Of a DNA stretch of 64,000 nucleotides, positions 1 to 64,000 are shown in pieces. The notes under the pieces were generated by a model. The model worked only from the letters and a program-made list of their open reading frames with translations, did not search any database and was not told where the DNA came from. The stretch lies in NCBI RefSeq assembly GCF_902500225.1, contig NZ_LR722668.1, positions 1 to 64,000 on the forward strand, in the 5' to 3' direction. Position 1 is the first letter of the stretch. Each line of letters opens with the position of its first letter. Both the position numbers and the translations under genes were made by a program. Origin of the DNA: Buttiauxella massiliensis. GTDB lineage: Bacteria; Pseudomonadota; Gammaproteobacteria; Enterobacterales; Enterobacteriaceae.

Positions 1-126
1 GGTCAGGGAGTCGGTAGAAATCTACAATACCCGGCGTCCGCATCTGTCGTTAAAATACAAAACGCCCGATGAAGTTCATCAGGCATTTTAAGGCTGAAAA
101 GTGTCAACCTATATCAGGACTAGTCA
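1..126 (+). mobile_element. IS3-family insertion sequence, right end (partial)
   Basis: Frame 2 (positions 2-91) encodes the last residues of an IS3-family OrfB transposase, including YNTRRPHLSLKYKTPDEV, the typical end of the rve (DDE) integrase domain, and stops at 89-91. The following bases to about 126 end in ...TCA, as expected for a right inverted repeat of this family (5'-TG...CA-3' ends). The element runs off the left edge of the window. Its end lies only about 26 bp beyond the nanA stop codon, so it inserted just downstream of the sialic acid cluster. The exact IS cannot be named. Confidence 0.8.
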
Positions 127-151
127 TCTAAACCAGAATATTGCTAGCCGA

Positions 152-1042
152 TTAAAGGAAATCAGCCTTGCGGAAGGCTTGCAGCGCATCTTGCTTTTGC
201 TGCTCAGTCATTGGGCGCAGCGGACGACGCGGGTCACCTACATCAATGCCGTGCAGTTTCATCGCAACTTTACCAGCGGCAACGCCACCGTACTGCACCA
301 GCACGCGGATGATAGCGATGACCTTATCCATACAACCAGCAACATCTGCCTGGTCACCACGATTAAAGCTATCAATCAGGCGGTGATACAACGGTGCTGC
401 ATAGTTATAGGTGCTGCCTACTGCGCCAACTGCACCACATGCCAGACCCGCAGGTAAAAACTCATCAACACCAAATGGAATATCAAACTGGCCGTTATTC
501 ACGCGCACACAGCGTTGATATTCATACATGTCACTGGAGTTAAACTTCATGCCAGTGAGGTTAGGAATACGATCGGCTGCAACCTGTAAAAATTGCTCCA
601 TATCGAGATTCACACCCGACATGCCGGAATGGTAATAGTAGAAACCTTTAGATGGTGCGGCGGCCGCATTAATACGGCAGTATTCCACTAGATCTTCAAT
701 ATTGCCCGGCTTGAAGAAGCAAGGACCAATTACTGAGGTCGCAAAGATATCCAAAGTTTCAGCGTGGCGGCTAAGTTCAACGGAATCCGCGATACTCAGA
801 GCCCCCGTATGCAAAGTAATACTCAGTTTACCCGCACTTGCACTCACCCAACGTTCTGCAATTTTTTTGCGCTCATCGACCGAGCAATGAATGCCCTCAC
901 CGGTAGTGCCCAGTACATAGGCACCTTTAACACCTTGCTCAATCAGATGTGTGGCAATTTGGTCAATAACCGGATAATTAACACTTCCATCAGCGGTAAA
1001 TGGTGTGTGTGGCGCGGCGATTAAGCCAGTTAACTTTTCCAT
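152..1042 (-). CDS. nanA: N-acetylneuraminate lyase
   Basis: A 296-residue class I aldolase of the DapA/NanA family that cleaves N-acetylneuraminate into N-acetylmannosamine and pyruvate in the cytoplasm. Visible features are the GTTGEG substrate-carboxylate loop near residue 46, the YYYH tyrosine segment near 135 and the Schiff-base lysine in GMKFNSSD near 165; length is normal. It is the last gene of the cluster and lies beyond the RpiR regulator, with its own 147-bp upstream region holding operator-like repeats. The neighbours nanE, nanK, nanQ and a symporter support NanA rather than another DapA paralogue. Confidence 0.93.
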   Translation of the reverse strand: MEKLTGLIAAPHTPFTADGSVNYPVIDQIATHLIEQGVKGAYVLGTTGEGIHCSVDERKKIAERWVSASAGKLSITLHTGALSIADSVELSRHAETLDIFATSVIGPCFFKPGNIEDLVEYCRINAAAAPSKGFYYYHSGMSGVNLDMEQFLQVAADRIPNLTGMKFNSSDMYEYQRCVRVNNGQFDIPFGVDEFLPAGLACGAVGAVGSTYNYAAPLYHRLIDSFNRGDQADVAGCMDKVIAIIRVLVQYGGVAAGKVAMKLHGIDVGDPRRPLRPMTEQQKQDALQAFRKADFL

Positions 1043-1054
1043 GCAAGCCTCTTT

Positions 1055-1096
1055 GGAGTTTTACTTCTAATGATTTGTGATTATGAAGTTTAACTC
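1055..1096. promoter_or_regulatory. Inverted operator-like repeat upstream of nanA
   Basis: GGAGTTTTACTTC (1055-1067) and GAAGTTTAACTC (1085-1096) face each other across 17 bp. The second half-site recurs almost exactly upstream of nanE (5870-5882). Inferred to be the binding site of the RpiR-type regulator encoded next door; no direct evidence. Confidence 0.5.
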
Positions 1097-1189
1097 TATA
1101 TTAAGACGGCAAATGGAGTGATGCAACCATCGTGGCATCGCTAAAATGGCTTAATACGTTGAACTGTGATCAATGCCGCTAATGTGGCA

Positions 1190-2071
1190 TTACTTTGCGA
1201 TGTTAAGTGCATCCATGGTACGCAACTTACTTTCGCGAGCTTGCTCTGGCGCGGCCTGCACCAGCAAGGTGTAGAGCAAATCCAGCACAAATAGTTGTGC
1301 TGTCTTAGTGCCAATCGAATCGCCTTGCAGCATCCCCTGGCGGTTACCGTTGATCAGGCTAAAATCGGCTACTTCAATTAGCGGGGAACCTAAATTATGG
1401 GTCAGAGCAACGGTGGTTGCCCCCGCTTGTCTGGCAAGCTTGAGGGCATGGACCGTTTCCGGAGATGTACCGGTGTGGCTGATAGCAATCGCCACATCGC
1501 CCGCTTTGAGCAATGTAGCCTGCATATACATAAAGTGATTATTGGTAACGGCATCGACCCGCAAACCAATACGCATCAGCTTATGCTTCATATCTTCCGC
1601 AGTAATTCCCGACGAGCCGACACCGAAAATGTACACCGAGTTACTGGTGCGTAATGCGTCGACGACCTGATTGACCTGATTCATATCCAGCAAGTTCAGG
1701 GTTTCAGACAACACATTATTAATGGTGCTTTGCAGTTTCAAACCAATGGTGCGCGCATCGTCTGACTCACTAATCTCCCCATCCAACAGCGGGCTGCTGT
1801 TATCGGTATCCACTGTAGCCAGTTCAATAGCCAAATCCATTTTAAAGTCTTGAAAACCCTTATAACCCAGGGTGCGACAGAAACGAATGACAGTGGCTTC
1901 GCCAGCCTGTGTTTCGCGTGACAACTCAGCGATAGAGAGCTGAGTCACCTGCTGTGGAGAGGTCAAAATATAGTGCGCGATCCGCTGTGAAACACGCGTC
2001 AGGCTATTTTGCATCGCACCAAGTGTGTCGAGGATTTTTCCGGGTTTAAGGCGTTGGACTTGAGACTCCAT
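1190..2071 (-). CDS. RpiR-family transcriptional regulator of the nan cluster
   Basis: A 293-residue RpiR-type regulator with an N-terminal HTH (around EATVIRFCRTLGYKGF) and a C-terminal SIS sugar-phosphate-binding domain (around YIFGVGSSGI and AISHTGTSPETV). RpiR proteins of this build sense sugar phosphates; here N-acetylmannosamine-6-phosphate would be the natural ligand, but that is inference. The start at 2071 is chosen because AGGA sits just upstream; a longer frame to 2173 runs into the preceding terminator and has no family support. It lies between nanQ and nanA and has its own 5' region after the nanQ terminator. Confidence 0.85.
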   Translation of the reverse strand: MESQVQRLKPGKILDTLGAMQNSLTRVSQRIAHYILTSPQQVTQLSIAELSRETQAGEATVIRFCRTLGYKGFQDFKMDLAIELATVDTDNSSPLLDGEISESDDARTIGLKLQSTINNVLSETLNLLDMNQVNQVVDALRTSNSVYIFGVGSSGITAEDMKHKLMRIGLRVDAVTNNHFMYMQATLLKAGDVAIAISHTGTSPETVHALKLARQAGATTVALTHNLGSPLIEVADFSLINGNRQGMLQGDSIGTKTAQLFVLDLLYTLLVQAAPEQARESKLRTMDALNIAK

Positions 2072-2151
2072 AATTTCCTGCTCTTGAGTGCGTGATGTGG
2101 CAAAAAGCCTGCAATTTTGAATGGTTGAGAGCGTAACAAGTCTGTGGCATG

Positions 2152-2195
2152 AAAAAAAGCGCGATGTAAGCATAGGGGGTATGCGTACATCGCGC
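2152..2195 (-). terminator. Rho-independent terminator after the nanE-K-symporter-nanQ operon
   Basis: On the minus strand a 10-bp stem (GCGCGATGTA with its complement), one mismatch, a further 5-bp stem and a 5-nt loop are followed by seven T. It lies between the nanQ stop (2251) and the regulator start (2071), so the four-gene operon probably ends here and the regulator is transcribed separately. Confidence 0.85.
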
Positions 2196-2250
2196 CGTCA
2201 AAGAAGAACTCATTTACTGCTTAATATTATTATGACGTTAAAACATCTTG

Positions 2251-4205
<1,955 letters not shown>

Positions 4206-4274
4206 TATGGCACTTTCCTACTTATGGTTTTATTAGGATGAGGTAACTGTCTGAATTTTAAATTTTATAAACGA

Positions 4275-5150
4275 TCAGACTGCGTGATATTCAGACCAGA
4301 GGGCAGCCCCCATTAACCCCGCATCATGCTGATAGTGAGCGGAATAAACAGGAACATGGAATGCCGCGGGTAGTGTTGCGAGCTGCTTTTCCACCTGTAG
4401 ACGGTAACCCGGAGCAAGCCCGACGCTGCCGCCCAGCACGATGCATTCGGTATCCAGCAGAGCTTTAAGATTGGCAATCAGCTGGCAAATCGCCTGTGCT
4501 GAACGCGCAAATAGTTGTTGTGCCTGCTCGTTGCCGTCCTGCGCCAAAACAAAGATTTCACGGGCATTTTTGCCCAAAAGATCATGCTGAGCTCCTGCTG
4601 CAATACCGCGCCCGGAGGCTATAGCCTCAACACAACCAACGCGCCCGCAACCGCACATTGGGCCATTCGGATCGGCCTGAGTGTGTCCAATATGGCCTGC
4701 GAAGGCATGAGGACCCGTTAGCAGTTCGCCATTGATAACGATGCCGCCACCTACTCCAGTGGAAACCGTAATAAACGTAACGTGTTTGAATTGATCTGAC
4801 AGATGGCAATACTCTGCCCAGGCGGCAGCCTGCGCATCGTTGAGAACCGCGCACGGTAACCCTGTGAGGCGTTCAACGGTTGCCTGCAACGGGAAATGAT
4901 TCAGGCCACCGAGATTATCTGGATTTAGTGCGGTAAGAATCCCGTTATCAATAATACCTGTAGAGGCAATCGCCACCCGCTGTGCTTTCCCTTCATAGGC
5001 TGCTACTAACTGAGCTAAAGCCCGCTCCAGAGCTTGTGGCTCAGCATTTGCCGGAGTGGGAATCTCCGAGCGTAAAGAGATTTCATGCTGCGAGTTGATA
5101 AGCGCCGCGGCCAGTTTTGTGCCGCCGATATCAATAGCAAGTGTGTTCAT
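4275..5150 (-). CDS. nanK: N-acetylmannosamine kinase
   Basis: A 291-residue ROK-family kinase that phosphorylates N-acetylmannosamine to N-acetylmannosamine-6-phosphate. It has the N-terminal ATP site [13 protein letters not shown], the [15 protein letters not shown] segment, and the ROK zinc motif [26 protein letters not shown]. The start at 5150 is chosen over a longer frame to 5318 because GGAGAAGACG lies just upstream and family members begin at this point; the longer frame would overlap nanE. It starts 13 bp after the nanE stop in the same operon. Confidence 0.93.
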
Positions 5151-5163
5151 CGTCTTCTCCGGC

Positions 5164-5844
5164 TTAGCGCTTAACGGCATCGCTGAACCACTGGCAAATA
5201 TGTTCAATACGAGTGATGGCTGAACCAACAGTAACAGCCCATGCGCCATGATTGATAGCCTGTGATGCCAGCTCAGGAGAGTTATAACGACCTTCAGCAA
5301 TGACGCGGCAGCCAGCATCGCTTAACTCTGACACCATCCTCAGATCCGGCCCTTCAGGCGTAACTGAAGTAGTGTACCCAGACATCGTTGTGCCAATGAA
5401 CTCAACGCCTTTGTGTTTGCAGTTGAGGCCTTCTTCTACCGTCGAGCTGTCTGCCATTGCCAGTAATCCATGATGGTGAATACGTGCAATCAGTTCATCA
5501 ATAGCCACCGGGCGTGGGCGGAATGTTGCGTCGAAGGCAATAATGTCGGCCCCGGCTTTTGCGAGCGCATCAACGTCATGCAAAAACGGAGTGATGCGCA
5601 CAGCGGAGTCTTCGAGGTCGCGTTTCATAATGCCAATGATTGGAACTGAAATAAGTGGCCGTACCGCTTCCAGATTGGCGATTCCTTCAATACGGATGGC
5701 AATAGCTCCCGCAGATACAGCTGCTTGCGCCATTGCTGCCACGATATCTGGCCTGTCCATTGGGCTACCGGGTACGGGCTGGCAGGAGACGATAAGCCCC
5801 CCGCAATCACGCACGCTTTGTTCTAATTTTGTTAGTAGTGACAT
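5164..5844 (-). CDS. nanE: N-acetylmannosamine-6-phosphate 2-epimerase
   Basis: A 226-residue TIM-barrel NanE family enzyme that converts N-acetylmannosamine-6-phosphate to N-acetylglucosamine-6-phosphate, feeding into amino-sugar catabolism. Typical segments are the N-terminal [47 protein letters not shown] and [11 protein letters not shown]. It is the first gene of the operon and is preceded by a copy of the operator-like motif seen before nanA. Length is typical. Confidence 0.93.
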
Positions 5845-6177
5845 TCTGCTCCGCCTTGCAAATCCAAATGAAGTTTAACTCCAAAAAAGAATAGCGGATG
5901 GAGTATTACTATTTCAAGCTGTAAACGGGAAAAATGTGAGGAGGGTCATGTGCAAGGGAAAGGGAGCTATCTGGGATGGAAACCCCAGAGCCATGACTTT
6001 TGAACCGGCGAGCTTGATTCTGGAAGTGAAAATCAACTGCCGAGAAAAGCAAAGTGGGTCTCTTTTTTTTCAAAAAGATTAAGGATGTCAGTCGATGTGT
6101 AATCAAATCGAAACATTGAATACATAATCCAATTATTTAATAATAACGCATAAATACTTATAAATGTCTCATAAATA
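5845..6177. promoter_or_regulatory. Divergent intergenic region between nanE and the EAL gene
   Basis: A 333-bp stretch that must hold the nanE promoter (minus) and the EAL-gene promoter (plus). The motif GAAGTTTAACTCC at 5870-5882, 26 bp before the nanE start, matches the half-site upstream of nanA (12 of 12 over the shared bases). The half next to the EAL gene is AT-rich. I could not assign convincing -35/-10 pairs or any small gene. Confidence 0.5.
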
Positions 6178-7920
6178 ATGAATAAAAAGCATCTGTTGTT
6201 AGTGGTTTGGGTTGTTTGCGTTGCTGCCATGTTGGGTTCATATTGGGAAAAAGATACTGTAAGCATAAATGAAACAGTTGATTCATATATAAAAAGCATA
6301 AGTGAAAAAATAAACGTAAGCATTGTATTATGTGAAATGCTACGAAAACAGATGGAAATTAACTTACAATCCAAAAATAGTAACAATCAAATTTCAATGC
6401 CAAAAAATAACAATAGTTCGTCAGAGAATTGGCATTTTAAAATAACACCTCACAATAATATTACTGGAGGGATGATTAGTGGTCTTGGCTCATATGAAAA
6501 GTTAGATACGGATACAAAAAATGAAGCGAATGCTGCGGCGTCTCTTAACATTGATGTAGGGGATGGTTATTTTACAAAATTATATTCATGGATTTACTAC
6601 ACCTCAAAAAACTCATTTGTTTATATCGCTCCATATTCATCTAAAAAAGAGGTTAGCACTTATTACTTTAATCCCGGCATGTACACCGATCCATTCTGGA
6701 ATTTAATTACACCAGAAAACAATCCTGAACGTGAAGTGAAAATCACAACACCCTATATTGATATTGCTGGAAAGGGGCAGATACTAACAGTTACAGCGCC
6801 TGTTTATAATAAATATGAATTCAAAGGAGCTATATCACTTGATCTCAACCTAGATTATATAAATAAAATAGTCAAAAGCAATGATAATAATTATCACGTT
6901 ACGGTATTTGATAAGAATAACAAAATTATAATTTCCAGTGATAATGATATTTCCAATAAATCGATTTCCTCTATCGTTAAAACTAAAGGTGGGATTTATT
7001 CTAACTATACGAATAAAGAGATATTAAGCGGCATACTCTATATTGAGCAATATACAACCCTGCAAGAAAAAATCATCAGAGTAATAACTCAAGCTGGATT
7101 ACCAATAGGTATTATAACATTTATTGTTTTTTTTGTTATGTTCCTCCAATCGTTTTCCCATTACAATTTTCTTTCTAAAAGATATATGCTCCGCGCCATG
7201 AAAAAAAATGAGTTCATACCTTTTGCGCAAGCTATAATGGACACAAGAAACAAAAAAATCATTGGTTGTGAAATACTTCTTCGATGGAAACATCCAACAA
7301 TGGGGCTCATTCCCCCAAATACATTTATTCCGGCGATGGAATCAAGCGGTATCATTGTTAAGGTAACACATCAGTTACTGGAAAATGTGCAAAAAACCTT
7401 ACAAGACAAAGCACATAAACTGCCAAAAGATTTTCACTTATCAATTAATATCTCTCCTGAACATCTAGAAGATCCGGAGCTAGTTACCAAAAGCAAAACC
7501 TTTAAAGAAAGTTGTAATTCAATAACTACCATATTTGAAATAACAGAAAGAAACTTTAATACTGATGCTAAAGTTGCGATAAAGGGCGCTGTGGCGCTTA
7601 AGGATCTAAATATTCTTTTTGCACTTGACGATTTTGGAACAGGGTACGCCACTCACCACTACCTTCAAAAATTCCCAGTAAGCTATATTAAAATTGACCG
7701 TAGTTTTATTAAAATGATTGGTCTTGATGCTATCTCTCACCATATCGTAGAAAATGTTGTCTCATTATCAAAATCACTGAATTTAAAAGTTATTGCGGAA
7801 GGCGTTGAAACTGAGGAGCAGGCAAAATATTTGCATGAGAACAACGTTGATTATCAGCAAGGCTATTTGTATCACCGCCCGGTTCCTTTATCCGATTTTT
7901 TGGATACATTGGGGGCATAG
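6178..7920 (+). CDS. Membrane-bound EAL-domain cyclic-di-GMP phosphodiesterase
   Basis: A 580-residue protein with an N-terminal membrane segment (about 5-22), a periplasmic sensor region of roughly 280 residues resembling a double-Cache fold, a second membrane segment (about 307-324) and a C-terminal EAL domain (340-575). The EAL motif reads EIL (E365). Other catalytic elements are present: N424, the ITE motif ending at E457, DD484-485 in DDFGTGY, K505 in IKIDRSF, E541 in AEGVET and Q561 in QGY. It is therefore probably an active c-di-GMP hydrolase. Strong AT bias against the neighbours suggests acquisition. No CSS motif was seen in the periplasmic part. Ligand unknown. Confidence 0.88.
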   Translation: MNKKHLLLVVWVVCVAAMLGSYWEKDTVSINETVDSYIKSISEKINVSIVLCEMLRKQMEINLQSKNSNNQISMPKNNNSSSENWHFKITPHNNITGGMISGLGSYEKLDTDTKNEANAAASLNIDVGDGYFTKLYSWIYYTSKNSFVYIAPYSSKKEVSTYYFNPGMYTDPFWNLITPENNPEREVKITTPYIDIAGKGQILTVTAPVYNKYEFKGAISLDLNLDYINKIVKSNDNNYHVTVFDKNNKIIISSDNDISNKSISSIVKTKGGIYSNYTNKEILSGILYIEQYTTLQEKIIRVITQAGLPIGIITFIVFFVMFLQSFSHYNFLSKRYMLRAMKKNEFIPFAQAIMDTRNKKIIGCEILLRWKHPTMGLIPPNTFIPAMESSGIIVKVTHQLLENVQKTLQDKAHKLPKDFHLSINISPEHLEDPELVTKSKTFKESCNSITTIFEITERNFNTDAKVAIKGAVALKDLNILFALDDFGTGYATHHYLQKFPVSYIKIDRSFIKMIGLDAISHHIVENVVSLSKSLNLKVIAEGVETEEQAKYLHENNVDYQQGYLYHRPVPLSDFLDTLGA

Positions 7921-7952
7921 GAGGGGTTTTACTTCGATACCGCAAAAGGATC

Positions 7953-7986
7953 GATTTCCGACAATTCGATATAATTGCCGGAAATC
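7953..7986. repeat. Inverted repeat between the EAL gene and parE
   Basis: Two 14-nt arms (7953-7966 and 7973-7986) pair with one mismatch around a 6-nt loop, between the convergent ends of the EAL gene and parE. There is no T-run on either strand directly after the stem, so it is not a classical terminator; it may act in 3'-end processing or as a weak bidirectional stop. Confidence 0.4.
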
Positions 7987-8096
7987 AAAAAATAATTTTC
8001 ACACAAAATCTTACGAGCTGGTTCTGATATTTTACAGCCTGACCAGAGCTTCCATGCTCAAAGTTCAGCTGATTTATCAATTTATCCTTAGGGGCA

Positions 8097-9995
<1,899 letters not shown>

Positions 9996-10036
9996 TTATT
10001 CGTTCAGATAGCGAAACAGGAATCCGACATCAGGCC

Positions 10037-10612
10037 TTAGTGCAGGCCAAGAAAGTCGACGATCTGTGTGAAATAATCTTCGAAGCCTACAAAGGCGTGA
10101 TTGCCACCGGATTCTACCGTCTGGCGACAGGGGGTGTAGTACGCAACCGCCTGGCGATAATCAAGCACTTCGTCACCCGTTTGTTGCAACAACCAGATGA
10201 GATCTGGCGAATCTAACGGGTCAACTTGCATGACTTTAAGATCGTAAATATGGCGAGACTCTAGCACATATTGCTGCCCAGTGTAGGGGTTCTCGTTGGT
10301 GCCGAGATAATCCACCAGCAGCTCAAAAGGCCGGACTGCCGGGTTTACCACTACCGCTGGGAGCGTAAAACATTGCGACAACCAAGTGGCGTAATAGCCG
10401 CCCAAAGACGAGCCAACTACACCTAACGGTTCGCCACCATGCTCCAGCACCAACGACTCCAGCAACTCTGCCGCATCGGCAGGATAAGGTGGGAGTTCCG
10501 GTACAATCATATTGATATGAGGATGGTTCTGCGCAAGCCACGCTTTCAAACTCGTGGCCTTGGCTGAACGCGGCGAACTGTTGAAGCCGTGTAAGTAAAG
10601 TAGCGTTGACAT
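10037..10612 (-). CDS. yqiA: Esterase YqiA (alpha/beta hydrolase)
   Basis: A 191-residue UPF0227-family alpha/beta hydrolase. The sequence shows the N-terminal [16 protein letters not shown] segment, the nucleophile elbow GSSLGGYYA and the C-terminal histidine in GGNHAF. E. coli YqiA has esterase activity on short acyl substrates; its natural substrate is unknown. The true start is the ATG at 10612, whose A overlaps the last base of the cpdA stop (TGATG), so the two genes are translationally coupled. Confidence 0.95.
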
Positions 10613-11439
10613 CAATACCCTTCTGACGCGGTATCAGGGTTAAATACCGCACCCTTTAGGCGGCAAACCTCCGTGGTCACCTCACCGTTTGGATGAAGTT
10701 CCAGCCAACGCCAACCCGGCTCGATGGTATCGAGTGTGAAGTTGGAGCAATGAGGTTTGAATTGCACGCAAGTCGAAGGTGTTGCCAGCATACGTCGACC
10801 ATTCCAGTCGAGATCTAACTCCTGATGAATATGCCCACACACCAGAGTTTTCACTTTTGGGAATTTTTGCAGCACGTTATCAAGCTCAGCGGCATTGCGC
10901 AGGCTATGTTGGTCCAGCCAGCTACAGCCCGCAGGGACTGGATGATGATGCAACAGCAATAGAGTATGGCGTTCAGGCGCACCAGCGAGCTTACGCTCCA
11001 GCCAGTCGAGTTGATAGTCGCTCAATTCACCATGTGGAACACCAAATACCTGGCTGTCCAGCAACAAAATCTGCCAGCTATCGCCTAAGAAAACTTGTTT
11101 AGCCGGGGAAATTCCGGCTTCCAGCAACGAGCTGAACATCGCCGGTTGGAAATCGTGATTACCAGGGAGCCAAACGCAGGGCGCAGGAATCCCCGCGATG
11201 CCTTCAACAAAGTGTTGGTAGGCTTGCGCACTGTGATCCTGGGCCAAATCCCCAGTTGCAACGATAAGGTCGTAATGACGCTGCTCAGCGAGGATGGCGT
11301 CAATAACAGCCTGATAACTCATCCAGGTATTGATACCAAGCAGCGTTTCGTTCTTTCCAGAGAACAGGTGGGTATCTGTAATTTGCAAGATCCTGATCTG
11401 GCCCCCACCGGCCACAGGAAGATTTAACAGGCTTTCCAA
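10612..11439 (-). CDS. cpdA: 3',5'-cyclic-AMP phosphodiesterase
   Basis: A 275-residue class III cAMP phosphodiesterase that lowers cAMP and so modulates CRP-dependent expression. The metallophosphoesterase signature is complete: LQITDTHLF (D-x-H), VATGDLAQD (GDxxxD), LPGNHDF (GNHD), LLLHHHPVP and VCGHIHQE (GHxH). It lies between yqiB and yqiA in the parE operon, with the same length and position as in E. coli. Confidence 0.97.
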
Positions 11440-11464
11440 ATGGTGTCCTTAGGTTTCACCCTCA

Positions 11465-11887
11465 CTAACAAACCGGAACCGCCATCGCTCCATGCGCCAA
11501 ACAATAACGCAGCCAATCGGCTAGAAACTGGTTAATTTGATGCTTTTCGTCGCGTTGATGCAACTTTTTATTAGGATAATCATAACGCGCTTTGAAGCGA
11601 AAGATCTGCTGACTTGAACACACTTCCGCGACCATCGCGTCATGATATAGCCTCACCGACATCGATGGTAGGCTCCAATAGCTCACAGCTGGGGCCGTTT
11701 GTTCGATTTGCACAAGAGTTGTATAACGTGTCGACTCAATAATAGTGAGCCGATATTGGGCGCTACTGACCTGGTAAGTGACTTTTTCACCTACCTCATC
11801 ATTACGAGGAAGCAGACGTCGTAGTTGTGCGAAATTGGTTTCGCACAGGCGCATCATTTCCGGGAAGTCAGGTGTGTAGCGCTTCAT
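11465..11887 (-). CDS. yqiB: DUF1249 family protein YqiB
   Basis: A 140-residue conserved protein of unknown function (DUF1249), close to E. coli YqiB along its whole length ([15 protein letters not shown] start; conserved SYWSLPSM and [20 protein letters not shown] segments). The start at 11887 is preferred over 11902 by match to the family length. It starts 2 bp after the nudF stop. No membrane segment or catalytic motif is visible. Confidence 0.93.
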
Positions 11888-11889
11888 GT

Positions 11890-12522
11890 TTAGTTGTTCC
11901 ACTCGGCTCTTAATTTCTCATGATGCAATTGCAGCCAAAGCAGTGCGATGACTGAAGCTGCGTTATCGATTTTCCCTTCTTCTACTAACTGATAAGCCTG
12001 TTCCCGGCTCACGACATGAACACGAATATCTTCGTTTTCATCTGCCAGACCATGTATACCCTGCGCGTTCGAAGCATCCACTTCCCCCACCAGGATAGAT
12101 AAACGTTCGCTGGTCCCACCCGGGCTTGCAAGGTAGTTGATAACAGGTTTTGTTCGACCCACTACCAGACCCGCTTCTTCGATTGCTTCACGGCGCGCAA
12201 CGTCTTCGACGCTTTCACCTTCTTCAATCATTCCTGCAACCAGTTCGAGCAGCCATGGGCTCTCACTTGTGTCATAGGCAGCAATCCGAATCTGCTCTAT
12301 CAATACAACTTCGTCTCGCACAGGGTCATAGGGTAGCAGTACTGCTGCGTGCCCGCGTTCTAAAATTTCACGCCGAACTTCACCACTCATTTCGCCATTA
12401 AACAGGCGATGGCGAAAGCGATAAAGATCTAGCGAAAAAAAACCGCTATAAAGCGTTTCCCGTGCAATAATTTCAACATCGTTTTTACCTAACGTGACAA
12501 GTTGATCTTTTTGCTTAGTCAT
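11890..12522 (-). CDS. nudF: ADP-ribose pyrophosphatase
   Basis: A 210-residue Nudix hydrolase that splits ADP-ribose to AMP and ribose-5-phosphate. The Nudix box is complete: [22 protein letters not shown] (G-x5-E-x7-REUxEExGU), followed by the ADP-ribose-specific proline region ([10 protein letters not shown]). First gene of the nudF-yqiB-cpdA-yqiA-parE operon and divergent from tolC, with which it shares a 213-bp control region. Confidence 0.97.
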
Positions 12523-12624
12523 ATTGGTTTCCTGATATTTTTATGGTCATGAAATGTGCGAATTCAAGTTGGTATGACTGCCGTTTCATTTCCTATGTGG
12601 TAGATTGATGAAAATTAAGGGCAG

Positions 12625-12670
12625 ATGGCACATTACGCCAAGCTTCCCAGCTGGCAGACTCTGCTAGAAT
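12625..12670 (+). promoter_or_regulatory. tolC promoter with Mar/Sox/Rob box
   Basis: ATGGCACATTACGCCAAGCT (12625-12644) fits the marbox consensus AYnGCACnnWnnRYYAAAYn with one mismatch, and a -10-like TAGAAT preceded by TGC lies at 12665-12670. The E. coli tolC promoter is activated through such a box by MarA, SoxS and Rob, so the same control is expected here. Confidence 0.75.
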
Positions 12671-12735
12671 CGGCGATCATTTTCGGCTCTTGTCAGCGCT
12701 AACAAACAATTTCTGCTTCACAACAAGGAATGCAA

Positions 12736-14223
12736 ATGAAGAAACTGCTCCCAATTCTTATCGGTCTGAGCCTAACGGGTTTCAGTGCCATGAGCCAGGC
12801 AGAAAACCTGATGCAGGTTTATCAGCAGGCACGTTTAAGCAACCCGGACTTGCGTAAATCCGCTGCTGACCGTGATGCCGCATTCGAAAAAATCAACGAA
12901 GCACGTAGTCCATTACTGCCACAGCTAGGCCTTGGTGCTGATTATGAATACAGCAATGGCTTCCGTGATTCGAATGGCATCGACTCCAATACGACCAGTG
13001 CCTCTTTGCAATTAACGCAAACTATTTTTGATATGTCGAAATGGCGTGCGCTAACCCTGCAAGAAAAATCTGCTGGTATTCAGGACGTCACTTATCAGAC
13101 AGATCAGCAAACGCTGATCCTGAATACAGCGACCGCCTATTTCAATGTGTTGAGTGCCATTGACGCCCTCTCCTACACAGAAGCACAGAAACAGGCTATT
13201 TATCGCCAGTTAGATCAAACTACTCAGCGCTTTAACGTAGGCCTGGTAGCCATCACAGACGTTCAGAACGCCCGTGCACAATACGATAACGTATTAGCGA
13301 ACGAAGTGACTGCACGGAATAATCTGGATAACGCGGTAGAAACGCTGCGCCAGGTCACCGGTAACTACTATCCTTCTCTGGCTTCGCTGAATGTTGATGG
13401 CTTCAAAACCAACAAGCCTGACGCGGTGAATAACCTGCTGAAAGAAGCAGAAAAGCGTAACCTGGCATTGTTACAGGCACGTCTGTCTCAGGACCTGGCG
13501 CGCGAGCAAATTCGTTACGCTGAAACTGGCCATATGCCAACTGTGGGCTTAACCGCTTCGACAGGTGTTTCTGATACTGACTACAGCGGCTCTAAAACCA
13601 CCAGCCAGGCGTACGATGATAAGGGTGTTGGTCAGAATAAAATCGGTCTGAATTTCTCTTTGCCATTGTATAGCGGCGGTTCTGTAACTTCTCAGGTGAA
13701 ACAAGCGCAATACAACTTTGTAGGCGCAAGTGAGCAACTGGAAAGTGCACATCGTAGCGTAGTGCAAACAGTTCGTTCTTCCTTTAACAACGTTAACGCC
13801 TCTATCAGTACCATCAACGCTTATAAACAAGCGGTTGTCTCTGCCCAAAGCTCTTTAGATGCAATGGAAGCAGGATACTCCGTAGGTACACGTACCATCG
13901 TTGATGTGTTGGATGCGACGACTACGCTGTATAACGCAAAACAACAGCTCTCTAGTGCTCGTTATAACTACCTGATCAACCAACTGAATATTAAATCAGC
14001 TCTGGGTACGCTTAACGAACAAGATCTGATTGCGTTGAACGGCACATTAGGCAAACCAGTACCAACTACTGCCGAAAGCGTCGCGCCAGAAACGCCAGAC
14101 CAGAATGCTCGCGCAGATGGTTACTCCGCTGATACAGCCGCAACCACTGAGACGGCAACACCAGCAAAAGCCACTCCGGTCACTGCAACAAACAAAAAAT
14201 CAGCTAACCCATTCGGTAACTGA
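12736..14223 (+). CDS. tolC: Outer membrane efflux channel TolC
   Basis: A 495-residue outer-membrane channel for drug efflux (AcrAB and relatives), haemolysin-type secretion and colicin/phage entry. Signal peptide [22 protein letters not shown] is followed by mature [21 protein letters not shown]. The two structural repeats of the OEP family are both present and nearly the whole length matches E. coli TolC, except for a divergent surface loop near residue 290 and a longer, Thr/Ala-rich C-terminal tail. The start at 12736 is preferred over 12730 because AAGGA sits 7 bp upstream of it and only 1 bp upstream of the other. Loop differences may reflect phage or colicin selection. Confidence 0.97.
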
Positions 14224-14392
14224 TCATGTATTTCGGGGGCATGACAACATGCCCCCGTCACAACTTACGCACGTGAACGTAAGGCAAAGTAAAGATCTCC
14301 CTCCAAACAGCCGTCATCGCTTTAATTTCAACCATTCATCCCCTATTCTAAACGCAATATTAGCTTCATTCCTTTGGGCTCAGGACAGAACA

Positions 14393-15067
14393 ATGAAACG
14401 GACAAAAATCATAAATCACGCATCGTTCCGCAAAAGCTGGAACGCTCGCCATTTAACGCCGGTCGCACTGGCCGTTACCGCTGTGTTTATGCTTGCCGGT
14501 TGCGAACAAAATGACGAAACAGTTTCCATGTATCAAAACGCGGATGACTGCTCGCAGGCCAACCCTGGTAAAAGTGCTGAATGTACTACTGCCTTTAACA
14601 ACGCGCTGAAAGAAGCAGAACGTACCGCACCGAAATACGCTTCGCGCGAAGAATGTATTGCTGAGTTTGGTGAAGGCCAATGTCAGCAAGCCCCTGCACA
14701 AGCCAGTATGGCTGGTGAACAAGCTCAGGCTCAGCCACAACAAAGTGGCAGCTTCTGGATGCCGCTGATGGCAGGCTACATGATGGGTCGCCTGATGGGC
14801 GGCGGTGCGGGTTTCGCGCAGCAACCGTTGTTTAGCTCTAAAAATCCAGCAAGCCCGGCTTACGGTAAATATGCCGATGCCACCGGCAAAAGCTATGGTG
14901 CAGCCACACCTGGCCGTACCGCGACAGTTCCAAAAACTGCCATGGCACCAAAACCTGCAACCACCAGTACAGTGACTCGTGGCGGTTTCGGTGACTCAGT
15001 TGCCAAACAATCAACTATGCAGCGCAGTAACAGCGCAACAGGTTCTTCTCGCTCCATGGGTGGCTAA
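14393..15067 (+). CDS. ygiB: DUF1190 family lipoprotein-like protein YgiB
   Basis: A 224-residue protein of the DUF1190 family. The N-terminus is basic and hydrophobic and reaches FMLAGC, a lipobox-like motif, near residue 35. The middle is Cys- and Gln-rich, with a conserved [20 protein letters not shown] stretch, and the Ser/Thr-rich tail ends SRSMGG. In E. coli ygiB and ygiC follow tolC and belong to the Mar/Sox/Rob regulon; function is unknown. The start at 14393 replaces a longer frame that runs back into tolC. ygiC begins 6 bp later. Confidence 0.93.
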
Positions 15068-15073
15068 GAAATT

Positions 15074-16234
15074 ATGGAAAGAATTGCGATTACTGAGCGC
15101 CCGGATTGGCGCGAGAAAGCCACTGAATACGGTTTTAACTTTCACACCATGTATGGCGAGCCGTACTGGTGTGAAGACGCATATTACAAGCTAACGCTCG
15201 CTCAAGTTGAACGCCTGGAAGAAGTCACCGCTGAACTGCACCAGATGTGCCTGAAAGTTGTCGAAAAAGTGGTGAGCAGTGATGAGCTGCTGGCCAAATT
15301 CCGCATCCCGAAACACACCTGGGAATTTGTGCGCCAGTCCTGGCGTTCGCAGCAACCGTCTCTCTACTCCCGTCTGGATATCGCGTGGGATGGCGTGGGT
15401 GAACCTAAGCTCCTGGAAAATAACGCCGATACCCCAACTTCGTTATACGAAGCGGCATTCTTCCAGTGGATCTGGCTTGAAGACCAAGTTCAGGCAGGGA
15501 ATCTGCCAGAAGGAAGCGATCAGTTCAACAGCCTGCAAGAGAAGCTGATTGAACGTTTTGCTGAATTAAAACAGCAGCACGGCTTCAATCTGGTGCATTT
15601 CGCCTGCTGCCAGGACACCACAGAAGATCGCGGCACGGTTCAGTATTTGCAAGATTGTGCAGCCGAAGCAGAAGTGGCGAGCGAATTCGTCTACATGGAA
15701 GATATCGGTCTGGGCGAGAGAGGCCAGTTCACCGATTTGCAGGATCAGGTTATCAGTAACCTGTTCAAGCTCTATCCGTGGGAATTCATGCTGCGTGAAG
15801 TGTTCTCCACCAAACTTGAAGATGCTGGCGTTCGCTGGCTGGAGCCTGCCTGGAAGAGCATTATCTCCAATAAAGCATTGCTGCCGATGCTGTGGGAAAT
15901 GTTCCCGGATCATCCAAACTTGCTGCCTGCTTATTTCGCCGAAGATAACTATCCGGCGATGGATAAATACGTGGTGAAGCCAATCTTCTCCCGGGAAGGT
16001 GCAAATGTGAAGATCATCGAAAACGGCGAAGAAATTGCCCGTGTCGATGGTCCTTACGGTGAAGAAGGCATGATCGTGCAGGAATTCTATCAGTTGCCTA
16101 AATTTGGCGACAGTTATGTGCTGATCGGTAGCTGGCTCATCAACGATCAACCTGCAGGAATTGGGATTCGTGAAGATCGCGAGCTGATCACTCAGGATCT
16201 TTCGCGCTTCTATCCGCATGTGTTTGTAGAGTAA
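15074..16234 (+). CDS. ygiC: Glutathionylspermidine synthase-like ATP-grasp protein YgiC
   Basis: A 386-residue protein of the glutathionylspermidine synthetase C-terminal (GSP_synth) family, an ATP-grasp fold. The segments [32 protein letters not shown] and [10 protein letters not shown] correspond to the Mg-ATP and substrate loops. The amidase half of Gsp is absent. E. coli YgiC and YjfC lack demonstrated glutathionylspermidine synthase activity, so the substrate is unknown. It is coupled to ygiB by a 6-bp gap. Confidence 0.95.
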
Positions 16235-16269
16235 ATATTAAAATACTCGAAACTAGCATCATATTCTTA

Positions 16270-16391
16270 CCCTAAATAATTCAGCTTGCAGGTAGACGGC
16301 AAGAGAACAAATCCCCAGGAGCTTACATGAGTAAGTGACTGGGGTGAGTGAGCTCAGCCAACACCTCTGCAAGTTGAAGTATGACGGGTAA
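16270..16391 (+). repeat. ERIC element
   Basis: An imperfect palindrome of about 122 bp with the ERIC core (CCCCAGGAGCTTACATGAGT followed by AAGTGACTGGGGTGAG), between the convergent ends of ygiC and ygiD. ERIC elements are non-autonomous, enterobacterial intergenic repeats transcribed with flanking genes. A second copy lies at 23911-24033. Confidence 0.9.
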
Positions 16392-16392
16392 G

Positions 16393-17181
16393 TTAGCCAA
16401 TCTGCACAGAAAGCATACTCAACGATCCCATCTCAATACCGTCTGTCGGCAGTGTAACTGGCTCTTTACCATCCCATGCCCCGAGAACATATAACAGTGG
16501 CAGGTAGTGATCCGCTGTTGGGTTAGATAACGATCCACCTTCATGTTCCAGGTAGTTAACCAATGGGTGCTCGGCTACCGGCCCAAGCCAGGTGAGATTG
16601 TCTTTAACGTATTGGTTAAATGATTCTGCCCACGGATATGGCGTGTTTTCACCGTGCCAGCGCGCAGTTCTCAGGTTATGAACCACGTTACCACTGGCAA
16701 TGAGCATGATGCCCTGATCGCGCAATGTCGCCAGCTTGCGGCCTATTTCAAAATGCCAGTCCGCCGGTTTCGTGCTGTCGATACTGAGCTGCACCATTGG
16801 AATATCAGCATTCGGGTACATTTTAATAAGTACACCCCAGGAGCCGTGGTCAAACCCCCAGGCTTCTTTGTCTTGCATCACCGGAACGGGGGCCATCAAA
16901 TCGACCAACTGTTGTGCCAGCTCAGGGGAACCCGGTGCCGGATAATGAGTATCGTACAAGGCCTGCGGGAAACCACCAAAATCATGGATAGTTTTTGGCG
17001 CTTCCATTGCAGTCACACCCGTGCCTTTAGTGAACCAGTGCGCAGATATCACCACAATAGCTTTTGGGCGCGGTAACGTCTCTCCCAAATGACGCCAGGC
17101 TTGGGTATATTGGTTATCTTCCAGCACGTTCATTGGGCTACCGTGTCCGAGGAAGAGCGCAGGCATTCGTTGAGTTGTCAT
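16393..17181 (-). CDS. ygiD: 4,5-DOPA-extradiol dioxygenase YgiD
   Basis: A 262-residue LigB-type, metal-dependent extradiol dioxygenase; E. coli YgiD cleaves the ring of L-DOPA in vitro. Metal-site regions are visible: FLGHGSPMN near residue 10, ISAHWFTKG near 50, GFDHGSWGV near 115 and SGNVVHNLR near 170. The start at 17181 is chosen by match to E. coli and by the upstream AAAGGA; a frame to 17205 is less likely. Convergent with ygiC, divergent from zupT. Confidence 0.95.
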   Translation of the reverse strand: MTTQRMPALFLGHGSPMNVLEDNQYTQAWRHLGETLPRPKAIVVISAHWFTKGTGVTAMEAPKTIHDFGGFPQALYDTHYPAPGSPELAQQLVDLMAPVPVMQDKEAWGFDHGSWGVLIKMYPNADIPMVQLSIDSTKPADWHFEIGRKLATLRDQGIMLIASGNVVHNLRTARWHGENTPYPWAESFNQYVKDNLTWLGPVAEHPLVNYLEHEGGSLSNPTADHYLPLLYVLGAWDGKEPVTLPTDGIEMGSLSMLSVQIG

Positions 17182-17349
17182 GGTGGTGTCCTTTAATCGG
17201 GTCATTCAGTTTATGAAAACTACAGTACGCGCTTTTACGCTATGAAGAACTCAGATAAGAATGATGAAGATCTTCAGGAAATTTGAATGTAAGCGATGTG
17301 TAAAGCTTCTCAACTGGCTCTCGATTTTTATCACATCGCCCATTAATAT

Positions 17350-17367
17350 GAATGAGAATCATTATCA
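17350..17367. promoter_or_regulatory. Fur-box-like site upstream of zupT
   Basis: GAATGAGAATCATTATCA, 13 bp before the zupT start, aligns with the 19-bp Fur consensus at about 15 of 19 positions. It overlaps the region expected to bind RNA polymerase or the ribosome, so iron-dependent repression is plausible but not shown by the sequence alone. Confidence 0.5.
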
Positions 17368-17380
17368 AAAGGAGTGATAC

Positions 17381-18148
17381 ATGTCAGTACCCTTGATCCT
17401 GACCCTATTAGCAGGGGGAGCCACTTTCATTGGTGCTTTTCTTGGCGTGCTCGGCCAGAAGCCATCAAACCGTGTGCTGGCATTTTCCCTCGGCTTTGCA
17501 GCGGGCATTATGCTGCTTATCTCTTTAATGGAGATGCTGCCTGCCGCACTCCATACCGAGGGGATGTCGCCGGTACTGGGTTATGGCATGTTTATGCTGG
17601 GTTTGCTGGGCTACTTCGCACTCGATCGCGCCCTACCCCATGCACATCCGCAAGATTTGATGGACAGCAAGCCACAGCCGCGTAATTTACGCCGCACCGC
17701 ATTGCTGCTGACGCTGGGTATTAGCTTGCACAACTTCCCTGAAGGGGTAGCAACGTTTGTAACTGCCAGTAGTAACCTGGAATTAGGGATGGGGATTGCG
17801 CTCGCAGTAGCATTGCACAATATTCCTGAAGGTTTGGCCGTGGCGGGCCCGGTCTACGCGGCTACGGGTTCAAAACGCAAAGCCATCTTCTGGGCAGGGA
17901 TTTCGGGACTTGCGGAAATTCTCGGTGGTGTACTCGCCTGGCTGATTTTAGGCCCGATGATTTCGCCAGTTTTAATGGCTGCCATTATGGCCGCCGTAGC
18001 AGGCATTATGGTGGCATTGTCAGTTGATGAACTAATGCCACTCGCTAAAGAAATCGATCCACATAACAATCCAAGTTACGGTGTGCTTTGCGGTATGGCG
18101 GTGATGGGGTTTAGCCTGACACTGCTGCAAAGCAACGGAATCGGCTAA
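17381..18148 (+). CDS. zupT: Zinc/divalent metal transporter ZupT (ZIP family)
   Basis: A 255-residue ZIP-family inner-membrane transporter that imports zinc and also iron, manganese and cobalt. About eight hydrophobic segments are visible, with the two metal-binding ZIP motifs [11 protein letters not shown] and [12 protein letters not shown] in the fourth and fifth. Length matches E. coli ZupT (257). GGAG lies 8 bp before the ATG. The Fur-like box immediately upstream suggests iron-linked control. It ends at a terminator shared with convergent ribB. Confidence 0.96.
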
Positions 18149-18182
18149 AAAAGAAGCCCGGTGTAATAACCGGGCTTTTTGC
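18149..18182. terminator. Bidirectional terminator between zupT and ribB
   Basis: Seven-base stem AGCCCGG/CCGGGCT (18155-18176) with A-run before and T-run after, between convergent genes; works for both strands. Confidence 0.88.
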
Positions 18183-18197
18183 TTTTTAGCTCGCTAG

Positions 18198-18851
18198 TTA
18201 GCTTGCTTTGCGTTCGTGAGACTGGCGGTATTCCACCAGGTCTTCAATCGTTACAACAGCCATATTGTGCTGGCGAGCAAAGGTGATGCACTCAGGTGCA
18301 CGCGCCATGGTGCCATCATCGTTGGTCAGTTCACACAAAACACCAGCCGGTTTAAAACCAGCAAGCGTTACCAAATCAATGGTTGCTTCAGTGTGACCAC
18401 CACGAGTTAACACGCCACCAGGCTGAGCACGCAGCGGGAACACATGGCCCGGGCGGTTCAGGTCGCTTGGTTTTGCGCCATCAGCAATCGCGGCACGCAC
18501 AGTCGTAATACGGTCTGCAGCAGAAACACCGGTAGTTACACCACTTGCAGCTTCGATAGTCACAGTAAACCCGGTGCCATAAGCACTGGTGTTGTTCTCA
18601 ACCATCATTGGCAATTCGAGTTGTTTACGGCGTTCTTCAGTCAGGCACAGGCAAACAATACCGCTGCCGTGGCGAATGGTCAGAGCCATTTGCTCAACGG
18701 TCATGGTTTCCGCAGGGAAAATCATGTCACCTTCGTTCTCGCGATCTTCATCGTCAAGAACCATAACCCCGCGGCCTTCACGTAGTGCTTCAAGAGCGTG
18801 TTCTACGCGCTGTGTAGGGGTGCCAAATGCAGAAAGGAGCGTCTGATTCAT
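18198..18851 (-). CDS. ribB: 3,4-dihydroxy-2-butanone-4-phosphate synthase
   Basis: A 217-residue enzyme that makes the four-carbon precursor of riboflavin from ribulose-5-phosphate. The acidic loop [12 protein letters not shown] near residue 33, [13 protein letters not shown] and [28 protein letters not shown] match E. coli RibB nearly throughout. It is monofunctional, with no GTP cyclohydrolase II part. An FMN riboswitch lies in its leader (18950-19090), giving feedback control by FMN. Confidence 0.98.
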
Positions 18852-18949
18852 GGTAAAAAAACCTCATTAAAATTATGGTTACCAGAATCAGGGCAGTCTT
18901 AGGAGCTATAAAAATAACGTGAGCAGGCTTAAAAGCTTGAGCTTAGTCG

Positions 18950-19090
18950 TTACTCTCTCCCATCCGGACTATAACCGTCGGCTCCGGAATTACACCGGAT
19001 CTGCTAACCTCCAGATTGCTCTGGAGCGCTCGCGGGCTTTCAGCGTTCGCTGATTTACCGCCGGTGGGGAGTTACACCCCGCCCTGAGAA
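18950..19090 (-). promoter_or_regulatory. FMN riboswitch (RFN element) of ribB
   Basis: On the minus strand the conserved RFN blocks occur in order: GGGCGGGGTGTAACTCCCCA, CCGGCGGTAAATC, AGCCCGCGAGCG, CAGATCCGGTGTAATTCCGG, GCCGACGGTTATAGTCCGGA and TGGGAGAGAGT. It lies about 100 bp before the ribB start. FMN binding represses ribB expression in E. coli. Confidence 0.97.
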
Positions 19091-19219
19091 TAAGCAGACT
19101 TACTATAACGCCGATGATTTTCTCTGGCAACGGCAAACCTTATAACATTTCGGGTTTCTAACCTGCCATGCAGGCATTACAATTAAGGCAGACAATCCCG
19201 TAAGATTATGGAAGCCGCT

Positions 19220-19507
19220 ATGATTGACCCGAAAAAAATTGAACAGATCGCACGCCAGGTCCACGAGTCAATGCCGAAAGGGATTCGTGAATTCGGGGAT
19301 GATGTCGAGAAAAAAGTTCGCCAGGTTTTGCAGTCGCAGTTAACTCGTCTGGATTTGGTGAGCCGTGAAGAGTTTGATGTGCAGACTCAGGTGTTGCTGC
19401 GTACCCGTGAAAAACTGGCTTTACTGGAACAGCGTTTAACCGAGCTTGAGAATCGTAGCGTTCAGACTGCACCAGAAGTGACGCCGCCAACCGAACCGCA
19501 GATGTAA
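19220..19507 (+). CDS. ubiK: Ubiquinone biosynthesis accessory factor UbiK
   Basis: A 95-residue small coiled-coil protein (BMFP family, formerly YqiC). UbiK binds UbiJ and supports aerobic ubiquinone synthesis in the cytoplasmic Ubi complex. The N-terminal [20 protein letters not shown] and the coiled coil [20 protein letters not shown] are diagnostic. The start at 19220 follows E. coli and has GGAAG 5 bp upstream; an in-frame ATG at 19208 would add four residues. Ends at a bidirectional terminator with hldE. Confidence 0.95.
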
Positions 19508-19533
19508 AAAACGCCCCGTCAGGGGCGTCTTTG
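19505..19533. terminator. Bidirectional terminator between ubiK and hldE
   Basis: Stem ACGCCCC/GGGGCGT (19511-19528) with A-run before and T-rich end after, between convergent ubiK and hldE. Confidence 0.85.
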
Positions 19534-19548
19534 CAATGTGCGTCTGGC

Positions 19549-20979
19549 TTATGCCTCGTGGCTTTGAATCTTCTTAATGATATTTGTCGTCGAGCAACCA
19601 TCTTCAAAATTCAGCACCATCACTTCACCACCGTTGGCCCAGACCTCTTTACTCCCGGCAATATCATCCGGTTTGTAATCGCCACCTTTGACCAGCAGGT
19701 CAGGCAAGATCTCGCCAATCAAGCGTTGCGGAGTATCTTCTTCAAACAGTACCACCCAATCTACCGCTTCCAGTGCTGCTAACACGATCATGCGCTGATC
19801 CTGCGGGTTTACCGGGCGGGTTTCACCTTTCAGGCGTTTGGTTGAAGCATCACTGTTTGCCGCAACAATCAGGCGGTCGCCAAGTTTGCGTGCATTCGCC
19901 AGATACGAAACATGGCCTGCATGGAGAATGTCGAATACGCCATTAGTCATCACGACTTTCTCACCACGCTTACGTGCGTTAGCCACAGCCACTTTCAGCT
20001 CTGCTTCGGTCATAACGCCAAAGCCTGAGTCAGCACGCCCACGCACAGCGTTTTCCAGCTCAATTGGCGAAACGGTAGAAGTACCCAGTTTGCCAACAAC
20101 TACACCTGCTGCCGCATTGGCAAAGTAGCATGCTTCTTCCAGCGAATTACCCGCAGCAAGCGTTGCCGCCAGCACACCAATTACCGTATCACCCGCACCG
20201 GTCACATCGTAAACTTCCTGTGCCTGAGTCGGCAAATGGAACGGCTCGATGCCAGGCTGAAGCAGTGTCATACCGTGTTCGGAACGAGTAATCAGCAAAG
20301 CGGAAAGATCGTATTCAGCGATTAGCTTCATACCTCGTTCCACCAGCTCTTCGTCGTTCTTACACTTGCCAACAACCGCTTCAAATTCAGAGAGATTTGG
20401 CGTCAACAACGTAGCACCGCGATAGCGATTAAAGTCTGTTCCTTTCGGATCAATCAGCACTGGCACATTGGCCGCACGCGCAAGGCTAATCATATGCTCA
20501 ACGCTTGTCAGCGCGCCTTTTGCGTAGTCAGAAAGCACCAGCGCGCCAATGTGTGGCAAAGCCTGGCTAATACGCTCGTGCAAAGGTTCCGGGTCAACGC
20601 CTTCAAAGCCTTCTTCGAAATCGAGGCGAATCAGCTGTTGGTTGCGGGAAAGTACACGCAGTTTGGTGATTGTCGGATGAGTCGGGACCGAAACGAAATC
20701 GCACTTAACGTTCACACCGGCCAGCGTCTGGCTGAGTGCCCGCGCGGCATCGTCGATGCCCGTCAAACCCACCAGCCGAGAATTGGCACCCAACGAAGCA
20801 ATATTCATTGCCACGTTAGCCGCGCCGCCAGGGCGTTCTTCAATATTCTCGACTTTCACCACTGGCACCGGAGCTTCCGGGGAGATGCGGCTCGTAGGGC
20901 CATACCAGTAGCGATCCAGCATCACATCACCAACTACCATGACGCCTGCACGGCTGTATTCGGGCAGCGTTACTTTCAT
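19549..20979 (-). CDS. hldE: Bifunctional heptose kinase/adenylyltransferase HldE
   Basis: A 476-residue enzyme of ADP-L-glycero-D-manno-heptose synthesis for lipopolysaccharide inner core. The N-terminal PfkB/ribokinase domain (1-320) has [16 protein letters not shown] and the catalytic [11 protein letters not shown]; the C-terminal nucleotidyltransferase domain has the [17 protein letters not shown] segment with its HxGH motif. The start at 20979 gives the usual E. coli length (477); the longer frame to 21057 would overlap glnE. Downstream member of the glnE-hldE unit. Confidence 0.97.
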
Positions 20980-21034
20980 TCCTGACTCTCCAGAGAGGGA
21001 TAAAATTTTGTCGCGGATAATATCACAATTAATC

Positions 21035-23887
21035 TTATGCGCGTGTTTGCGGCTCACTCAGCCATTTGTGCCAGCTTGTTAATACCTGCTCGCGCTCTTG
21101 AGTGAATGTATCCATTGCCACGTTTCCAGGCAGCTCTTGCAATGCCAGGTGATGAAGTTCATCGCGCAACGTGACATAAGCATGCGTCAGCGCTTTCGCT
21201 TCGTCATCACTCATGATGTCGTTTTGCGCCATTAATTCCAGAATGCGCACATTGTCAGACCAACGCGTCAATTTTGGAGCCTGCGCCGCATAACGTAAAA
21301 CCAGATATTGAGTGATAAATTCGATATCGGTAATACCACCTTCATCGGCTTTAATATCAAAGCGTTCACGGGTTTTCCCTCCCAGATGCGCACGCATTTT
21401 TTCGCGCATTTCACGCACTTCGTTCTGGAGTTTTTGACCTTCACGCGGCACACATAAAATCTTGCGGCGAATTGCATCGAATTCCTGCTTAAGCAGCGGA
21501 TCGCCATAGACAATACGTGCGCGCACCAGGGCCTGATGCTCCCAGGTCCAGGCTTCATTTTGCTGATAATCAGCGAAGGCTTCGGCGGTAGTCACCAGCA
21601 TGCCAGCGGCACCCGACGGGCGCAAACGCGCGTCGACTTCATACAAAATGCCCGATGAGGTTCGTGTGCTAAACAGGTGCATAACGCGTTGCGCGAGGCG
21701 TAAATAGAACTGGCGACCGTCAATTTCACGCTCACCATCAGTCATCACATCCGACGGGCAATCGTGCAGGAAAACAAGATCCAAATCGGAACTGTAGCCG
21801 AGTTCCCAGCCACCGAGTTTGCCATAACCGACCACCGCAAACCCGCGCCCTTCACGGTTCTGTAAGTGTTTTGGCTGGCCGTATCGCAAGACCATTTGCG
21901 CCCAGGCTTGCTGGACGACCGCATCGATCATCGCTTCGGCAAGCCAGGTCAGATGATCACTGACTTTCATCACCGGCAACGTGCCCGTAATGTCAGCCGC
22001 CGCCACACGTAACAGTTGCGCCTGTTTAAACTGACGCAACGCTTCCAATTGCTGTTCTTCGTCGTCATCAGGAACGCGCAGCAAATACTGGCGCAGTTCA
22101 TCACGATAGGCGTCGGTGGCGGTCGGTTGGTAAAGCGTATTCGGGTCTAGCAATTCATCCAGCAGCAGCGGATAACGTGCCAGTTGACTGGCAATCATTG
22201 GCGACGCAGCACATAGCGTGATCAGGTGCTTAAGCGCTCCCGGATACTCTGTAAGCAGCTCAAGATAGGTGGTACGAGTGACAATGCCGAGCAACAGCGG
22301 GGTTAAGCGCGACAACGGCAACGGCGCATCGCTGCGGGAACAAGCCTCGCACAGCAAGCGTGGCATCAGTTGATCCAGCACCTGACGGCCACGCGGCCCG
22401 ATAGTGCGCTTGTCAGTATCCTGGCGGAAATCACTTACCAGACGTAGTACTTCGCCACGCGCTTGCGGCGTTAAATGCTCCAACACTGGCGTATTCGCAT
22501 CAGCGTCCAATGCGTCCTGCCACAGCTCACGCCACGCTTCAGAGAGTTTATCCTCGCCCGGTTCCGGTTCATCATCGCCAATCAGCTCGTTAAATACCTG
22601 GCGCACGGCACTCATATGCTGTTGCAGCGTTTCTTGCAGTTCATCCCAGGTTTGCGCGTTCATGCCCCATGCAAGGCGAGCGCGGTTCAGCTCATCCCCA
22701 GGCAGCGTCTGAGTTTGTTCGTCATTGATGCTTTGCAGCAGGTTTTCCAGGCGGCGAAGATATAAATAGGCCTCATTCAGTTTGACGGCATCGCCTTCTG
22801 GCAGCAGGTGCAAATGTTGAATAGCTTTAAGGGTCGGCAGCAACGAACGTGACTGCAAAGAGGGCTCGCGGCCGCCACGAATCAGCTGGAATACCTGAAC
22901 GATAAACTCGGTTTCGCGAATGCCGCCCGCGCCAAGTTTAATGTTATCGGTCAACCCACGGCGGCGGACTTCACGGGCGATCATCCCTTTCATATTGCGC
23001 AAGGATTGGATCACACTGAAATCGATATAACGGCGAAAGACAAAAGGCCGCAACATGTTGCGCAGCTCCTGACTCCACACATCGTCGTTATCGCCCATGA
23101 TACGAGCTTTAACCATCGCGTAGCGTTCCCAGTCGCGGCCTTGTTCCTGGTAATAGTCTTCTAATGCGGCATAGCTCACCACCAACGGGCCGCTGTCCCC
23201 GAACGGGCGCAGGCGCATATCGACGCGATAAACAAAGCCGTCTTGTGTCGGTTGGTCGAGGATTTTAATCAGGCGCTGGCCGAGGCGTGTGAAGAACTGG
23301 GCGTTGTCCAGTTCACGGCGCCCACCCTGGGTAGAACCGTTTTCCGGCCAGGCAAAAATCAGGTCGATATCGGAGGAGAAGTTCAGCTCACCGCCACCAA
23401 GTTTGCCCATACCAAGAATCATCAGCGGTTGTGCGACACCCGCCTGGTTACACGGCGTGCCCCACTCACGGCAGCATGCTGCATAAAGCCAGTCACGGGC
23501 GGCGATAATCAGCGTTTCTGCCAACGCACTCAGTTGCTGGAGAGAGCTTTCAGTCGGCATCTGCTGCAATGCCTGCGACCAGGCAATTCTCACCATCATA
23601 CGGCGGCGAAACAGGCGCAGCGCGGTCATTAACGCGGACTCACTATCGACCCCCTGCAACTCTTGCTGCAGCCAGGCCGCATAGTGCTGCCATTCGTCGG
23701 CAAGCGGCGCTGAGTGCTGTAATTCCTCAAGCCATGCAGGATGCGCCGCCATGCTGTCACAAACAAAATCACTAAACGCCAGCACAGCCTGAGCCTCAGG
23801 GCTTAGCGTCTGGCGGTCAATCTCTTGTGGCAGACGCGCCAGCGCCGCCTGCAAATGCTGCTGTAATAGTGGCGCTTGCGACATCAT
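21035..23887 (-). CDS. glnE: Glutamine synthetase adenylyltransferase/deadenylase
   Basis: A 950-residue bifunctional enzyme that adds AMP to, or removes it from, glutamine synthetase under control of PII and glutamine. Two nucleotidyltransferase domains are visible: the N-terminal deadenylase with [15 protein letters not shown] near residue 170 and the C-terminal adenylyltransferase with [15 protein letters not shown] near 700. Length agrees with E. coli GlnE (946). Two adjacent ATG codons could serve as start. It lies between ygiF and hldE, with an ERIC repeat separating it from ygiF. Confidence 0.98.
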
Positions 23888-23910
23888 GGTCGTATCCCTT
23901 GTTAACAGTA

Positions 23911-24033
23911 TCCCCTAAATAATTCGAGTTGCAGGTAGGCGGCAAGGGAACGAATCCCCAGGAACTTACAAGAGTAAGTGACTGGGTGAGTTCCTGCGGC
24001 CAACAACCCTGCGACTCAAAGTATGACGGGGAT
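23911..24033 (+). repeat. ERIC element
   Basis: Second ERIC copy, in the same orientation as the one at 16270, between glnE and the ygiF stop codon, so it lies inside the ygiF-glnE transcript. Core AAGTGACTGGGTGAG lacks one G compared with the other copy, and the outer arms differ at several positions. Confidence 0.88.
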
Positions 24034-25331
24034 TATTTTCCGCTATGCAGCCAGAATGGGGCCTGCGCAATAGCTTCATTACGATAATGTTCGATTTCTA
24101 CTTGTTGGCGCGTCGCAATGGCATGACGCAGCCCTTGCCAGTTGTCCAACCACGGTTGCGTTTTCGCATCTTCATAAACGCCTGCCAGCAGACGGATAGA
24201 GCCAGTTTCACGCGCCAGACGCGGCAGTTGATCAGCATAGCTGTCACCTAACGGGCGCTGGAAAGTTTCTTTAAGTTCTGCGGCGTGGCGCGAAAGATGG
24301 GTATCCGCAAAACGCTTAAACGAACCTGCCAGTTTGACGTTAGCTTTTTCGTCGGTGAATTTCTGCCATTGACGCCCTACCAGCCACTCGGTCAGCGCCC
24401 GTTTGGCCTGGCTACTTTCGGCGCTGAAAGCCAGCTCCTGCGCTTTTAGGTTAGAGGCCAGCATGGTTTCGTAAGTTGCGACCAGTTCACGAACTTGCGT
24501 ACTCGCCTTGCGTGGAATAATGCCGCCGAACAGCGCCAGTGCGTAGCGCACAAGGCCAACCGCTTCCAGAACCTGTGCTTTCGCTTTGCCGTTGCCACGC
24601 AACCACAGCTCTTCGTGGTATTGCCAGTGGCTAAGCGCCAGTTCCAGTGAACCTTCCAGCCCTTGTTCAACCGTCGCTTTCGGGGGAACGCGTAATACCG
24701 TTAATGGCTTAATTTCTCTTTCCATATTTCCCTGCACCAGATGGTATCCGCGCGCGGCTTTGCTCAGGCTACCCTGGCGTAAACCCGGTTGAGCGACCAG
24801 TTGCTTTGCAAAAGCTAAAACGTCTGCCGTTTCGCCTTCGAGTAATTCCAGCTCCAGCTCGCACAATGGCTCGGCCAGTTCACCCGCTTTCACTTCACCG
24901 AGATCCAGCGCCAGTTCGATACGGCTTTTGCCGTGCGTTACCACCCATTTTTCACGGGCAAAATCAGTGCTAAAAAGTGGGTTTAACTGGGATTGCAAAT
25001 CGTCCGGGGAAAGGCCTTCAGGCCAGACTTCTTTTGGCAGCAGCGACAGGTCAAGCTCAGCCTTGCTAAGCTCAACATTATATTCCGGGCGCTGGTGCAG
25101 CCCACCAGTGACACGGCCTGCGATTTTCATCGTCATTTCATAGCGGCCATTATCGCCACGGATGCGTAAACCCATATCATGACGGCGCAACTGGTTGTCG
25201 GCAGTTTCATAATAGATGTTGAGCAGTTGGCGGGGTTCACTATGCTGGCTTTCCAGCGAATTTAATGTGTTACGAAGAGAATCCAGTTCAGTTGGATTAA
25301 CAATAAATTTGAGTTCGATTTCCTGAGTCAT
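24033..25331 (-). CDS. ygiF: Inorganic triphosphatase (CYTH-CHAD protein)
   Basis: A 432-residue protein with an N-terminal CYTH domain (1-200; EIELKFIVNP start with the ExExK motif) and a C-terminal CHAD helical domain (about 220-430, His-rich). E. coli YgiF hydrolyses inorganic triphosphate with divalent metal. It is the first gene of the ygiF-glnE-hldE group. Length matches E. coli (433). CHAD domains bind polyphosphate, so the pairing points to phosphate polymer metabolism. Confidence 0.96.
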   Translation of the reverse strand: MTQEIELKFIVNPTELDSLRNTLNSLESQHSEPRQLLNIYYETADNQLRRHDMGLRIRGDNGRYEMTMKIAGRVTGGLHQRPEYNVELSKAELDLSLLPKEVWPEGLSPDDLQSQLNPLFSTDFAREKWVVTHGKSRIELALDLGEVKAGELAEPLCELELELLEGETADVLAFAKQLVAQPGLRQGSLSKAARGYHLVQGNMEREIKPLTVLRVPPKATVEQGLEGSLELALSHWQYHEELWLRGNGKAKAQVLEAVGLVRYALALFGGIIPRKASTQVRELVATYETMLASNLKAQELAFSAESSQAKRALTEWLVGRQWQKFTDEKANVKLAGSFKRFADTHLSRHAAELKETFQRPLGDSYADQLPRLARETGSIRLLAGVYEDAKTQPWLDNWQGLRHAIATRQQVEIEHYRNEAIAQAPFWLHSGK

Positions 25332-25574
25332 CGTCTTTTTACTTTTAGTTGGGTCACATCGAGCTAAAGCCCGGCGAACTTAGTATCTTAATAGCTGTCA
25401 GTAGATAATATTTTTCGCCAAATTACCATGAGTGGCGCGCATTTTGACGTGCCATAAGCTGTGAGCAATTGGTCAAATTCACACCAGGATGATTCTCATT
25501 CAGGTTTACGGATTGCGCCGTCAGACTGATGCCACTACTATCGTTCCACTATTTATGACAATAACGACGAAATC

Positions 25575-26195
25575 ATGCACAAATTCCGCCTAATTTGCCT
25601 TACTTTGCTCTCCCTTAGCGTTTCCGTAGTGGCTCATGCCGATGAAAAACGTTATGTATCTGACGAATTGAACACCTGGGTGCGTAGTGGTCCTGGGGAT
25701 AATTACCGCTTGCTTGGCACCGTAAATGCGGGCGAAGAAGTGACCTTGCTGCAAAGCAATGAAGAAACTAAATATGGCCAGGTGCGCGACAGTAATGGCC
25801 GTACCTCCTGGATCCCACTGGCGCAACTGAGCACCAATCCAAGCCTGCGTACGCGTGTGCCGGACCTGGAAAACCAGGTTAAGACGCTGACTGACAAGCT
25901 CACAAATATCGATACCACCTGGAATCAGCGCACGGCTGAAATGCAGCAGAAAGTCGCGCAGAGCGACAGCGTAATTACCGGTCTTAAAGAAGAAAATCAA
26001 CAACTTAAAAACCAACTAATCGTCGCAAAGAAGAAAGTCGATGCTGCGAATGTTCAGTTGGATGACAAGCAACGTGCCATCATCATGCAGTGGTTTATGT
26101 ATGGCGGCGGTGTCGCTGGTTTCGGTCTTCTGCTCGGCCTGTTGCTGCCTCACATGATCCCAAGCCGCAAGAAGAAAGATCGCTGGATGAACTAA
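25575..26195 (+). CDS. ygiM: SH3 domain membrane protein YgiM
   Basis: A 206-residue TIGR04211-family protein. It has a signal sequence (MHKFRLICLTLLSLSVSVVAHA), a bacterial SH3 domain (about 25-90, WVRSGPGDNYRLLGTVNAGE), a coiled coil (about 95-165) and a C-terminal membrane anchor (GGGVAGFGLLLGLLLP) with a basic tail. Periplasmic, inner-membrane anchored. It precedes cca by 60 bp as in E. coli. Role unknown; SH3b domains of this type often bind peptidoglycan. Confidence 0.94.
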   Translation: MHKFRLICLTLLSLSVSVVAHADEKRYVSDELNTWVRSGPGDNYRLLGTVNAGEEVTLLQSNEETKYGQVRDSNGRTSWIPLAQLSTNPSLRTRVPDLENQVKTLTDKLTNIDTTWNQRTAEMQQKVAQSDSVITGLKEENQQLKNQLIVAKKKVDAANVQLDDKQRAIIMQWFMYGGGVAGFGLLLGLLLPHMIPSRKKKDRWMN

Positions 26196-26255
26196 TCTGC
26201 AACCCTGTATCCTACACTTACGTATTATCGTAATTGGATGCAGGGGCATTAAAGC

Positions 26256-27509
26256 GTGAAGATTTATCTGGTCGGTGGTGCAGTACGTGATGGGTTGTTG
26301 AGATTACCGGTCAAAGATAAAGATTGGGTGGTTGTTGGTGCAACACCACAAGAGATGCTTGATGCTGGGTACCAGCAGGTAGGGAAAGATTTCCCGGTAT
26401 TTCTGCACCCTAAATCACGTGAAGAATATGCACTCGCGCGTACTGAGCGTAAATCAGGCCAGGGATATACAGGTTTTACCTGTTATGCCGCGCCTGATGT
26501 CACGCTTGAGCAAGATTTGCTGCGCCGTGATTTAACCATCAACGCGATTGCCCAGGACGAACACGGCGAATTTATCGACCCTTACAACGGGCGTGCCGAT
26601 ATCGAAAAGCGCCTTCTGCGTCATGTGTCGCCAGCTTTCAATGAAGACCCGCTACGCGTTTTACGCGTTGCGCGCTTTGCTGCACGTTATGCTCACCTCA
26701 ATTTCCAGATTGCCCCGGAAACTCAGGCTCTAATGTCTGCGATGGCGGCGAACGGCGAGCTTGAGCACCTCACACCGGAACGCGTCTGGAAAGAGACTGA
26801 AAACGCCCTCACCAGCCGTAACCCACAAGTTTATTTCGATGTGCTGCGCAAATGCGGTGCGCTGAAAGTCCTGTTCCCGGAAATCGACGCGCTGTTCGGT
26901 GTGCCTGCTCCTGAAAAGTGGCATCCGGAAATCGACACCGGCATTCACGTACTGATGACGCTGTCGATTGCCGCTCAGCTCAGCCCGGACGTTGACGTAC
27001 GCTTTGCCACGCTGTGCCACGATCTCGGTAAAGGGCTCACGCCAAAAGAGTTCTGGCCGCGTCACCATGGGCATGGCCCGGCAGGGGTAAAACTTGTCGA
27101 ACGGCTATGCCAGCGCATGCGTGTGCCGAATGAAATTCGGGACCTCGCCAAACTGGTTGCCGAATATCACGATCTGATTCATACGATTTCAATCCTGCAA
27201 CCCAAAACCATCATCAAATTATTCGATGCCATCGACGCATGGCGCAAACCACAGCGCGTCGAACAGGTGGCGTTAACCAGTGAAGCCGATGCTCGTGGGC
27301 GCACCGGTTTTGAAGCCAGTGATTACCCTCAAGGCAGGTTGCTGCGTGCCGCATGGGTTGCGGCGCAAAGCGTCACCAATAAAGAAGTGATTGATGATGG
27401 TTTCAGCGGCCCGGCGATTCGTGATGAATTAACTCGCCGCCGTATTGCCGCCGTGGAAGCATGGAAAAAAGAAGCGGGGTTGGCCACGCCTTTACCATCC
27501 GTTAGCTGA
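26256..27509 (+). CDS. cca: Multifunctional CCA tRNA nucleotidyltransferase
   Basis: A 417-residue class II nucleotidyltransferase that builds or repairs the 3'-CCA end of tRNAs without a nucleic-acid template. The N-terminal GGAVRDGLL and catalytic DKDW motif, the [10 protein letters not shown] and [16 protein letters not shown] segments, and a C-terminal HD phosphohydrolase domain (LCHDLGKG) identify the gammaproteobacterial multifunctional form. The start codon is GTG at 26256, as the second codon AAG and [10 protein letters not shown] match the family. Ends at a bidirectional terminator. Confidence 0.97.
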
Positions 27510-27540
27510 TAGAAATCTGCCACAAACGAAGACGCCAAAC

Positions 27541-27571
27541 AAAAAGCCACTCAATATGAGTGGCTTTTTTA
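27541..27571. terminator. Bidirectional terminator between cca and uppP
   Basis: Perfect eight-base stem GCCACTCA/TGAGTGGC (27546-27564) flanked by an A-run and a T-run, between convergent genes. Confidence 0.9.
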
Positions 27572-27588
27572 TTAGTGAGTGGAGAAAT

Positions 27589-28407
27589 TTAGAAGAATAC
27601 GAAATAAACCACTGCTGCGACCGCAAAGCGATAAATTGCGAACGGGATAAAGGAGATGCGTTTAATAACTTGCAGGAAGGTTTTAATCGCAATCAGCGCA
27701 ACGATGAATGCCGTGATAAAACCAACGGCAAACATTGGCAGGTCAGCCATGGTTAAGAAACCGATGCTCTTATACACATCCAGCACCGTGGCACCCATCA
27801 TCATTGGCACCGCCAGCAGGAAGGAGAACTCAGATGCTGCATAACGGCTAACGCCCATTAACATCCCACCAGAAATTGTCGCACCAGAGCGTGAAAAACC
27901 AGGCCATAACGCTAAGCACTGGAAGCAACCAATTGCAAACGCCTGGCGATAGGTGATGTCATCTACGCCTTCAGCACGCGGCTCTTTAGGTTTGAACACT
28001 TCAGCCACAATCAGCAATACGCCGCCGACCACTAATGCGTACATGACGTTTATAGGGTTAAAGAGAGATTTAATGGCATCGTGGAAGACCAGCCCCAGAA
28101 CCACAGCAGGCACCATACCCAGCAAAATATGGATCAGCGACAAACGCCCTGTTCCAGTGCCTTCATGCGGTTGGCGGCCAAAATGAATGCCAATCAAACC
28201 AAACAGGCGGCGCCAGAACATCACCACAACAGCTAAGATCGAACCAAGCTGGATTACCACTTCAAATGTTTTCGCGGTATCACCTTCAAATCCCAGAAGA
28301 TGACCAACAATAATCATATGGCCGGTGGACGAGACGGGTAAAAACTCCGTTAACCCCTCAACGACACCAAGAATCGCGGCAATAACCAACGAGTGCAGAT
28401 CGCTCAT
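27589..28407 (-). CDS. uppP: Undecaprenyl-diphosphatase
   Basis: A 272-residue integral membrane phosphatase (BacA) that recycles undecaprenyl pyrophosphate for peptidoglycan and O-antigen synthesis; overexpression gives bacitracin resistance. Conserved motifs are [19 protein letters not shown] near residue 15 and the second catalytic region [13 protein letters not shown] near 170. Several hydrophobic segments span the rest. Length matches E. coli (273). Confidence 0.97.
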
Positions 28408-28513
28408 TAAAAAAATCCTCTAACCCCAAAAACAAACGTTAAAAAAGCGGCATCTGCCGCAAAAGATCACAGTTAAGACCAAGCTACCTACTTTTGGTTT
28501 AACTATGATGAAC

Positions 28514-28882
28514 TTATTTACTGAGTTTAAGATTAACGCCACGCTCAATCACCACGCCAACATTAGCGGCCTGTGCAACAGCACCTGGCTTGCTAACTTT
28601 TAAACGCACCCACGGTGAGTTAAAGCGGCTTAACAAAAGCTGTGCAACCTCTTCAGCAACACGTTCCACCAATGCAAAACGGCCGCCAGATACGTGGCTG
28701 ATTACCGCTTCGCTGACATCTGCATAGCTTAAACAATGAGTTACATCATCACTGCTGGCGGCCAGGCTATTATCCCATGCCATCTCGATATCAAATACCA
28801 GCTTCTGGGAGATGGTTTGTTCCCAGTCATAAACACCAATAGTGGTGATTACAGTAAGTTGCTCTATAAATACAATATCCAT
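28514..28882 (-). CDS. folB: Dihydroneopterin aldolase
   Basis: A 122-residue FolB enzyme of folate biosynthesis (dihydroneopterin to hydroxymethyl-dihydropterin and glycolaldehyde; also epimerase). It has the family's [15 protein letters not shown] start, [15 protein letters not shown] and the [15 protein letters not shown] region with the catalytic area. The start is the ATG at 28882; the GTG one codon earlier is less likely. Divergent from plsY across about 107 bp. Confidence 0.95.
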
Positions 28883-28989
28883 CACGCCCTGCCCGGTTTT
28901 TAGTCACGCCAGATACCACTTCCGGCGAAATATGCGTATTATCCACAGATGCAGAGAATACAACGACACTTTCAAAATGGAACAGCGTT

Positions 28990-29607
28990 ATGAGTGCAAT
29001 CGCGCCTGGCATGATCCTGCTTGCGTATCTTTGCGGCTCAATTTCTAGCGCCATCCTGGTCTGCCGAATCGCCGGTCTCCCTGACCCGCGAGAGAATGGT
29101 TCCGGCAACCCAGGTGCGACCAATGTTTTGCGAATTGGCGGTAAAGGTGCAGCCGTAGCGGTACTCATTTTTGATGTTCTCAAAGGAATGTTACCCGTCT
29201 GGGCGGCTTACGCGCTGGGTGTGACACCTTTCTGGCTTGGGCTTATCGCAATCGCCGCCTGTCTTGGCCATATCTGGCCGGTTTTCTTTAATTTCCACGG
29301 TGGTAAAGGCGTTGCAACAGCTTTTGGTGCCATTGCCCCTATCGGCTGGGACTTAACCGGCGTGATGGCAGGGACCTGGCTGCTGAGCGTTTTACTCAGC
29401 GGTTATTCCTCACTAGGTGCCATCATTAGCGCGCTGATTGCCCCGTTCTATGTCTGGTGGTTCAAACCGCAGTTCACCTTCCCGGTCGCCATGCTCTCCT
29501 GCCTGATTTTAATGCGCCACCACGACAATATTCAGCGTTTATGGCGCGGGCAAGAAACCAAAATCTGGAAGAAACTGCGCAGAAGTAAAGACAAAAAAAA
29601 GGAGTGA
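28990..29607 (+). CDS. plsY: Glycerol-3-phosphate acyltransferase PlsY
   Basis: A 205-residue inner-membrane enzyme that transfers the acyl group from acyl phosphate to glycerol-3-phosphate, the first step of phospholipid synthesis. Typical motifs are [31 protein letters not shown] near residue 36, and [20 protein letters not shown] near 95. Five hydrophobic segments. The C-terminus is very basic ([12 protein letters not shown]). Its stop codon lies in the stem of the terminator shared with tsaD. Confidence 0.96.
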
Positions 29608-29620
29608 TTGCTCACTCCTT
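29594..29620. terminator. Bidirectional terminator between plsY and tsaD
   Basis: Stem GGAGTGA/TCACTCC (29601-29618) with an A-run on the left and TTCTCG on the right; it includes the plsY stop codon and serves mainly convergent tsaD on the minus strand. Confidence 0.75.
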
Positions 29621-29642
29621 CTCGACTAATTCTGCAAAGTTT

Positions 29643-30656
29643 TTACGCCGCTGGTAACTCAGCCAATGGCCAGCGTGGGCGGACTGTCACGCTTAATTCG
29701 CCAACCGTTCCTGCTTTCAAACGAATCATACCTGCGTAGGCAATCATCGCACCGTTATCGGTACAAAACTCAGGACGAGCGTAGAAGACTTCGCCACGGC
29801 GTTTAGTCATCATTTCTGCCATGCGCGCACGCAGTGTACGGTTGGCACTCACGCCACCAGCCATCACCAGACGTTTAAAGCCTGTTTGATCCAACGCTCG
29901 TTTGCACTTGATTGCCAGGGTATCAACAACCGCATCTTCAAAGGCACGAGCGATATCGGCACGCGTTTGCGGATCTGCTTCGTTGCCGCGAATAGTGTTC
30001 GCAGCAAAGGTTTTCAGACCAGAGAAACTGAAATCAAGACCAGGGCGATCGGTCATCGGGCGTGGGAAAGTAAACCGCCCTTCAGTACCCTCAGAAGCCA
30101 TTTTTGACAACATTGGGCCACCAGGATAATCCAGACCCAATAGTTTGGCCGTCTTATCAAAGGCTTCACCTGCGGCGTCGTCAATTGACTCACCCAGAAG
30201 TTCGTATTGGCCAATACCCGTCACACTAATCAGCTGCGTATGGCCGCCGGAAACCAGCAGTGCCACAAACGGGAACTCTGGCGGATTATCTTCCAGCATC
30301 GGGGCTAATAAATGCCCTTCCATATGATGCACCGGCACAGCGGGTACATCCCAGGCAAACGCCAGAGAACGGCCAATTGTTGCGCCTACAAGCAGTGCTC
30401 CTACAAGCCCTGGTCCGGCGGTATAGGCAACACCATCAATATCTTTTGCTGTTAATCCAGCCTCTTTAAGAGCGGCCTGAATCAATGGCACGGTTTTACG
30501 TACATGGTCACGGGAAGCAAGCTCCGGCACCACGCCGCCGTAGTCAGCATGCAATTTCACCTGACTATACAATTGATTGGCTAATAAACCCTTTTCATCG
30601 TCGTAAATGGCGATGCCGGTTTCATCACAGGATGTTTCTATACCCAGTACACGCAT
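29643..30656 (-). CDS. tsaD: tRNA N6-adenosine threonylcarbamoyltransferase TsaD
   Basis: A 337-residue ASKHA-fold protein (formerly Gcp/YgjD) that, with TsaB, TsaE and TsaC, makes the essential t6A37 modification on ANN-decoding tRNAs. Diagnostic features are [17 protein letters not shown] at the N-terminus, the metal-binding HHMEGH near residue 110, and SGGHTQL and [10 protein letters not shown] further on. Divergent from the rpsU-dnaG-rpoD operon as in E. coli. Its target tRNAs include isoleucine tRNAs such as the ileX product nearby. Confidence 0.98.
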
Positions 30657-30721
30657 GGCGTTCTCTACCTCAAAGTCTTGCGGCGAAGTTTAAGCCCATG
30701 AGCGCTTATTGTAAAACTTTG

Positions 30722-30751
30722 CTCACATACTGGGCGTAGGTGGTGTATAAT
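30722..30751 (+). promoter_or_regulatory. Candidate promoter of the rpsU-dnaG-rpoD operon
   Basis: Perfect -10 TATAAT at 30746-30751, with a weaker -35-like CTCACA 18 bp upstream (30722-30727). It lies about 150 bp before rpsU, in the region where the E. coli operon promoters sit. Confidence 0.6.
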
Positions 30752-30897
30752 CCGCACCCCTGGAAGATTCCGGCCTTAAAAGCCAGGTTTCTGGTTGTCC
30801 GGTGCTTTACAAAGCAGCAGTAGTTGCAGTAAAATTCCGCACCATTTTGAAATAGCTGACGCCTCAGTCAGCGGCAAACCGAATTTATCAAAGGTGA

Positions 30898-31119
<222 letters not shown>

Positions 31120-31121
31120 TA

Positions 31122-31150
31122 TCCTGGAGGTTTACACCTCCGGAACAGAC
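31122..31150 (+). terminator. Attenuating hairpin between rpsU and dnaG
   Basis: Stem GGAGG...CCTCC (about 31124-31141), a few bases after the rpsU stop. In E. coli a partial terminator at this place lowers dnaG expression relative to rpsU. No long T-run follows, which fits partial read-through. Confidence 0.6.
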
Positions 31151-31285
31151 TTGTAGTAGTTGTAAAGGCCGTGCTTCCGAAAGGAATGCGCGGCTTATTT
31201 TCGTTTATGAACTGACATACTTCCTGCTCTTTCGCACTGCTGCAATATCGCATGTCTGAAGGAAAGCGAGTACCAAACGGGGCCT

Positions 31286-33031
31286 ATGGCTGGACGAATT
31301 CCACGTGTTTTCATCAATGACTTGCTGGCTCGCACCGACATCATCGATCTGATCGATGCGCGTGTTAAGCTCAAAAAGCAGGGCAAGAACTATCATGCGT
31401 GCTGTCCGTTCCATAACGAAAAAACCCCCTCTTTCACCGTAAACGGTGAAAAACAGTTTTACCATTGCTTCGGCTGTGGGGCACACGGCAACGCTATCGA
31501 TTTTTTAATGAACTATGACAAGCTTGAGTTTGTCGAAAGCGTTGAAGAATTATCAGCGATGCACAATCTTGAAGTGCCTTACGAAGTCGGTAGCGGACCA
31601 AGCCAGATTGAGCGTCATCAACGGCAAAGTCTTTATCAATTGATGGATGGCTTGAACGCCTTCTATCAGCAATCCCTGGCTCAACAATCGGCTGAATCTG
31701 CACGCCAGTATCTGGAACGGCGTGGTTTAAGTAACGAAGTTATTCAACACTTTGCCATTGGCTATGCTCCTCCCGGCTGGGATAACGTATTAAAGCGTTT
31801 TGGTGGCAATAGCGAAAACCGTCAAGCTCTGACGGATGCAGGCATGTTGGTAACTAACGATCAGGGACGCAGTTACGACCGTTTCCGCGAAAGGGTGATG
31901 TTCCCCATCCGCGACAAACGGGGCCGGGTAATTGGTTTTGGTGGACGAGTGCTTGGCGATGGCCAGCCTAAATACCTTAACTCCCCGGAGACCGATATTT
32001 TCCATAAAGGCCGCCAGCTCTATGGCCTGTATGAAGCACAGCAAAGCCAGCCTGAACCAGCTCGTTTATTGGTCGTGGAAGGCTACATGGATGTGGTGGC
32101 ATTGGCGCAATACGGCATATCGTACGCCGTTGCTTCATTGGGCACCTCAACCACCGCTGACCATATCCAGTTGTTGTTCCGGGTGACGGATACCGTTGTC
32201 TGTTGTTATGACGGGGATCGCGCAGGGCGTGACGCTGCATGGCGTGCTCTGGAAACTGCGCTACCTTATATGACGGATGGACGTCAGTTGCGCTTTATGT
32301 TCCTACCTGACGGTGAAGATCCCGACACGCTGGTGCGTAAAGAAGGAAAAGAAGCATTTGAAGCGCGCATGGAACATGCTCAACCGCTTTCGACGTTTCT
32401 TTTTAACAGCCTGATGCCTCAGGTTGATATGAGTTCACCTGATGGCCGTGCGCGACTGAGTACTCTTGCTTTACCCCTGATTAGTCAGGTACCTGGTGAA
32501 ACACTACGCATTTATTTGCGTCAGGAACTGGGAAACAAACTGGGCATTCTGGACGATAACCAGCTTGAAAAGCTGATGCCAAAGCTTGCGGAAAGCAGCA
32601 CCCCGCGCCCGGCTCCACAGCTAAAACGCACAACCATGCGTATACTGATAGGACTGTTGGTGCAGAATCCGGAGTTGGCACCGAGTGTGCCACCGCTTAG
32701 CGGTCTGGAGCAGGCGAAGTTGCCAGGATTAAAACTCTTTATTGACCTGGTGAACACCTGTCTGGCACAACCTGGTTTAACCACCGGGCAGCTTTTAGAG
32801 CTATATCGCGGCACAAATGAAGCAGTCACCCTTGAAAAACTCTCTTCATGGGACGATATAGCAGATAAGGACATTGCAGAAAAAACGTTCAACGATGCAC
32901 TCGAACATATGTTTGATTCGGTGCTGGAGTTGAGGTTTGAAGAATTGATGGCACGTTCCAGAACCACTGGGCTAACGCCTGCGGAGCGTGAGGAAGTCCG
33001 CGTGATAACAGAATCACGCGCGAAAAAGTAA
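31286..33031 (+). CDS. dnaG: DNA primase
   Basis: A 581-residue primase that makes RNA primers for replication. The N-terminal CHC2 zinc domain is complete ([12 protein letters not shown], then [10 protein letters not shown]-like [15 protein letters not shown]), followed by the RNA-polymerase core with the TOPRIM elements [11 protein letters not shown] and [17 protein letters not shown], and the C-terminal DnaB-binding domain. Second gene of the macromolecular synthesis operon. The 154-bp gap to rpoD can form several stems, consistent with the RNA processing site known there in E. coli. Confidence 0.98.
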
Positions 33032-33185
33032 ATTTTATCGGCTTAAGTGCCGAACATTAATCGGGTCAAACCCGAACGCCGCAAGGATGGGCAGCGGCAA
33101 TAAAATAAGTCAGCCCTCGTTACGTTATTGTTGGCGGTTTCGCCGACCGACACCAACCCTAATACTGAAGTGTGGATACCGTCTT

Positions 33186-35024
33186 ATGGAGCAAAACCCG
33201 CAGTCACAGCTTAAACTTCTTGTTACCAAGGGCAAGGAGCAAGGCTATCTGACCTATGCCGAGGTCAATGACCATCTGCCGGAAGATATCGTCGACTCTG
33301 ATCAGATCGAAGACATCATCCAAATGATCAATGACATGGGCATTCAGGTGATGGAAGAAGCACCTGACGCCGATGACCTGTTGCTTGCTGAAAACTCAAA
33401 CAACACAGACGAAGATGCGGAAGAAGCTGCCGCTCAAGTACTGTCCAGCGTAGAATCCGAAATCGGGCGTACTACTGACCCGGTTCGCATGTACATGCGT
33501 GAAATGGGTACCGTTGAGCTGTTAACCCGTGAGGGTGAAATCGATATCGCTAAGCGTATCGAAGACGGTATCAACCAGGTGCAGTGCTCCGTTGCCGAAT
33601 ATCCGGAAGCGATCACTTATCTGCTTGAGCAATACGACCGCGTTGAAGCAGAAGAAGCTCGTCTGTCTGATTTGATCACTGGTTTTGTTGACCCGAATGC
33701 TGAAGAAGATCTTGCCCCTACCGCCACTCACATTGGTTCTGAGCTAACTACCGAAGAAAGCAGTGACAGTGACGATGAGGAAGATGAAGACGACGATGCG
33801 GACGATGACAACAGCATCGACCCTGAACTCGCGCGTGAGAAATTCGGTGAGCTGCGTACGCAGTACGAAAAAGCTCGCGACACGATTAAAGCAAAGGGCC
33901 GCGCTCACGCGGATTCTGCCGCTGAGATTCAGCAACTGTCTGAAGTCTTCAAACAGTTCCGCCTGGTACCGAAGCAGTTCGACTACCTGGTAAACAGCAT
34001 GCGCGTCATGATGGACCGCGTTCGTACTCAAGAACGTCTCATCATGAGATTGTGTGTTGAACAGTGCAAAATGCCGAAGAAAAACTTCATCACACTGTTC
34101 ACTGGCAACGAAACCAGCGAAACCTGGTTCAACGCAGCCATCGCAATGAACAAGCCATGGTCTGAGAAACTGCATGACGTTTCTGATGACGTGCATCGTA
34201 GCTTGCAGAAACTGCAACAAATTGAAGAAGAAACCGGCCTGACCATCGAGCAGGTTAAAGATATCAACCGTCGTATGTCCATCGGTGAAGCGAAAGCTCG
34301 TCGTGCGAAGAAAGAGATGGTTGAAGCAAACTTACGTCTGGTTATTTCTATCGCTAAGAAATACACCAACCGTGGTCTGCAATTCCTCGACTTGATTCAG
34401 GAAGGCAACATTGGCCTGATGAAAGCGGTTGATAAGTTTGAATATCGTCGTGGTTATAAGTTCTCTACTTATGCAACATGGTGGATTCGTCAGGCTATCA
34501 CGCGTTCTATCGCTGACCAGGCGCGTACCATCCGTATTCCTGTGCATATGATTGAGACAATCAACAAACTCAACCGTATTTCGCGCCAAATGCTGCAAGA
34601 GATGGGCCGTGAGCCGACGCCGGAAGAATTAGCTGAACGTATGCTGATGCCGGAAGACAAAATCCGTAAAGTGCTGAAAATCGCTAAAGAGCCTATCTCC
34701 ATGGAAACGCCAATCGGCGACGATGAAGATTCGCATCTGGGTGATTTCATCGAGGATACTACCCTCGAGCTGCCACTGGACTCTGCAACGTCTGAGAGCC
34801 TGCGTAACGCAACTCACGACGTTCTTGCGGGCCTGACAGCGCGTGAAGCTAAAGTTCTGCGTATGCGTTTCGGTATCGATATGAATACCGACCACACGCT
34901 GGAAGAAGTGGGTAAACAGTTCGACGTTACCCGCGAACGTATCCGTCAGATTGAAGCGAAGGCACTGCGTAAACTGCGTCACCCAAGCCGTTCTGAAGTA
35001 CTACGTAGCTTCCTGGACGATTAA
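33186..35024 (+). CDS. rpoD: RNA polymerase sigma factor 70
   Basis: A 612-residue primary sigma factor. Region 1.1 starts [19 protein letters not shown]; region 1.2 contains [16 protein letters not shown]; a long acidic non-conserved region follows ([18 protein letters not shown]); region 2 has the -10-recognising and melting segment [17 protein letters not shown]; region 4.2 has the -35-binding HTH ([20 protein letters not shown]). The start at 33186 matches E. coli (613 residues); the frame extending back to 33087 lacks family support. Confidence 0.98.
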
Positions 35025-35043
35025 TCTTATCGCCCTTCTAAAG

Positions 35044-35067
35044 AGCCCTCTTCGTGAGGGCTTTTTT
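35044..35067 (+). terminator. Rho-independent terminator of the rpsU-dnaG-rpoD operon
   Basis: Stem AGCCCTC/GAGGGCT with a short loop (35044-35062) followed by six T, 20 bp after the rpoD stop. Confidence 0.92.
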
Positions 35068-35231
35068 ATGCCCGTAAGAATGTCATTCCAGCCAGTGTTC
35101 GTGCCCGTGTTGCCCGATGAAATACCAGAAGTGAAAAGTATAAGAGTTTGATTAGGCTTTGATTATAAAAGCAGCAGATGTCACGCAATCACTGGATTGA
35201 TGCTGCAAGTTACATTATAATCCTGCGCCAC

Positions 35232-35307
35232 GGCCCCTTAGCTCAGTGGTTAGAGCAGGCGACTCATAATCGCTTGGTCGCTGGTTCAAGTCCAGCAGGG
35301 GCCACCA
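35232..35307 (+). tRNA. ileX: tRNA-Ile2 (CAT anticodon, lysidine-modified)
   Basis: A 76-nt cloverleaf with encoded CCA; acceptor GGCCCCT pairs with AGGGGCC, D-loop AGTGGTTAGAGC, anticodon CAT at 35265-35267, T-loop GGTTCAAGTCC. The sequence appears the same as the E. coli ileX product, which reads AUA after TilS converts C34 to lysidine, so it is not a methionine tRNA. The 3' part (from 35261) is the attachment site of the genomic island; the gene stays intact at the left end. Confidence 0.96.
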
Positions 35308-35309
35308 AA
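35261..35309 (+). repeat. attL: direct repeat within ileX
   Basis: Forty-nine bases from the anticodon stem of ileX to two bases past the CCA end; identical to 57744-57792. The base before the repeat differs (C here, T at the right copy), which fixes the boundary. Confidence 0.95.
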
Positions 35310-35315
35310 CATATC

Positions 35316-35352
35316 AAGGACTTGGATAAGAAATTATCCAGGTCCTTTTTGT
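35316..35352 (+). terminator. Terminator after ileX at the island left end
   Basis: Twelve-base stem GGACTTGGATAA/TTATCCAGGTCC around GAAA, followed by five T. It belongs to the island, not to the original ileX locus, and replaces the host terminator now found at 57814. Confidence 0.85.
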
Positions 35353-35364
35353 TTTGTGACTTTC

Positions 35365-35388
35365 TGGGTGACGTAATGGGTGACGTAA
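35365..35388 (+). promoter_or_regulatory. Tandem integrase arm-type sites, left end
   Basis: Two perfect, adjacent copies of TGGGTGACGTAA (35365-35376 and 35377-35388). The same 12-mer occurs near the right end at 57575-57618. The location 55-80 bp inside attL fits arm-type binding of the island integrase; that role is inferred. Confidence 0.7.
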
Positions 35389-35620
35389 CGTCGTAGTGCC
35401 TGCTGCGAAAAATGGTGGTGAAGATGAGCTTTACAATTAACTTCCAGTTACACAGATAGAAGACTTCTTCTTTTCAGCAACCAGTCCCCCTCTCATCGAT
35501 ATTTTCGTTCGCAATATGCAATTAAGCTGGAACCGCCCGTTTCCTTGATAAAACACCTTACAACTCGACTAGCGAGCGTGACAAAATGCAACCTTATGCA
35601 ATTTACCTGGTGAGATGTTA

Positions 35621-36124
35621 ATGGGATTACTCGACAGAATTCAAGACAAAGCAGCCGAATCAGCCAGACTGCAACAAGGGTTCATTAGCTTAAAAAACAT
35701 CTTGGTTTATCTGAAGAATATGAAGCCGCAAGCTAGCTACAGCGCCATTGCTGAGAGCCTGGAAGCTGAATACTTAAGCCTTACCGAAAAGCCCAGACTG
35801 TATTCTTTTACTAATGGGGACCTGAAGCTGGTAGAACCAAACGACAGTGCTCTTGAACTGACCACAACTAAGAATGTGCGCTGGGAACCCATTGATCAAA
35901 ACATGTATGACACTCTCCATCAAGTTTTGAATAGGGTCGAGGATGATCGGCTTGATGCGGAAGAGCTGGAGGAATATGGCTTTCTGAACGAAGAGATTTC
36001 AGCAGTATTTAGCATTCAGTTTCCTGCAGTCCAGTGTTCTGAAATTGACTACCACAAAGCGCTTGCAGAAAAAGACGCACGGATACATGAACTCGAAGAA
36101 AAATTAAAACAGCATACCTCATAA
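35621..36124 (+). CDS. Island protein of unknown function, probably the 5' part of a frameshifted gene
   Basis: A 167-residue protein that I do not recognise. It begins MGLLDRIQDKAAESARLQQG, has a short-helix region SYSAIAESLEAEYLSL that could be HTH-like, and ends in a short coiled coil (KDARIHELEEKLKQHTS). GGTGAG lies 6 bp before the chosen ATG; another ATG is at 35615. Directly after its stop another frame stays open without a start codon and reads ...NADRHATKREDILSAEISLL... into the next gene, so the two are probably one gene split by a +1 shift near 36110. Confidence 0.6.
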   Translation: MGLLDRIQDKAAESARLQQGFISLKNILVYLKNMKPQASYSAIAESLEAEYLSLTEKPRLYSFTNGDLKLVEPNDSALELTTTKNVRWEPIDQNMYDTLHQVLNRVEDDRLDAEELEEYGFLNEEISAVFSIQFPAVQCSEIDYHKALAEKDARIHELEEKLKQHTS

Positions 36125-36218
36125 AAATGCTGATCGTCATGCAACAAAACGAGAAGACATTCTATCGGCCGAAATTAGCCTGCTTAATCATCCTGAATTC
36201 TATGTTCCTCAAGGTGAT

Positions 36219-36410
36219 ATGACTAAAGCTGAATGGGAACTGCAATGTAAATTAATAAAAGAGCACCTGCCAACAGCGCGCAATCTTACAGATCTTCTGA
36301 CATCGAAATGTGGATTATTCTGGCCGGATGTTGATAGTCCCCCACTCGGTGATGATGCAATTTATCGTCTTAACCTGACTGCAATTAAACGCGTCGATAA
36401 CGCAAAGTAG
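36219..36410 (+). CDS. Small island protein, probably the 3' part of the frameshifted gene 35621-36410
   Basis: A 63-residue frame starting MTKAEWELQCKLIKEH with AAGGTGAT before the ATG. The same frame is open back to 36108 and reads as sensible protein (NADRHATKREDILSAEISLL, NHPEFYVPQGD), but has no ATG, GTG or TTG there. The RHAxKRExIL-type sequence resembles the C-terminal half of proteins seen on integrative elements, from memory. Either a short separate gene or the tail of a broken one. No function assigned. Confidence 0.5.
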   Translation: MTKAEWELQCKLIKEHLPTARNLTDLLTSKCGLFWPDVDSPPLGDDAIYRLNLTAIKRVDNAK

Positions 36411-36521
36411 TCTACGTAGAGTACTCAAGTAGCCTGCAAGACTACCTAATGAAAATATGTTTTTATCACCCCGTTGCATAACTAATTACACGGGGTCACC
36501 TCATTGAAAAACAAACCGACC

Positions 36522-36953
36522 ATGGCTGAAAAAGTCATCGCCATTCATCAGCCGCAGTGCCTGATTCGCATTGCGGCAATGATGCAAATTATGGGTTGTA
36601 GCCGTACGAGAACTTACGCCAATCTTCGCCTCGTGGGCGGACAAAGCCTGAAGATTATTCACTGGGCATGGCACCGCCTCCGCTACCAGCAGAGTGGAAG
36701 CTCTCTTATCGATTACATTAAGAAGAACAAGCTGAATCAGAGGACCGCCGCAAAGCAGCTAAGACGCAAGCAGATGAGTGCACACTGGAGTCGACACTTT
36801 GATAACTACTATCAGAATTATTGGCCTGAAGGCTGGACAGTGGCTGATTACTGCCGCAAAGAGGGCTTGGTGCAAAGTTCTGCCAGGCGCTATCTGGTGG
36901 ACTTCCCTTTCATTGGCCTTATCAATCCATTTGTACTGAAGCCCTGGTTATAA
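36522..36953 (+). CDS. Island protein with HTH-like segments, unknown function
   Basis: A 143-residue basic protein (a TTG start at 36504 would add six residues). Three segments look like helix-turn-helix units: IAAMMQIMGCSRTRTYANLR near the start, DYIKKNKLNQRTAAKQLRRK in the middle and VADYCRKEGLVQSSARRYL near the end, the last similar in style to the HTH of IS66-type OrfA or AlpA-like regulators. It may be a transcriptional regulator or excisionase of the island. No homologue is recognised, so this rests on pattern alone. Confidence 0.5.
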   Translation: MAEKVIAIHQPQCLIRIAAMMQIMGCSRTRTYANLRLVGGQSLKIIHWAWHRLRYQQSGSSLIDYIKKNKLNQRTAAKQLRRKQMSAHWSRHFDNYYQNYWPEGWTVADYCRKEGLVQSSARRYLVDFPFIGLINPFVLKPWL

Positions 36954-37254
36954 ATTACTACCCTAAAAAGCTGACCATAACCCAAACAATACATGATGAA
37001 AATTATATAAAAACCAAGAAGAAGCAATAAGTTAACTACAAATCCACTATATCAGCCATGAATAGATTAAAGATAAAATCAATCACATCAACAAGTTAAA
37101 ATTGTGATCAAATTTTTGATCACAATTCACTGATACCCATTTTGGGTTTCATATAGTTTCTTCGGATAGCCTTCCGTAGCGATAAAAATGTTTGATCAGA
37201 TTTATGCGTAAAATATCTGATCACTTTTCTGATCAAAAAAGGATTAAATTTCAA
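36954..37254. other. AT-rich intergenic region with a TGATCA palindrome cluster
   Basis: A 300-bp region between convergent genes, without an open frame of note. It holds a perfect inverted repeat with 13-bp arms (37100-37127) and five TGATCA sequences, at 37105, 37117, 37193, 37218 and 37230; two pairs are spaced exactly 12 bp apart. They may be operators or a bidirectional stop; the first repeat is followed by no clear T-run. Confidence 0.6.
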
Positions 37255-37282
37255 TCACGACTGTGGTAACTCCAGCCCGATC

Positions 37283-37915
37283 TTAGCTATTTGCTCTAAT
37301 ACAAAGGCTACACCTTTTAACCGAAGTTAGTGTAGTGATAGTCCTTGCTTCTGCTTCCAGTTCCGCTAAATCTTTAGCACAGACCTTAAAATAATCACCT
37401 CCAGTAAAAGGCTCTGGTTGAGAGTAGTTGTTATCGTTATTTATTGAATTGCAGATTGCAGCATGCAAACAGGTATATATTTCAGTGCTTGCATTATTCT
37501 TCCCTTCACTCTTTTTAGGAAGACTCAGTACATAACCGTTCGGGTTAGCTTTGAGCCAGGCTCGATATTGCTGCTCACTCTCCGGGTTTTCCTTACTATG
37601 GAAACGCACAATAGTGCTGGCGCTGGAGCTGTCTTCCATCACCGAAAGATACTTCATCGCAGCAAGCAAGTACGATGCATTAAATGTCACGTCTTGATAA
37701 TCTTTAGGTGACTGGCTATTCGTTTCTTCGTAATGTTCAATAAAGGCAGCCATGCTTTTCTTATCGAGCCGTCTTAGACTGTTACTGGCGTTTTTAACAT
37801 AGAGATTTCCCTGCTCTGCATAGAGAGTGAAAGGCTGCTTTCTACCAAGGGTAACCAACTCAGCTGGTTGTGAAAAACGTTCAAGCATGAAGTGATAAAA
37901 GTCTTTATATGGCAT
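37283..37915 (-). CDS. Unknown protein downstream of mcrC, possible frameshift near the end
   Basis: A 210-residue protein with no recognised domain. AGGA lies 7 bp before the chosen ATG (37915). It starts 57 bp after the mcrC stop, in the same direction, so it may be the last gene of the restriction operon. Near its end the sequence GTTAAAAGG offers a second reading: removing one A continues in frame as KGVAFVLEQIAKIGLELPQS and stops at 37255-37257, a more protein-like tail than the present Cys/Arg-rich VKRCSLCIRANS. The gene may therefore carry a one-base insertion. Function unknown. Confidence 0.7.
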   Translation of the reverse strand: MPYKDFYHFMLERFSQPAELVTLGRKQPFTLYAEQGNLYVKNASNSLRRLDKKSMAAFIEHYEETNSQSPKDYQDVTFNASYLLAAMKYLSVMEDSSSASTIVRFHSKENPESEQQYRAWLKANPNGYVLSLPKKSEGKNNASTEIYTCLHAAICNSINNDNNYSQPEPFTGGDYFKVCAKDLAELEAEARTITTLTSVKRCSLCIRANS

Positions 37916-37972
37916 ATAACTTCCTGTACCCACAAAATAGTATGCGGAGAATTATCTGATCCAGTCTGAGAA

Positions 37973-39340
37973 TTAGTTTATTAAATCATATTGATATAAA
38001 TGGTTAGCATTGTCTGCATTACCTCTGTGGACATCCATTTCGGGAAAACAGGTAAATTCTGACTGCCATTCCCCCTCAACCAATTTCCCCTGTTCAAGGT
38101 CAAACGGAACACACCACAGGGCCAGTTGCCTATCAAACTGAAACACAGGTAAAGGCGTATTGAAATACTGATGACAAGGATAGACCAGCATCATATTGCC
38201 TTGTCCTTGCAAATATTTTTGCCCGTACGCATACATCTGATAAAGATCAGCCTGGTTTATTTCATATTTTCGCTTATTGTCGCCGTGTCTTGTATCCAGC
38301 AATTTCCATTTTGCATCAAGTACTAATCTTTGCTGGTTATCTGCAATCAAAAAGTCAGGTTTAAGCATAAACCAAAGCTCTTCAGCACTGGAGCCAATTG
38401 GAGTATGTGCCAGTAAGTGACAGCTTTTTGCCTGTGTCGTGAGCTTAAAGCCAGATTGTAATGAAAGAGAAAAACAACGCCCGACCCACGACTCATACAA
38501 CCGTTCCATAGGGAATAACAGGGAAATGCCTTGATGGATCCCTTTCTGGAAATCAGGATTTAACTTTTCGAGAATCAGCAGGCACCAGGGTTTTATTACG
38601 CGATAATTATAAAGATACTTACCGTCCCCCCACTGAGCCATGTCAGCCACTGCAGAGCCACTTAGCGGTGTAATCTCAGCCATCTGATGGCTAAGAGTAT
38701 TTGCCTGCCGCCAGCTATCATTGTCTTTCGTCATTTTTAGAACGATATCAAGAGCAGTACGCAGAAGACGGTTTTCTATTCGCTGCGGAGAAAACTCAGC
38801 ATAACGCACATGGAACCGAGTCCCTCTTCCCGGAGACTGTCTCAACTGCCGGTTAACATCCAGTTGCCCACGGATGAATGCACTGTCGTCATCTTCAATC
38901 TGAAGGTAGTCAAAGCGCAGCCCCTTACGCATCAACTCTAGTAAATGTCGAAGAAACTCACCAAAAATCCATTCATGTAAGGGCTGATTACTTCGCTGTA
39001 ACGCGGCCTGGCTAGCTTCGCGCGGACTCATAGTAATAGACGACGCAAGCATCCTGCGAAGAAGCAGGCGAAGCGGCTCAGGGCGCACTACCGCTTCAAG
39101 CTGTGTCTTCGGCAAAATTTCAAACGATTCACCGTTGGGCGCTTGCAGATAACCCACGTAACTCCCCAACCGAAGAAAATGCTTACCTTCCCGATGAAGA
39201 AGTTGAGAACTTCCGGTCCATTGCTCTTGTAACGTTTCAAGCCAGGCAAAAGTTTGCGCAGAGACAATCCCCAGATCCATACTAGAGGGCTGCGATTGGT
39301 CGCAGGTTAGTAAGGCATACTCTCGAACCTGAAACGTCAT
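37973..39340 (-). CDS. mcrC: McrC-like 5-methylcytosine restriction nuclease subunit
   Basis: A 455-residue McrC-family protein, the endonuclease partner of the McrB GTPase motor. The nuclease motif of the PD-(D/E)xK fold is visible as KPDFLIADNQQRLVLDAKWK: D329, then D342-A-K344. The N-terminal half is the McrB-contacting region. It is longer than E. coli K-12 McrC (348). Its ATG shares one base with the mcrB stop (TAATG), so the two are translationally coupled. Modified DNA is the expected target, but the specificity depends on McrB and is unknown here. Confidence 0.9.
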   Translation of the reverse strand: MTFQVREYALLTCDQSQPSSMDLGIVSAQTFAWLETLQEQWTGSSQLLHREGKHFLRLGSYVGYLQAPNGESFEILPKTQLEAVVRPEPLRLLLRRMLASSITMSPREASQAALQRSNQPLHEWIFGEFLRHLLELMRKGLRFDYLQIEDDDSAFIRGQLDVNRQLRQSPGRGTRFHVRYAEFSPQRIENRLLRTALDIVLKMTKDNDSWRQANTLSHQMAEITPLSGSAVADMAQWGDGKYLYNYRVIKPWCLLILEKLNPDFQKGIHQGISLLFPMERLYESWVGRCFSLSLQSGFKLTTQAKSCHLLAHTPIGSSAEELWFMLKPDFLIADNQQRLVLDAKWKLLDTRHGDNKRKYEINQADLYQMYAYGQKYLQGQGNMMLVYPCHQYFNTPLPVFQFDRQLALWCVPFDLEQGKLVEGEWQSEFTCFPEMDVHRGNADNANHLYQYDLIN

Positions 39341-41310
39341 TACAGGATTCCCTGATAAGCCGCTGGTGATGTGAAAGCATGAGGATTGATACGAAAACGT
39401 CTGTCAGACAAGCTGCTAGCAATATCCGCTGGGAATAGCTCTGCCAGACCTGGCAGTTGTGCTGACTGTTGCAGTAAAATAAATCGACTCTCTTTTGATT
39501 TTGACGAGTCGTTCAACACCCAGCCAATACGCTCATAGTCATCAAAGAAATACTCCCGTAATAACGGTAATAGTTTCTCGCTGAAAATCACTGACAGGCA
39601 TTTTTCACGCTCAGCAGCACTCTCAATATTTTTTAGCGGCATAAAATAGGCGTGGCCGATCATATGCTCACTATCTAAAAGTGCTTCAATGCGCTGATTA
39701 ATGCGGTTTAATAATGTTGAGACATCGATACCAAACGCAGTGATTCCCGCAAGTAAATCTGGCTGAGATTGCATTTCGATAAAACTAAAGCGTCGTCTTA
39801 ATGCCAAATCCATCTGAATAAGTGACTTGTCGGCCGTGTTCATTGTGCCAATGACATAAACATTCTGAGGTACTGAGAACAGGCTTTTAGAATACGGCAG
39901 CATCAAAGCTCTCGCGTCTTCGGCATCCTGGCGTTTATCAGGCTCAAGCAAAGTGATTAGCTCACCAAAAATACGAGCAATATTCCCACGGTTAATCTCA
40001 TCAATAATCAAAATATGCGGCTGCGCACGATGATCATTTGATTCAACAGGTGCCAGAAGTTGCGTTAACTTCTCTCTGTCAATAGTCGTGTCTTTCAGCT
40101 CATAAAGAGTTTTTTGTGAAAGTGCTTTAAAGAACAAATGCTCTTTAGGCAAACTTGGAGCGTAGGTGCGCAACCATTTCACCGGGCGCATTTGATGAAA
40201 ACCATCGCGTTCATCATTGGGTAAATATTGGTAGTCGGCAGTGATTTCAGCGATTGCGCGGAATTTATGATTACCATCAGAGACAACAACCAGGTCACCA
40301 TTGCGCATAATATTTTTAAAGGTATTAACGGCAGTACCCATATATTCGCTTGTAGCTTCTGATGAGCCATTCTCAGCTGTAATCTGCGACTTAATAGTTT
40401 CAAGCGTAGAGGATGCGCTGAAGTTAATATCCTCACCCCACCCTAATAAAATATAGTTATTTGCGAGGCATTCCTCATAAATATCATCCTCGCCTTCCAT
40501 GGTATTGCCGAGTGACATTTTCCAGACCCGCCTCCCATTCAGGGAGATGGGCAGCGTTGAGCTTCCCTGCACTTTAACCTTCGCATTCAGGCAAAGCTGT
40601 TTAAAAATTCCATCCACTACTTCGTAACGCAGGTTTCCGCTGGTTTCATCCGTCGTGGCACGAATCCCTTCGATAAAGTCTTCGTAGGAAAAACTTTGAT
40701 GGAAAGTGGTAAACATAATCCGCTGTTTTTCAACCAAGGTCTGGTAACGAGCTTTCACCACATCCCGCAATGCTTGCCCTTGATGTGCCTGAACTGCATT
40801 CTGATACCATTCACCGTCCGCGATTTTCACCGCCAGTTCTGTAGTGGCATAAGTCTTACCTGTTCCAGGTGGCCCAAATAAGATTTGATTGAGGGGATAC
40901 ACGTTGAGCATTTCCTTATTTTTTTCCACACGTGGTCTTAACTCAGGCAATGCTCCACCAATGAGTAATTCCACCAGCAGTTTCAGCGCATCAACAGACT
41001 CAATATCAGCATCGTACCCGTATTGCGATGAGCTGCCATCTTTCGGGAATCGGCGATAGCTAGTACTTTTGGTCTTTTCCCAGTGGCAAAATAAGCCGGG
41101 AATGCTGTCTATCTCTTCACGCAGACTGATAGTATCCGGTGCAAGTACCAGCGGGCTTTTGCTAATGACACCCTCAGCCTTACGTTTTACATATAGATAC
41201 TTGCCATTACCCAGCGCGTGCTCTGAGGCGTAGCTCGGTTCATATTTCCCAGCTTCTAATGTAAATCCCAGAACATTAAGTGCCTGATAAATCTCCAGTG
41301 AATTAAGCAT
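39340..41310 (-). CDS. mcrB: McrB-like GTPase with an inserted EVE-like domain
   Basis: A 656-residue AAA+ protein of the McrB group. An unknown N-terminal domain (1-125) is followed by Walker A GPPGTGKT (146-153), the McrB FHQSFSYEDFIEG segment (203-215), Walker B LIIDEINRGN and the signature MNTAD (490-494), which in McrB mark GTP use. Between Walker A and B sits an insert of about 180 residues with EVE/ASCH-like features (WKMSLG, NNYILLGWGEDINFS, GDLVVVSDGNHKFRAIAEIT, PVKWLR; about 262-385). EVE domains bind modified bases, so the insert is a likely target-recognition module. It starts 33 bp after the hsdR 3'-end remnant. Confidence 0.9.
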   Translation of the reverse strand: MLNSLEIYQALNVLGFTLEAGKYEPSYASEHALGNGKYLYVKRKAEGVISKSPLVLAPDTISLREEIDSIPGLFCHWEKTKSTSYRRFPKDGSSSQYGYDADIESVDALKLLVELLIGGALPELRPRVEKNKEMLNVYPLNQILFGPPGTGKTYATTELAVKIADGEWYQNAVQAHQGQALRDVVKARYQTLVEKQRIMFTTFHQSFSYEDFIEGIRATTDETSGNLRYEVVDGIFKQLCLNAKVKVQGSSTLPISLNGRRVWKMSLGNTMEGEDDIYEECLANNYILLGWGEDINFSASSTLETIKSQITAENGSSEATSEYMGTAVNTFKNIMRNGDLVVVSDGNHKFRAIAEITADYQYLPNDERDGFHQMRPVKWLRTYAPSLPKEHLFFKALSQKTLYELKDTTIDREKLTQLLAPVESNDHRAQPHILIIDEINRGNIARIFGELITLLEPDKRQDAEDARALMLPYSKSLFSVPQNVYVIGTMNTADKSLIQMDLALRRRFSFIEMQSQPDLLAGITAFGIDVSTLLNRINQRIEALLDSEHMIGHAYFMPLKNIESAAEREKCLSVIFSEKLLPLLREYFFDDYERIGWVLNDSSKSKESRFILLQQSAQLPGLAELFPADIASSLSDRRFRINPHAFTSPAAYQGIL

Positions 41311-41342
41311 GATTCACACCACTCCTTGATGGCTAAAGAGCT

Positions 41343-41380
41343 CTACGCCCCTTTCAACATATCAAACACCACCCGAGCAA
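41343..41380 (-). repeat. Remnant of the hsdR 3' end between the Hsp70 gene and mcrB
   Basis: Thirty-eight bases identical to the true hsdR end (45617-45654) at 36 positions, in one frame encoding ARVVFDMLKGA and TAG. Both mismatches are third-position, synonymous changes (Ala GCT/GCG, Val GTG/GTT), so this piece derives from a functional hsdR allele. It marks the right-hand junction of the inserted three-gene module. Confidence 0.92.
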
Positions 41381-43137
41381 CATTTTTTACCCCAACGAGC
41401 ACCGCAGATACTGCAGGGCTGATACCTTACAAACTCGGTTCTCTGTTGCTCCGTTAGCGTCTTTCTATGGTAGGGATTAGTATCATTGAATTTTTTCAAA
41501 AGCTCACCAGGGACAAGATCCCAATTCTCTTTGTCAGGCGTAACATTCGCTCTGACCAGCAAGCCATAAGGGAGTTTTTTTTCTCCCTTTAACTTAAACC
41601 GTTTTTTTTTTGAATCTGGCAAAACTGTCGTCGTCGCGAGGCCAAATTCGAGATCATAAAACTCTGTCGAACGCTGGAGTTGCCTGTCACCACCTACGCC
41701 AGAAACATGAACAATCAGATTTTCATCAATGCTAATTTCCAGCTCAATTCTTTCTTCAAGGGGAGGAAAATCAGGGTTGATCGGGATGACCAGTTCACCA
41801 TAGTTGGTTCGCGGATCTGCGGCGGCTGTTTTACCTACCATTTGTGGTCGTTTAAAAGACGCAAGTGCATTCCCGTCCCGCGGGTCCGTACAATACATAG
41901 ATTGTGGATATCTAATGGAATTTCCACGAGTGGGAAGTAATGTCCCCTCAGGAATGATAGTCAGCACCGAATTACGAGCTTCAAGTAGCTCAAAAGGCTT
42001 TGATAATGTCAGTTTCAATTCATCTGCAGCTATCCATGCGGCCCCCTCAGAAATAATACGATCGCCCTTCTTTGATATTTCAAGCGAAGCGATACCAAAC
42101 AACTCATTCAACTGCCGTTTGATAAGGGGCATATTGACCATACCGCCAGTAGCGAGGCACAGCGCAATCGTCTGCCTGTCAATATCGGCCTGGTCATCCG
42201 CTAACAATGCATCTATCTCATTAATCCCCTGGCGGATTATGCGTTGGGAAATGGCCTCAAGCTCACCACGCGTTAACTTGATTTCAATTTCCGCTTCTTC
42301 ACCTTCACCAATATAGTAGTCAGGTACAAAAATAAATGTCTCTTCACGAGTTGAAAGCGTAATTTTTGCACGTTCACAGGCGCCCTGTAATGTCGCTAAC
42401 ATACCGGGATTGCGCTCAAACCGGCTCTCTTCATCCCAACCATGCTGGTCAGCATGCCTCTGTTCAACATACTTCAGAATCGCGTCATCAAGATAATCGC
42501 CACCCACGGTGTTGTTACCACGGTTAAGGATTTGCAGTATATTGCCATTAACAACCTTGCATAAGGTTAGATCAAGCGTACCGCCGCCCCAATCAAATAC
42601 CAGCAACAACTTCCCTTCAAATCTCCGTAATGTTCCTTTGGGGTCTTCTTGATCTCTAAAATAGCCATACAGAGCCGCAAGAGGCTCATGCACAAAACTT
42701 TCGACATAGACACCGGCATTAAGTAAAGCCTCACGAAGTACCTGCCGTTCACGCCCCCCCATCGCAACGGGGATGGTCACAACCGCATTCGTCAGATCAG
42801 CACTTTCTTCGTCATCCTCATCACGAGCATGATCTACAAGATATCGAATATACTCGGTGACCACTTCAGCGGGGCTCAGTAAGCGACCTTCGACATTAAT
42901 ATCAGAACAACCCAACAGCTTCTTAGGTCCACGAACGGTGTTTCCTAAAACACCAATGCCATGCTGATCGAGTTTATCTTTTGCCGCTTTACCGCAAATG
43001 ATTTTATCGCTCTCATAACGAACGACTGAAGGATGTGGCCGTCCTAAGTCATCAAAAGATTTAATTTTTCCGGCACGCGTCACAACAGAGATCAGGCTGT
43101 TTGTGGTGCCAAAATCGATACCTATTTTTTGAACCAT
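41362..43137 (-). CDS. Hsp70-family ATPase of the defence module
   Basis: A 591-residue Hsp70/DnaK-like protein, distinct from housekeeping DnaK. The actin-fold ATPase motifs are intact: phosphate 1 IGIDFGTTNS (5-14), phosphate 2 VFDWGGGTLDL (180-190) and adenosine LATGGMVNMPLIKRQL (328-343). A short beta-type substrate domain follows (about 390-500), but the helical lid is replaced by a tail ending in a cysteine cluster (C575, C578, C586, C587; CSICGARWGKKCC). Its last codons lie within the hsdR 3' remnant. The start overlaps the coiled-coil gene by 16 bp. Probable role: ATP-driven remodelling or regulation of a partner in the defence operon. Confidence 0.88.
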   Translation of the reverse strand: MVQKIGIDFGTTNSLISVVTRAGKIKSFDDLGRPHPSVVRYESDKIICGKAAKDKLDQHGIGVLGNTVRGPKKLLGCSDINVEGRLLSPAEVVTEYIRYLVDHARDEDDEESADLTNAVVTIPVAMGGRERQVLREALLNAGVYVESFVHEPLAALYGYFRDQEDPKGTLRRFEGKLLLVFDWGGGTLDLTLCKVVNGNILQILNRGNNTVGGDYLDDAILKYVEQRHADQHGWDEESRFERNPGMLATLQGACERAKITLSTREETFIFVPDYYIGEGEEAEIEIKLTRGELEAISQRIIRQGINEIDALLADDQADIDRQTIALCLATGGMVNMPLIKRQLNELFGIASLEISKKGDRIISEGAAWIAADELKLTLSKPFELLEARNSVLTIIPEGTLLPTRGNSIRYPQSMYCTDPRDGNALASFKRPQMVGKTAAADPRTNYGELVIPINPDFPPLEERIELEISIDENLIVHVSGVGGDRQLQRSTEFYDLEFGLATTTVLPDSKKKRFKLKGEKKLPYGLLVRANVTPDKENWDLVPGELLKKFNDTNPYHRKTLTEQQRTEFVRYQPCSICGARWGKKCCSGGV

Positions 43138-44432
43138 GTTAACTCTCTCTCAATGCTTTCAAGAACCAGGTCAATCTGATGTGCCGCGATTTCCACTTTT
43201 GGTTTTTCTCTCTGCAATGCATTCAGAGACAATCTAAGTGGTTCCATAACCTCTTCATTTAGCAGATTAAAAGCACGAGACTTCGCCTTGCTGACATCAT
43301 CTTTCAGGTGCACGCGCAGAGCTTTATCATCAAGAACTTGCTCTTCTGACTGGGTTTTAACTTGGTTAAGACTGGCTTTTAGCTGCTCAATTTCCTGCTG
43401 CAACGCAGATACTTGCTGTGTCAGTTGAACCTTTTCAGCTTCGGCTTTATTAAGATTTCTTTCGAGCTGTTCATTAATGCTCTCAGCACCTTGCTGTTTA
43501 TCACGAGCGCTACTCAATAATTCGTCGTAAAAACTAAGCGTGTCTGCGATACCGCTTCTCGACTCGCTTACTTGAGAAGCGAGAAAGCCACATATTTTCT
43601 TCTCATTAACCAAGCCATCGCCACGTTCTACGATGCATTTTTTGAATGCCTCAATACCTATTTTTACATCGCATTTGCCTGTTTCTACGGCCCACAAATA
43701 ACAGATAGTCAGCAAATTTTCGCATTGCTGGCGAAGATGCTCCGGAGTTAGTGAGCGAAGCGAAGAAGATGATGTGTCTGAGCCCTCTTTCTGCTTAAGC
43801 TGCTCCTTAATCGACGTAATTCTTGCTTCATAGCGTTCGCTAAAACTACGGGTTAAGTGCGCCAGAATCCCCGGATTACTTAAACTCAGAGGTTCAGCCT
43901 CTGACAGAAAGAGATTTGAGTACCCCAGGTGTTTGCCCACCCAATGCTCGCTTAATGCCTTTACGGCAAAATCGAGTACTACCTTGCTAACCTCATGATT
44001 CCCTTGAGTGAGAATCACTATTTGTGACAGTTTGTTGAACTCAGGATCTGACATCCCGACAGATGCAACCAGCTTCTCGAGTACCTCGTTAGGTATTCTT
44101 CCCGGCTGCTGTATGCGCTTTAAATCAGACTGCAATGCCTGAGTTAGTGCACTTGCACGCACCTTGCCGTCCTTATTTGTCACAGGAATAAACAGCTGGT
44201 TTAAAATACTCTCTAGTGATTTTATTTTTTCAGCATCATTCGCTTTGCTACTGCTCACAGCTACATCTGACGACGCGTTGTCTGAAAAACGTTCTGACTT
44301 GTCGAATTCGGCATGGGTTTCGGCAATCACTGATTCAGTTTCAGTGGCAGCTGGAATAACTGGGCGGTCCGCATGATCCCTGTCTCGTTTCAAGGATAAG
44401 ATCCCTGTCTTTTTTATTTTATTTTCAGTCAT
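43122..44432 (-). CDS. Coiled-coil protein of the defence module
   Basis: A 436-residue protein that I do not recognise. The first 70 residues look disordered and charged; a helical middle region follows (about 75-285); then a clear coiled coil (about 285-350, NKAEAEKVQLTQQVSALQQE and onward) and a conserved-looking C-terminal helical tail. The position before an Hsp70 gene and the coiled-coil architecture make a GrpE-like nucleotide-exchange or adaptor role conceivable, but no GrpE signature was seen. The start at 44432 overlaps the zinc-finger gene end by 8 bp; the stop overlaps the Hsp70 start by 16 bp. Confidence 0.85.
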   Translation of the reverse strand: MTENKIKKTGILSLKRDRDHADRPVIPAATETESVIAETHAEFDKSERFSDNASSDVAVSSSKANDAEKIKSLESILNQLFIPVTNKDGKVRASALTQALQSDLKRIQQPGRIPNEVLEKLVASVGMSDPEFNKLSQIVILTQGNHEVSKVVLDFAVKALSEHWVGKHLGYSNLFLSEAEPLSLSNPGILAHLTRSFSERYEARITSIKEQLKQKEGSDTSSSSLRSLTPEHLRQQCENLLTICYLWAVETGKCDVKIGIEAFKKCIVERGDGLVNEKKICGFLASQVSESRSGIADTLSFYDELLSSARDKQQGAESINEQLERNLNKAEAEKVQLTQQVSALQQEIEQLKASLNQVKTQSEEQVLDDKALRVHLKDDVSKAKSRAFNLLNEEVMEPLRLSLNALQREKPKVEIAAHQIDLVLESIERELTWFKK

Positions 44433-45513
44433 CTGAAGCCTCTGATTCTGGAACTGTAACGTTAAATACTTCACTATATTTCAATTTTGAGCCGTAATTG
44501 CGCCACGCTTTAAGATCACCTACCTCTGTCGCCTTGAGATAACGAAGGTAATTCAGTTTTTGGCGATCCTGGTTCACCAGTTTCGAGATATTTATCTGGC
44601 TGATAGCCAGTTCGAGACTTTCCAGTGTATAGCGCGAAAAATGGGCAACATAATCATTCAGGATACAGCTGGTAATATGGTCGGTCGGCAATCTTAAAAA
44701 CTCGTTTTGTTGGGCTGCATTGGCAGAAATTCTATCCCCACGGAAAAGCATCAACGCGTCGTCCAGACGAGAAATTGACGAACGCCCTTGGAAATCTGAA
44801 AAATCATTAAATGAGAATTTAATTAGCTGAGACAGCGAATACGCTAATGCCGTGGGATATTGCATGAGCAACTGATGTGAGCGATTAAAACACTTTGCAA
44901 AGTCTTCAGTGGTTAACCGTTCAGCGCGCTGATCCTTCGCCATCACGCCATGTAAATAACGAACCAGGCCATCTTTGTACCAGGTGACTTCATTACAATG
45001 TTCCGTTTGGCTTATGAAGACGGCTATCGTATCGCCATCGAAATCATCCCGGCCAAACAGGCGCAAAAAACTCTGATCGACCTGCTCAAGCTGAGAGGTT
45101 GAAGCCACCAGCAAATCAATCTTAATGCGCTTAGGGCGTATCCCCCGGCGCGATAGCTTGATATCAAAAAAGCCTTTCTTCGCTGAACTGAGTTGTTTCA
45201 ATAACTCGTCCGGATGTCCGAGGACGACCCCATTCAGTTCAATCTCATCCACAAAATTCAATACGATATCTTCGGAACCAACCGATCGGGTAAGCCTGAA
45301 GTTATCGCCCGTCACCTCGCGCCCATCTATCGTCAGCGTAGGGTTGGCGACAGGGTGAATGCGCTCGTGTTGATTAAGCTCTGATAATGAAGAAAACTCC
45401 ATAGGACACTCACGGCAGCGAAATTTTTGCGTCCCCCCATTTTCTTGCGATGAAAAACCTCGTTCATGAAAGAGGTCAATTGCAGTTTCCTGGATCCAAC
45501 CAACAGTGGGCAT
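44425..45513 (-). CDS. C2H2 zinc-finger protein of the defence module
   Basis: A 362-residue protein with a textbook C2H2 finger at residues 33-53: C33-x2-C36-x12-H49-x3-H53, with the core F40 and L46 in place. The remaining 300 residues match no family I know; they include a beta-rich region (60-130) and a helical C-terminal half. AGGAGCAG stands just before the ATG. It is the first gene of the three-gene overlapping set, 103 bp after hsdR. Classical C2H2 fingers are rare in bacteria and usually bind DNA, so a nucleic-acid sensing role is possible. Confidence 0.88.
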   Translation of the reverse strand: MPTVGWIQETAIDLFHERGFSSQENGGTQKFRCRECPMEFSSLSELNQHERIHPVANPTLTIDGREVTGDNFRLTRSVGSEDIVLNFVDEIELNGVVLGHPDELLKQLSSAKKGFFDIKLSRRGIRPKRIKIDLLVASTSQLEQVDQSFLRLFGRDDFDGDTIAVFISQTEHCNEVTWYKDGLVRYLHGVMAKDQRAERLTTEDFAKCFNRSHQLLMQYPTALAYSLSQLIKFSFNDFSDFQGRSSISRLDDALMLFRGDRISANAAQQNEFLRLPTDHITSCILNDYVAHFSRYTLESLELAISQINISKLVNQDRQKLNYLRYLKATEVGDLKAWRNYGSKLKYSEVFNVTVPESEASDD

Positions 45514-45616
45514 ATCTGCTCCTGAAAACGAATTCTATTTACTCATGTGGTAGAAAGTGAACAGTGGAGACGCATTTTATTAACTTTCCAACTTTCCCTA
45601 CCCGTCAGCAAAAAAA

Positions 45617-48600
45617 CTACGCCCCTTTCAACATATCAAACACAACCCGCGCAAACCCTTTTGCCAGTTCTGGGTTAGACAGGTACTGCATCATCATCTC
45701 TTGCTGGGCGTCGTTGCTGTCCATTACCGCGTCATCAATCGCTTTAGGGAAATCCCCCAGCATGGCTTGTTCGCGGGTATTGTTGGCAATCTGAGTCATC
45801 ACCGCCTGGTTTTCTGATAACTTGTCGCGCACGGTAAAGGCATAATTGATCATGTCTTTGTCGCTAAGGTTATCTGTAATAAACAGGTCGTTCAGGCGCG
45901 CCAAAATATTCGACAGGAACTCTTCTTTCTTATCCTTCGGCTTGGCTGTACCAATGTCATTGCCCGGCTCGATTTTGTACTCTTCTGCATCTTCCTGAAG
46001 CTTGAGATGCTGCTCGTGGAGTTTTGATAAGCGGTAATGGCTCATCTCCACGTTGCTTAAATCAATCTCGTCTTCTTCAATGCGCTGCTCATGCAGTAAC
46101 GGACGCAGATGGCGGGCAAACAGGCTGAGCTTTTCCAGTTCCTTGTCATCGTACTCAACGATTTGCGACATAAACTCATAAAAGCGTACAAAACTGCCGA
46201 GATCTTTCTTGAAGATATCCAGCTTGTCTTTCTCTTGTTTGCAATCTTTGAAGCTGTTTTCAGCGTTGGTGATCAGCACGGTATCGTTGGTTTTTTTTGT
46301 GCGTTCAAAGATTTCTTTTGCCAGCTTATAAGCCTCAACAGCGGAGGTATAACGCTTCTTCCATCGCTCAACGGCAGGTTTGCAGATATTGCTAATCGCG
46401 GCGTTTGATTTGTTTTTGGTGAAGAAGGCGTCACAGAATTGCTCGACTTCATTCCACTGGAAGATACCGCTGGTACGGAGTTTCTGGAACAACTCGAAGA
46501 CCTTTTGCGGATCGCTGACATCAGTCAGTTCAGCTGTTTGGTAGTAAGGCTGGAATGCACCCAGAACTTCCTCGGGCTCGTTCCAGAAATCAAGTACGAA
46601 GGTGCCCGACTGCGCTTTACCCGGATAGGTGCGGTTCAGACGAGATAACGTCTGTACGCACTCCACGCCACCCAGTTTTTTATCCACATACATGGCACAC
46701 AACTTCGGTTGGTCAAAACCGGTCTGGAACTTATTCGCCACCAGCATTACCTGATAATCATCGCTATCGAAGGCTTTGCGCATATCCCGGCCTTTCAGCC
46801 CTGGGTTCATATTGGTTTCGGTAAACTTCTGGTTCAGCAGTGCGAGGCTATTGTGGTCACTCTCCACAAATTCCACTTCACCAGAAAACGCGACCATGGC
46901 GTTAATCTTCTGGTAGTTGTTCTCCGCAATGTATTTATCAAATGCCAGTTTGTAGCGCACCGCCGCTTTGCGTGAACTGGTGACAACCATCGCTTTGGCC
47001 TGCCCGCCCAGTAAATGCATCACATGTTTTCGGTAGTGCTCAACAATCACTTTTACTTTTTGCGAGACGTTGTGTTCGTGCAGCACGACCCACTGGTTCA
47101 GTTTGATTTTGGCTTTCTTGCTGTCCACTTCCCGGTCAGGATCGTCCAGTTTTTGCAGCAGCTTATACGCCACCTTGTAGTTGGTGTAGTTCTTCAGCAC
47201 ATCAAGAATAAAGCCTTCTTCGATGGCCTGACGCATGGAGTAAACGTGGAAGGCTTCCGGCTTATTGGTCTTTGATGCGGGTTCCAGAGGATTAGGACGG
47301 CGGCCAAATAGCTCCAGCGTTTTGGCCTTTGGCGTGGCGGTAAACGCATAGTAGTTAAGATTACTGCTGTTTTTACGCGCCGCGATGGTGGCATCGAGGA
47401 TATCTTCCGAAGACAACTCCACTTCCTCATCCGCTTCGTCTTTCATCAGCACTTCTTTGAGCTGACGCGCCGTTGAACCGCTTTGCGATGAGTGCGCTTC
47501 ATCAGCAATTACCGCATATTTACGCTGCTTTAGGCTGGCACTTTTTTCAATCGCCTTCATTACATGCGGGAAGGTCTGGATGGTAACGATGATAATCGGC
47601 TGTGAATTTTCCAGTGCACTGGCGAGCTTTTCTGATTTTGAGCCATCGCCCTCTTTATTGTTGATGCGCCCGACCACGCCATCGGCGTGTTCAAACTGGT
47701 AAATGGTGTCCTGGAGCTGGTCGTCCAGCACGGTGCGGTCTGTGACCACAATAACCGAGTGGAACTGCTTCTCGCCCTTCTCATCGTATAGTCGGGAAAG
47801 CTGGTGAGCAGTCCAGGCGATAGAGTTAGATTTCCCGGAACCGGCACTGTGCTGAATCAGATATTTATGGCCAGTGCCTTCATCTGCGGCAGCGCTAATC
47901 AGTTTATTCACCACATCCCACTGATGGTAACGCGGGAAGATCAGGCTCTCTTTTTTAACCTTCAGCCCGTTCCAGTCCTCTTTCTCTTCGATTTGCAGGT
48001 GCACAAAACTGGCGAGGATTTTCAGCAGGTTGTCGGGCAGCAGGACTTCATTCCACAGGTAGCTGGTGGCGTATTCGTTTTCATTTTCGGGGATTTCATT
48101 CCCCGCCCCGCCTTCCTGGGTGCCTTTGTTAAACGGCAGAAAGAAGGTGTCATCACCCGCCAGTTTGGTGGCCATGAACACTTCATACTGGCTGACGGCA
48201 AAGTGCACCAGTGCGCCACGTTTGAAGGTGAGCAAAGGCTCGGCTTTGTTGGTTACCGGGTCTTTCGGCAAACGTGTTTTTTTATATTGTTTAATCGCGT
48301 TATGTACCGCTTGCTTGAACTCAGATTTCAGCTCAAGTGTGGCAATCGGCAGGCCGTTGATAAACAGCACCAGATCAATACGCCACTTCTTGGCTACTGA
48401 GACAGTTTCATCAAGTGCCGCTTTGGTGGCATACGGGCTATAAACCAGTTCAGGCACCACACGGCAGATATTCTGTTCATAACGCGCCAGGGTTTCCGGG
48501 TTGAGATTGTGCTCGGGCTTAAACTGGCACAGCGAAAAGCGCGCATTGTGGCTTTTGATGCCGTGGCGCAATACGCCCAGCGTACCGTAAGTGCGCGACA

Positions 48601-48865
48601 GCTGATCAGTGGCGTTGTTATCGGCTTTTTTAAGTTGGCCCACCAGCAAGTCGAGGAAATGGCGCTCGGTATCGGTGGGGTAAATCTTCGAGAATTTCTC
48701 CCACTCCAGCGGCTGAGTGTTTTGCACAAAGGCAATGGCATCCTGCGAGTACAAAGCACGTTCGCGGTCATAGCTTTCTGGTTTGCCACGACTCCAGCCT
48801 TTCTCTTCCATTTGAGCAATCATTTCATCCTGGAAAATGAGCTCTTTGGTGGTATCCATACTCAT
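45617..48865 (-). CDS. hsdR: Type I restriction enzyme R subunit
   Basis: A 1082-residue motor-nuclease subunit of a type I restriction enzyme. The PD-(D/E)xK nuclease is near the N-terminus (D164, E178-L-K180 in DLVLFINGLPIATLELK); the SF2 translocase follows with Walker A HSAGSGKSNSIAW (about 339-351) and DEAH (455-458); helicase motifs continue to NKFQTGFDQPKL and RLNRT. The C-terminus ARVVFDMLKGA is duplicated at 41343. Its ATG overlaps the hsdS stop by 4 bp. No disruption is seen, so it should be active. Confidence 0.97.
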   Translation of the reverse strand: MSMDTTKELIFQDEMIAQMEEKGWSRGKPESYDRERALYSQDAIAFVQNTQPLEWEKFSKIYPTDTERHFLDLLVGQLKKADNNATDQLSRTYGTLGVLRHGIKSHNARFSLCQFKPEHNLNPETLARYEQNICRVVPELVYSPYATKAALDETVSVAKKWRIDLVLFINGLPIATLELKSEFKQAVHNAIKQYKKTRLPKDPVTNKAEPLLTFKRGALVHFAVSQYEVFMATKLAGDDTFFLPFNKGTQEGGAGNEIPENENEYATSYLWNEVLLPDNLLKILASFVHLQIEEKEDWNGLKVKKESLIFPRYHQWDVVNKLISAAADEGTGHKYLIQHSAGSGKSNSIAWTAHQLSRLYDEKGEKQFHSVIVVTDRTVLDDQLQDTIYQFEHADGVVGRINNKEGDGSKSEKLASALENSQPIIIVTIQTFPHVMKAIEKSASLKQRKYAVIADEAHSSQSGSTARQLKEVLMKDEADEEVELSSEDILDATIAARKNSSNLNYYAFTATPKAKTLELFGRRPNPLEPASKTNKPEAFHVYSMRQAIEEGFILDVLKNYTNYKVAYKLLQKLDDPDREVDSKKAKIKLNQWVVLHEHNVSQKVKVIVEHYRKHVMHLLGGQAKAMVVTSSRKAAVRYKLAFDKYIAENNYQKINAMVAFSGEVEFVESDHNSLALLNQKFTETNMNPGLKGRDMRKAFDSDDYQVMLVANKFQTGFDQPKLCAMYVDKKLGGVECVQTLSRLNRTYPGKAQSGTFVLDFWNEPEEVLGAFQPYYQTAELTDVSDPQKVFELFQKLRTSGIFQWNEVEQFCDAFFTKNKSNAAISNICKPAVERWKKRYTSAVEAYKLAKEIFERTKKTNDTVLITNAENSFKDCKQEKDKLDIFKKDLGSFVRFYEFMSQIVEYDDKELEKLSLFARHLRPLLHEQRIEEDEIDLSNVEMSHYRLSKLHEQHLKLQEDAEEYKIEPGNDIGTAKPKDKKEEFLSNILARLNDLFITDNLSDKDMINYAFTVRDKLSENQAVMTQIANNTREQAMLGDFPKAIDDAVMDSNDAQQEMMMQYLSNPELAKGFARVVFDMLKGA

Positions 48866-50241
48866 GCGGTAGCTTCCTCTGATGCCTCGATATCGCTGGT
48901 GTCTGGTGCAACCCAGTTACGCACGTCGATTTTGCCGGTGACGGCGGCGGAGATAAGGGCGGTGCGGCGTTCTTGCAGCAGTAAAAGCGAGTGTTCCGCA
49001 TTACTGATTAATTTTGAATATTGAGATTTAATGTTCCCAACAATATCATCAATCTGTTTTTGCTCTGCATATGGCGGAATTACAATCGGTATGTTGTATA
49101 CTTGCTCTACTCTTAAGTGACTTACCGTACTACCCGCAGCCTCACTATCAATATATCTTTTAAGGCAATCTGAAGTTAAATAGTCAAATAAAAATTTAGT
49201 GTATTCAGTGTCATGACAAATAAAGTTCATCATTCGCTGCCCCATACAAAGCTTTGTATTCTCAGGAACTATACAGACCTCTCCAGCTGGTGCTTCACGG
49301 GTAAAAAGTATTGAACCAACAGGTGGAACACCTCTATCCGTCCAAATTTTATAATCTCTTTCATTTGTATAAAGTGCACCATCCAGTATCAAAGACTGTT
49401 TTTTTACATTAGTAGTTCGTACAACCAAATATTCACCATCATCAAAATACTCAGGTGTCCTATTTTTACAGTCTATAATACTTGCAATATGTTTTAATTT
49501 TTTAACATCCCAATGCTCCGGTACGTCCCCCAACCACTCAACACCAGAATCTTTCATCGGCACATCAGGGTTTAGCCCTTTAGTGACGGCATGGCTAATC
49601 ACTGCCTGACGTTTTTCTTTTAGCAGTTCAATCAGTTGCTGCTGCTTTTCGATCAGGTTATCGATTTTTGCGGTTTCGTGATCGAGGAAAGATACTATTT
49701 TATTCTGTACAGTTAACTCAGGATAGGTTAAATGGAGATTTTCAATTACACCCATTCCAATATTAGGCTGTGTTCCTTGACTCCAAGAAAGTTGTACGCT
49801 GGTTTGAAAAAAATCAGCTAGCATAGAGTAATAAACATACCGAGGAGCAATTATTTCTTTATTACATCGTATAAGTGCCAAAGGGGACCAAATGTTGAAT
49901 ATTTCATCTGTCTCAACAATAGCTACTGCCCCGGTAGTATTCCCTGACTTCACCATAAAAATATCATCACGCTGTGGTAAACACTTCAAGCTATATTTTT
50001 CGTGAAGATTAAATGATATGTAAGCTCTCTTCCTTGAAAAATCCAACTTATTAAGCTTAATTGCTTCCGCAGAAAGAAATGGAACCCCATCATCTATAAA
50101 ATTTGGTGTTTCATGTGGCCCATCAGTTATTTTGGCAGAAACCACAAATTTCAATGCAACTCTAGTCCATTCCAAGGGAATGATATCTATCCATTGGCTA
50201 TTTGCTGATTGGTATTCCGGATACGCCTTATATTTAGCCAT
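48862..50241 (-). CDS. hsdS: Type I restriction enzyme specificity subunit
   Basis: A 459-residue S subunit with two target recognition domains (about 1-180 and 230-420) separated by a long helical spacer (DHETAKIDNLIEKQQQLIEL, then KEKRQAVISHAVTKGL) and a second one at the C-terminus (LQERRTALISAAVTGKID), so it recognises a bipartite DNA site. The site cannot be predicted by eye. The TRD regions are AT-richer than hsdM and hsdR, as is common for S genes that exchange domains. Its ATG shares one base with the hsdM stop. Confidence 0.96.
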   Translation of the reverse strand: MAKYKAYPEYQSANSQWIDIIPLEWTRVALKFVVSAKITDGPHETPNFIDDGVPFLSAEAIKLNKLDFSRKRAYISFNLHEKYSLKCLPQRDDIFMVKSGNTTGAVAIVETDEIFNIWSPLALIRCNKEIIAPRYVYYSMLADFFQTSVQLSWSQGTQPNIGMGVIENLHLTYPELTVQNKIVSFLDHETAKIDNLIEKQQQLIELLKEKRQAVISHAVTKGLNPDVPMKDSGVEWLGDVPEHWDVKKLKHIASIIDCKNRTPEYFDDGEYLVVRTTNVKKQSLILDGALYTNERDYKIWTDRGVPPVGSILFTREAPAGEVCIVPENTKLCMGQRMMNFICHDTEYTKFLFDYLTSDCLKRYIDSEAAGSTVSHLRVEQVYNIPIVIPPYAEQKQIDDIVGNIKSQYSKLISNAEHSLLLLQERRTALISAAVTGKIDVRNWVAPDTSDIEASEEATA

Positions 50242-52604
50242 TAGGAATGTACCTCCTGCAGCAGCTTCATAATCTCGGCGCTTACGGCATCCAGATCGGC
50301 ATCAATCTCTTCTAATGGGCGTGGTGGCTGGTAAACATAGAAGTGACGGTTAAACGGAATCTCATAACCGACAATACCCACTTCATTGTCTTTGGCATCG
50401 CGCTTATCGGCATTAATCCAGGCATCGGCCACGTGCGGCAGGACTTCGGCTTTAAAGTAGTTTTCAATCAGATCGCTGGTGGCAATAGCAGGGTTTAACG
50501 GCACGTTTTCGTTATCACGCAAATCACCATCCTGCTCGAATTCCACCACCTTGCCTTTGTATTCAAATGCACCGTACAGCGGCTGGACAGCTTCTTTCAG
50601 TACCTTTTTCACTACCGGTTCAGCGGCAGGGTTTTTAGTGGTGATGGCGTCGATAAACTGTTTGTTCTCTTTGGTATCGAGCTTAACACCTGCAGTTTTA
50701 ATCGCACTTTTGAGTGTCAACTGGAACTCATTAAAGTCATTACTCACCAGCTCTTTGCCACCAGCCTTAGCACCCAACGCCGTCTGGATTTGCTGCGCCT
50801 TATTCATCAATGCACGTTGAGCCAGCCAAAGTTTGCTGTCCAGCAGGTCTTTAATCTGCTTCTCTTTCAGCTCGGCAAATTCAGCTTTGATAATCGCACG
50901 GGCTTCTACTTCGATATCGGCAAAGTCACCGTAGTTGTCGTCTTGCCACTGTGCGGCGAACTCTTCATATAAACGTTCCATCGGTGCATTCAGTGGTTTG
51001 GTGGCAAAGCGCAGGGTGGCAATCGCTTCCTCAGTCACCTGTGCAGACAAACGTAACGGGCGCTCAATGGTCAGGCGGCGGTAACCAAAATCAGTGCTGT
51101 TAAAGATTTTGCTGGCGAAGGTTTTCGGTGCTTCGGTTTTGGCAGTTGCAGATTGGCGGCCCCGGTTAGATTTTTGCTCAGGCGCTTTATCCAGGCCTAA
51201 TTCTTCAAGAGAAGTCGCCTCCACCACTCCAAACTCACCAAAAGTACGGGTGATAAGCTTGATGTCTTCCTCGCCCATCAGATTACGCTTGGAACCTAAA
51301 GACTTACGCATCTTGCCGCACAGGTTGGTGCCATCAATGAGCTGGACTTTGCCCTTGCGCTCCGGGGCTTTCTTATTCGACAGAATCCAGACGTAGGTCG
51401 CAATGCCGGTGTTGTAGAACATATCCGTTGGCAGCGCGACGATGCCTTCCAGCAAATCGGCTTCCAGAATATAACGGCGTATTTCACTCTCACCGCTACC
51501 CGCCCCGCCGGTAAACAGTGGTGAACCGTTGAGGATAATCCCGATACGCCCGCCATTACTCACCGAGCCATCCACTTTATCGCTATCGCGCATTTTGCTA
51601 ATCAGGTGCATCAGGAACAGCAGCGAGCCATCAGATACACGCGGCAGGCCAGGACCAAAACGCCCGTTAAAACCTTTTTGCAGATGCTCGTCGTTAATCT
51701 CGCCTTCAATCTTTTTCCAGTCCACGCCAAACGGCGGGTTAGAAAGCATGTAGTCGAACTGGTCTTGCGGTAACTGGTCATTAGAAAGCGTGTTGCCTAG
51801 CTTGATGCGGCTGACATCCTGGCCTTTGATCAGCATATCGGCTTTACAGATGGCGTAAGATTCCGGGTTCAGCTCCTGGCCAAATGCGCGCATCACCGCT
51901 TTTGGGTTCAGTTCGTGCACGTATTCCATACCAGAAGAGAGGAAACCGCCAGTACCGGCTGTCGGGTCGTAAATAGTGCGGATGATGCCGTCTTTCGACA
52001 ACGCTTCATCATCTTCCATAAACACCAGCGAAGTGGTTAAGCGCACGATATCGCGTGGGGTAAAGTGCTCCCCGGCAGTCTCGTTTGAGCTCTCCGCAAA
52101 ACGACGAATCAGCTCTTCAAACACCAGGCCCATTTCATGATTGGAAATGGCTTTCGGGCTCAGGTCAGTGGTGGCGAATTTCTTAACGATTTTATACAGC
52201 AGGTTTGCATCATCCAGCAGGCCAACAAACTCGCTGAATTTGAAATGCTCAAAGATTTCACGCGCATCCTTTGAGAAAGACTGCACGTAGTTCTCGAGGT
52301 TGGCCTTGATATCGTTCTGCCCCATCTTGCCCAAATCCATCGGGGAATTATTGAAGAACGACAGGCCTTTGGTAGCACGTAACAGGAACTTCTCTCGGCC
52401 TTCTTCCGGCAACGGGCTGGCCTTCAGCTTCTCCGCTTCCGCAACCACAGCATCTTTGGTTGGTGCTAACACGCACTCAAGACGGCGTAACAGCGTAAAA
52501 GGCAGAATCACGCGCCCGTACTGGGACTGCTTAAAGTCACCACGAAGCAGATCGGCGACCGACCAGATAAACGCAGCCGTTTGAGAAAAGTTAGTGTTAA
52601 TCAT
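50241..52604 (-). CDS. hsdM: Type I DNA N6-adenine methyltransferase subunit
   Basis: A 787-residue M subunit. The N-terminal HsdM_N region is followed by [10 protein letters not shown], the SAM-binding [11 protein letters not shown] (about 212-222) and the catalytic NPPFGVDW (about 289-296), which mark N6-adenine methylation. About 270 extra C-terminal residues beyond the usual 520-residue form carry acidic and Lys-rich helices, a known longer HsdM class. The start at 52604 ([12 protein letters not shown]) is chosen over the 66-bp longer frame by family pattern. First gene of the hsdM-hsdS-hsdR operon. Confidence 0.95.
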
Positions 52605-52947
52605 GAGTGATACCAAAGAGTGTGAAGAATGGACGTGATTATACATAAGCCATTTTGCATCGCACTGCATTGATGCGCATCGTTTTGAAACTAGGTTTTC
52701 AGATAGATCACTTTGCTTAAAGGTAACAAAAATGCTGCTTTCTTTAAGTTGTTATTGCGCAAACATGACAGACTTAGAAATAAGAAGTTACTTCAAATTA
52801 TTCAATACATTTTCGACATGTGAAACTAATTAATTATTGATTTCATGCATGTTTTCAACATGTACCTGATGATTTAATAAACGTAAATTAACTCGATATT
52901 GCTCATACGAAACGGTAGAGAGCACATTCTCGATTTGGCCAACTCTC
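52605..52947. promoter_or_regulatory. Divergent control region between hsdM and the secreted-protein gene
   Basis: A 343-bp AT-rich region that must hold promoters in both directions. It contains the 10-bp palindrome GATGCGCATC (52672-52681) near the hsdM side and two near-identical 12-mers, TTTTCGACATGT (52810-52821) and TTTTCAACATGT (52852-52863), 42 bp apart. These are possible operators. No open frame of note. Confidence 0.45.
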
Positions 52948-53760
52948 ATGAAAAGATTAGTTATTTCTGTAGTTATTACCGCCGCGACGTTTTTTTCTAA
53001 TGCCGTCAATGCTGATTATGGTACTGAAGCGGCAACGTCCTGGGGACAAAACTTTTCAACGCAACACGGTAATATTACTTACATGTACAACCGTCATCGT
53101 AAAGACCCCATGCAAGAACTAGCGGATGAGTTAAATCAAGCATGGCAGTACGGTGCGATACACAAGGGCGCAGAGTTTGATACAAACAAAATTCGTGATG
53201 TTGCACTTGGTAGAATCCAATCACTACAAATTTCACAAATTGTAGGTAATGAAGGTGTTATTGAGCTGGTGGATGTTTGGGTTGAAGCACTGCAAGCCGG
53301 TAGTGAAGGTGTCAACACCGTATCAATAACCCCCAATCCATCTATTCCTGATTCTGATTCTGATATAAATGGGAAAAAATATACTTGCCAAAAAGTACTC
53401 TGGAAAAATAATGAAGGCAGCAAAGGAGATATCGCAGGCAACGAAAATTATGATTATAGCATCCTGGACAAGGGTGACTCATTCCAATGGAATTTTATAC
53501 ATGGAATGAGAGGTGATTCCACAGGTTCAACATCAGGAAATGAAACCACCCATAAAGCAGTGCCAGATGCTAAGTTAGTGAAGAAGGCGACCGAAGCAGA
53601 TGGCTCAGCCATTTATGAACTGAAGTTAAATAATGTTCAGGAATATGATGGAATACATACTGTCGTATACGCTCGCCGGGACAAACCAAATAATACTCAT
53701 GAGTACTATGTAACAGATTTGACTGAAAAAACATCACTAACATTTTTAAACTGCAAATAA
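52948..53760 (+). CDS. Predicted secreted protein of unknown function
   Basis: A 270-residue protein with a signal peptide (MKRLVISVVITAATFFSNAV, cleavage probably after NADY or nearby) and a mature part without recognised domains. The mature region has Asn/Asp/Ser-rich stretches (IPDSDSDINGKKYTC, RGDSTGSTSGNET) and two cysteines far apart (about 146 and 269) that could pair in the periplasm. The gene is AT-rich and lies between hsdM and the ankyrin-like gene. Function unknown. Confidence 0.8.
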   Translation: MKRLVISVVITAATFFSNAVNADYGTEAATSWGQNFSTQHGNITYMYNRHRKDPMQELADELNQAWQYGAIHKGAEFDTNKIRDVALGRIQSLQISQIVGNEGVIELVDVWVEALQAGSEGVNTVSITPNPSIPDSDSDINGKKYTCQKVLWKNNEGSKGDIAGNENYDYSILDKGDSFQWNFIHGMRGDSTGSTSGNETTHKAVPDAKLVKKATEADGSAIYELKLNNVQEYDGIHTVVYARRDKPNNTHEYYVTDLTEKTSLTFLNCK

Positions 53761-53835
53761 TAAAACCAAGAAATAGCTTAAGTTATTAAAAATGCAAATA
53801 AAACCAAATGCAAGCATTAGAGGTTGTTATATATT

Positions 53836-55572
53836 ATGAAGTTACAACTAATACAAAACCAACTTAAAACATATAATTTAAATAAATCCTTTAAAGAAAG
53901 ATGGTTAGATAGCATCAAAATGGAGTTTATTAGCATCGAACCTATACAGATTACTTATCTAGATAATAATGATATTGATGATTTATTGAGAGAGGGAAAG
54001 TATGCAGAGGTTGCATGTTCCTTGTTATCGCAGGGTGAGATTAATGAGTTATCCCCTCTTCATTATGCAATCACAACTGGCAATACACTTTTATTAATTG
54101 CTTTGCTAGCTAATGGCCTTGAAGTTGGTAACAAAAGTAATTCAGATGATGCACATCTTGCTTTCGCAATTGCATATAATAATACAGAAATTTTTAACCT
54201 CTTGCTTTTGGTTGATGACATTAATACCAACGACGTTTATTTCTTAGAGAATGAACTATCCGATATTGCATCTTACTTTGGCGAGTATAATTACGGGGAC
54301 TATTTTTCGGCATTAACTTGGCTCCAGAGACCAGAATATCATCATATTCATGAATTCTTGGAGATAGATTGGGACTTACGCTGGGGGGAAAATAATAATC
54401 CATTAATTTTTTACGCATATCTTAATGATGATTTTAAAATGATGGACCGACTAGTATCTTTAGGTGCATCCATGAATCCCTATATTGACTACAATAATTA
54501 TACTTCATTACTCGAATTTGCAGTTGAATCATGGAGTAAAAATAAACCTGCTACCTATAAAGGCCTGGAGTGGTTTGCAAAGTACTGTTCTTTTCTAAGT
54601 GAAGATTATGATGACCATAACAATATTCTAACTGCACTAATATTAGATGAATGCCCTGCGCAATGCCAATCGCTTGGTTTAAAGGGATTGGATCTAATTG
54701 AAGACACAATAAATGAATATAAAGATGAAATTGAATCTCTACAATCTAAACTTTACGACCAAAATATCCCAACAACGCCATATGAGCATATATGGTCGCA
54801 TTATAACATTACTACATCATTGTTTATGGACTTGGCTGGAAATGAAAGAGTAATATTTAACGATCAAGTTAGAGATTTTTTAGTTTCATCAACTAACCCT
54901 GAAGTTATTGAATTTGGAATTCTAAGCCAAAATAGTAATTTCCCTGATAAAATATCCATCCAAATTGAAGCGTTAAATAAAATATTGGGGGGCCTTTATT
55001 GGATTGACAAACCACTAGAAATAATTCACCTATATAATCTAAGTGACTTCCAAAAAATATACTGGTTTACTCACTGTCCTGTGGAAATCTTAGTTATTAT
55101 AAACATGTTCGCCAATAGCAAAGGAATTAATATATTCAAAGCAATAAAAGGTGCAAGTATTACAACTGATACTGATTATGAACGCATGCTTAACTTCTAT
55201 TACGACTACAGAGATAACCTCTGCTATTTTCTTTCCTCCGAATTATACAACCATCTATCTACTTATTTAAAAATCCACAACGAATTAACATATGGTAAAA
55301 TGATACCTGCCAATGAAAACATCGAGGATAATACGATCCATCGCAACCACCACCCTTCAAATAAAGCAGATGATATTTTCTTTGATGGTAAATATGTAAA
55401 TATAAATATGAGCATTGGTGATGAGGAGATAAGGGATAAAATACATTATTCAAATTGGATTTTAGGTATTCAAAAAACAAGGCTGTTTAAAATTTGCCCG
55501 GATTGCAAAGAATTATTTTCTCGACCATCAATGGCATATGATGATGTTTGTATTGAATGCATTAATAAATAA
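53836..55572 (+). CDS. Ankyrin-repeat-like protein with a C-terminal Cys4 motif
   Basis: A 578-residue protein, strongly AT-rich. Residues about 60-130 contain two ankyrin-like units (LSPLHYAITTGNTLLLIALL, then AHLAFAIAYNNTEIFNLLL). The rest is helical and unrecognised. The C-terminus carries CPDC-x14-CIEC, a probable zinc ribbon. The start at 53836 is the first ATG; a TTG at 53824 is possible. Short intergenic gap (75 bp) after the secreted-protein gene suggests a shared transcript. Role unknown; an effector or defence function is only a guess from the island context. Confidence 0.75.
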   Translation: MKLQLIQNQLKTYNLNKSFKERWLDSIKMEFISIEPIQITYLDNNDIDDLLREGKYAEVACSLLSQGEINELSPLHYAITTGNTLLLIALLANGLEVGNKSNSDDAHLAFAIAYNNTEIFNLLLLVDDINTNDVYFLENELSDIASYFGEYNYGDYFSALTWLQRPEYHHIHEFLEIDWDLRWGENNNPLIFYAYLNDDFKMMDRLVSLGASMNPYIDYNNYTSLLEFAVESWSKNKPATYKGLEWFAKYCSFLSEDYDDHNNILTALILDECPAQCQSLGLKGLDLIEDTINEYKDEIESLQSKLYDQNIPTTPYEHIWSHYNITTSLFMDLAGNERVIFNDQVRDFLVSSTNPEVIEFGILSQNSNFPDKISIQIEALNKILGGLYWIDKPLEIIHLYNLSDFQKIYWFTHCPVEILVIINMFANSKGINIFKAIKGASITTDTDYERMLNFYYDYRDNLCYFLSSELYNHLSTYLKIHNELTYGKMIPANENIEDNTIHRNHHPSNKADDIFFDGKYVNINMSIGDEEIRDKIHYSNWILGIQKTRLFKICPDCKELFSRPSMAYDDVCIECINK

Positions 55573-55708
55573 CACTTGTATACTGAGTGTCTTGACACTA
55601 CCTATGACATTATTTATCAATGAATTAATTATGTCAGGTCTGACCTATACGAATTTTAGAGATCGTTGACAGACAACATGGCAGTGCTTAAGATGAAATG
55701 AGCACTGT

Positions 55709-56017
55709 CTAATAAATTACACCAAATTTATTTTCAGCACAGGACTGACAACAAGATTTTCCATGCATCCATCCATTAATATGGTATAGATTACAATACT
55801 CACACTTCCTAATATACGTCTTCCGTTTCAATAATTTTTTGATCTGTATAGTGATATCCTTTTCTGAAGAACCCTCTGTCAATTCTGCGAAAATGGTCTC
55901 ATTTGAGTGTGGATAATGCCCCTCCCAATGAACCTCCGTTACTTTGATATAAATTGGTTGTCCCTCAACAACTTCAACAGCTATAACATCGGTCAGATTA
56001 TCTGGAATACCGTACAC
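55709..56017 (-). CDS. Small protein with a C-terminal Cys4 motif, unknown function
   Basis: A 102-residue protein beginning with GTG (GGAG 8 bp upstream; an in-frame stop directly before rules out a longer form). It ends CEYC-x14-CQSC plus a short tail, the same Cys4 spacing as in the ankyrin-like protein encoded opposite. The N-terminal part is acidic with beta-strand character. No known family. Confidence 0.65.
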   Translation of the reverse strand: MYGIPDNLTDVIAVEVVEGQPIYIKVTEVHWEGHYPHSNETIFAELTEGSSEKDITIQIKKLLKRKTYIRKCEYCNLYHINGWMHGKSCCQSCAENKFGVIY

Positions 56018-56058
56018 TCACTCATCTCCAAGAAAAAATTACATTGAACTGAAATAAC

Positions 56059-56235
56059 ATGAAAAATAAAATAATTCCATACAAGATCACTCAAGCACAA
56101 ATCTATCGCTCCGTAGCCAGTTCAACAGCTATTGAAACCGGCAAACCTGTGCAAGAAATCGAGCTACAGCTTAAACGTAACCGAAAACTAGCGCAGACCG
56201 TCGGTCTCGCGAGTAAATCCAATGACCCGATTTAA
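56059..56235 (+). CDS. Small basic protein next to the integrase
   Basis: A 58-residue frame, MKNKIIPYKITQAQIYRSVA onward, ending 8 bp before the convergent integrase stop. Coding character is suggested by the codon pattern and by the conserved-looking AIETGKPVQEIELQLKRN segment; I have a loose memory of similar short proteins near island integrases. No Shine-Dalgarno stronger than GAAATAAC was seen. Might be an accessory recombination or regulatory factor; unproven. Confidence 0.5.
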   Translation: MKNKIIPYKITQAQIYRSVASSTAIETGKPVQEIELQLKRNRKLAQTVGLASKSNDPI

Positions 56236-56243
56236 CTAACCCT

Positions 56244-57551
56244 TTATCTCTGCCCAAACAAATTAACAACATTGTTTTCTTGCTGTTGCTGGTGGTTATT
56301 CACTCGCGACTCCCAGATCTCAAGAGCCTTACGCTTCTCAGCCAGGTAATCATAACGGTCATAGTGCTTAGAACTTACATCCTGAAGAGCATGGTTCTGA
56401 ATACGGTCACGCAGGTCTTTAGCGATACCCGCTTCTCCCATCAGGGTCTTACAGGTCCGGCGAATATCACGAGCAATAAAAGATGGGTTCAGTGCAAAGT
56501 GTTCCCGATAATAGATAATGGCTTGCGCGAAGCTGTCCGTGCGTAGATGCTGTTCAGGTTTGATACGCTGTGGGAAGATGTAAGGACTCTGGCTTAAATT
56601 CTCAGCTTTCAATTTTTCAAGTATCTCAATGGCTGAGTCGGCCAAAGGTATAAGGTGGTCTCTTTTGTTTTTCGATACATCCGCAATTATCAGTAACGTC
56701 TTCTCTTCCCAGTTAATCGCATCCCAACGGCTGGAAACCAGTTCATGCGGCCGCTGCCCACCTGTGAAGATACATAAGTTAAGTAAGTGGCTGATCAAGG
56801 GGCCTACTTTAGGTGCTTTCGGAAAATCCCCCATTAATTGCTGCAACTCATCTAATTTCAGCCAGTTGGTACCCGCTTTTTCCGCTGCTGACTGCTTAGG
56901 AATGACACTGACCGGGTTCATCAAAAGACCAAACATCACATTTTGCTGGTGGTTTGCCGGGTCGTTGTCAGCTTTCAACCCATAATTGAATGCAGCCATC
57001 AGATAAGAGCGAACTCGGTTTGCTTCAACTGATGCACCACGTTTGATAATGGTCGCCAGAATTTGTTTGATATGAGCAGGGGTGACTTCGCGCGCTTTGG
57101 TGGCTTTGGGTATAAATGGATAGGTTTCTTTTTCCAGCCTGTACAGAACCTGTTGCCAAGTGCGTTTACCGTCTTCACGCATTTTGGTGGTGTAACCCAA
57201 AATGAGTTGCTCAATACTGCCTTTGAGTTGGTCTTCACGCTGTTGTTGCTCAGCAGTAAAAAGTTGCTCCGCGATTTCAGCTTTAGGAGCTTTTCCTTCT
57301 TTAAGAAGACCCGCATGCTCTTTGCATTGCTGCCTTGCCTGCGCGAGTGTCAACTCAGGGAAACGACCCAGTAGAATGAACTGCCGTTTACTCTGCCAAA
57401 AATAGCGATAGTAAAAGACTCGCTGGCCCGATGGTTCGACTTTCACCCCTAAACGCCCAGCCCCACGCTCACCACTTTTGTCCCAGACGTAGTAAGCAGT
57501 TGTTTTCGGCTTTAAGCCACTAATCATCGAGACAGTTAAATTATCAGACAT
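56244..57551 (-). CDS. int: Tyrosine recombinase / island integrase
   Basis: A 435-residue integrase of the P4-like type with an N-terminal DUF4102-like arm-binding domain (about 1-95), a core-binding domain (about 105-215) and a catalytic domain. The residues R267 (GGQRPHEL), K294 (VSKNKRDHL), R364 (RDIRRT), H387 (QNHAL) and Y397 (KHYDRYDY) form the active site; the usual box II histidine is replaced by R361, as in some relatives. The start at 57551 is chosen because upstream codons overlap the arm-type sites. It reads inward from the right end of the island and probably catalyses integration into ileX. Confidence 0.95.
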   Translation of the reverse strand: MSDNLTVSMISGLKPKTTAYYVWDKSGERGAGRLGVKVEPSGQRVFYYRYFWQSKRQFILLGRFPELTLAQARQQCKEHAGLLKEGKAPKAEIAEQLFTAEQQQREDQLKGSIEQLILGYTTKMREDGKRTWQQVLYRLEKETYPFIPKATKAREVTPAHIKQILATIIKRGASVEANRVRSYLMAAFNYGLKADNDPANHQQNVMFGLLMNPVSVIPKQSAAEKAGTNWLKLDELQQLMGDFPKAPKVGPLISHLLNLCIFTGGQRPHELVSSRWDAINWEEKTLLIIADVSKNKRDHLIPLADSAIEILEKLKAENLSQSPYIFPQRIKPEQHLRTDSFAQAIIYYREHFALNPSFIARDIRRTCKTLMGEAGIAKDLRDRIQNHALQDVSSKHYDRYDYLAEKRKALEIWESRVNNHQQQQENNVVNLFGQR

Positions 57552-57574
57552 AGCGTTTTTCTGTTCTTCCTTCG

Positions 57575-57618
57575 TTACGTCACCCAGTTGATTCCGGGTG
57601 ATGTAGTGGGTGACGTAA
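57575..57618. promoter_or_regulatory. Integrase arm-type sites, right end
   Basis: One inverted copy of the 12-mer TGGGTGACGTAA (57575-57586, minus), one direct copy (57607-57618) and a degenerate copy (57595-57606, 9 of 12) in tandem with it. They lie just upstream of the integrase start, so the integrase may also repress its own gene by binding here (inference). Confidence 0.7.
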
Positions 57619-57743
57619 GGATGATACTGAAGGAAAAAAGACAGAACAACATGAAACAACAATCACAAAACAAGTCACTGTTATTTATAGTTATTAATTC
57701 ACCATGCAAAAAGATGCAAAAGCATGAAACATTAAATCCATAT

Positions 57744-57792
57744 GACTCATAATCGCTTGGTCGCTGGTTCAAGTCCAGCAGGGGCCACCAAA
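57744..57792 (+). repeat. attR: duplicated 3' end of ileX
   Basis: Forty-nine bases identical to 35261-35309. It contains the anticodon loop to the CCA end but lacks the 5' half of the tRNA, so it is not a tRNA gene. Confidence 0.95.
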
Positions 57793-57813
57793 TTTATCTT
57801 TAAAATCATATGA

Positions 57814-57842
57814 TTAAGCCACTAGAAAGAGTGGCTTTTTTG
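57814..57842 (+). terminator. Original ileX terminator, now beyond attR
   Basis: Stem AGCCACT/AGTGGCT around AGAAAG, followed by six T. It also serves the convergent ABC transporter operon in part. Confidence 0.85.
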
Positions 57843-57846
57843 TTGT

Positions 57847-58557
57847 CTAAACTTCGAGTGGCGATGGTGTGGCAACAGTGCCGCGTCGGCGATACCAGCG
57901 AGACACCATGTAATTCAGGCCACTGCACAGCAGGTAATACACCAACCCCGTAAAGATAAAGATGGCCGCGGGATAGACCTGTACCCGGCTGTTGACCTGT
58001 CCCGCCACGGTGGTTAGCTCTGGCACATTGACGATGAACGCCAGAGAAGTGTCTTTAAACAGCGCGATAAACAGCCCCACGTAGGAAGGAAAGACGTTGC
58101 GCATCGCCTGTGGCAGTAATACCAGGCGCAGTATTTGCCATGCATTCAATCCACCAGCCACCGCTGCTTCACGTTGCCCGGACGGGAGAGCCTGTAAACC
58201 CGCGAGCGTGGTGTGCATCACTGCAGCAGAGGTAAACCACGCCAGCGCCAGAGTGACGGTCAGCGCACCGGGTAAATAGCTACCGGTGATAATCGGCAGC
58301 AAGAAGTAGAGCCAGAAAATCACAAAAATAAGCGGGATACCGCGGATAAATTCAGCCCAAATAAACACTAACCGCCGCACAATGCCATCAAACCGCCAGG
58401 CGAGTCCTGCCAGCAATATCCCCCCTACCAGCGCCAAAACTGCCGCTCCGGCCGCCATTAGCAGCGTAAGCAATACGCCGCCCGGTTCACCCTGCGCCAT
58501 TCTTCCCCACAGTAGATAATCCAGGTTGTCGGTAATCACCGTCAGATTAGCGATCAT
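57847..58557 (-). CDS. Polar amino-acid ABC transporter permease (second)
   Basis: A 236-residue inner-membrane permease of the His/Glu/Gln/Arg/opine (HEQRO) family. Five hydrophobic segments and the EAA loop (EAAVAGGLNAWQILRLVLLPQA) that contacts the ATPase are visible. The start at 58557 (MIANLTVITDNLDYLL) is chosen by comparison with related permeases; it overlaps the previous gene by 11 bp. Last gene of a four-gene operon for a GltIJKL-like importer. Substrate is probably an acidic or polar amino acid. Confidence 0.9.
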   Translation of the reverse strand: MIANLTVITDNLDYLLWGRMAQGEPGGVLLTLLMAAGAAVLALVGGILLAGLAWRFDGIVRRLVFIWAEFIRGIPLIFVIFWLYFLLPIITGSYLPGALTVTLALAWFTSAAVMHTTLAGLQALPSGQREAAVAGGLNAWQILRLVLLPQAMRNVFPSYVGLFIALFKDTSLAFIVNVPELTTVAGQVNSRVQVYPAAIFIFTGLVYYLLCSGLNYMVSRWYRRRGTVATPSPLEV

Positions 58558-59326
58558 GCTGTGCCTCCGTATCCCGCACTTTAGTAACATGGCGCTTATG
58601 TTCAGACGGGTGCGGGCCAAGCCATGCGAACAATCCACCCATCACCAATCCTAAAGCCAGATACAGCACTGTTCCCACAGCAAAAGCCTCCAGCGCATGT
58701 GCGTTGTAGCTTTCGATTTGTCTGATCTGATAAGTCAGTTCCGCAAAGCCGATACCAGTGGCCAGCGACGAGAGCTTCATCAAGTTAAGATACTGCCCCA
58801 CTACCGGCTGCCAGGCATTCCTCATCCCTTGTGGAAGTAGGATCCAACGGAAGATCGACCAGAATGAGAAGCCTTGCGAAAGCGCAGCTTCCACCTGTCC
58901 CTGAGGTACGGCCTGCAACCCGCTGCGCAGCTCTTCGAGCAGAAATGCAGAAGTAAACAGCCCAAGTCCCCAGGCAGCGCAGAGAAACTCCGGAGTGAGC
59001 CACCACACATTTCCGGGCAGTATCGACCAGCTGTGCTCATCGTTAATAAAGCCACGCAACGCCTGCGGAAGGAAATTCCACGCGGCGAAATACCAGAACA
59101 GCAGTTGCACCAGCAGCGGCGTGTTACGAAACAGAGATACCCATACCGCAACCACCGCGCGACCGATATGCCCGCCGGCAAGTCTCAGCCCGAGCAATAA
59201 CAGCGTTAAAGCCGTTGCCAACAGTACTCCCGCCAGGGTGACCCAGACCGTGGTTAAAAAGCCGGAAATAATCCACTGTAACGGCTGTCCTGTCAGGGCT
59301 CCAGCCCAGTCTATGTGCCAGTTCAT
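58547..59326 (-). CDS. Polar amino-acid ABC transporter permease (first)
   Basis: A 259-residue permease of the same family as its neighbour. It has the N-terminal membrane segment LTTVWVTLAGVLLATALTLL, the FRNTPLLVQLLFWYFAAWN motif typical of GltJ/ArtQ relatives and the EAA loop (EAALSQGFSFWSIFRWILLPQG). Together the two permeases form the membrane heterodimer. It overlaps the ATPase stop by 4 bp (ATGA) and the next permease by 11 bp, which shows tight coupling. Confidence 0.92.
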   Translation of the reverse strand: MNWHIDWAGALTGQPLQWIISGFLTTVWVTLAGVLLATALTLLLLGLRLAGGHIGRAVVAVWVSLFRNTPLLVQLLFWYFAAWNFLPQALRGFINDEHSWSILPGNVWWLTPEFLCAAWGLGLFTSAFLLEELRSGLQAVPQGQVEAALSQGFSFWSIFRWILLPQGMRNAWQPVVGQYLNLMKLSSLATGIGFAELTYQIRQIESYNAHALEAFAVGTVLYLALGLVMGGLFAWLGPHPSEHKRHVTKVRDTEAQHDR

Positions 59327-60147
59327 GGTTCATCCTTAAACCCGGCATGCAGAGGGTCGAGTACCTTTTGTAGAAAACGCCGGGTGCGTGGATGTTGCGG
59401 TGAGCTGAAGAACCGCGCCGGAGGAGCCTGCTCAAGAATTTCGCCGCCATCGATAAACACCACCCGATCGGCAATTTCCCGGGCGAACTGCATTTCATGG
59501 GTGACGACAATCATCGTAATGCCACTGTGGGCCAAGGATTTCATCACCATCAGCACTTCACCGATCATTTCCGGATCCAGTGCCGAAGTGGGTTCATCGA
59601 ACAAGATTATCTGCGGTGAGGATGCTAAAGCCCGGGCGATGGCCACACGCTGCTGCTGCCCACCGGAAAGCTGCGCAGGATATTGATGTGCTTTCTCGGC
59701 AAGCCCGACCCGAGACAACAACGTTACTGCCTGCTGTTTAGCCTCATCAGGTTCCCAGCCATGAACGTGCGTCAGAGAAAGTGTGATGTTCTGCTCGGCG
59801 GTGAGATGAGCATATAAATTGAACTGCTGGAATACAAATCCGATGCGGCTACGCAAGGCTCGCAGAGCTTTGCCTTGCAAATCCCGTGTCGGTTTGCCAT
59901 CAATAAAAATGTCCCCCGCACTTAACGGTTCGAGCTGGTTTATCAGTCGTATTAACGTCGATTTACCGGAGCCCGAAGGCCCGCAAATCGCCACCACTTC
60001 ACCTGCGTTGATTTTCAGGTCGATGGACTTGAGGACCTGGTTTTCGTCGTAACTTTTGCCAGCCTGACGAAACTCAACGCTGGCATCCTGTAAATGTGCA
60101 AAATCCGCGGCCTGCACCGCGGATCGTTTGGATAAAGCACTCACCAT
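59323..60147 (-). CDS. Polar amino-acid ABC transporter ATP-binding protein
   Basis: A 274-residue ABC ATPase of the GlnQ/GltL/HisP group. Walker A GPSGSGKSTLIRLINQLE, the Q-loop QQFNLYAHLTAEQNI, the signature LSGGQQQRVAIARAL, Walker B IILFDEPTSALDPEMIGEV and the switch histidine in VVTHEMQFA are intact. An N-terminal extension of about 25 residues precedes the conserved core. It starts one base after the binding-protein stop region in the operon. Confidence 0.95.
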   Translation of the reverse strand: MVSALSKRSAVQAADFAHLQDASVEFRQAGKSYDENQVLKSIDLKINAGEVVAICGPSGSGKSTLIRLINQLEPLSAGDIFIDGKPTRDLQGKALRALRSRIGFVFQQFNLYAHLTAEQNITLSLTHVHGWEPDEAKQQAVTLLSRVGLAEKAHQYPAQLSGGQQQRVAIARALASSPQIILFDEPTSALDPEMIGEVLMVMKSLAHSGITMIVVTHEMQFAREIADRVVFIDGGEILEQAPPARFFSSPQHPRTRRFLQKVLDPLHAGFKDEP

Positions 60148-60148
60148 G

Positions 60149-60979
60149 TTACTGAGCTTCTATTTTAAAGCCGCGTGGCTGGGGAGTTTTACTGCCAGGA
60201 CCAAACCAGCTGTCGTAAATCTTCGTCGCTTCACCGTTTTGCTCAAGCTTCAGTAACTCGCCGTTAACTGCTGTAAGCAGCGCCGTTTCGCCCTTCTTCA
60301 CCCCGACGCCAATCTCTTCTTTGCTGAGCAGGTCAGGGAGAATTTTGAACTTCGCTTTATCCGGTGCTTCAGCCAACAGACCGGCCAGAATGGTGCTGTC
60401 TTGGGTAATCGCCTGCACGTTGCCGTTACGCAGCGCCGTCAGCGCCAGTGGGATATCATCATAGGAAAGCACGCGAGCGGATGGGAAACGCTGATGCAGC
60501 GCCTGCTCACCGGTCGTGCCTTTTACTGCACCAATACGGTCGTGCCCGTAGTCATCAAGTTTATCCGCTGACGCTGCCGGTACCAGGAATTGCTGGCCCG
60601 TCACAAAATAAGGCGTGGAGAAGTCGACAACCTGCGCGCGCTCCGGCGTGATGGTGATATCAGCGACGATCAGATCCACTTTGCCAGATTGCAGCAAAGG
60701 AATGCGGTTGGCTGGATTGGTTGCCACCAGCTCCAGTTTTACGCCAAGAGACTTTGCTAGGGCCTTCGCAAAATCAACATCATAGCCAACGATATCGTGA
60801 GTTTTAGCATCGATGGAGCCAAATGGCGGGTTAGCGTCAAAAGTAGCTACGCGCACGACGCCTGCTTTTTGAATATCGGCCAGTTGGTCAGCCTGAGCCA
60901 CTGTGGCTGTAAGGCCGGACATTGCCAGTAAAACGAGTGATGCGATCTTATTTTTATGAGAGGTCATTGCGTGTGCCAT
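60149..60979 (-). CDS. Amino-acid ABC transporter periplasmic binding protein
   Basis: A 276-residue family 3 solute-binding protein. The signal peptide ends near TATVAQA; the mature part shows ANPPFGSIDAKTHDIVGYDVDFAKAL, LVATNPANRIPLLQSGKVDL and DITITPERAQVVDFS, typical of GltI/ArtJ-like amino-acid receptors. AAGGA lies 8 bp before the ATG. First gene of the operon. The exact ligand cannot be told from sequence by eye. Confidence 0.93.
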   Translation of the reverse strand: MAHAMTSHKNKIASLVLLAMSGLTATVAQADQLADIQKAGVVRVATFDANPPFGSIDAKTHDIVGYDVDFAKALAKSLGVKLELVATNPANRIPLLQSGKVDLIVADITITPERAQVVDFSTPYFVTGQQFLVPAASADKLDDYGHDRIGAVKGTTGEQALHQRFPSARVLSYDDIPLALTALRNGNVQAITQDSTILAGLLAEAPDKAKFKILPDLLSKEEIGVGVKKGETALLTAVNGELLKLEQNGEATKIYDSWFGPGSKTPQPRGFKIEAQ

Positions 60980-61185
60980 AGTTTTTCCTTGTTATCCCAG
61001 CTTTTAGCAAGCTAAGGCCTTACACTCCCATATCCCGAATCGCACCACCAATGCTTAAAAAACATTAACATATGAGGAAAATATATTAAGGTTGGAGGCG
61101 TTTCACATAGATAGACAGAGAAATCCGCCATCCTTAAGCTCGCAGATATAGCCGCTTAAATGGTTCAAATAAGGGTCCATCAATA

Positions 61186-61908
61186 ATGAATGCTCAAATA
61201 ACGAAAACCCCGACGTCCACGATATCTACCGGTACAACTTTTAGCCCGGCGAGTCTGCAATTCCTGAACAAGCTCGCGCAAAACAATTGCCGAGACTGGT
61301 TTAAAGAACATCAGGAGGAGTACGAAAATACTGTGCGCACTCCTGCCCTGCGGTTTATCGAGCAAATGCAGCCTGGTATTCTTGCCATTTCATCGAAGCT
61401 CACTGCAGTGCCGAAAAAAGTCGGCGGTAGTCTTATGCGCCCGCAGCGAGACAGTCGCTTCAGCAAAGATAAAACGCCCTACAAAACCAATGTCGGGATT
61501 CAGTTCCGTCATTTCCAGGGAAAAGACGTTCATGCGCCAGGGCTCTATCTCCATATCGCCCCTGAAGGTTGCTTTATTGCCGCCGGAATTTGGCACCCCG
61601 AATCAAAAGCCCTGAGTGCTATTCGCCAATGTATTGATGAGAACCCCAACGCTTATCAAAAGGCGTTACAGGAGCTACAAAGCCAGGGATTTATCATGGA
61701 TGGCGATAGCTTAAGTCGCCCGCCAAAGGGCTTTGATAAAACCCATCCTTTGCTTACTGAATTGAAGCGCAAAGATTTTATCGCGTTGAAAAATATCGAT
61801 TTTGAGGCGCTGTGTAAGCCTGATGCCGTCAATTTTTGTACCGAGCAGTTCCAACATTGCTCTCAATTGATGGCTTATCTCTGTTTTGCCTTGGAACTTG
61901 ATTTCTAA
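61186..61908 (+). CDS. DUF2461 (TIGR02453) family protein
   Basis: A 240-residue protein of the DUF2461/TIGR02453 family, recognisable by [21 protein letters not shown]-like start (residues 24-45), the [12 protein letters not shown] motif near 100 and [21 protein letters not shown] near 125. Function unknown; the family occurs widely in bacteria and fungi. It stands alone between the ABC transporter operon (divergent) and nepI, about 90 bp before the nepI start. Confidence 0.88.
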
Positions 61909-61999
61909 AACATCTCGGAAAAGTTGCCAAAACGTTAAATGCATCACATTTACGGTGCTACACTACGCGGCTTTATTGGAAGCAGCGGCGGATAGATTA

Positions 62000-63184
62000 A
62001 TGAGTGAGCATATTGAAAGGATGAACGAGACAAAGGCCGTATCCAGGCCTAACTGGTCAGCAGTATTTGCTGTGGCGTTTTGCGTAGCCTGCCTGATTAC
62101 CGTGGAGTTCTTACCAGTAAGCTTGCTGACACCCATGGCACAGGATCTGGGGATCTCGGAAGGTGTTGCCGGGCAGTCTGTCACCGTGACCGCTTTTGTA
62201 GCAATGTTCGCAAGTCTGTTTGTGACCAGCATTATTCGCTCAACCGACAGACGCTATGTAGTCATCCTTTTCTCTGTGCTGCTCACCCTCTCATGCCTGC
62301 TGGTTTCCTTTGCTGAAAACTTCACCATGTTGCTGATTGGGCGTGCCTGTTTAGGGATAGCCCTCGGCGGCTTCTGGGCAATGTCGGCCTCTTTAACCAT
62401 GCGGTTAGTTCCAGCGCGTACTGTGCCAAAAGCGCTCTCGGTTATCTTCGGTGCTGTCTCTATCGCACTGGTTATCGCCGCCCCGCTCGGTAGCTTCTTA
62501 GGCGGCATTATTGGCTGGCGCAACGTCTTTAATGGCGCGGCATTAATGGGTGTGGCCTGTATCATATGGGTGTGGAAAGCACTGCCGCCGCTGCCAGGTG
62601 AATCAACGCAGCATAAGCAAAACATGTTGGGTCTGCTTAAACGCCCGGGCGTACTGGCCGGCATGACGGCAATATTTATGACCTTTGCCGGGCAGTTTGC
62701 CTTCTTCACTTACATTCGCCCGGTATATATGACGCTTGCAGGCTTTGATGTCGACGGCCTGACGCTGGTTCTGTTGAGTTTTGGCATTGCGAGTTTTGTC
62801 GGCACATCGCTTTCTGCGGTTTTCCTCAAGCGTTCACTCAAACTGTCGCTGACCTGTGCCCCACTGATTCTGGCACTGAGTGCGCTGGTTCTCGTGTTGT
62901 GGGGGAGCGATAAAATCGTCGCATCAGCAGTTGCCATTATTTGGGGCTTTGCCTTTGCTCTAATTCCAGTTGGCTGGTCGACGTGGATCACCCGTTCACT
63001 TGCGGATCAAGCTGAGAAAGCGGGATCTATTCAGGTTGCGGTGATCCAGTTAGCAAACACTTGTGGAGCGGCAATTGGCGGCCTGGCTCTGGATAATCTC
63101 GGCATTATTTCGCCGCTGGTGTTGTCAGGGAGTTTGATGTTACTGACAGCGTTGTTAGTAGCGACAAAGGTACGAGCAAAATAA
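62000..63184 (+). CDS. nepI: Purine ribonucleoside efflux pump NepI
   Basis: A 394-residue MFS transporter with 12 hydrophobic segments, closely similar to E. coli NepI over its whole length ([63 protein letters not shown]). NepI exports inosine, guanosine and purine analogues with proton antiport. The start at 62000 ([10 protein letters not shown]) is chosen by match to E. coli; the longer frame overlaps the preceding gene. The gene sits in a different neighbourhood from E. coli K-12. Confidence 0.94.
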
Positions 63185-63235
63185 CTGTGTCGGATGGCGC
63201 ACTACTATCCGACCAGCTCCCCCACCAAAATCCCA

Positions 63236-64000
63236 TTACCCTCGCCAGAAAGGCTTATTCCCCAAAATCGTTGCGCGATGCATGATGCGACGAGCGGGGA
63301 GATAGTCAGCATTCGCATAATGCTGCGTGACACGGTTATCCCAGATAGCGATGTCGTTTTCCTGCCAGCGCCAGCGAACCTGGAACTCCGGCTTCGTAAT
63401 ATGTGCAAACAGGAAGGCGAGCAGCGCATCGCTTTCTTTTTGCGAGAGGTCGACAATCCGCGTGGTGAAACCCTCGTTAATAAATAACGCCTGCTTACCG
63501 CTTACCGGATGGGTACGCACCACGGGATGCAACAATGGTGGATTCTTAACAACCGCCTCACGCCAGCGCTGATGCTCTTCTTCACTACGGAGATGTTTAT
63601 ACTCCGGGAACGATTTGCGGAAATCGTGCTCTGCTTTTAGCCCTGAGAGCAAGCGCTTGAACGGTTCTGAAAGTGCCTCGAACGCAGCAATGCCACTGGT
63701 CCACAAAGTATCACCACCGAATTCTGGAAGCTGTTTTGCTGCCAGTATCGCACCGGCTGGCGGCGTTTCGATAAAGGTCACGTCGGTGTGCCAGTTATCG
63801 TTATCAGGCAGGTTATCGTTGTGCGTATCCAGCACGATAATCTCCTCCACGCCTTCCGCATGTGGATAAACCGGATGGATGTGCAGATCGCCAAACCGCT
63901 GTGCCAGCGCACGCTGCTGGGCAGGTGTAATAAGTTGATCGCGCAGGAACAGTACCTGATGGCGGATCAGCGCGTGGTAGAGCTGCTCAAATTGATTATC
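63236..64000 (-). CDS. tauD: Taurine dioxygenase (5' end beyond the window)
   Basis: The frame is open to the right edge; the first residues visible are [20 protein letters not shown], so about 28 N-terminal residues are missing. TauD is an Fe(II)/2-oxoglutarate dioxygenase that releases sulfite from taurine under sulfur starvation. The iron ligands are present: WHTDVTF (HxD) and the distal H in RRIMHRATI, with the 2-oxoglutarate-binding Arg in the same segment. Near full-length identity to E. coli TauD is evident. The rest of tauABC would lie beyond position 64000. Confidence 0.96.

What the first reader, a model, noticed from the sequence alone, without database searches (positions are those of the whole stretch)
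41362..45513. Three-gene module: C2H2 zinc finger, coiled-coil protein and Hsp70-like ATPase inside a restriction cluster
Seen: three genes on the minus strand overlap by 8 and 16 bp, so they are made together, and sit between a complete hsdMSR set and mcrBC. The Hsp70 has intact ATPase motifs but a reduced substrate domain and a Cys-rich tail; its partners are a coiled-coil protein and a protein with a eukaryote-style C2H2 finger. Known: defence genes cluster on islands, and a dedicated Hsp70 does not belong to housekeeping chaperone operons. Inferred: the finger protein senses nucleic acid, the coiled-coil protein links or exchanges nucleotide, and the Hsp70 remodels a target, possibly the restriction complexes. 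I know of no named defence system with this exact set.
Basis: partly seen in the sequence, partly recalled or inferred. Interest (0 to 1): 0.85.

Follow-up and report, generated by a model that had tools for sequence, protein, structure and literature searches.

The report
Mobile three-gene Hsp70 defence-island cassette
Three genes that travel together, a zinc-finger protein, a coiled-coil protein and an unusual Hsp70 chaperone, form a mobile cassette found in many bacterial phyla, often beside or inside DNA-restriction operons, and look like an uncatalogued chaperone-driven anti-phage module whose function is still untested.

Summary
The window holds a tightly coupled trio: C2H2 protein, coiled-coil protein, Hsp70. 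It is not local: a search with the Hsp70 tail alone found 29 loci in about nine phyla; 27 carry all three genes in the same order, and two are cut by contig ends. No PADLOC or NCBIfam model names it. Four catalytic residues aligned to DnaK are invariant in 26 of 26 Hsp70s, but the lid is replaced by a CxxC...C tail and the linker and peptide cleft are remodelled.

In 17 of 32 loci it sits with a DNA-modification system (type I or III R-M, BREX, DISARM, Hma, another methylase cluster). A separate clade has no such neighbour recognised. In the window the cassette is flanked by a 38-bp repeat of the hsdR 3' end, where an E. coli strain has hsdMSR-mcrBC with 29 bp between; Shewanella and Vibrio copies show similar hsdS scars.

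Best reading: an autonomous, mobile, ATP-driven anti-phage remodelling module. Control of restriction complexes is the main rival. Nucleic-acid sensing by the finger is neither supported nor excluded. Function rests on context alone.

The parts
44425..45513 (-). ZNF gene: C2H2 finger (residues 31-53), beta domain (59-135), all-helical repeat-like domain (139-343)
   Evidence: C33/C36/H49/H53 invariant in 23 of 23
43122..44474 (-). CC gene: disordered N-terminus, helical domain 87-304, long helix 306-420 (coiled coil), C-terminal helix 427-449; likely start ATG at 44432
41362..43137 (-). Hsp70 gene: intact nucleotide-binding domain, remodelled SBD-beta, no helical lid recognised, CxxC...C tail
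45617..45654 (-). Upstream copy of the cassette-flanking direct repeat (3' end of hsdR), 36 of 38 matches
41343..41380 (-). Downstream copy of the repeat; it holds the last codons and stop of the Hsp70 gene
45617..48865 (-). hsdR, type I restriction subunit; the cassette lies just after its 3' end
48862..50241 (-). hsdS specificity subunit
50241..52670 (-). hsdM methylase
39340..41310 (-). mcrB-like AAA-family NTPase
37973..39340 (-). mcrC
35261..35309 (+). 49-bp repeat at the 3' end of tRNA-Met (35232-35307): left end of the carrying island
57744..57792 (+). second copy of the 49-bp repeat: right end of the island
56244..57662 (-). tyrosine integrase of the island

Best explanation
The trio is a self-contained, horizontally mobile anti-phage (or anti-plasmid) module driven by a dedicated Hsp70. 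Shown here: the three genes form one conserved, coupled unit across many phyla; the Hsp70 keeps its ATPase residues but has a remodelled peptide-binding half and a metal-knuckle-like tail in place of the lid; the unit has been inserted as one piece at two different hsd genes and lies beside or inside unrelated modification-guided restriction systems. Inferred: the zinc-finger protein with its helical domain recognises or carries the target, the coiled-coil protein bridges it to the Hsp70 as a private co-chaperone (its conserved C-terminal helices being the likely docking site), and ATP-driven cycles of the Hsp70 take apart or hold an assembly that an invader needs, such as a replication or packaging complex.
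For: 27 of 29 loci found with the Hsp70 tail alone carry all three genes in fixed order; the other two are cut by contig ends. In the other direction, a finger-protein profile found a genome outside that set which also has all three. D8, E171, D194 and T199 equivalents are invariant in 26 of 26. Setting: 17 of 32 loci hold a modification system. Control over the genomes behind all 29 loci: 149 N6_Mtase (PF02384) matches in about 126 Mb, 9 of them inside the 0.52 Mb of trio loci where 0.58 is expected, 15-fold (all nine confirmed by sequence). Cassette scars at two different gene ends, and an E. coli strain with the same genes and no cassette. The island has its own integrase and att repeats.
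Against: No phage assay exists. No nuclease, toxin or other effector domain was found in the three window proteins. In 15 of 32 loci no modification system was recognised; six of these, all in one supported clade, lie beside metabolic or transport genes (L030 beside a helicase-nuclease as well). The methylase enrichment weakens when related loci are merged: 5 of 21 lineages, P from 9e-5 to 0.07 by the weighting used. The trio is rare, absent from the phage collection and not found in E. coli by DNA search. The target is guesswork.
Confidence: 0.42

Rival explanations
1. A helper of the restriction systems: the Hsp70 trio assembles, dismantles or holds back the large ATP-dependent restriction complexes (type I, type III, BREX, DISARM, Hma), for instance to spare the host's own unmethylated DNA or to free stalled complexes.
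For: The trio is embedded in several different modification-guided systems, often inside the gene set: hsdM-hsdS-[trio]-...-hsdR, pglX-[trio]-pglZ-brxL (in some with further genes between), mod-res-[trio], drmABC-[trio]. Control of type I restriction through proteolysis of HsdR by ClpXP is a recalled precedent.
Against: The same hsdR family occurs in 750 plasmid records at E<=1e-100 and, over at least 80% of its length, in 110 of 5426 E. coli genomes, while the trio was found in 2 plasmid records and no E. coli genome (the E. coli search was by DNA only and would miss a diverged trio). Near relatives sit with different systems (L019 type III, L021 BREX), and one clade has no such neighbour recognised.
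Confidence: 0.25
2. A guard: the trio senses inhibition of the host restriction complex by phage anti-restriction proteins and then triggers a second response, as PrrC guards a type I system (recalled).
For: Embedding inside restriction gene sets; type IV endonucleases directly downstream in some loci (GmrSD in L021, L023, L029 by sequence cluster, Pfam on L023; mcrBC in the window).
Against: No toxic effector domain found in the window proteins; partners of very different types share the same trio; a clade without such partners recognised.
Confidence: 0.12
3. An RNA- or translation-directed Hsp70 module like that proposed for CnuD in CoCoNuT systems.
For: Hsp70 plus coiled coil beside McrBC and type I R-M resembles the CoCoNuT superoperons described in PMC11090510 (passages read).
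Against: CnuD is described with degenerate Walker A-like motifs, HEAT-like repeats and NxD-type McrB; here the catalytic residues are intact, the window Hsp70 has no HEAT match in Pfam, the window McrB reads NTAD (NxxD), and no other locus clustered has a gene grouping with this mcrB.
Confidence: 0.08
4. A non-defensive stress or regulatory chaperone that merely hitchhikes in islands.
For: Loci beside metabolic or transport genes (luciferase-like monooxygenase in L016, biotin carboxylase in L022, TctA in L024, enolase in L025).
Against: 15-fold excess of N6 methylase genes around the trio, cassette scars at hsd gene ends, patchy distribution.
Confidence: 0.1

Closest known systems
DnaK / housekeeping Hsp70
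   Same: Nucleotide-binding domain with invariant D8, E171, D194, T199 equivalents; SBD-beta recognisable (profile columns 2-512 of 592 match DnaK 2v7y)
   Different: No lid recognised; in the alignment linker Asp393 is Lys and A429 is Pro in 26 of 26, with a gap over DnaK 401-404; CxxC...C tail; no dnaJ or grpE in the unit
CoCoNuT systems, type III (CnuD Hsp70; PMC11090510, passages)
   Same: Hsp70-like protein with coiled-coil partners near McrBC and type I R-M
   Different: CnuD has degenerate Walker A-like motifs and HEAT repeats and goes with NxD McrB; none of these here
GAP1-N2 GTPase conflict systems with HSP70 and GrpE (PMC7159879, passages)
   Same: HSP70 in a predicted conflict operon
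   Different: Defined by GTPases, with GrpE and DnaJ/FNIII fusions; none recognised in the trio
Accessory genes embedded in BREX, type I R-M and DISARM gene sets (GmrSD, ankyrin, FRG, Schlafen-like genes)
   Same: Same insertion points; such genes lie directly beside the trio in L023 (GmrSD), L009 (ankyrin), L008 (FRG) and L036 (Schlafen AlbA_2)
   Different: Those are named families; two of the three trio proteins have no match to a named family of known function over their length, and no fold match

Membership tests
Hsp70 superfamily | Actin-like ATPase with the catalytic residues of DnaK | tested here: met
   PF00012 2e-41; D8, E171, D194, T199 invariant in 26 of 26. K72 is invariant and fits DnaK K70 by the N-T-x4-K spacing, but the automatic alignment put another column (V/I) there
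Hsp70 superfamily | Helical lid (SBD-alpha) after SBD-beta | tested here: not met
   Of the 60 PDB matches shown, none reaches past column 532 of 592, DnaK 2v7y ends at 512; short tail with CxxC...C instead. The Hsp70 itself was not folded
CoCoNuT (McrBC-type) | McrB GTPase with NxD motif | tested here: not met
   Window McrB reads MNTADKS, i.e. NxxD, read by eye in the sequence
CoCoNuT (McrBC-type) | CnuD-type Hsp70 with degenerate nucleotide motifs and HEAT repeats | tested here: not met
   Catalytic residues intact; no HEAT match among Pfam hits of the window Hsp70
PADLOC-listed defence system | Match of the trio proteins to a listed component | tested here: not met
   Window finger protein and Hsp70: none; window coiled-coil protein: only hits in its coiled coil at E 0.0096 and 0.61. 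Of 26 Hsp70s one weak hit, PDC-M61B at 6.5e-4
NCBIfam-named defence protein (June 2026) | Match above cut-off | tested here: not met
   three window proteins; 23 finger proteins. The Hsp70 and coiled-coil families were scanned with the window member only
DnaJ or GrpE co-chaperone (for the partners) | J-domain HPD motif or GrpE fold | tested here: inconclusive
   HPD absent from 27 coiled-coil proteins and present in 1 of 23 finger proteins, the window's, at residue 100, with no J-domain match in Pfam; no GrpE match by profile or Foldseek, but the coiled-coil model is moderate (pTM 0.56)
Anti-phage defence system | Protects cells against phage when expressed | not testable with these tools
   -

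The most novel reading that the evidence does not exclude
The trio is a general-purpose chaperone partner of modification-guided immunity: one mobile Hsp70 machine that can plug into type I and III R-M, BREX, DISARM and Hma alike, because it acts on something these systems share (the translocating complex on unmethylated DNA, or the invader protein that blocks it).
Probability: 0.2. Interest if true: 0.88.

Novelty: categorically new. Interest (0 to 1): 0.72.

Why it matters
Chaperones are known as host factors that phages need (recalled) and as occasional parts of predicted defence operons, but no named system found here is built on a dedicated Hsp70 with two private partners. If the trio restricts phage, it gives bacteria an Hsp70-driven effector with no recognisable nuclease; if it controls restriction complexes, it would show how one module serves chemically different methylation-guided systems. 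Both are directly testable with a 4.3-kb cassette and a natural with/without pair of loci.

Tried and rejected
Finger as DNA sensor: set aside as unsupported, not excluded. J-domain in the finger protein: the HPD triplet is in 1 of 23 members only. CoCoNuT membership: rejected (see membership tests). Integral part of the type I system: rejected, because the hsdR family is common without the trio (three neighbourhoods looked at, none with the trio). Fourth gene: a coiled-coil-rich protein follows the Hsp70 in all eight actinobacterial loci examined (L005, L006, L012-L015, L034; L045) and in no other locus; the two members scanned have no Pfam match. Fold searches of the finger and coiled-coil models gave no match at E<=0.001. 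Phage records: none; one viral contig. The genome scan with the finger protein alone found nothing. A 35-residue finger-only hit in G287 was not counted. Direct repeats: 3 of 26 loci have a clear one; of the other 23, L015 exceeded its 15 simple shuffles by one point (a 9-bp match), which I take as chance.

Weak points: ORFs in loci were called by length, without gene prediction; four finger genes (L020, L025, L027, L035) were missed that way and recovered in six frames. Not every neighbour ORF was scanned for families. Seven of the 15 have short contigs. BREX assignments other than L032 rest on sequence clusters, and L023 and L027 gave no PF02384 match inside the locus. Genome sizes in the control are rounded to 0.1 Mb and some methylase matches are pieces of one gene.

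Full report
What is in the window. Three minus-strand genes lie between hsdR and mcrB: a 362-aa protein with one C2H2 finger (ZNF), a coiled-coil protein (CC; 436 aa from the ATG at 44432, the start that aligns across the family) and a 591-aa Hsp70. They overlap by 8 and 16 bp. Upstream are hsdR, hsdS and hsdM; downstream are mcrB and mcrC. The whole group lies in a 22.5-kb island: a 49-bp repeat of the tRNA-Met end at 35261-35309 and 57744-57792, with a tyrosine integrase at 56244-57662.

The trio is a conserved unit. A tblastn of the finger protein in plasmids found two Paenarthrobacter plasmids with the same three genes; their Hsp70 is 41% identical to the window's, including the Cys-rich tail. 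A two-sequence profile of the Hsp70 C-terminal part, which carries no information on the partners, then found 29 loci in species genomes from Pseudomonadota, Campylobacterota, Myxococcota, Actinomycetota, Binatota, Acidobacteriota, Nitrospirota, Gemmatimonadota and Latescibacterota (phyla from the record titles and the origins; L017 has no phylum given). Of 29, 27 have all three genes in the order ZNF-CC-Hsp70 on one strand; the other two (L028, L031) start inside the unit at a contig end. All 26 ZNF-CC and 27 CC-Hsp70 junctions measured are gaps of 12 bp or less, or overlaps (ORF starts are the longest possible, so overlaps are upper values; the L020 ZNF-CC junction was not measured). Searching the other way, with the ZNF profile: of 398 Pseudomonadota genomes, three matched, of which two are real, the window's own genome and G142, whose contig has the same length as L035's. 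Of 296 Actinomycetota genomes, two matched: the genome of L034 and one new genome, G569, which also has all three plus the actinobacterial fourth gene. Of 60 near relatives including the window's own genome, only the own genome matched. It is therefore rare, patchy and widely spread.

Protein anatomy. Hsp70: residues equivalent to DnaK D8, E171, D194 and T199 are invariant in 26 of 26 (aligned to the genome's own DnaK; the DnaK numbering and the role of these residues are recalled). K72 is invariant and fits DnaK K70 by spacing, although the automatic alignment placed V/I in that column. The profile matches DnaK 2v7y through SBD-beta (columns 2-512 of 592). In the alignment linker Asp393 is Lys and A429 is Pro in 26 of 26, with a gap over residues 401-404; no lid is recognised, and a CxxC...C tail is invariant. 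So this is an ATPase-competent Hsp70 whose peptide-binding side is not canonical. ZNF: AlphaFold model with mean pLDDT 85: finger, beta domain, then an all-helical domain. It looks TPR-like, but only weakly: several chance-level Foldseek hits are TPR proteins by recall, and one of 23 members matches LapB at 0.004. No fold match at E<=0.001; the finger itself matches C2H2 fingers. The whole protein is acidic in 22 of 23, but the finger-plus-beta part is basic in the window (pI 8.0) and two others. CC: disordered N-terminus, helical domain, a long helix and a C-terminal helix, pLDDT 78, pTM 0.56; the end of the long helix and the PPKV-like turn are the best conserved part; no fold match.

Genomic setting. 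Counting the window, the 29 loci and the two plasmids (32), 17 hold a modification system within the DNA examined. Type I R-M: window, L008, L009, L014, L015, L029. BREX type 1: L021, L023, L027, L032, L035, L036, with the trio between pglX and pglZ-brxL, in some with further genes between. Type III: L019. DISARM drmABC: L033. Hma: L012. A methylase-DEAD-GIY-YIG cluster: L005, L006. (Pfam or PADLOC was run on representatives, the rest is by sequence cluster or by the records' own annotation; that pglX-pglZ-brxL means BREX type 1 is recalled.) In 15 no such system was recognised; seven of these have short contigs, and two methylase families sought in their whole genomes gave nothing inside the loci. 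One such match lies 2.5 kb beyond the end of L030, and L030 and L034 share a helicase-nuclease gene whose L034 copy matches PADLOC MkoA at 1e-45. L018 has a large helicase with a REase_MTES_1575 domain. As a control, N6_Mtase (PF02384) was searched in the whole genomes behind all 29 loci: 149 matches in about 126 Mb, nine inside the 0.52 Mb of trio loci (L008, L009, L014, L015, L021, L029, L032, L035, L036), where 0.58 is expected: 15-fold, Poisson 1e-8; all nine were confirmed by sequence. Merged by hand into 21 lineages, five have a match; P is 9e-5, or 0.07 if every lineage is weighted as if it held five loci. On a tree of 29 Hsp70s, 21 rows were scored for setting: the six scored as without a system lie in one supported clade (100/99). 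All settings together need 7 changes, where 6 is the least possible and shuffled labels need 12.4 on average: setting is clustered on the tree, yet BREX and type I each need at least three changes even on well-supported branches, and near relatives differ (L019 type III and L021 BREX; L029 type I among BREX Halomonadaceae).

It moves as a cassette. E. coli GDSC2227PM has hsdM-hsdS-hsdR-mcrB-mcrC with 29 bp between hsdR and mcrB and no trio; hsdR is 89.6% and mcrB 75.8% identical in protein to the window's. In the window the cassette is flanked by a 38-bp direct repeat (36 matches) of the hsdR 3' end, one copy closing hsdR, the other holding the end and stop codon of the Hsp70 gene. In Shewanella L008 and Vibrio L009, sister rows on the tree, the cassette lies after hsdS and is flanked by 23-24-bp repeats (one mismatch each) of the hsdS 3' end. 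The other 23 of 26 loci tested have no clear repeat. Two different host genes thus carry the same kind of scar. This shows insertion of the three genes as one piece; the recombination mechanism is not known. A copy 90% identical in the Hsp70 C-terminal part lies on a contig classed as viral, with genes that look by eye like an integrase and a repressor (L041; not scanned).

Known or not. PADLOC-DB 2.0.0 and NCBIfam 20.0 gave no credible model for the trio (one Hsp70 of 26 matched PDC-M61B at 6.5e-4). Seven full-text searches listed no paper that I recognised as describing this set; listings were read as titles and abstract starts. Passages were read in PMC11090510, PMC7159879, PMC12839542, PMC13092281, PMC9523054 and PMC3710099; the 2026 BREX survey PMC12839542 does not contain the words Hsp70, DnaK or chaperone in its main text. 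The nearest are CoCoNuTs (Hsp70 CnuD) and GAP1-N2 systems, both different in defining features. Supplementary tables and most subscription papers were not searchable, so a description there cannot be excluded. DefensePredictor (PMC13092281) names 'ZF' and 'CC' proteins in one figure legend, which could not be checked further.

Verdict. The mechanism is inferred. The best reading is an autonomous Hsp70-driven defence module; the main rival is control of restriction complexes. The finger as nucleic-acid sensor is neither supported nor excluded.

Noticed in passing
window 35261-57792: 22.5-kb integrative island at tRNA-Met downstream of an rpoD-like gene, with 49-bp att repeats and its own tyrosine integrase, carrying hsdMSR, the trio, mcrBC and an ankyrin-repeat gene (53824-55572).
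   Followed up: partly
L005 11881-14359; L006 10323-12801 and 15722-18323: On two Paenarthrobacter plasmids an IS3-family element interrupts the finger gene; in L006 another copy also interrupts the fourth gene. The unit looks broken there.
   Followed up: no
L005, L006, L012, L013, L014, L015, L034, L045: A fourth gene (about 445-454 aa where intact, longer ORF in L045; coiled-coil rich, no Pfam match in the two scanned) follows the Hsp70 only in actinobacterial loci.
   Followed up: partly
L008 10698-11996: A protein combining an FRG domain with a type I restriction endonuclease C-terminal-like domain (T1RH-like_C), between the trio and hsdR.
   Followed up: no
L048 11247-12936: In a Vibrio campbellii plasmid the position after hsdR holds a DUF4433 gene and a macro-domain gene (DarTG-like by recall): the hsdR 3' end may be a hotspot for defence cassettes.
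   Followed up: no
L041 1-11956: Viral-classed contig with a close copy of the trio (finger gene cut by the contig end) beside a YagK/YfjJ-type gene and genes that look by eye like an FRG protein, an integrase and a repressor: the trio may ride on a prophage or satellite.
   Followed up: partly
window 37283-37933: 216-aa gene downstream of mcrC with no family match above cut-off.
   Followed up: no
L014 2387-4447: 686-aa protein beside hsdM in the place where hsdR might be expected, with no Pfam or PADLOC match at the limits used.
   Followed up: no
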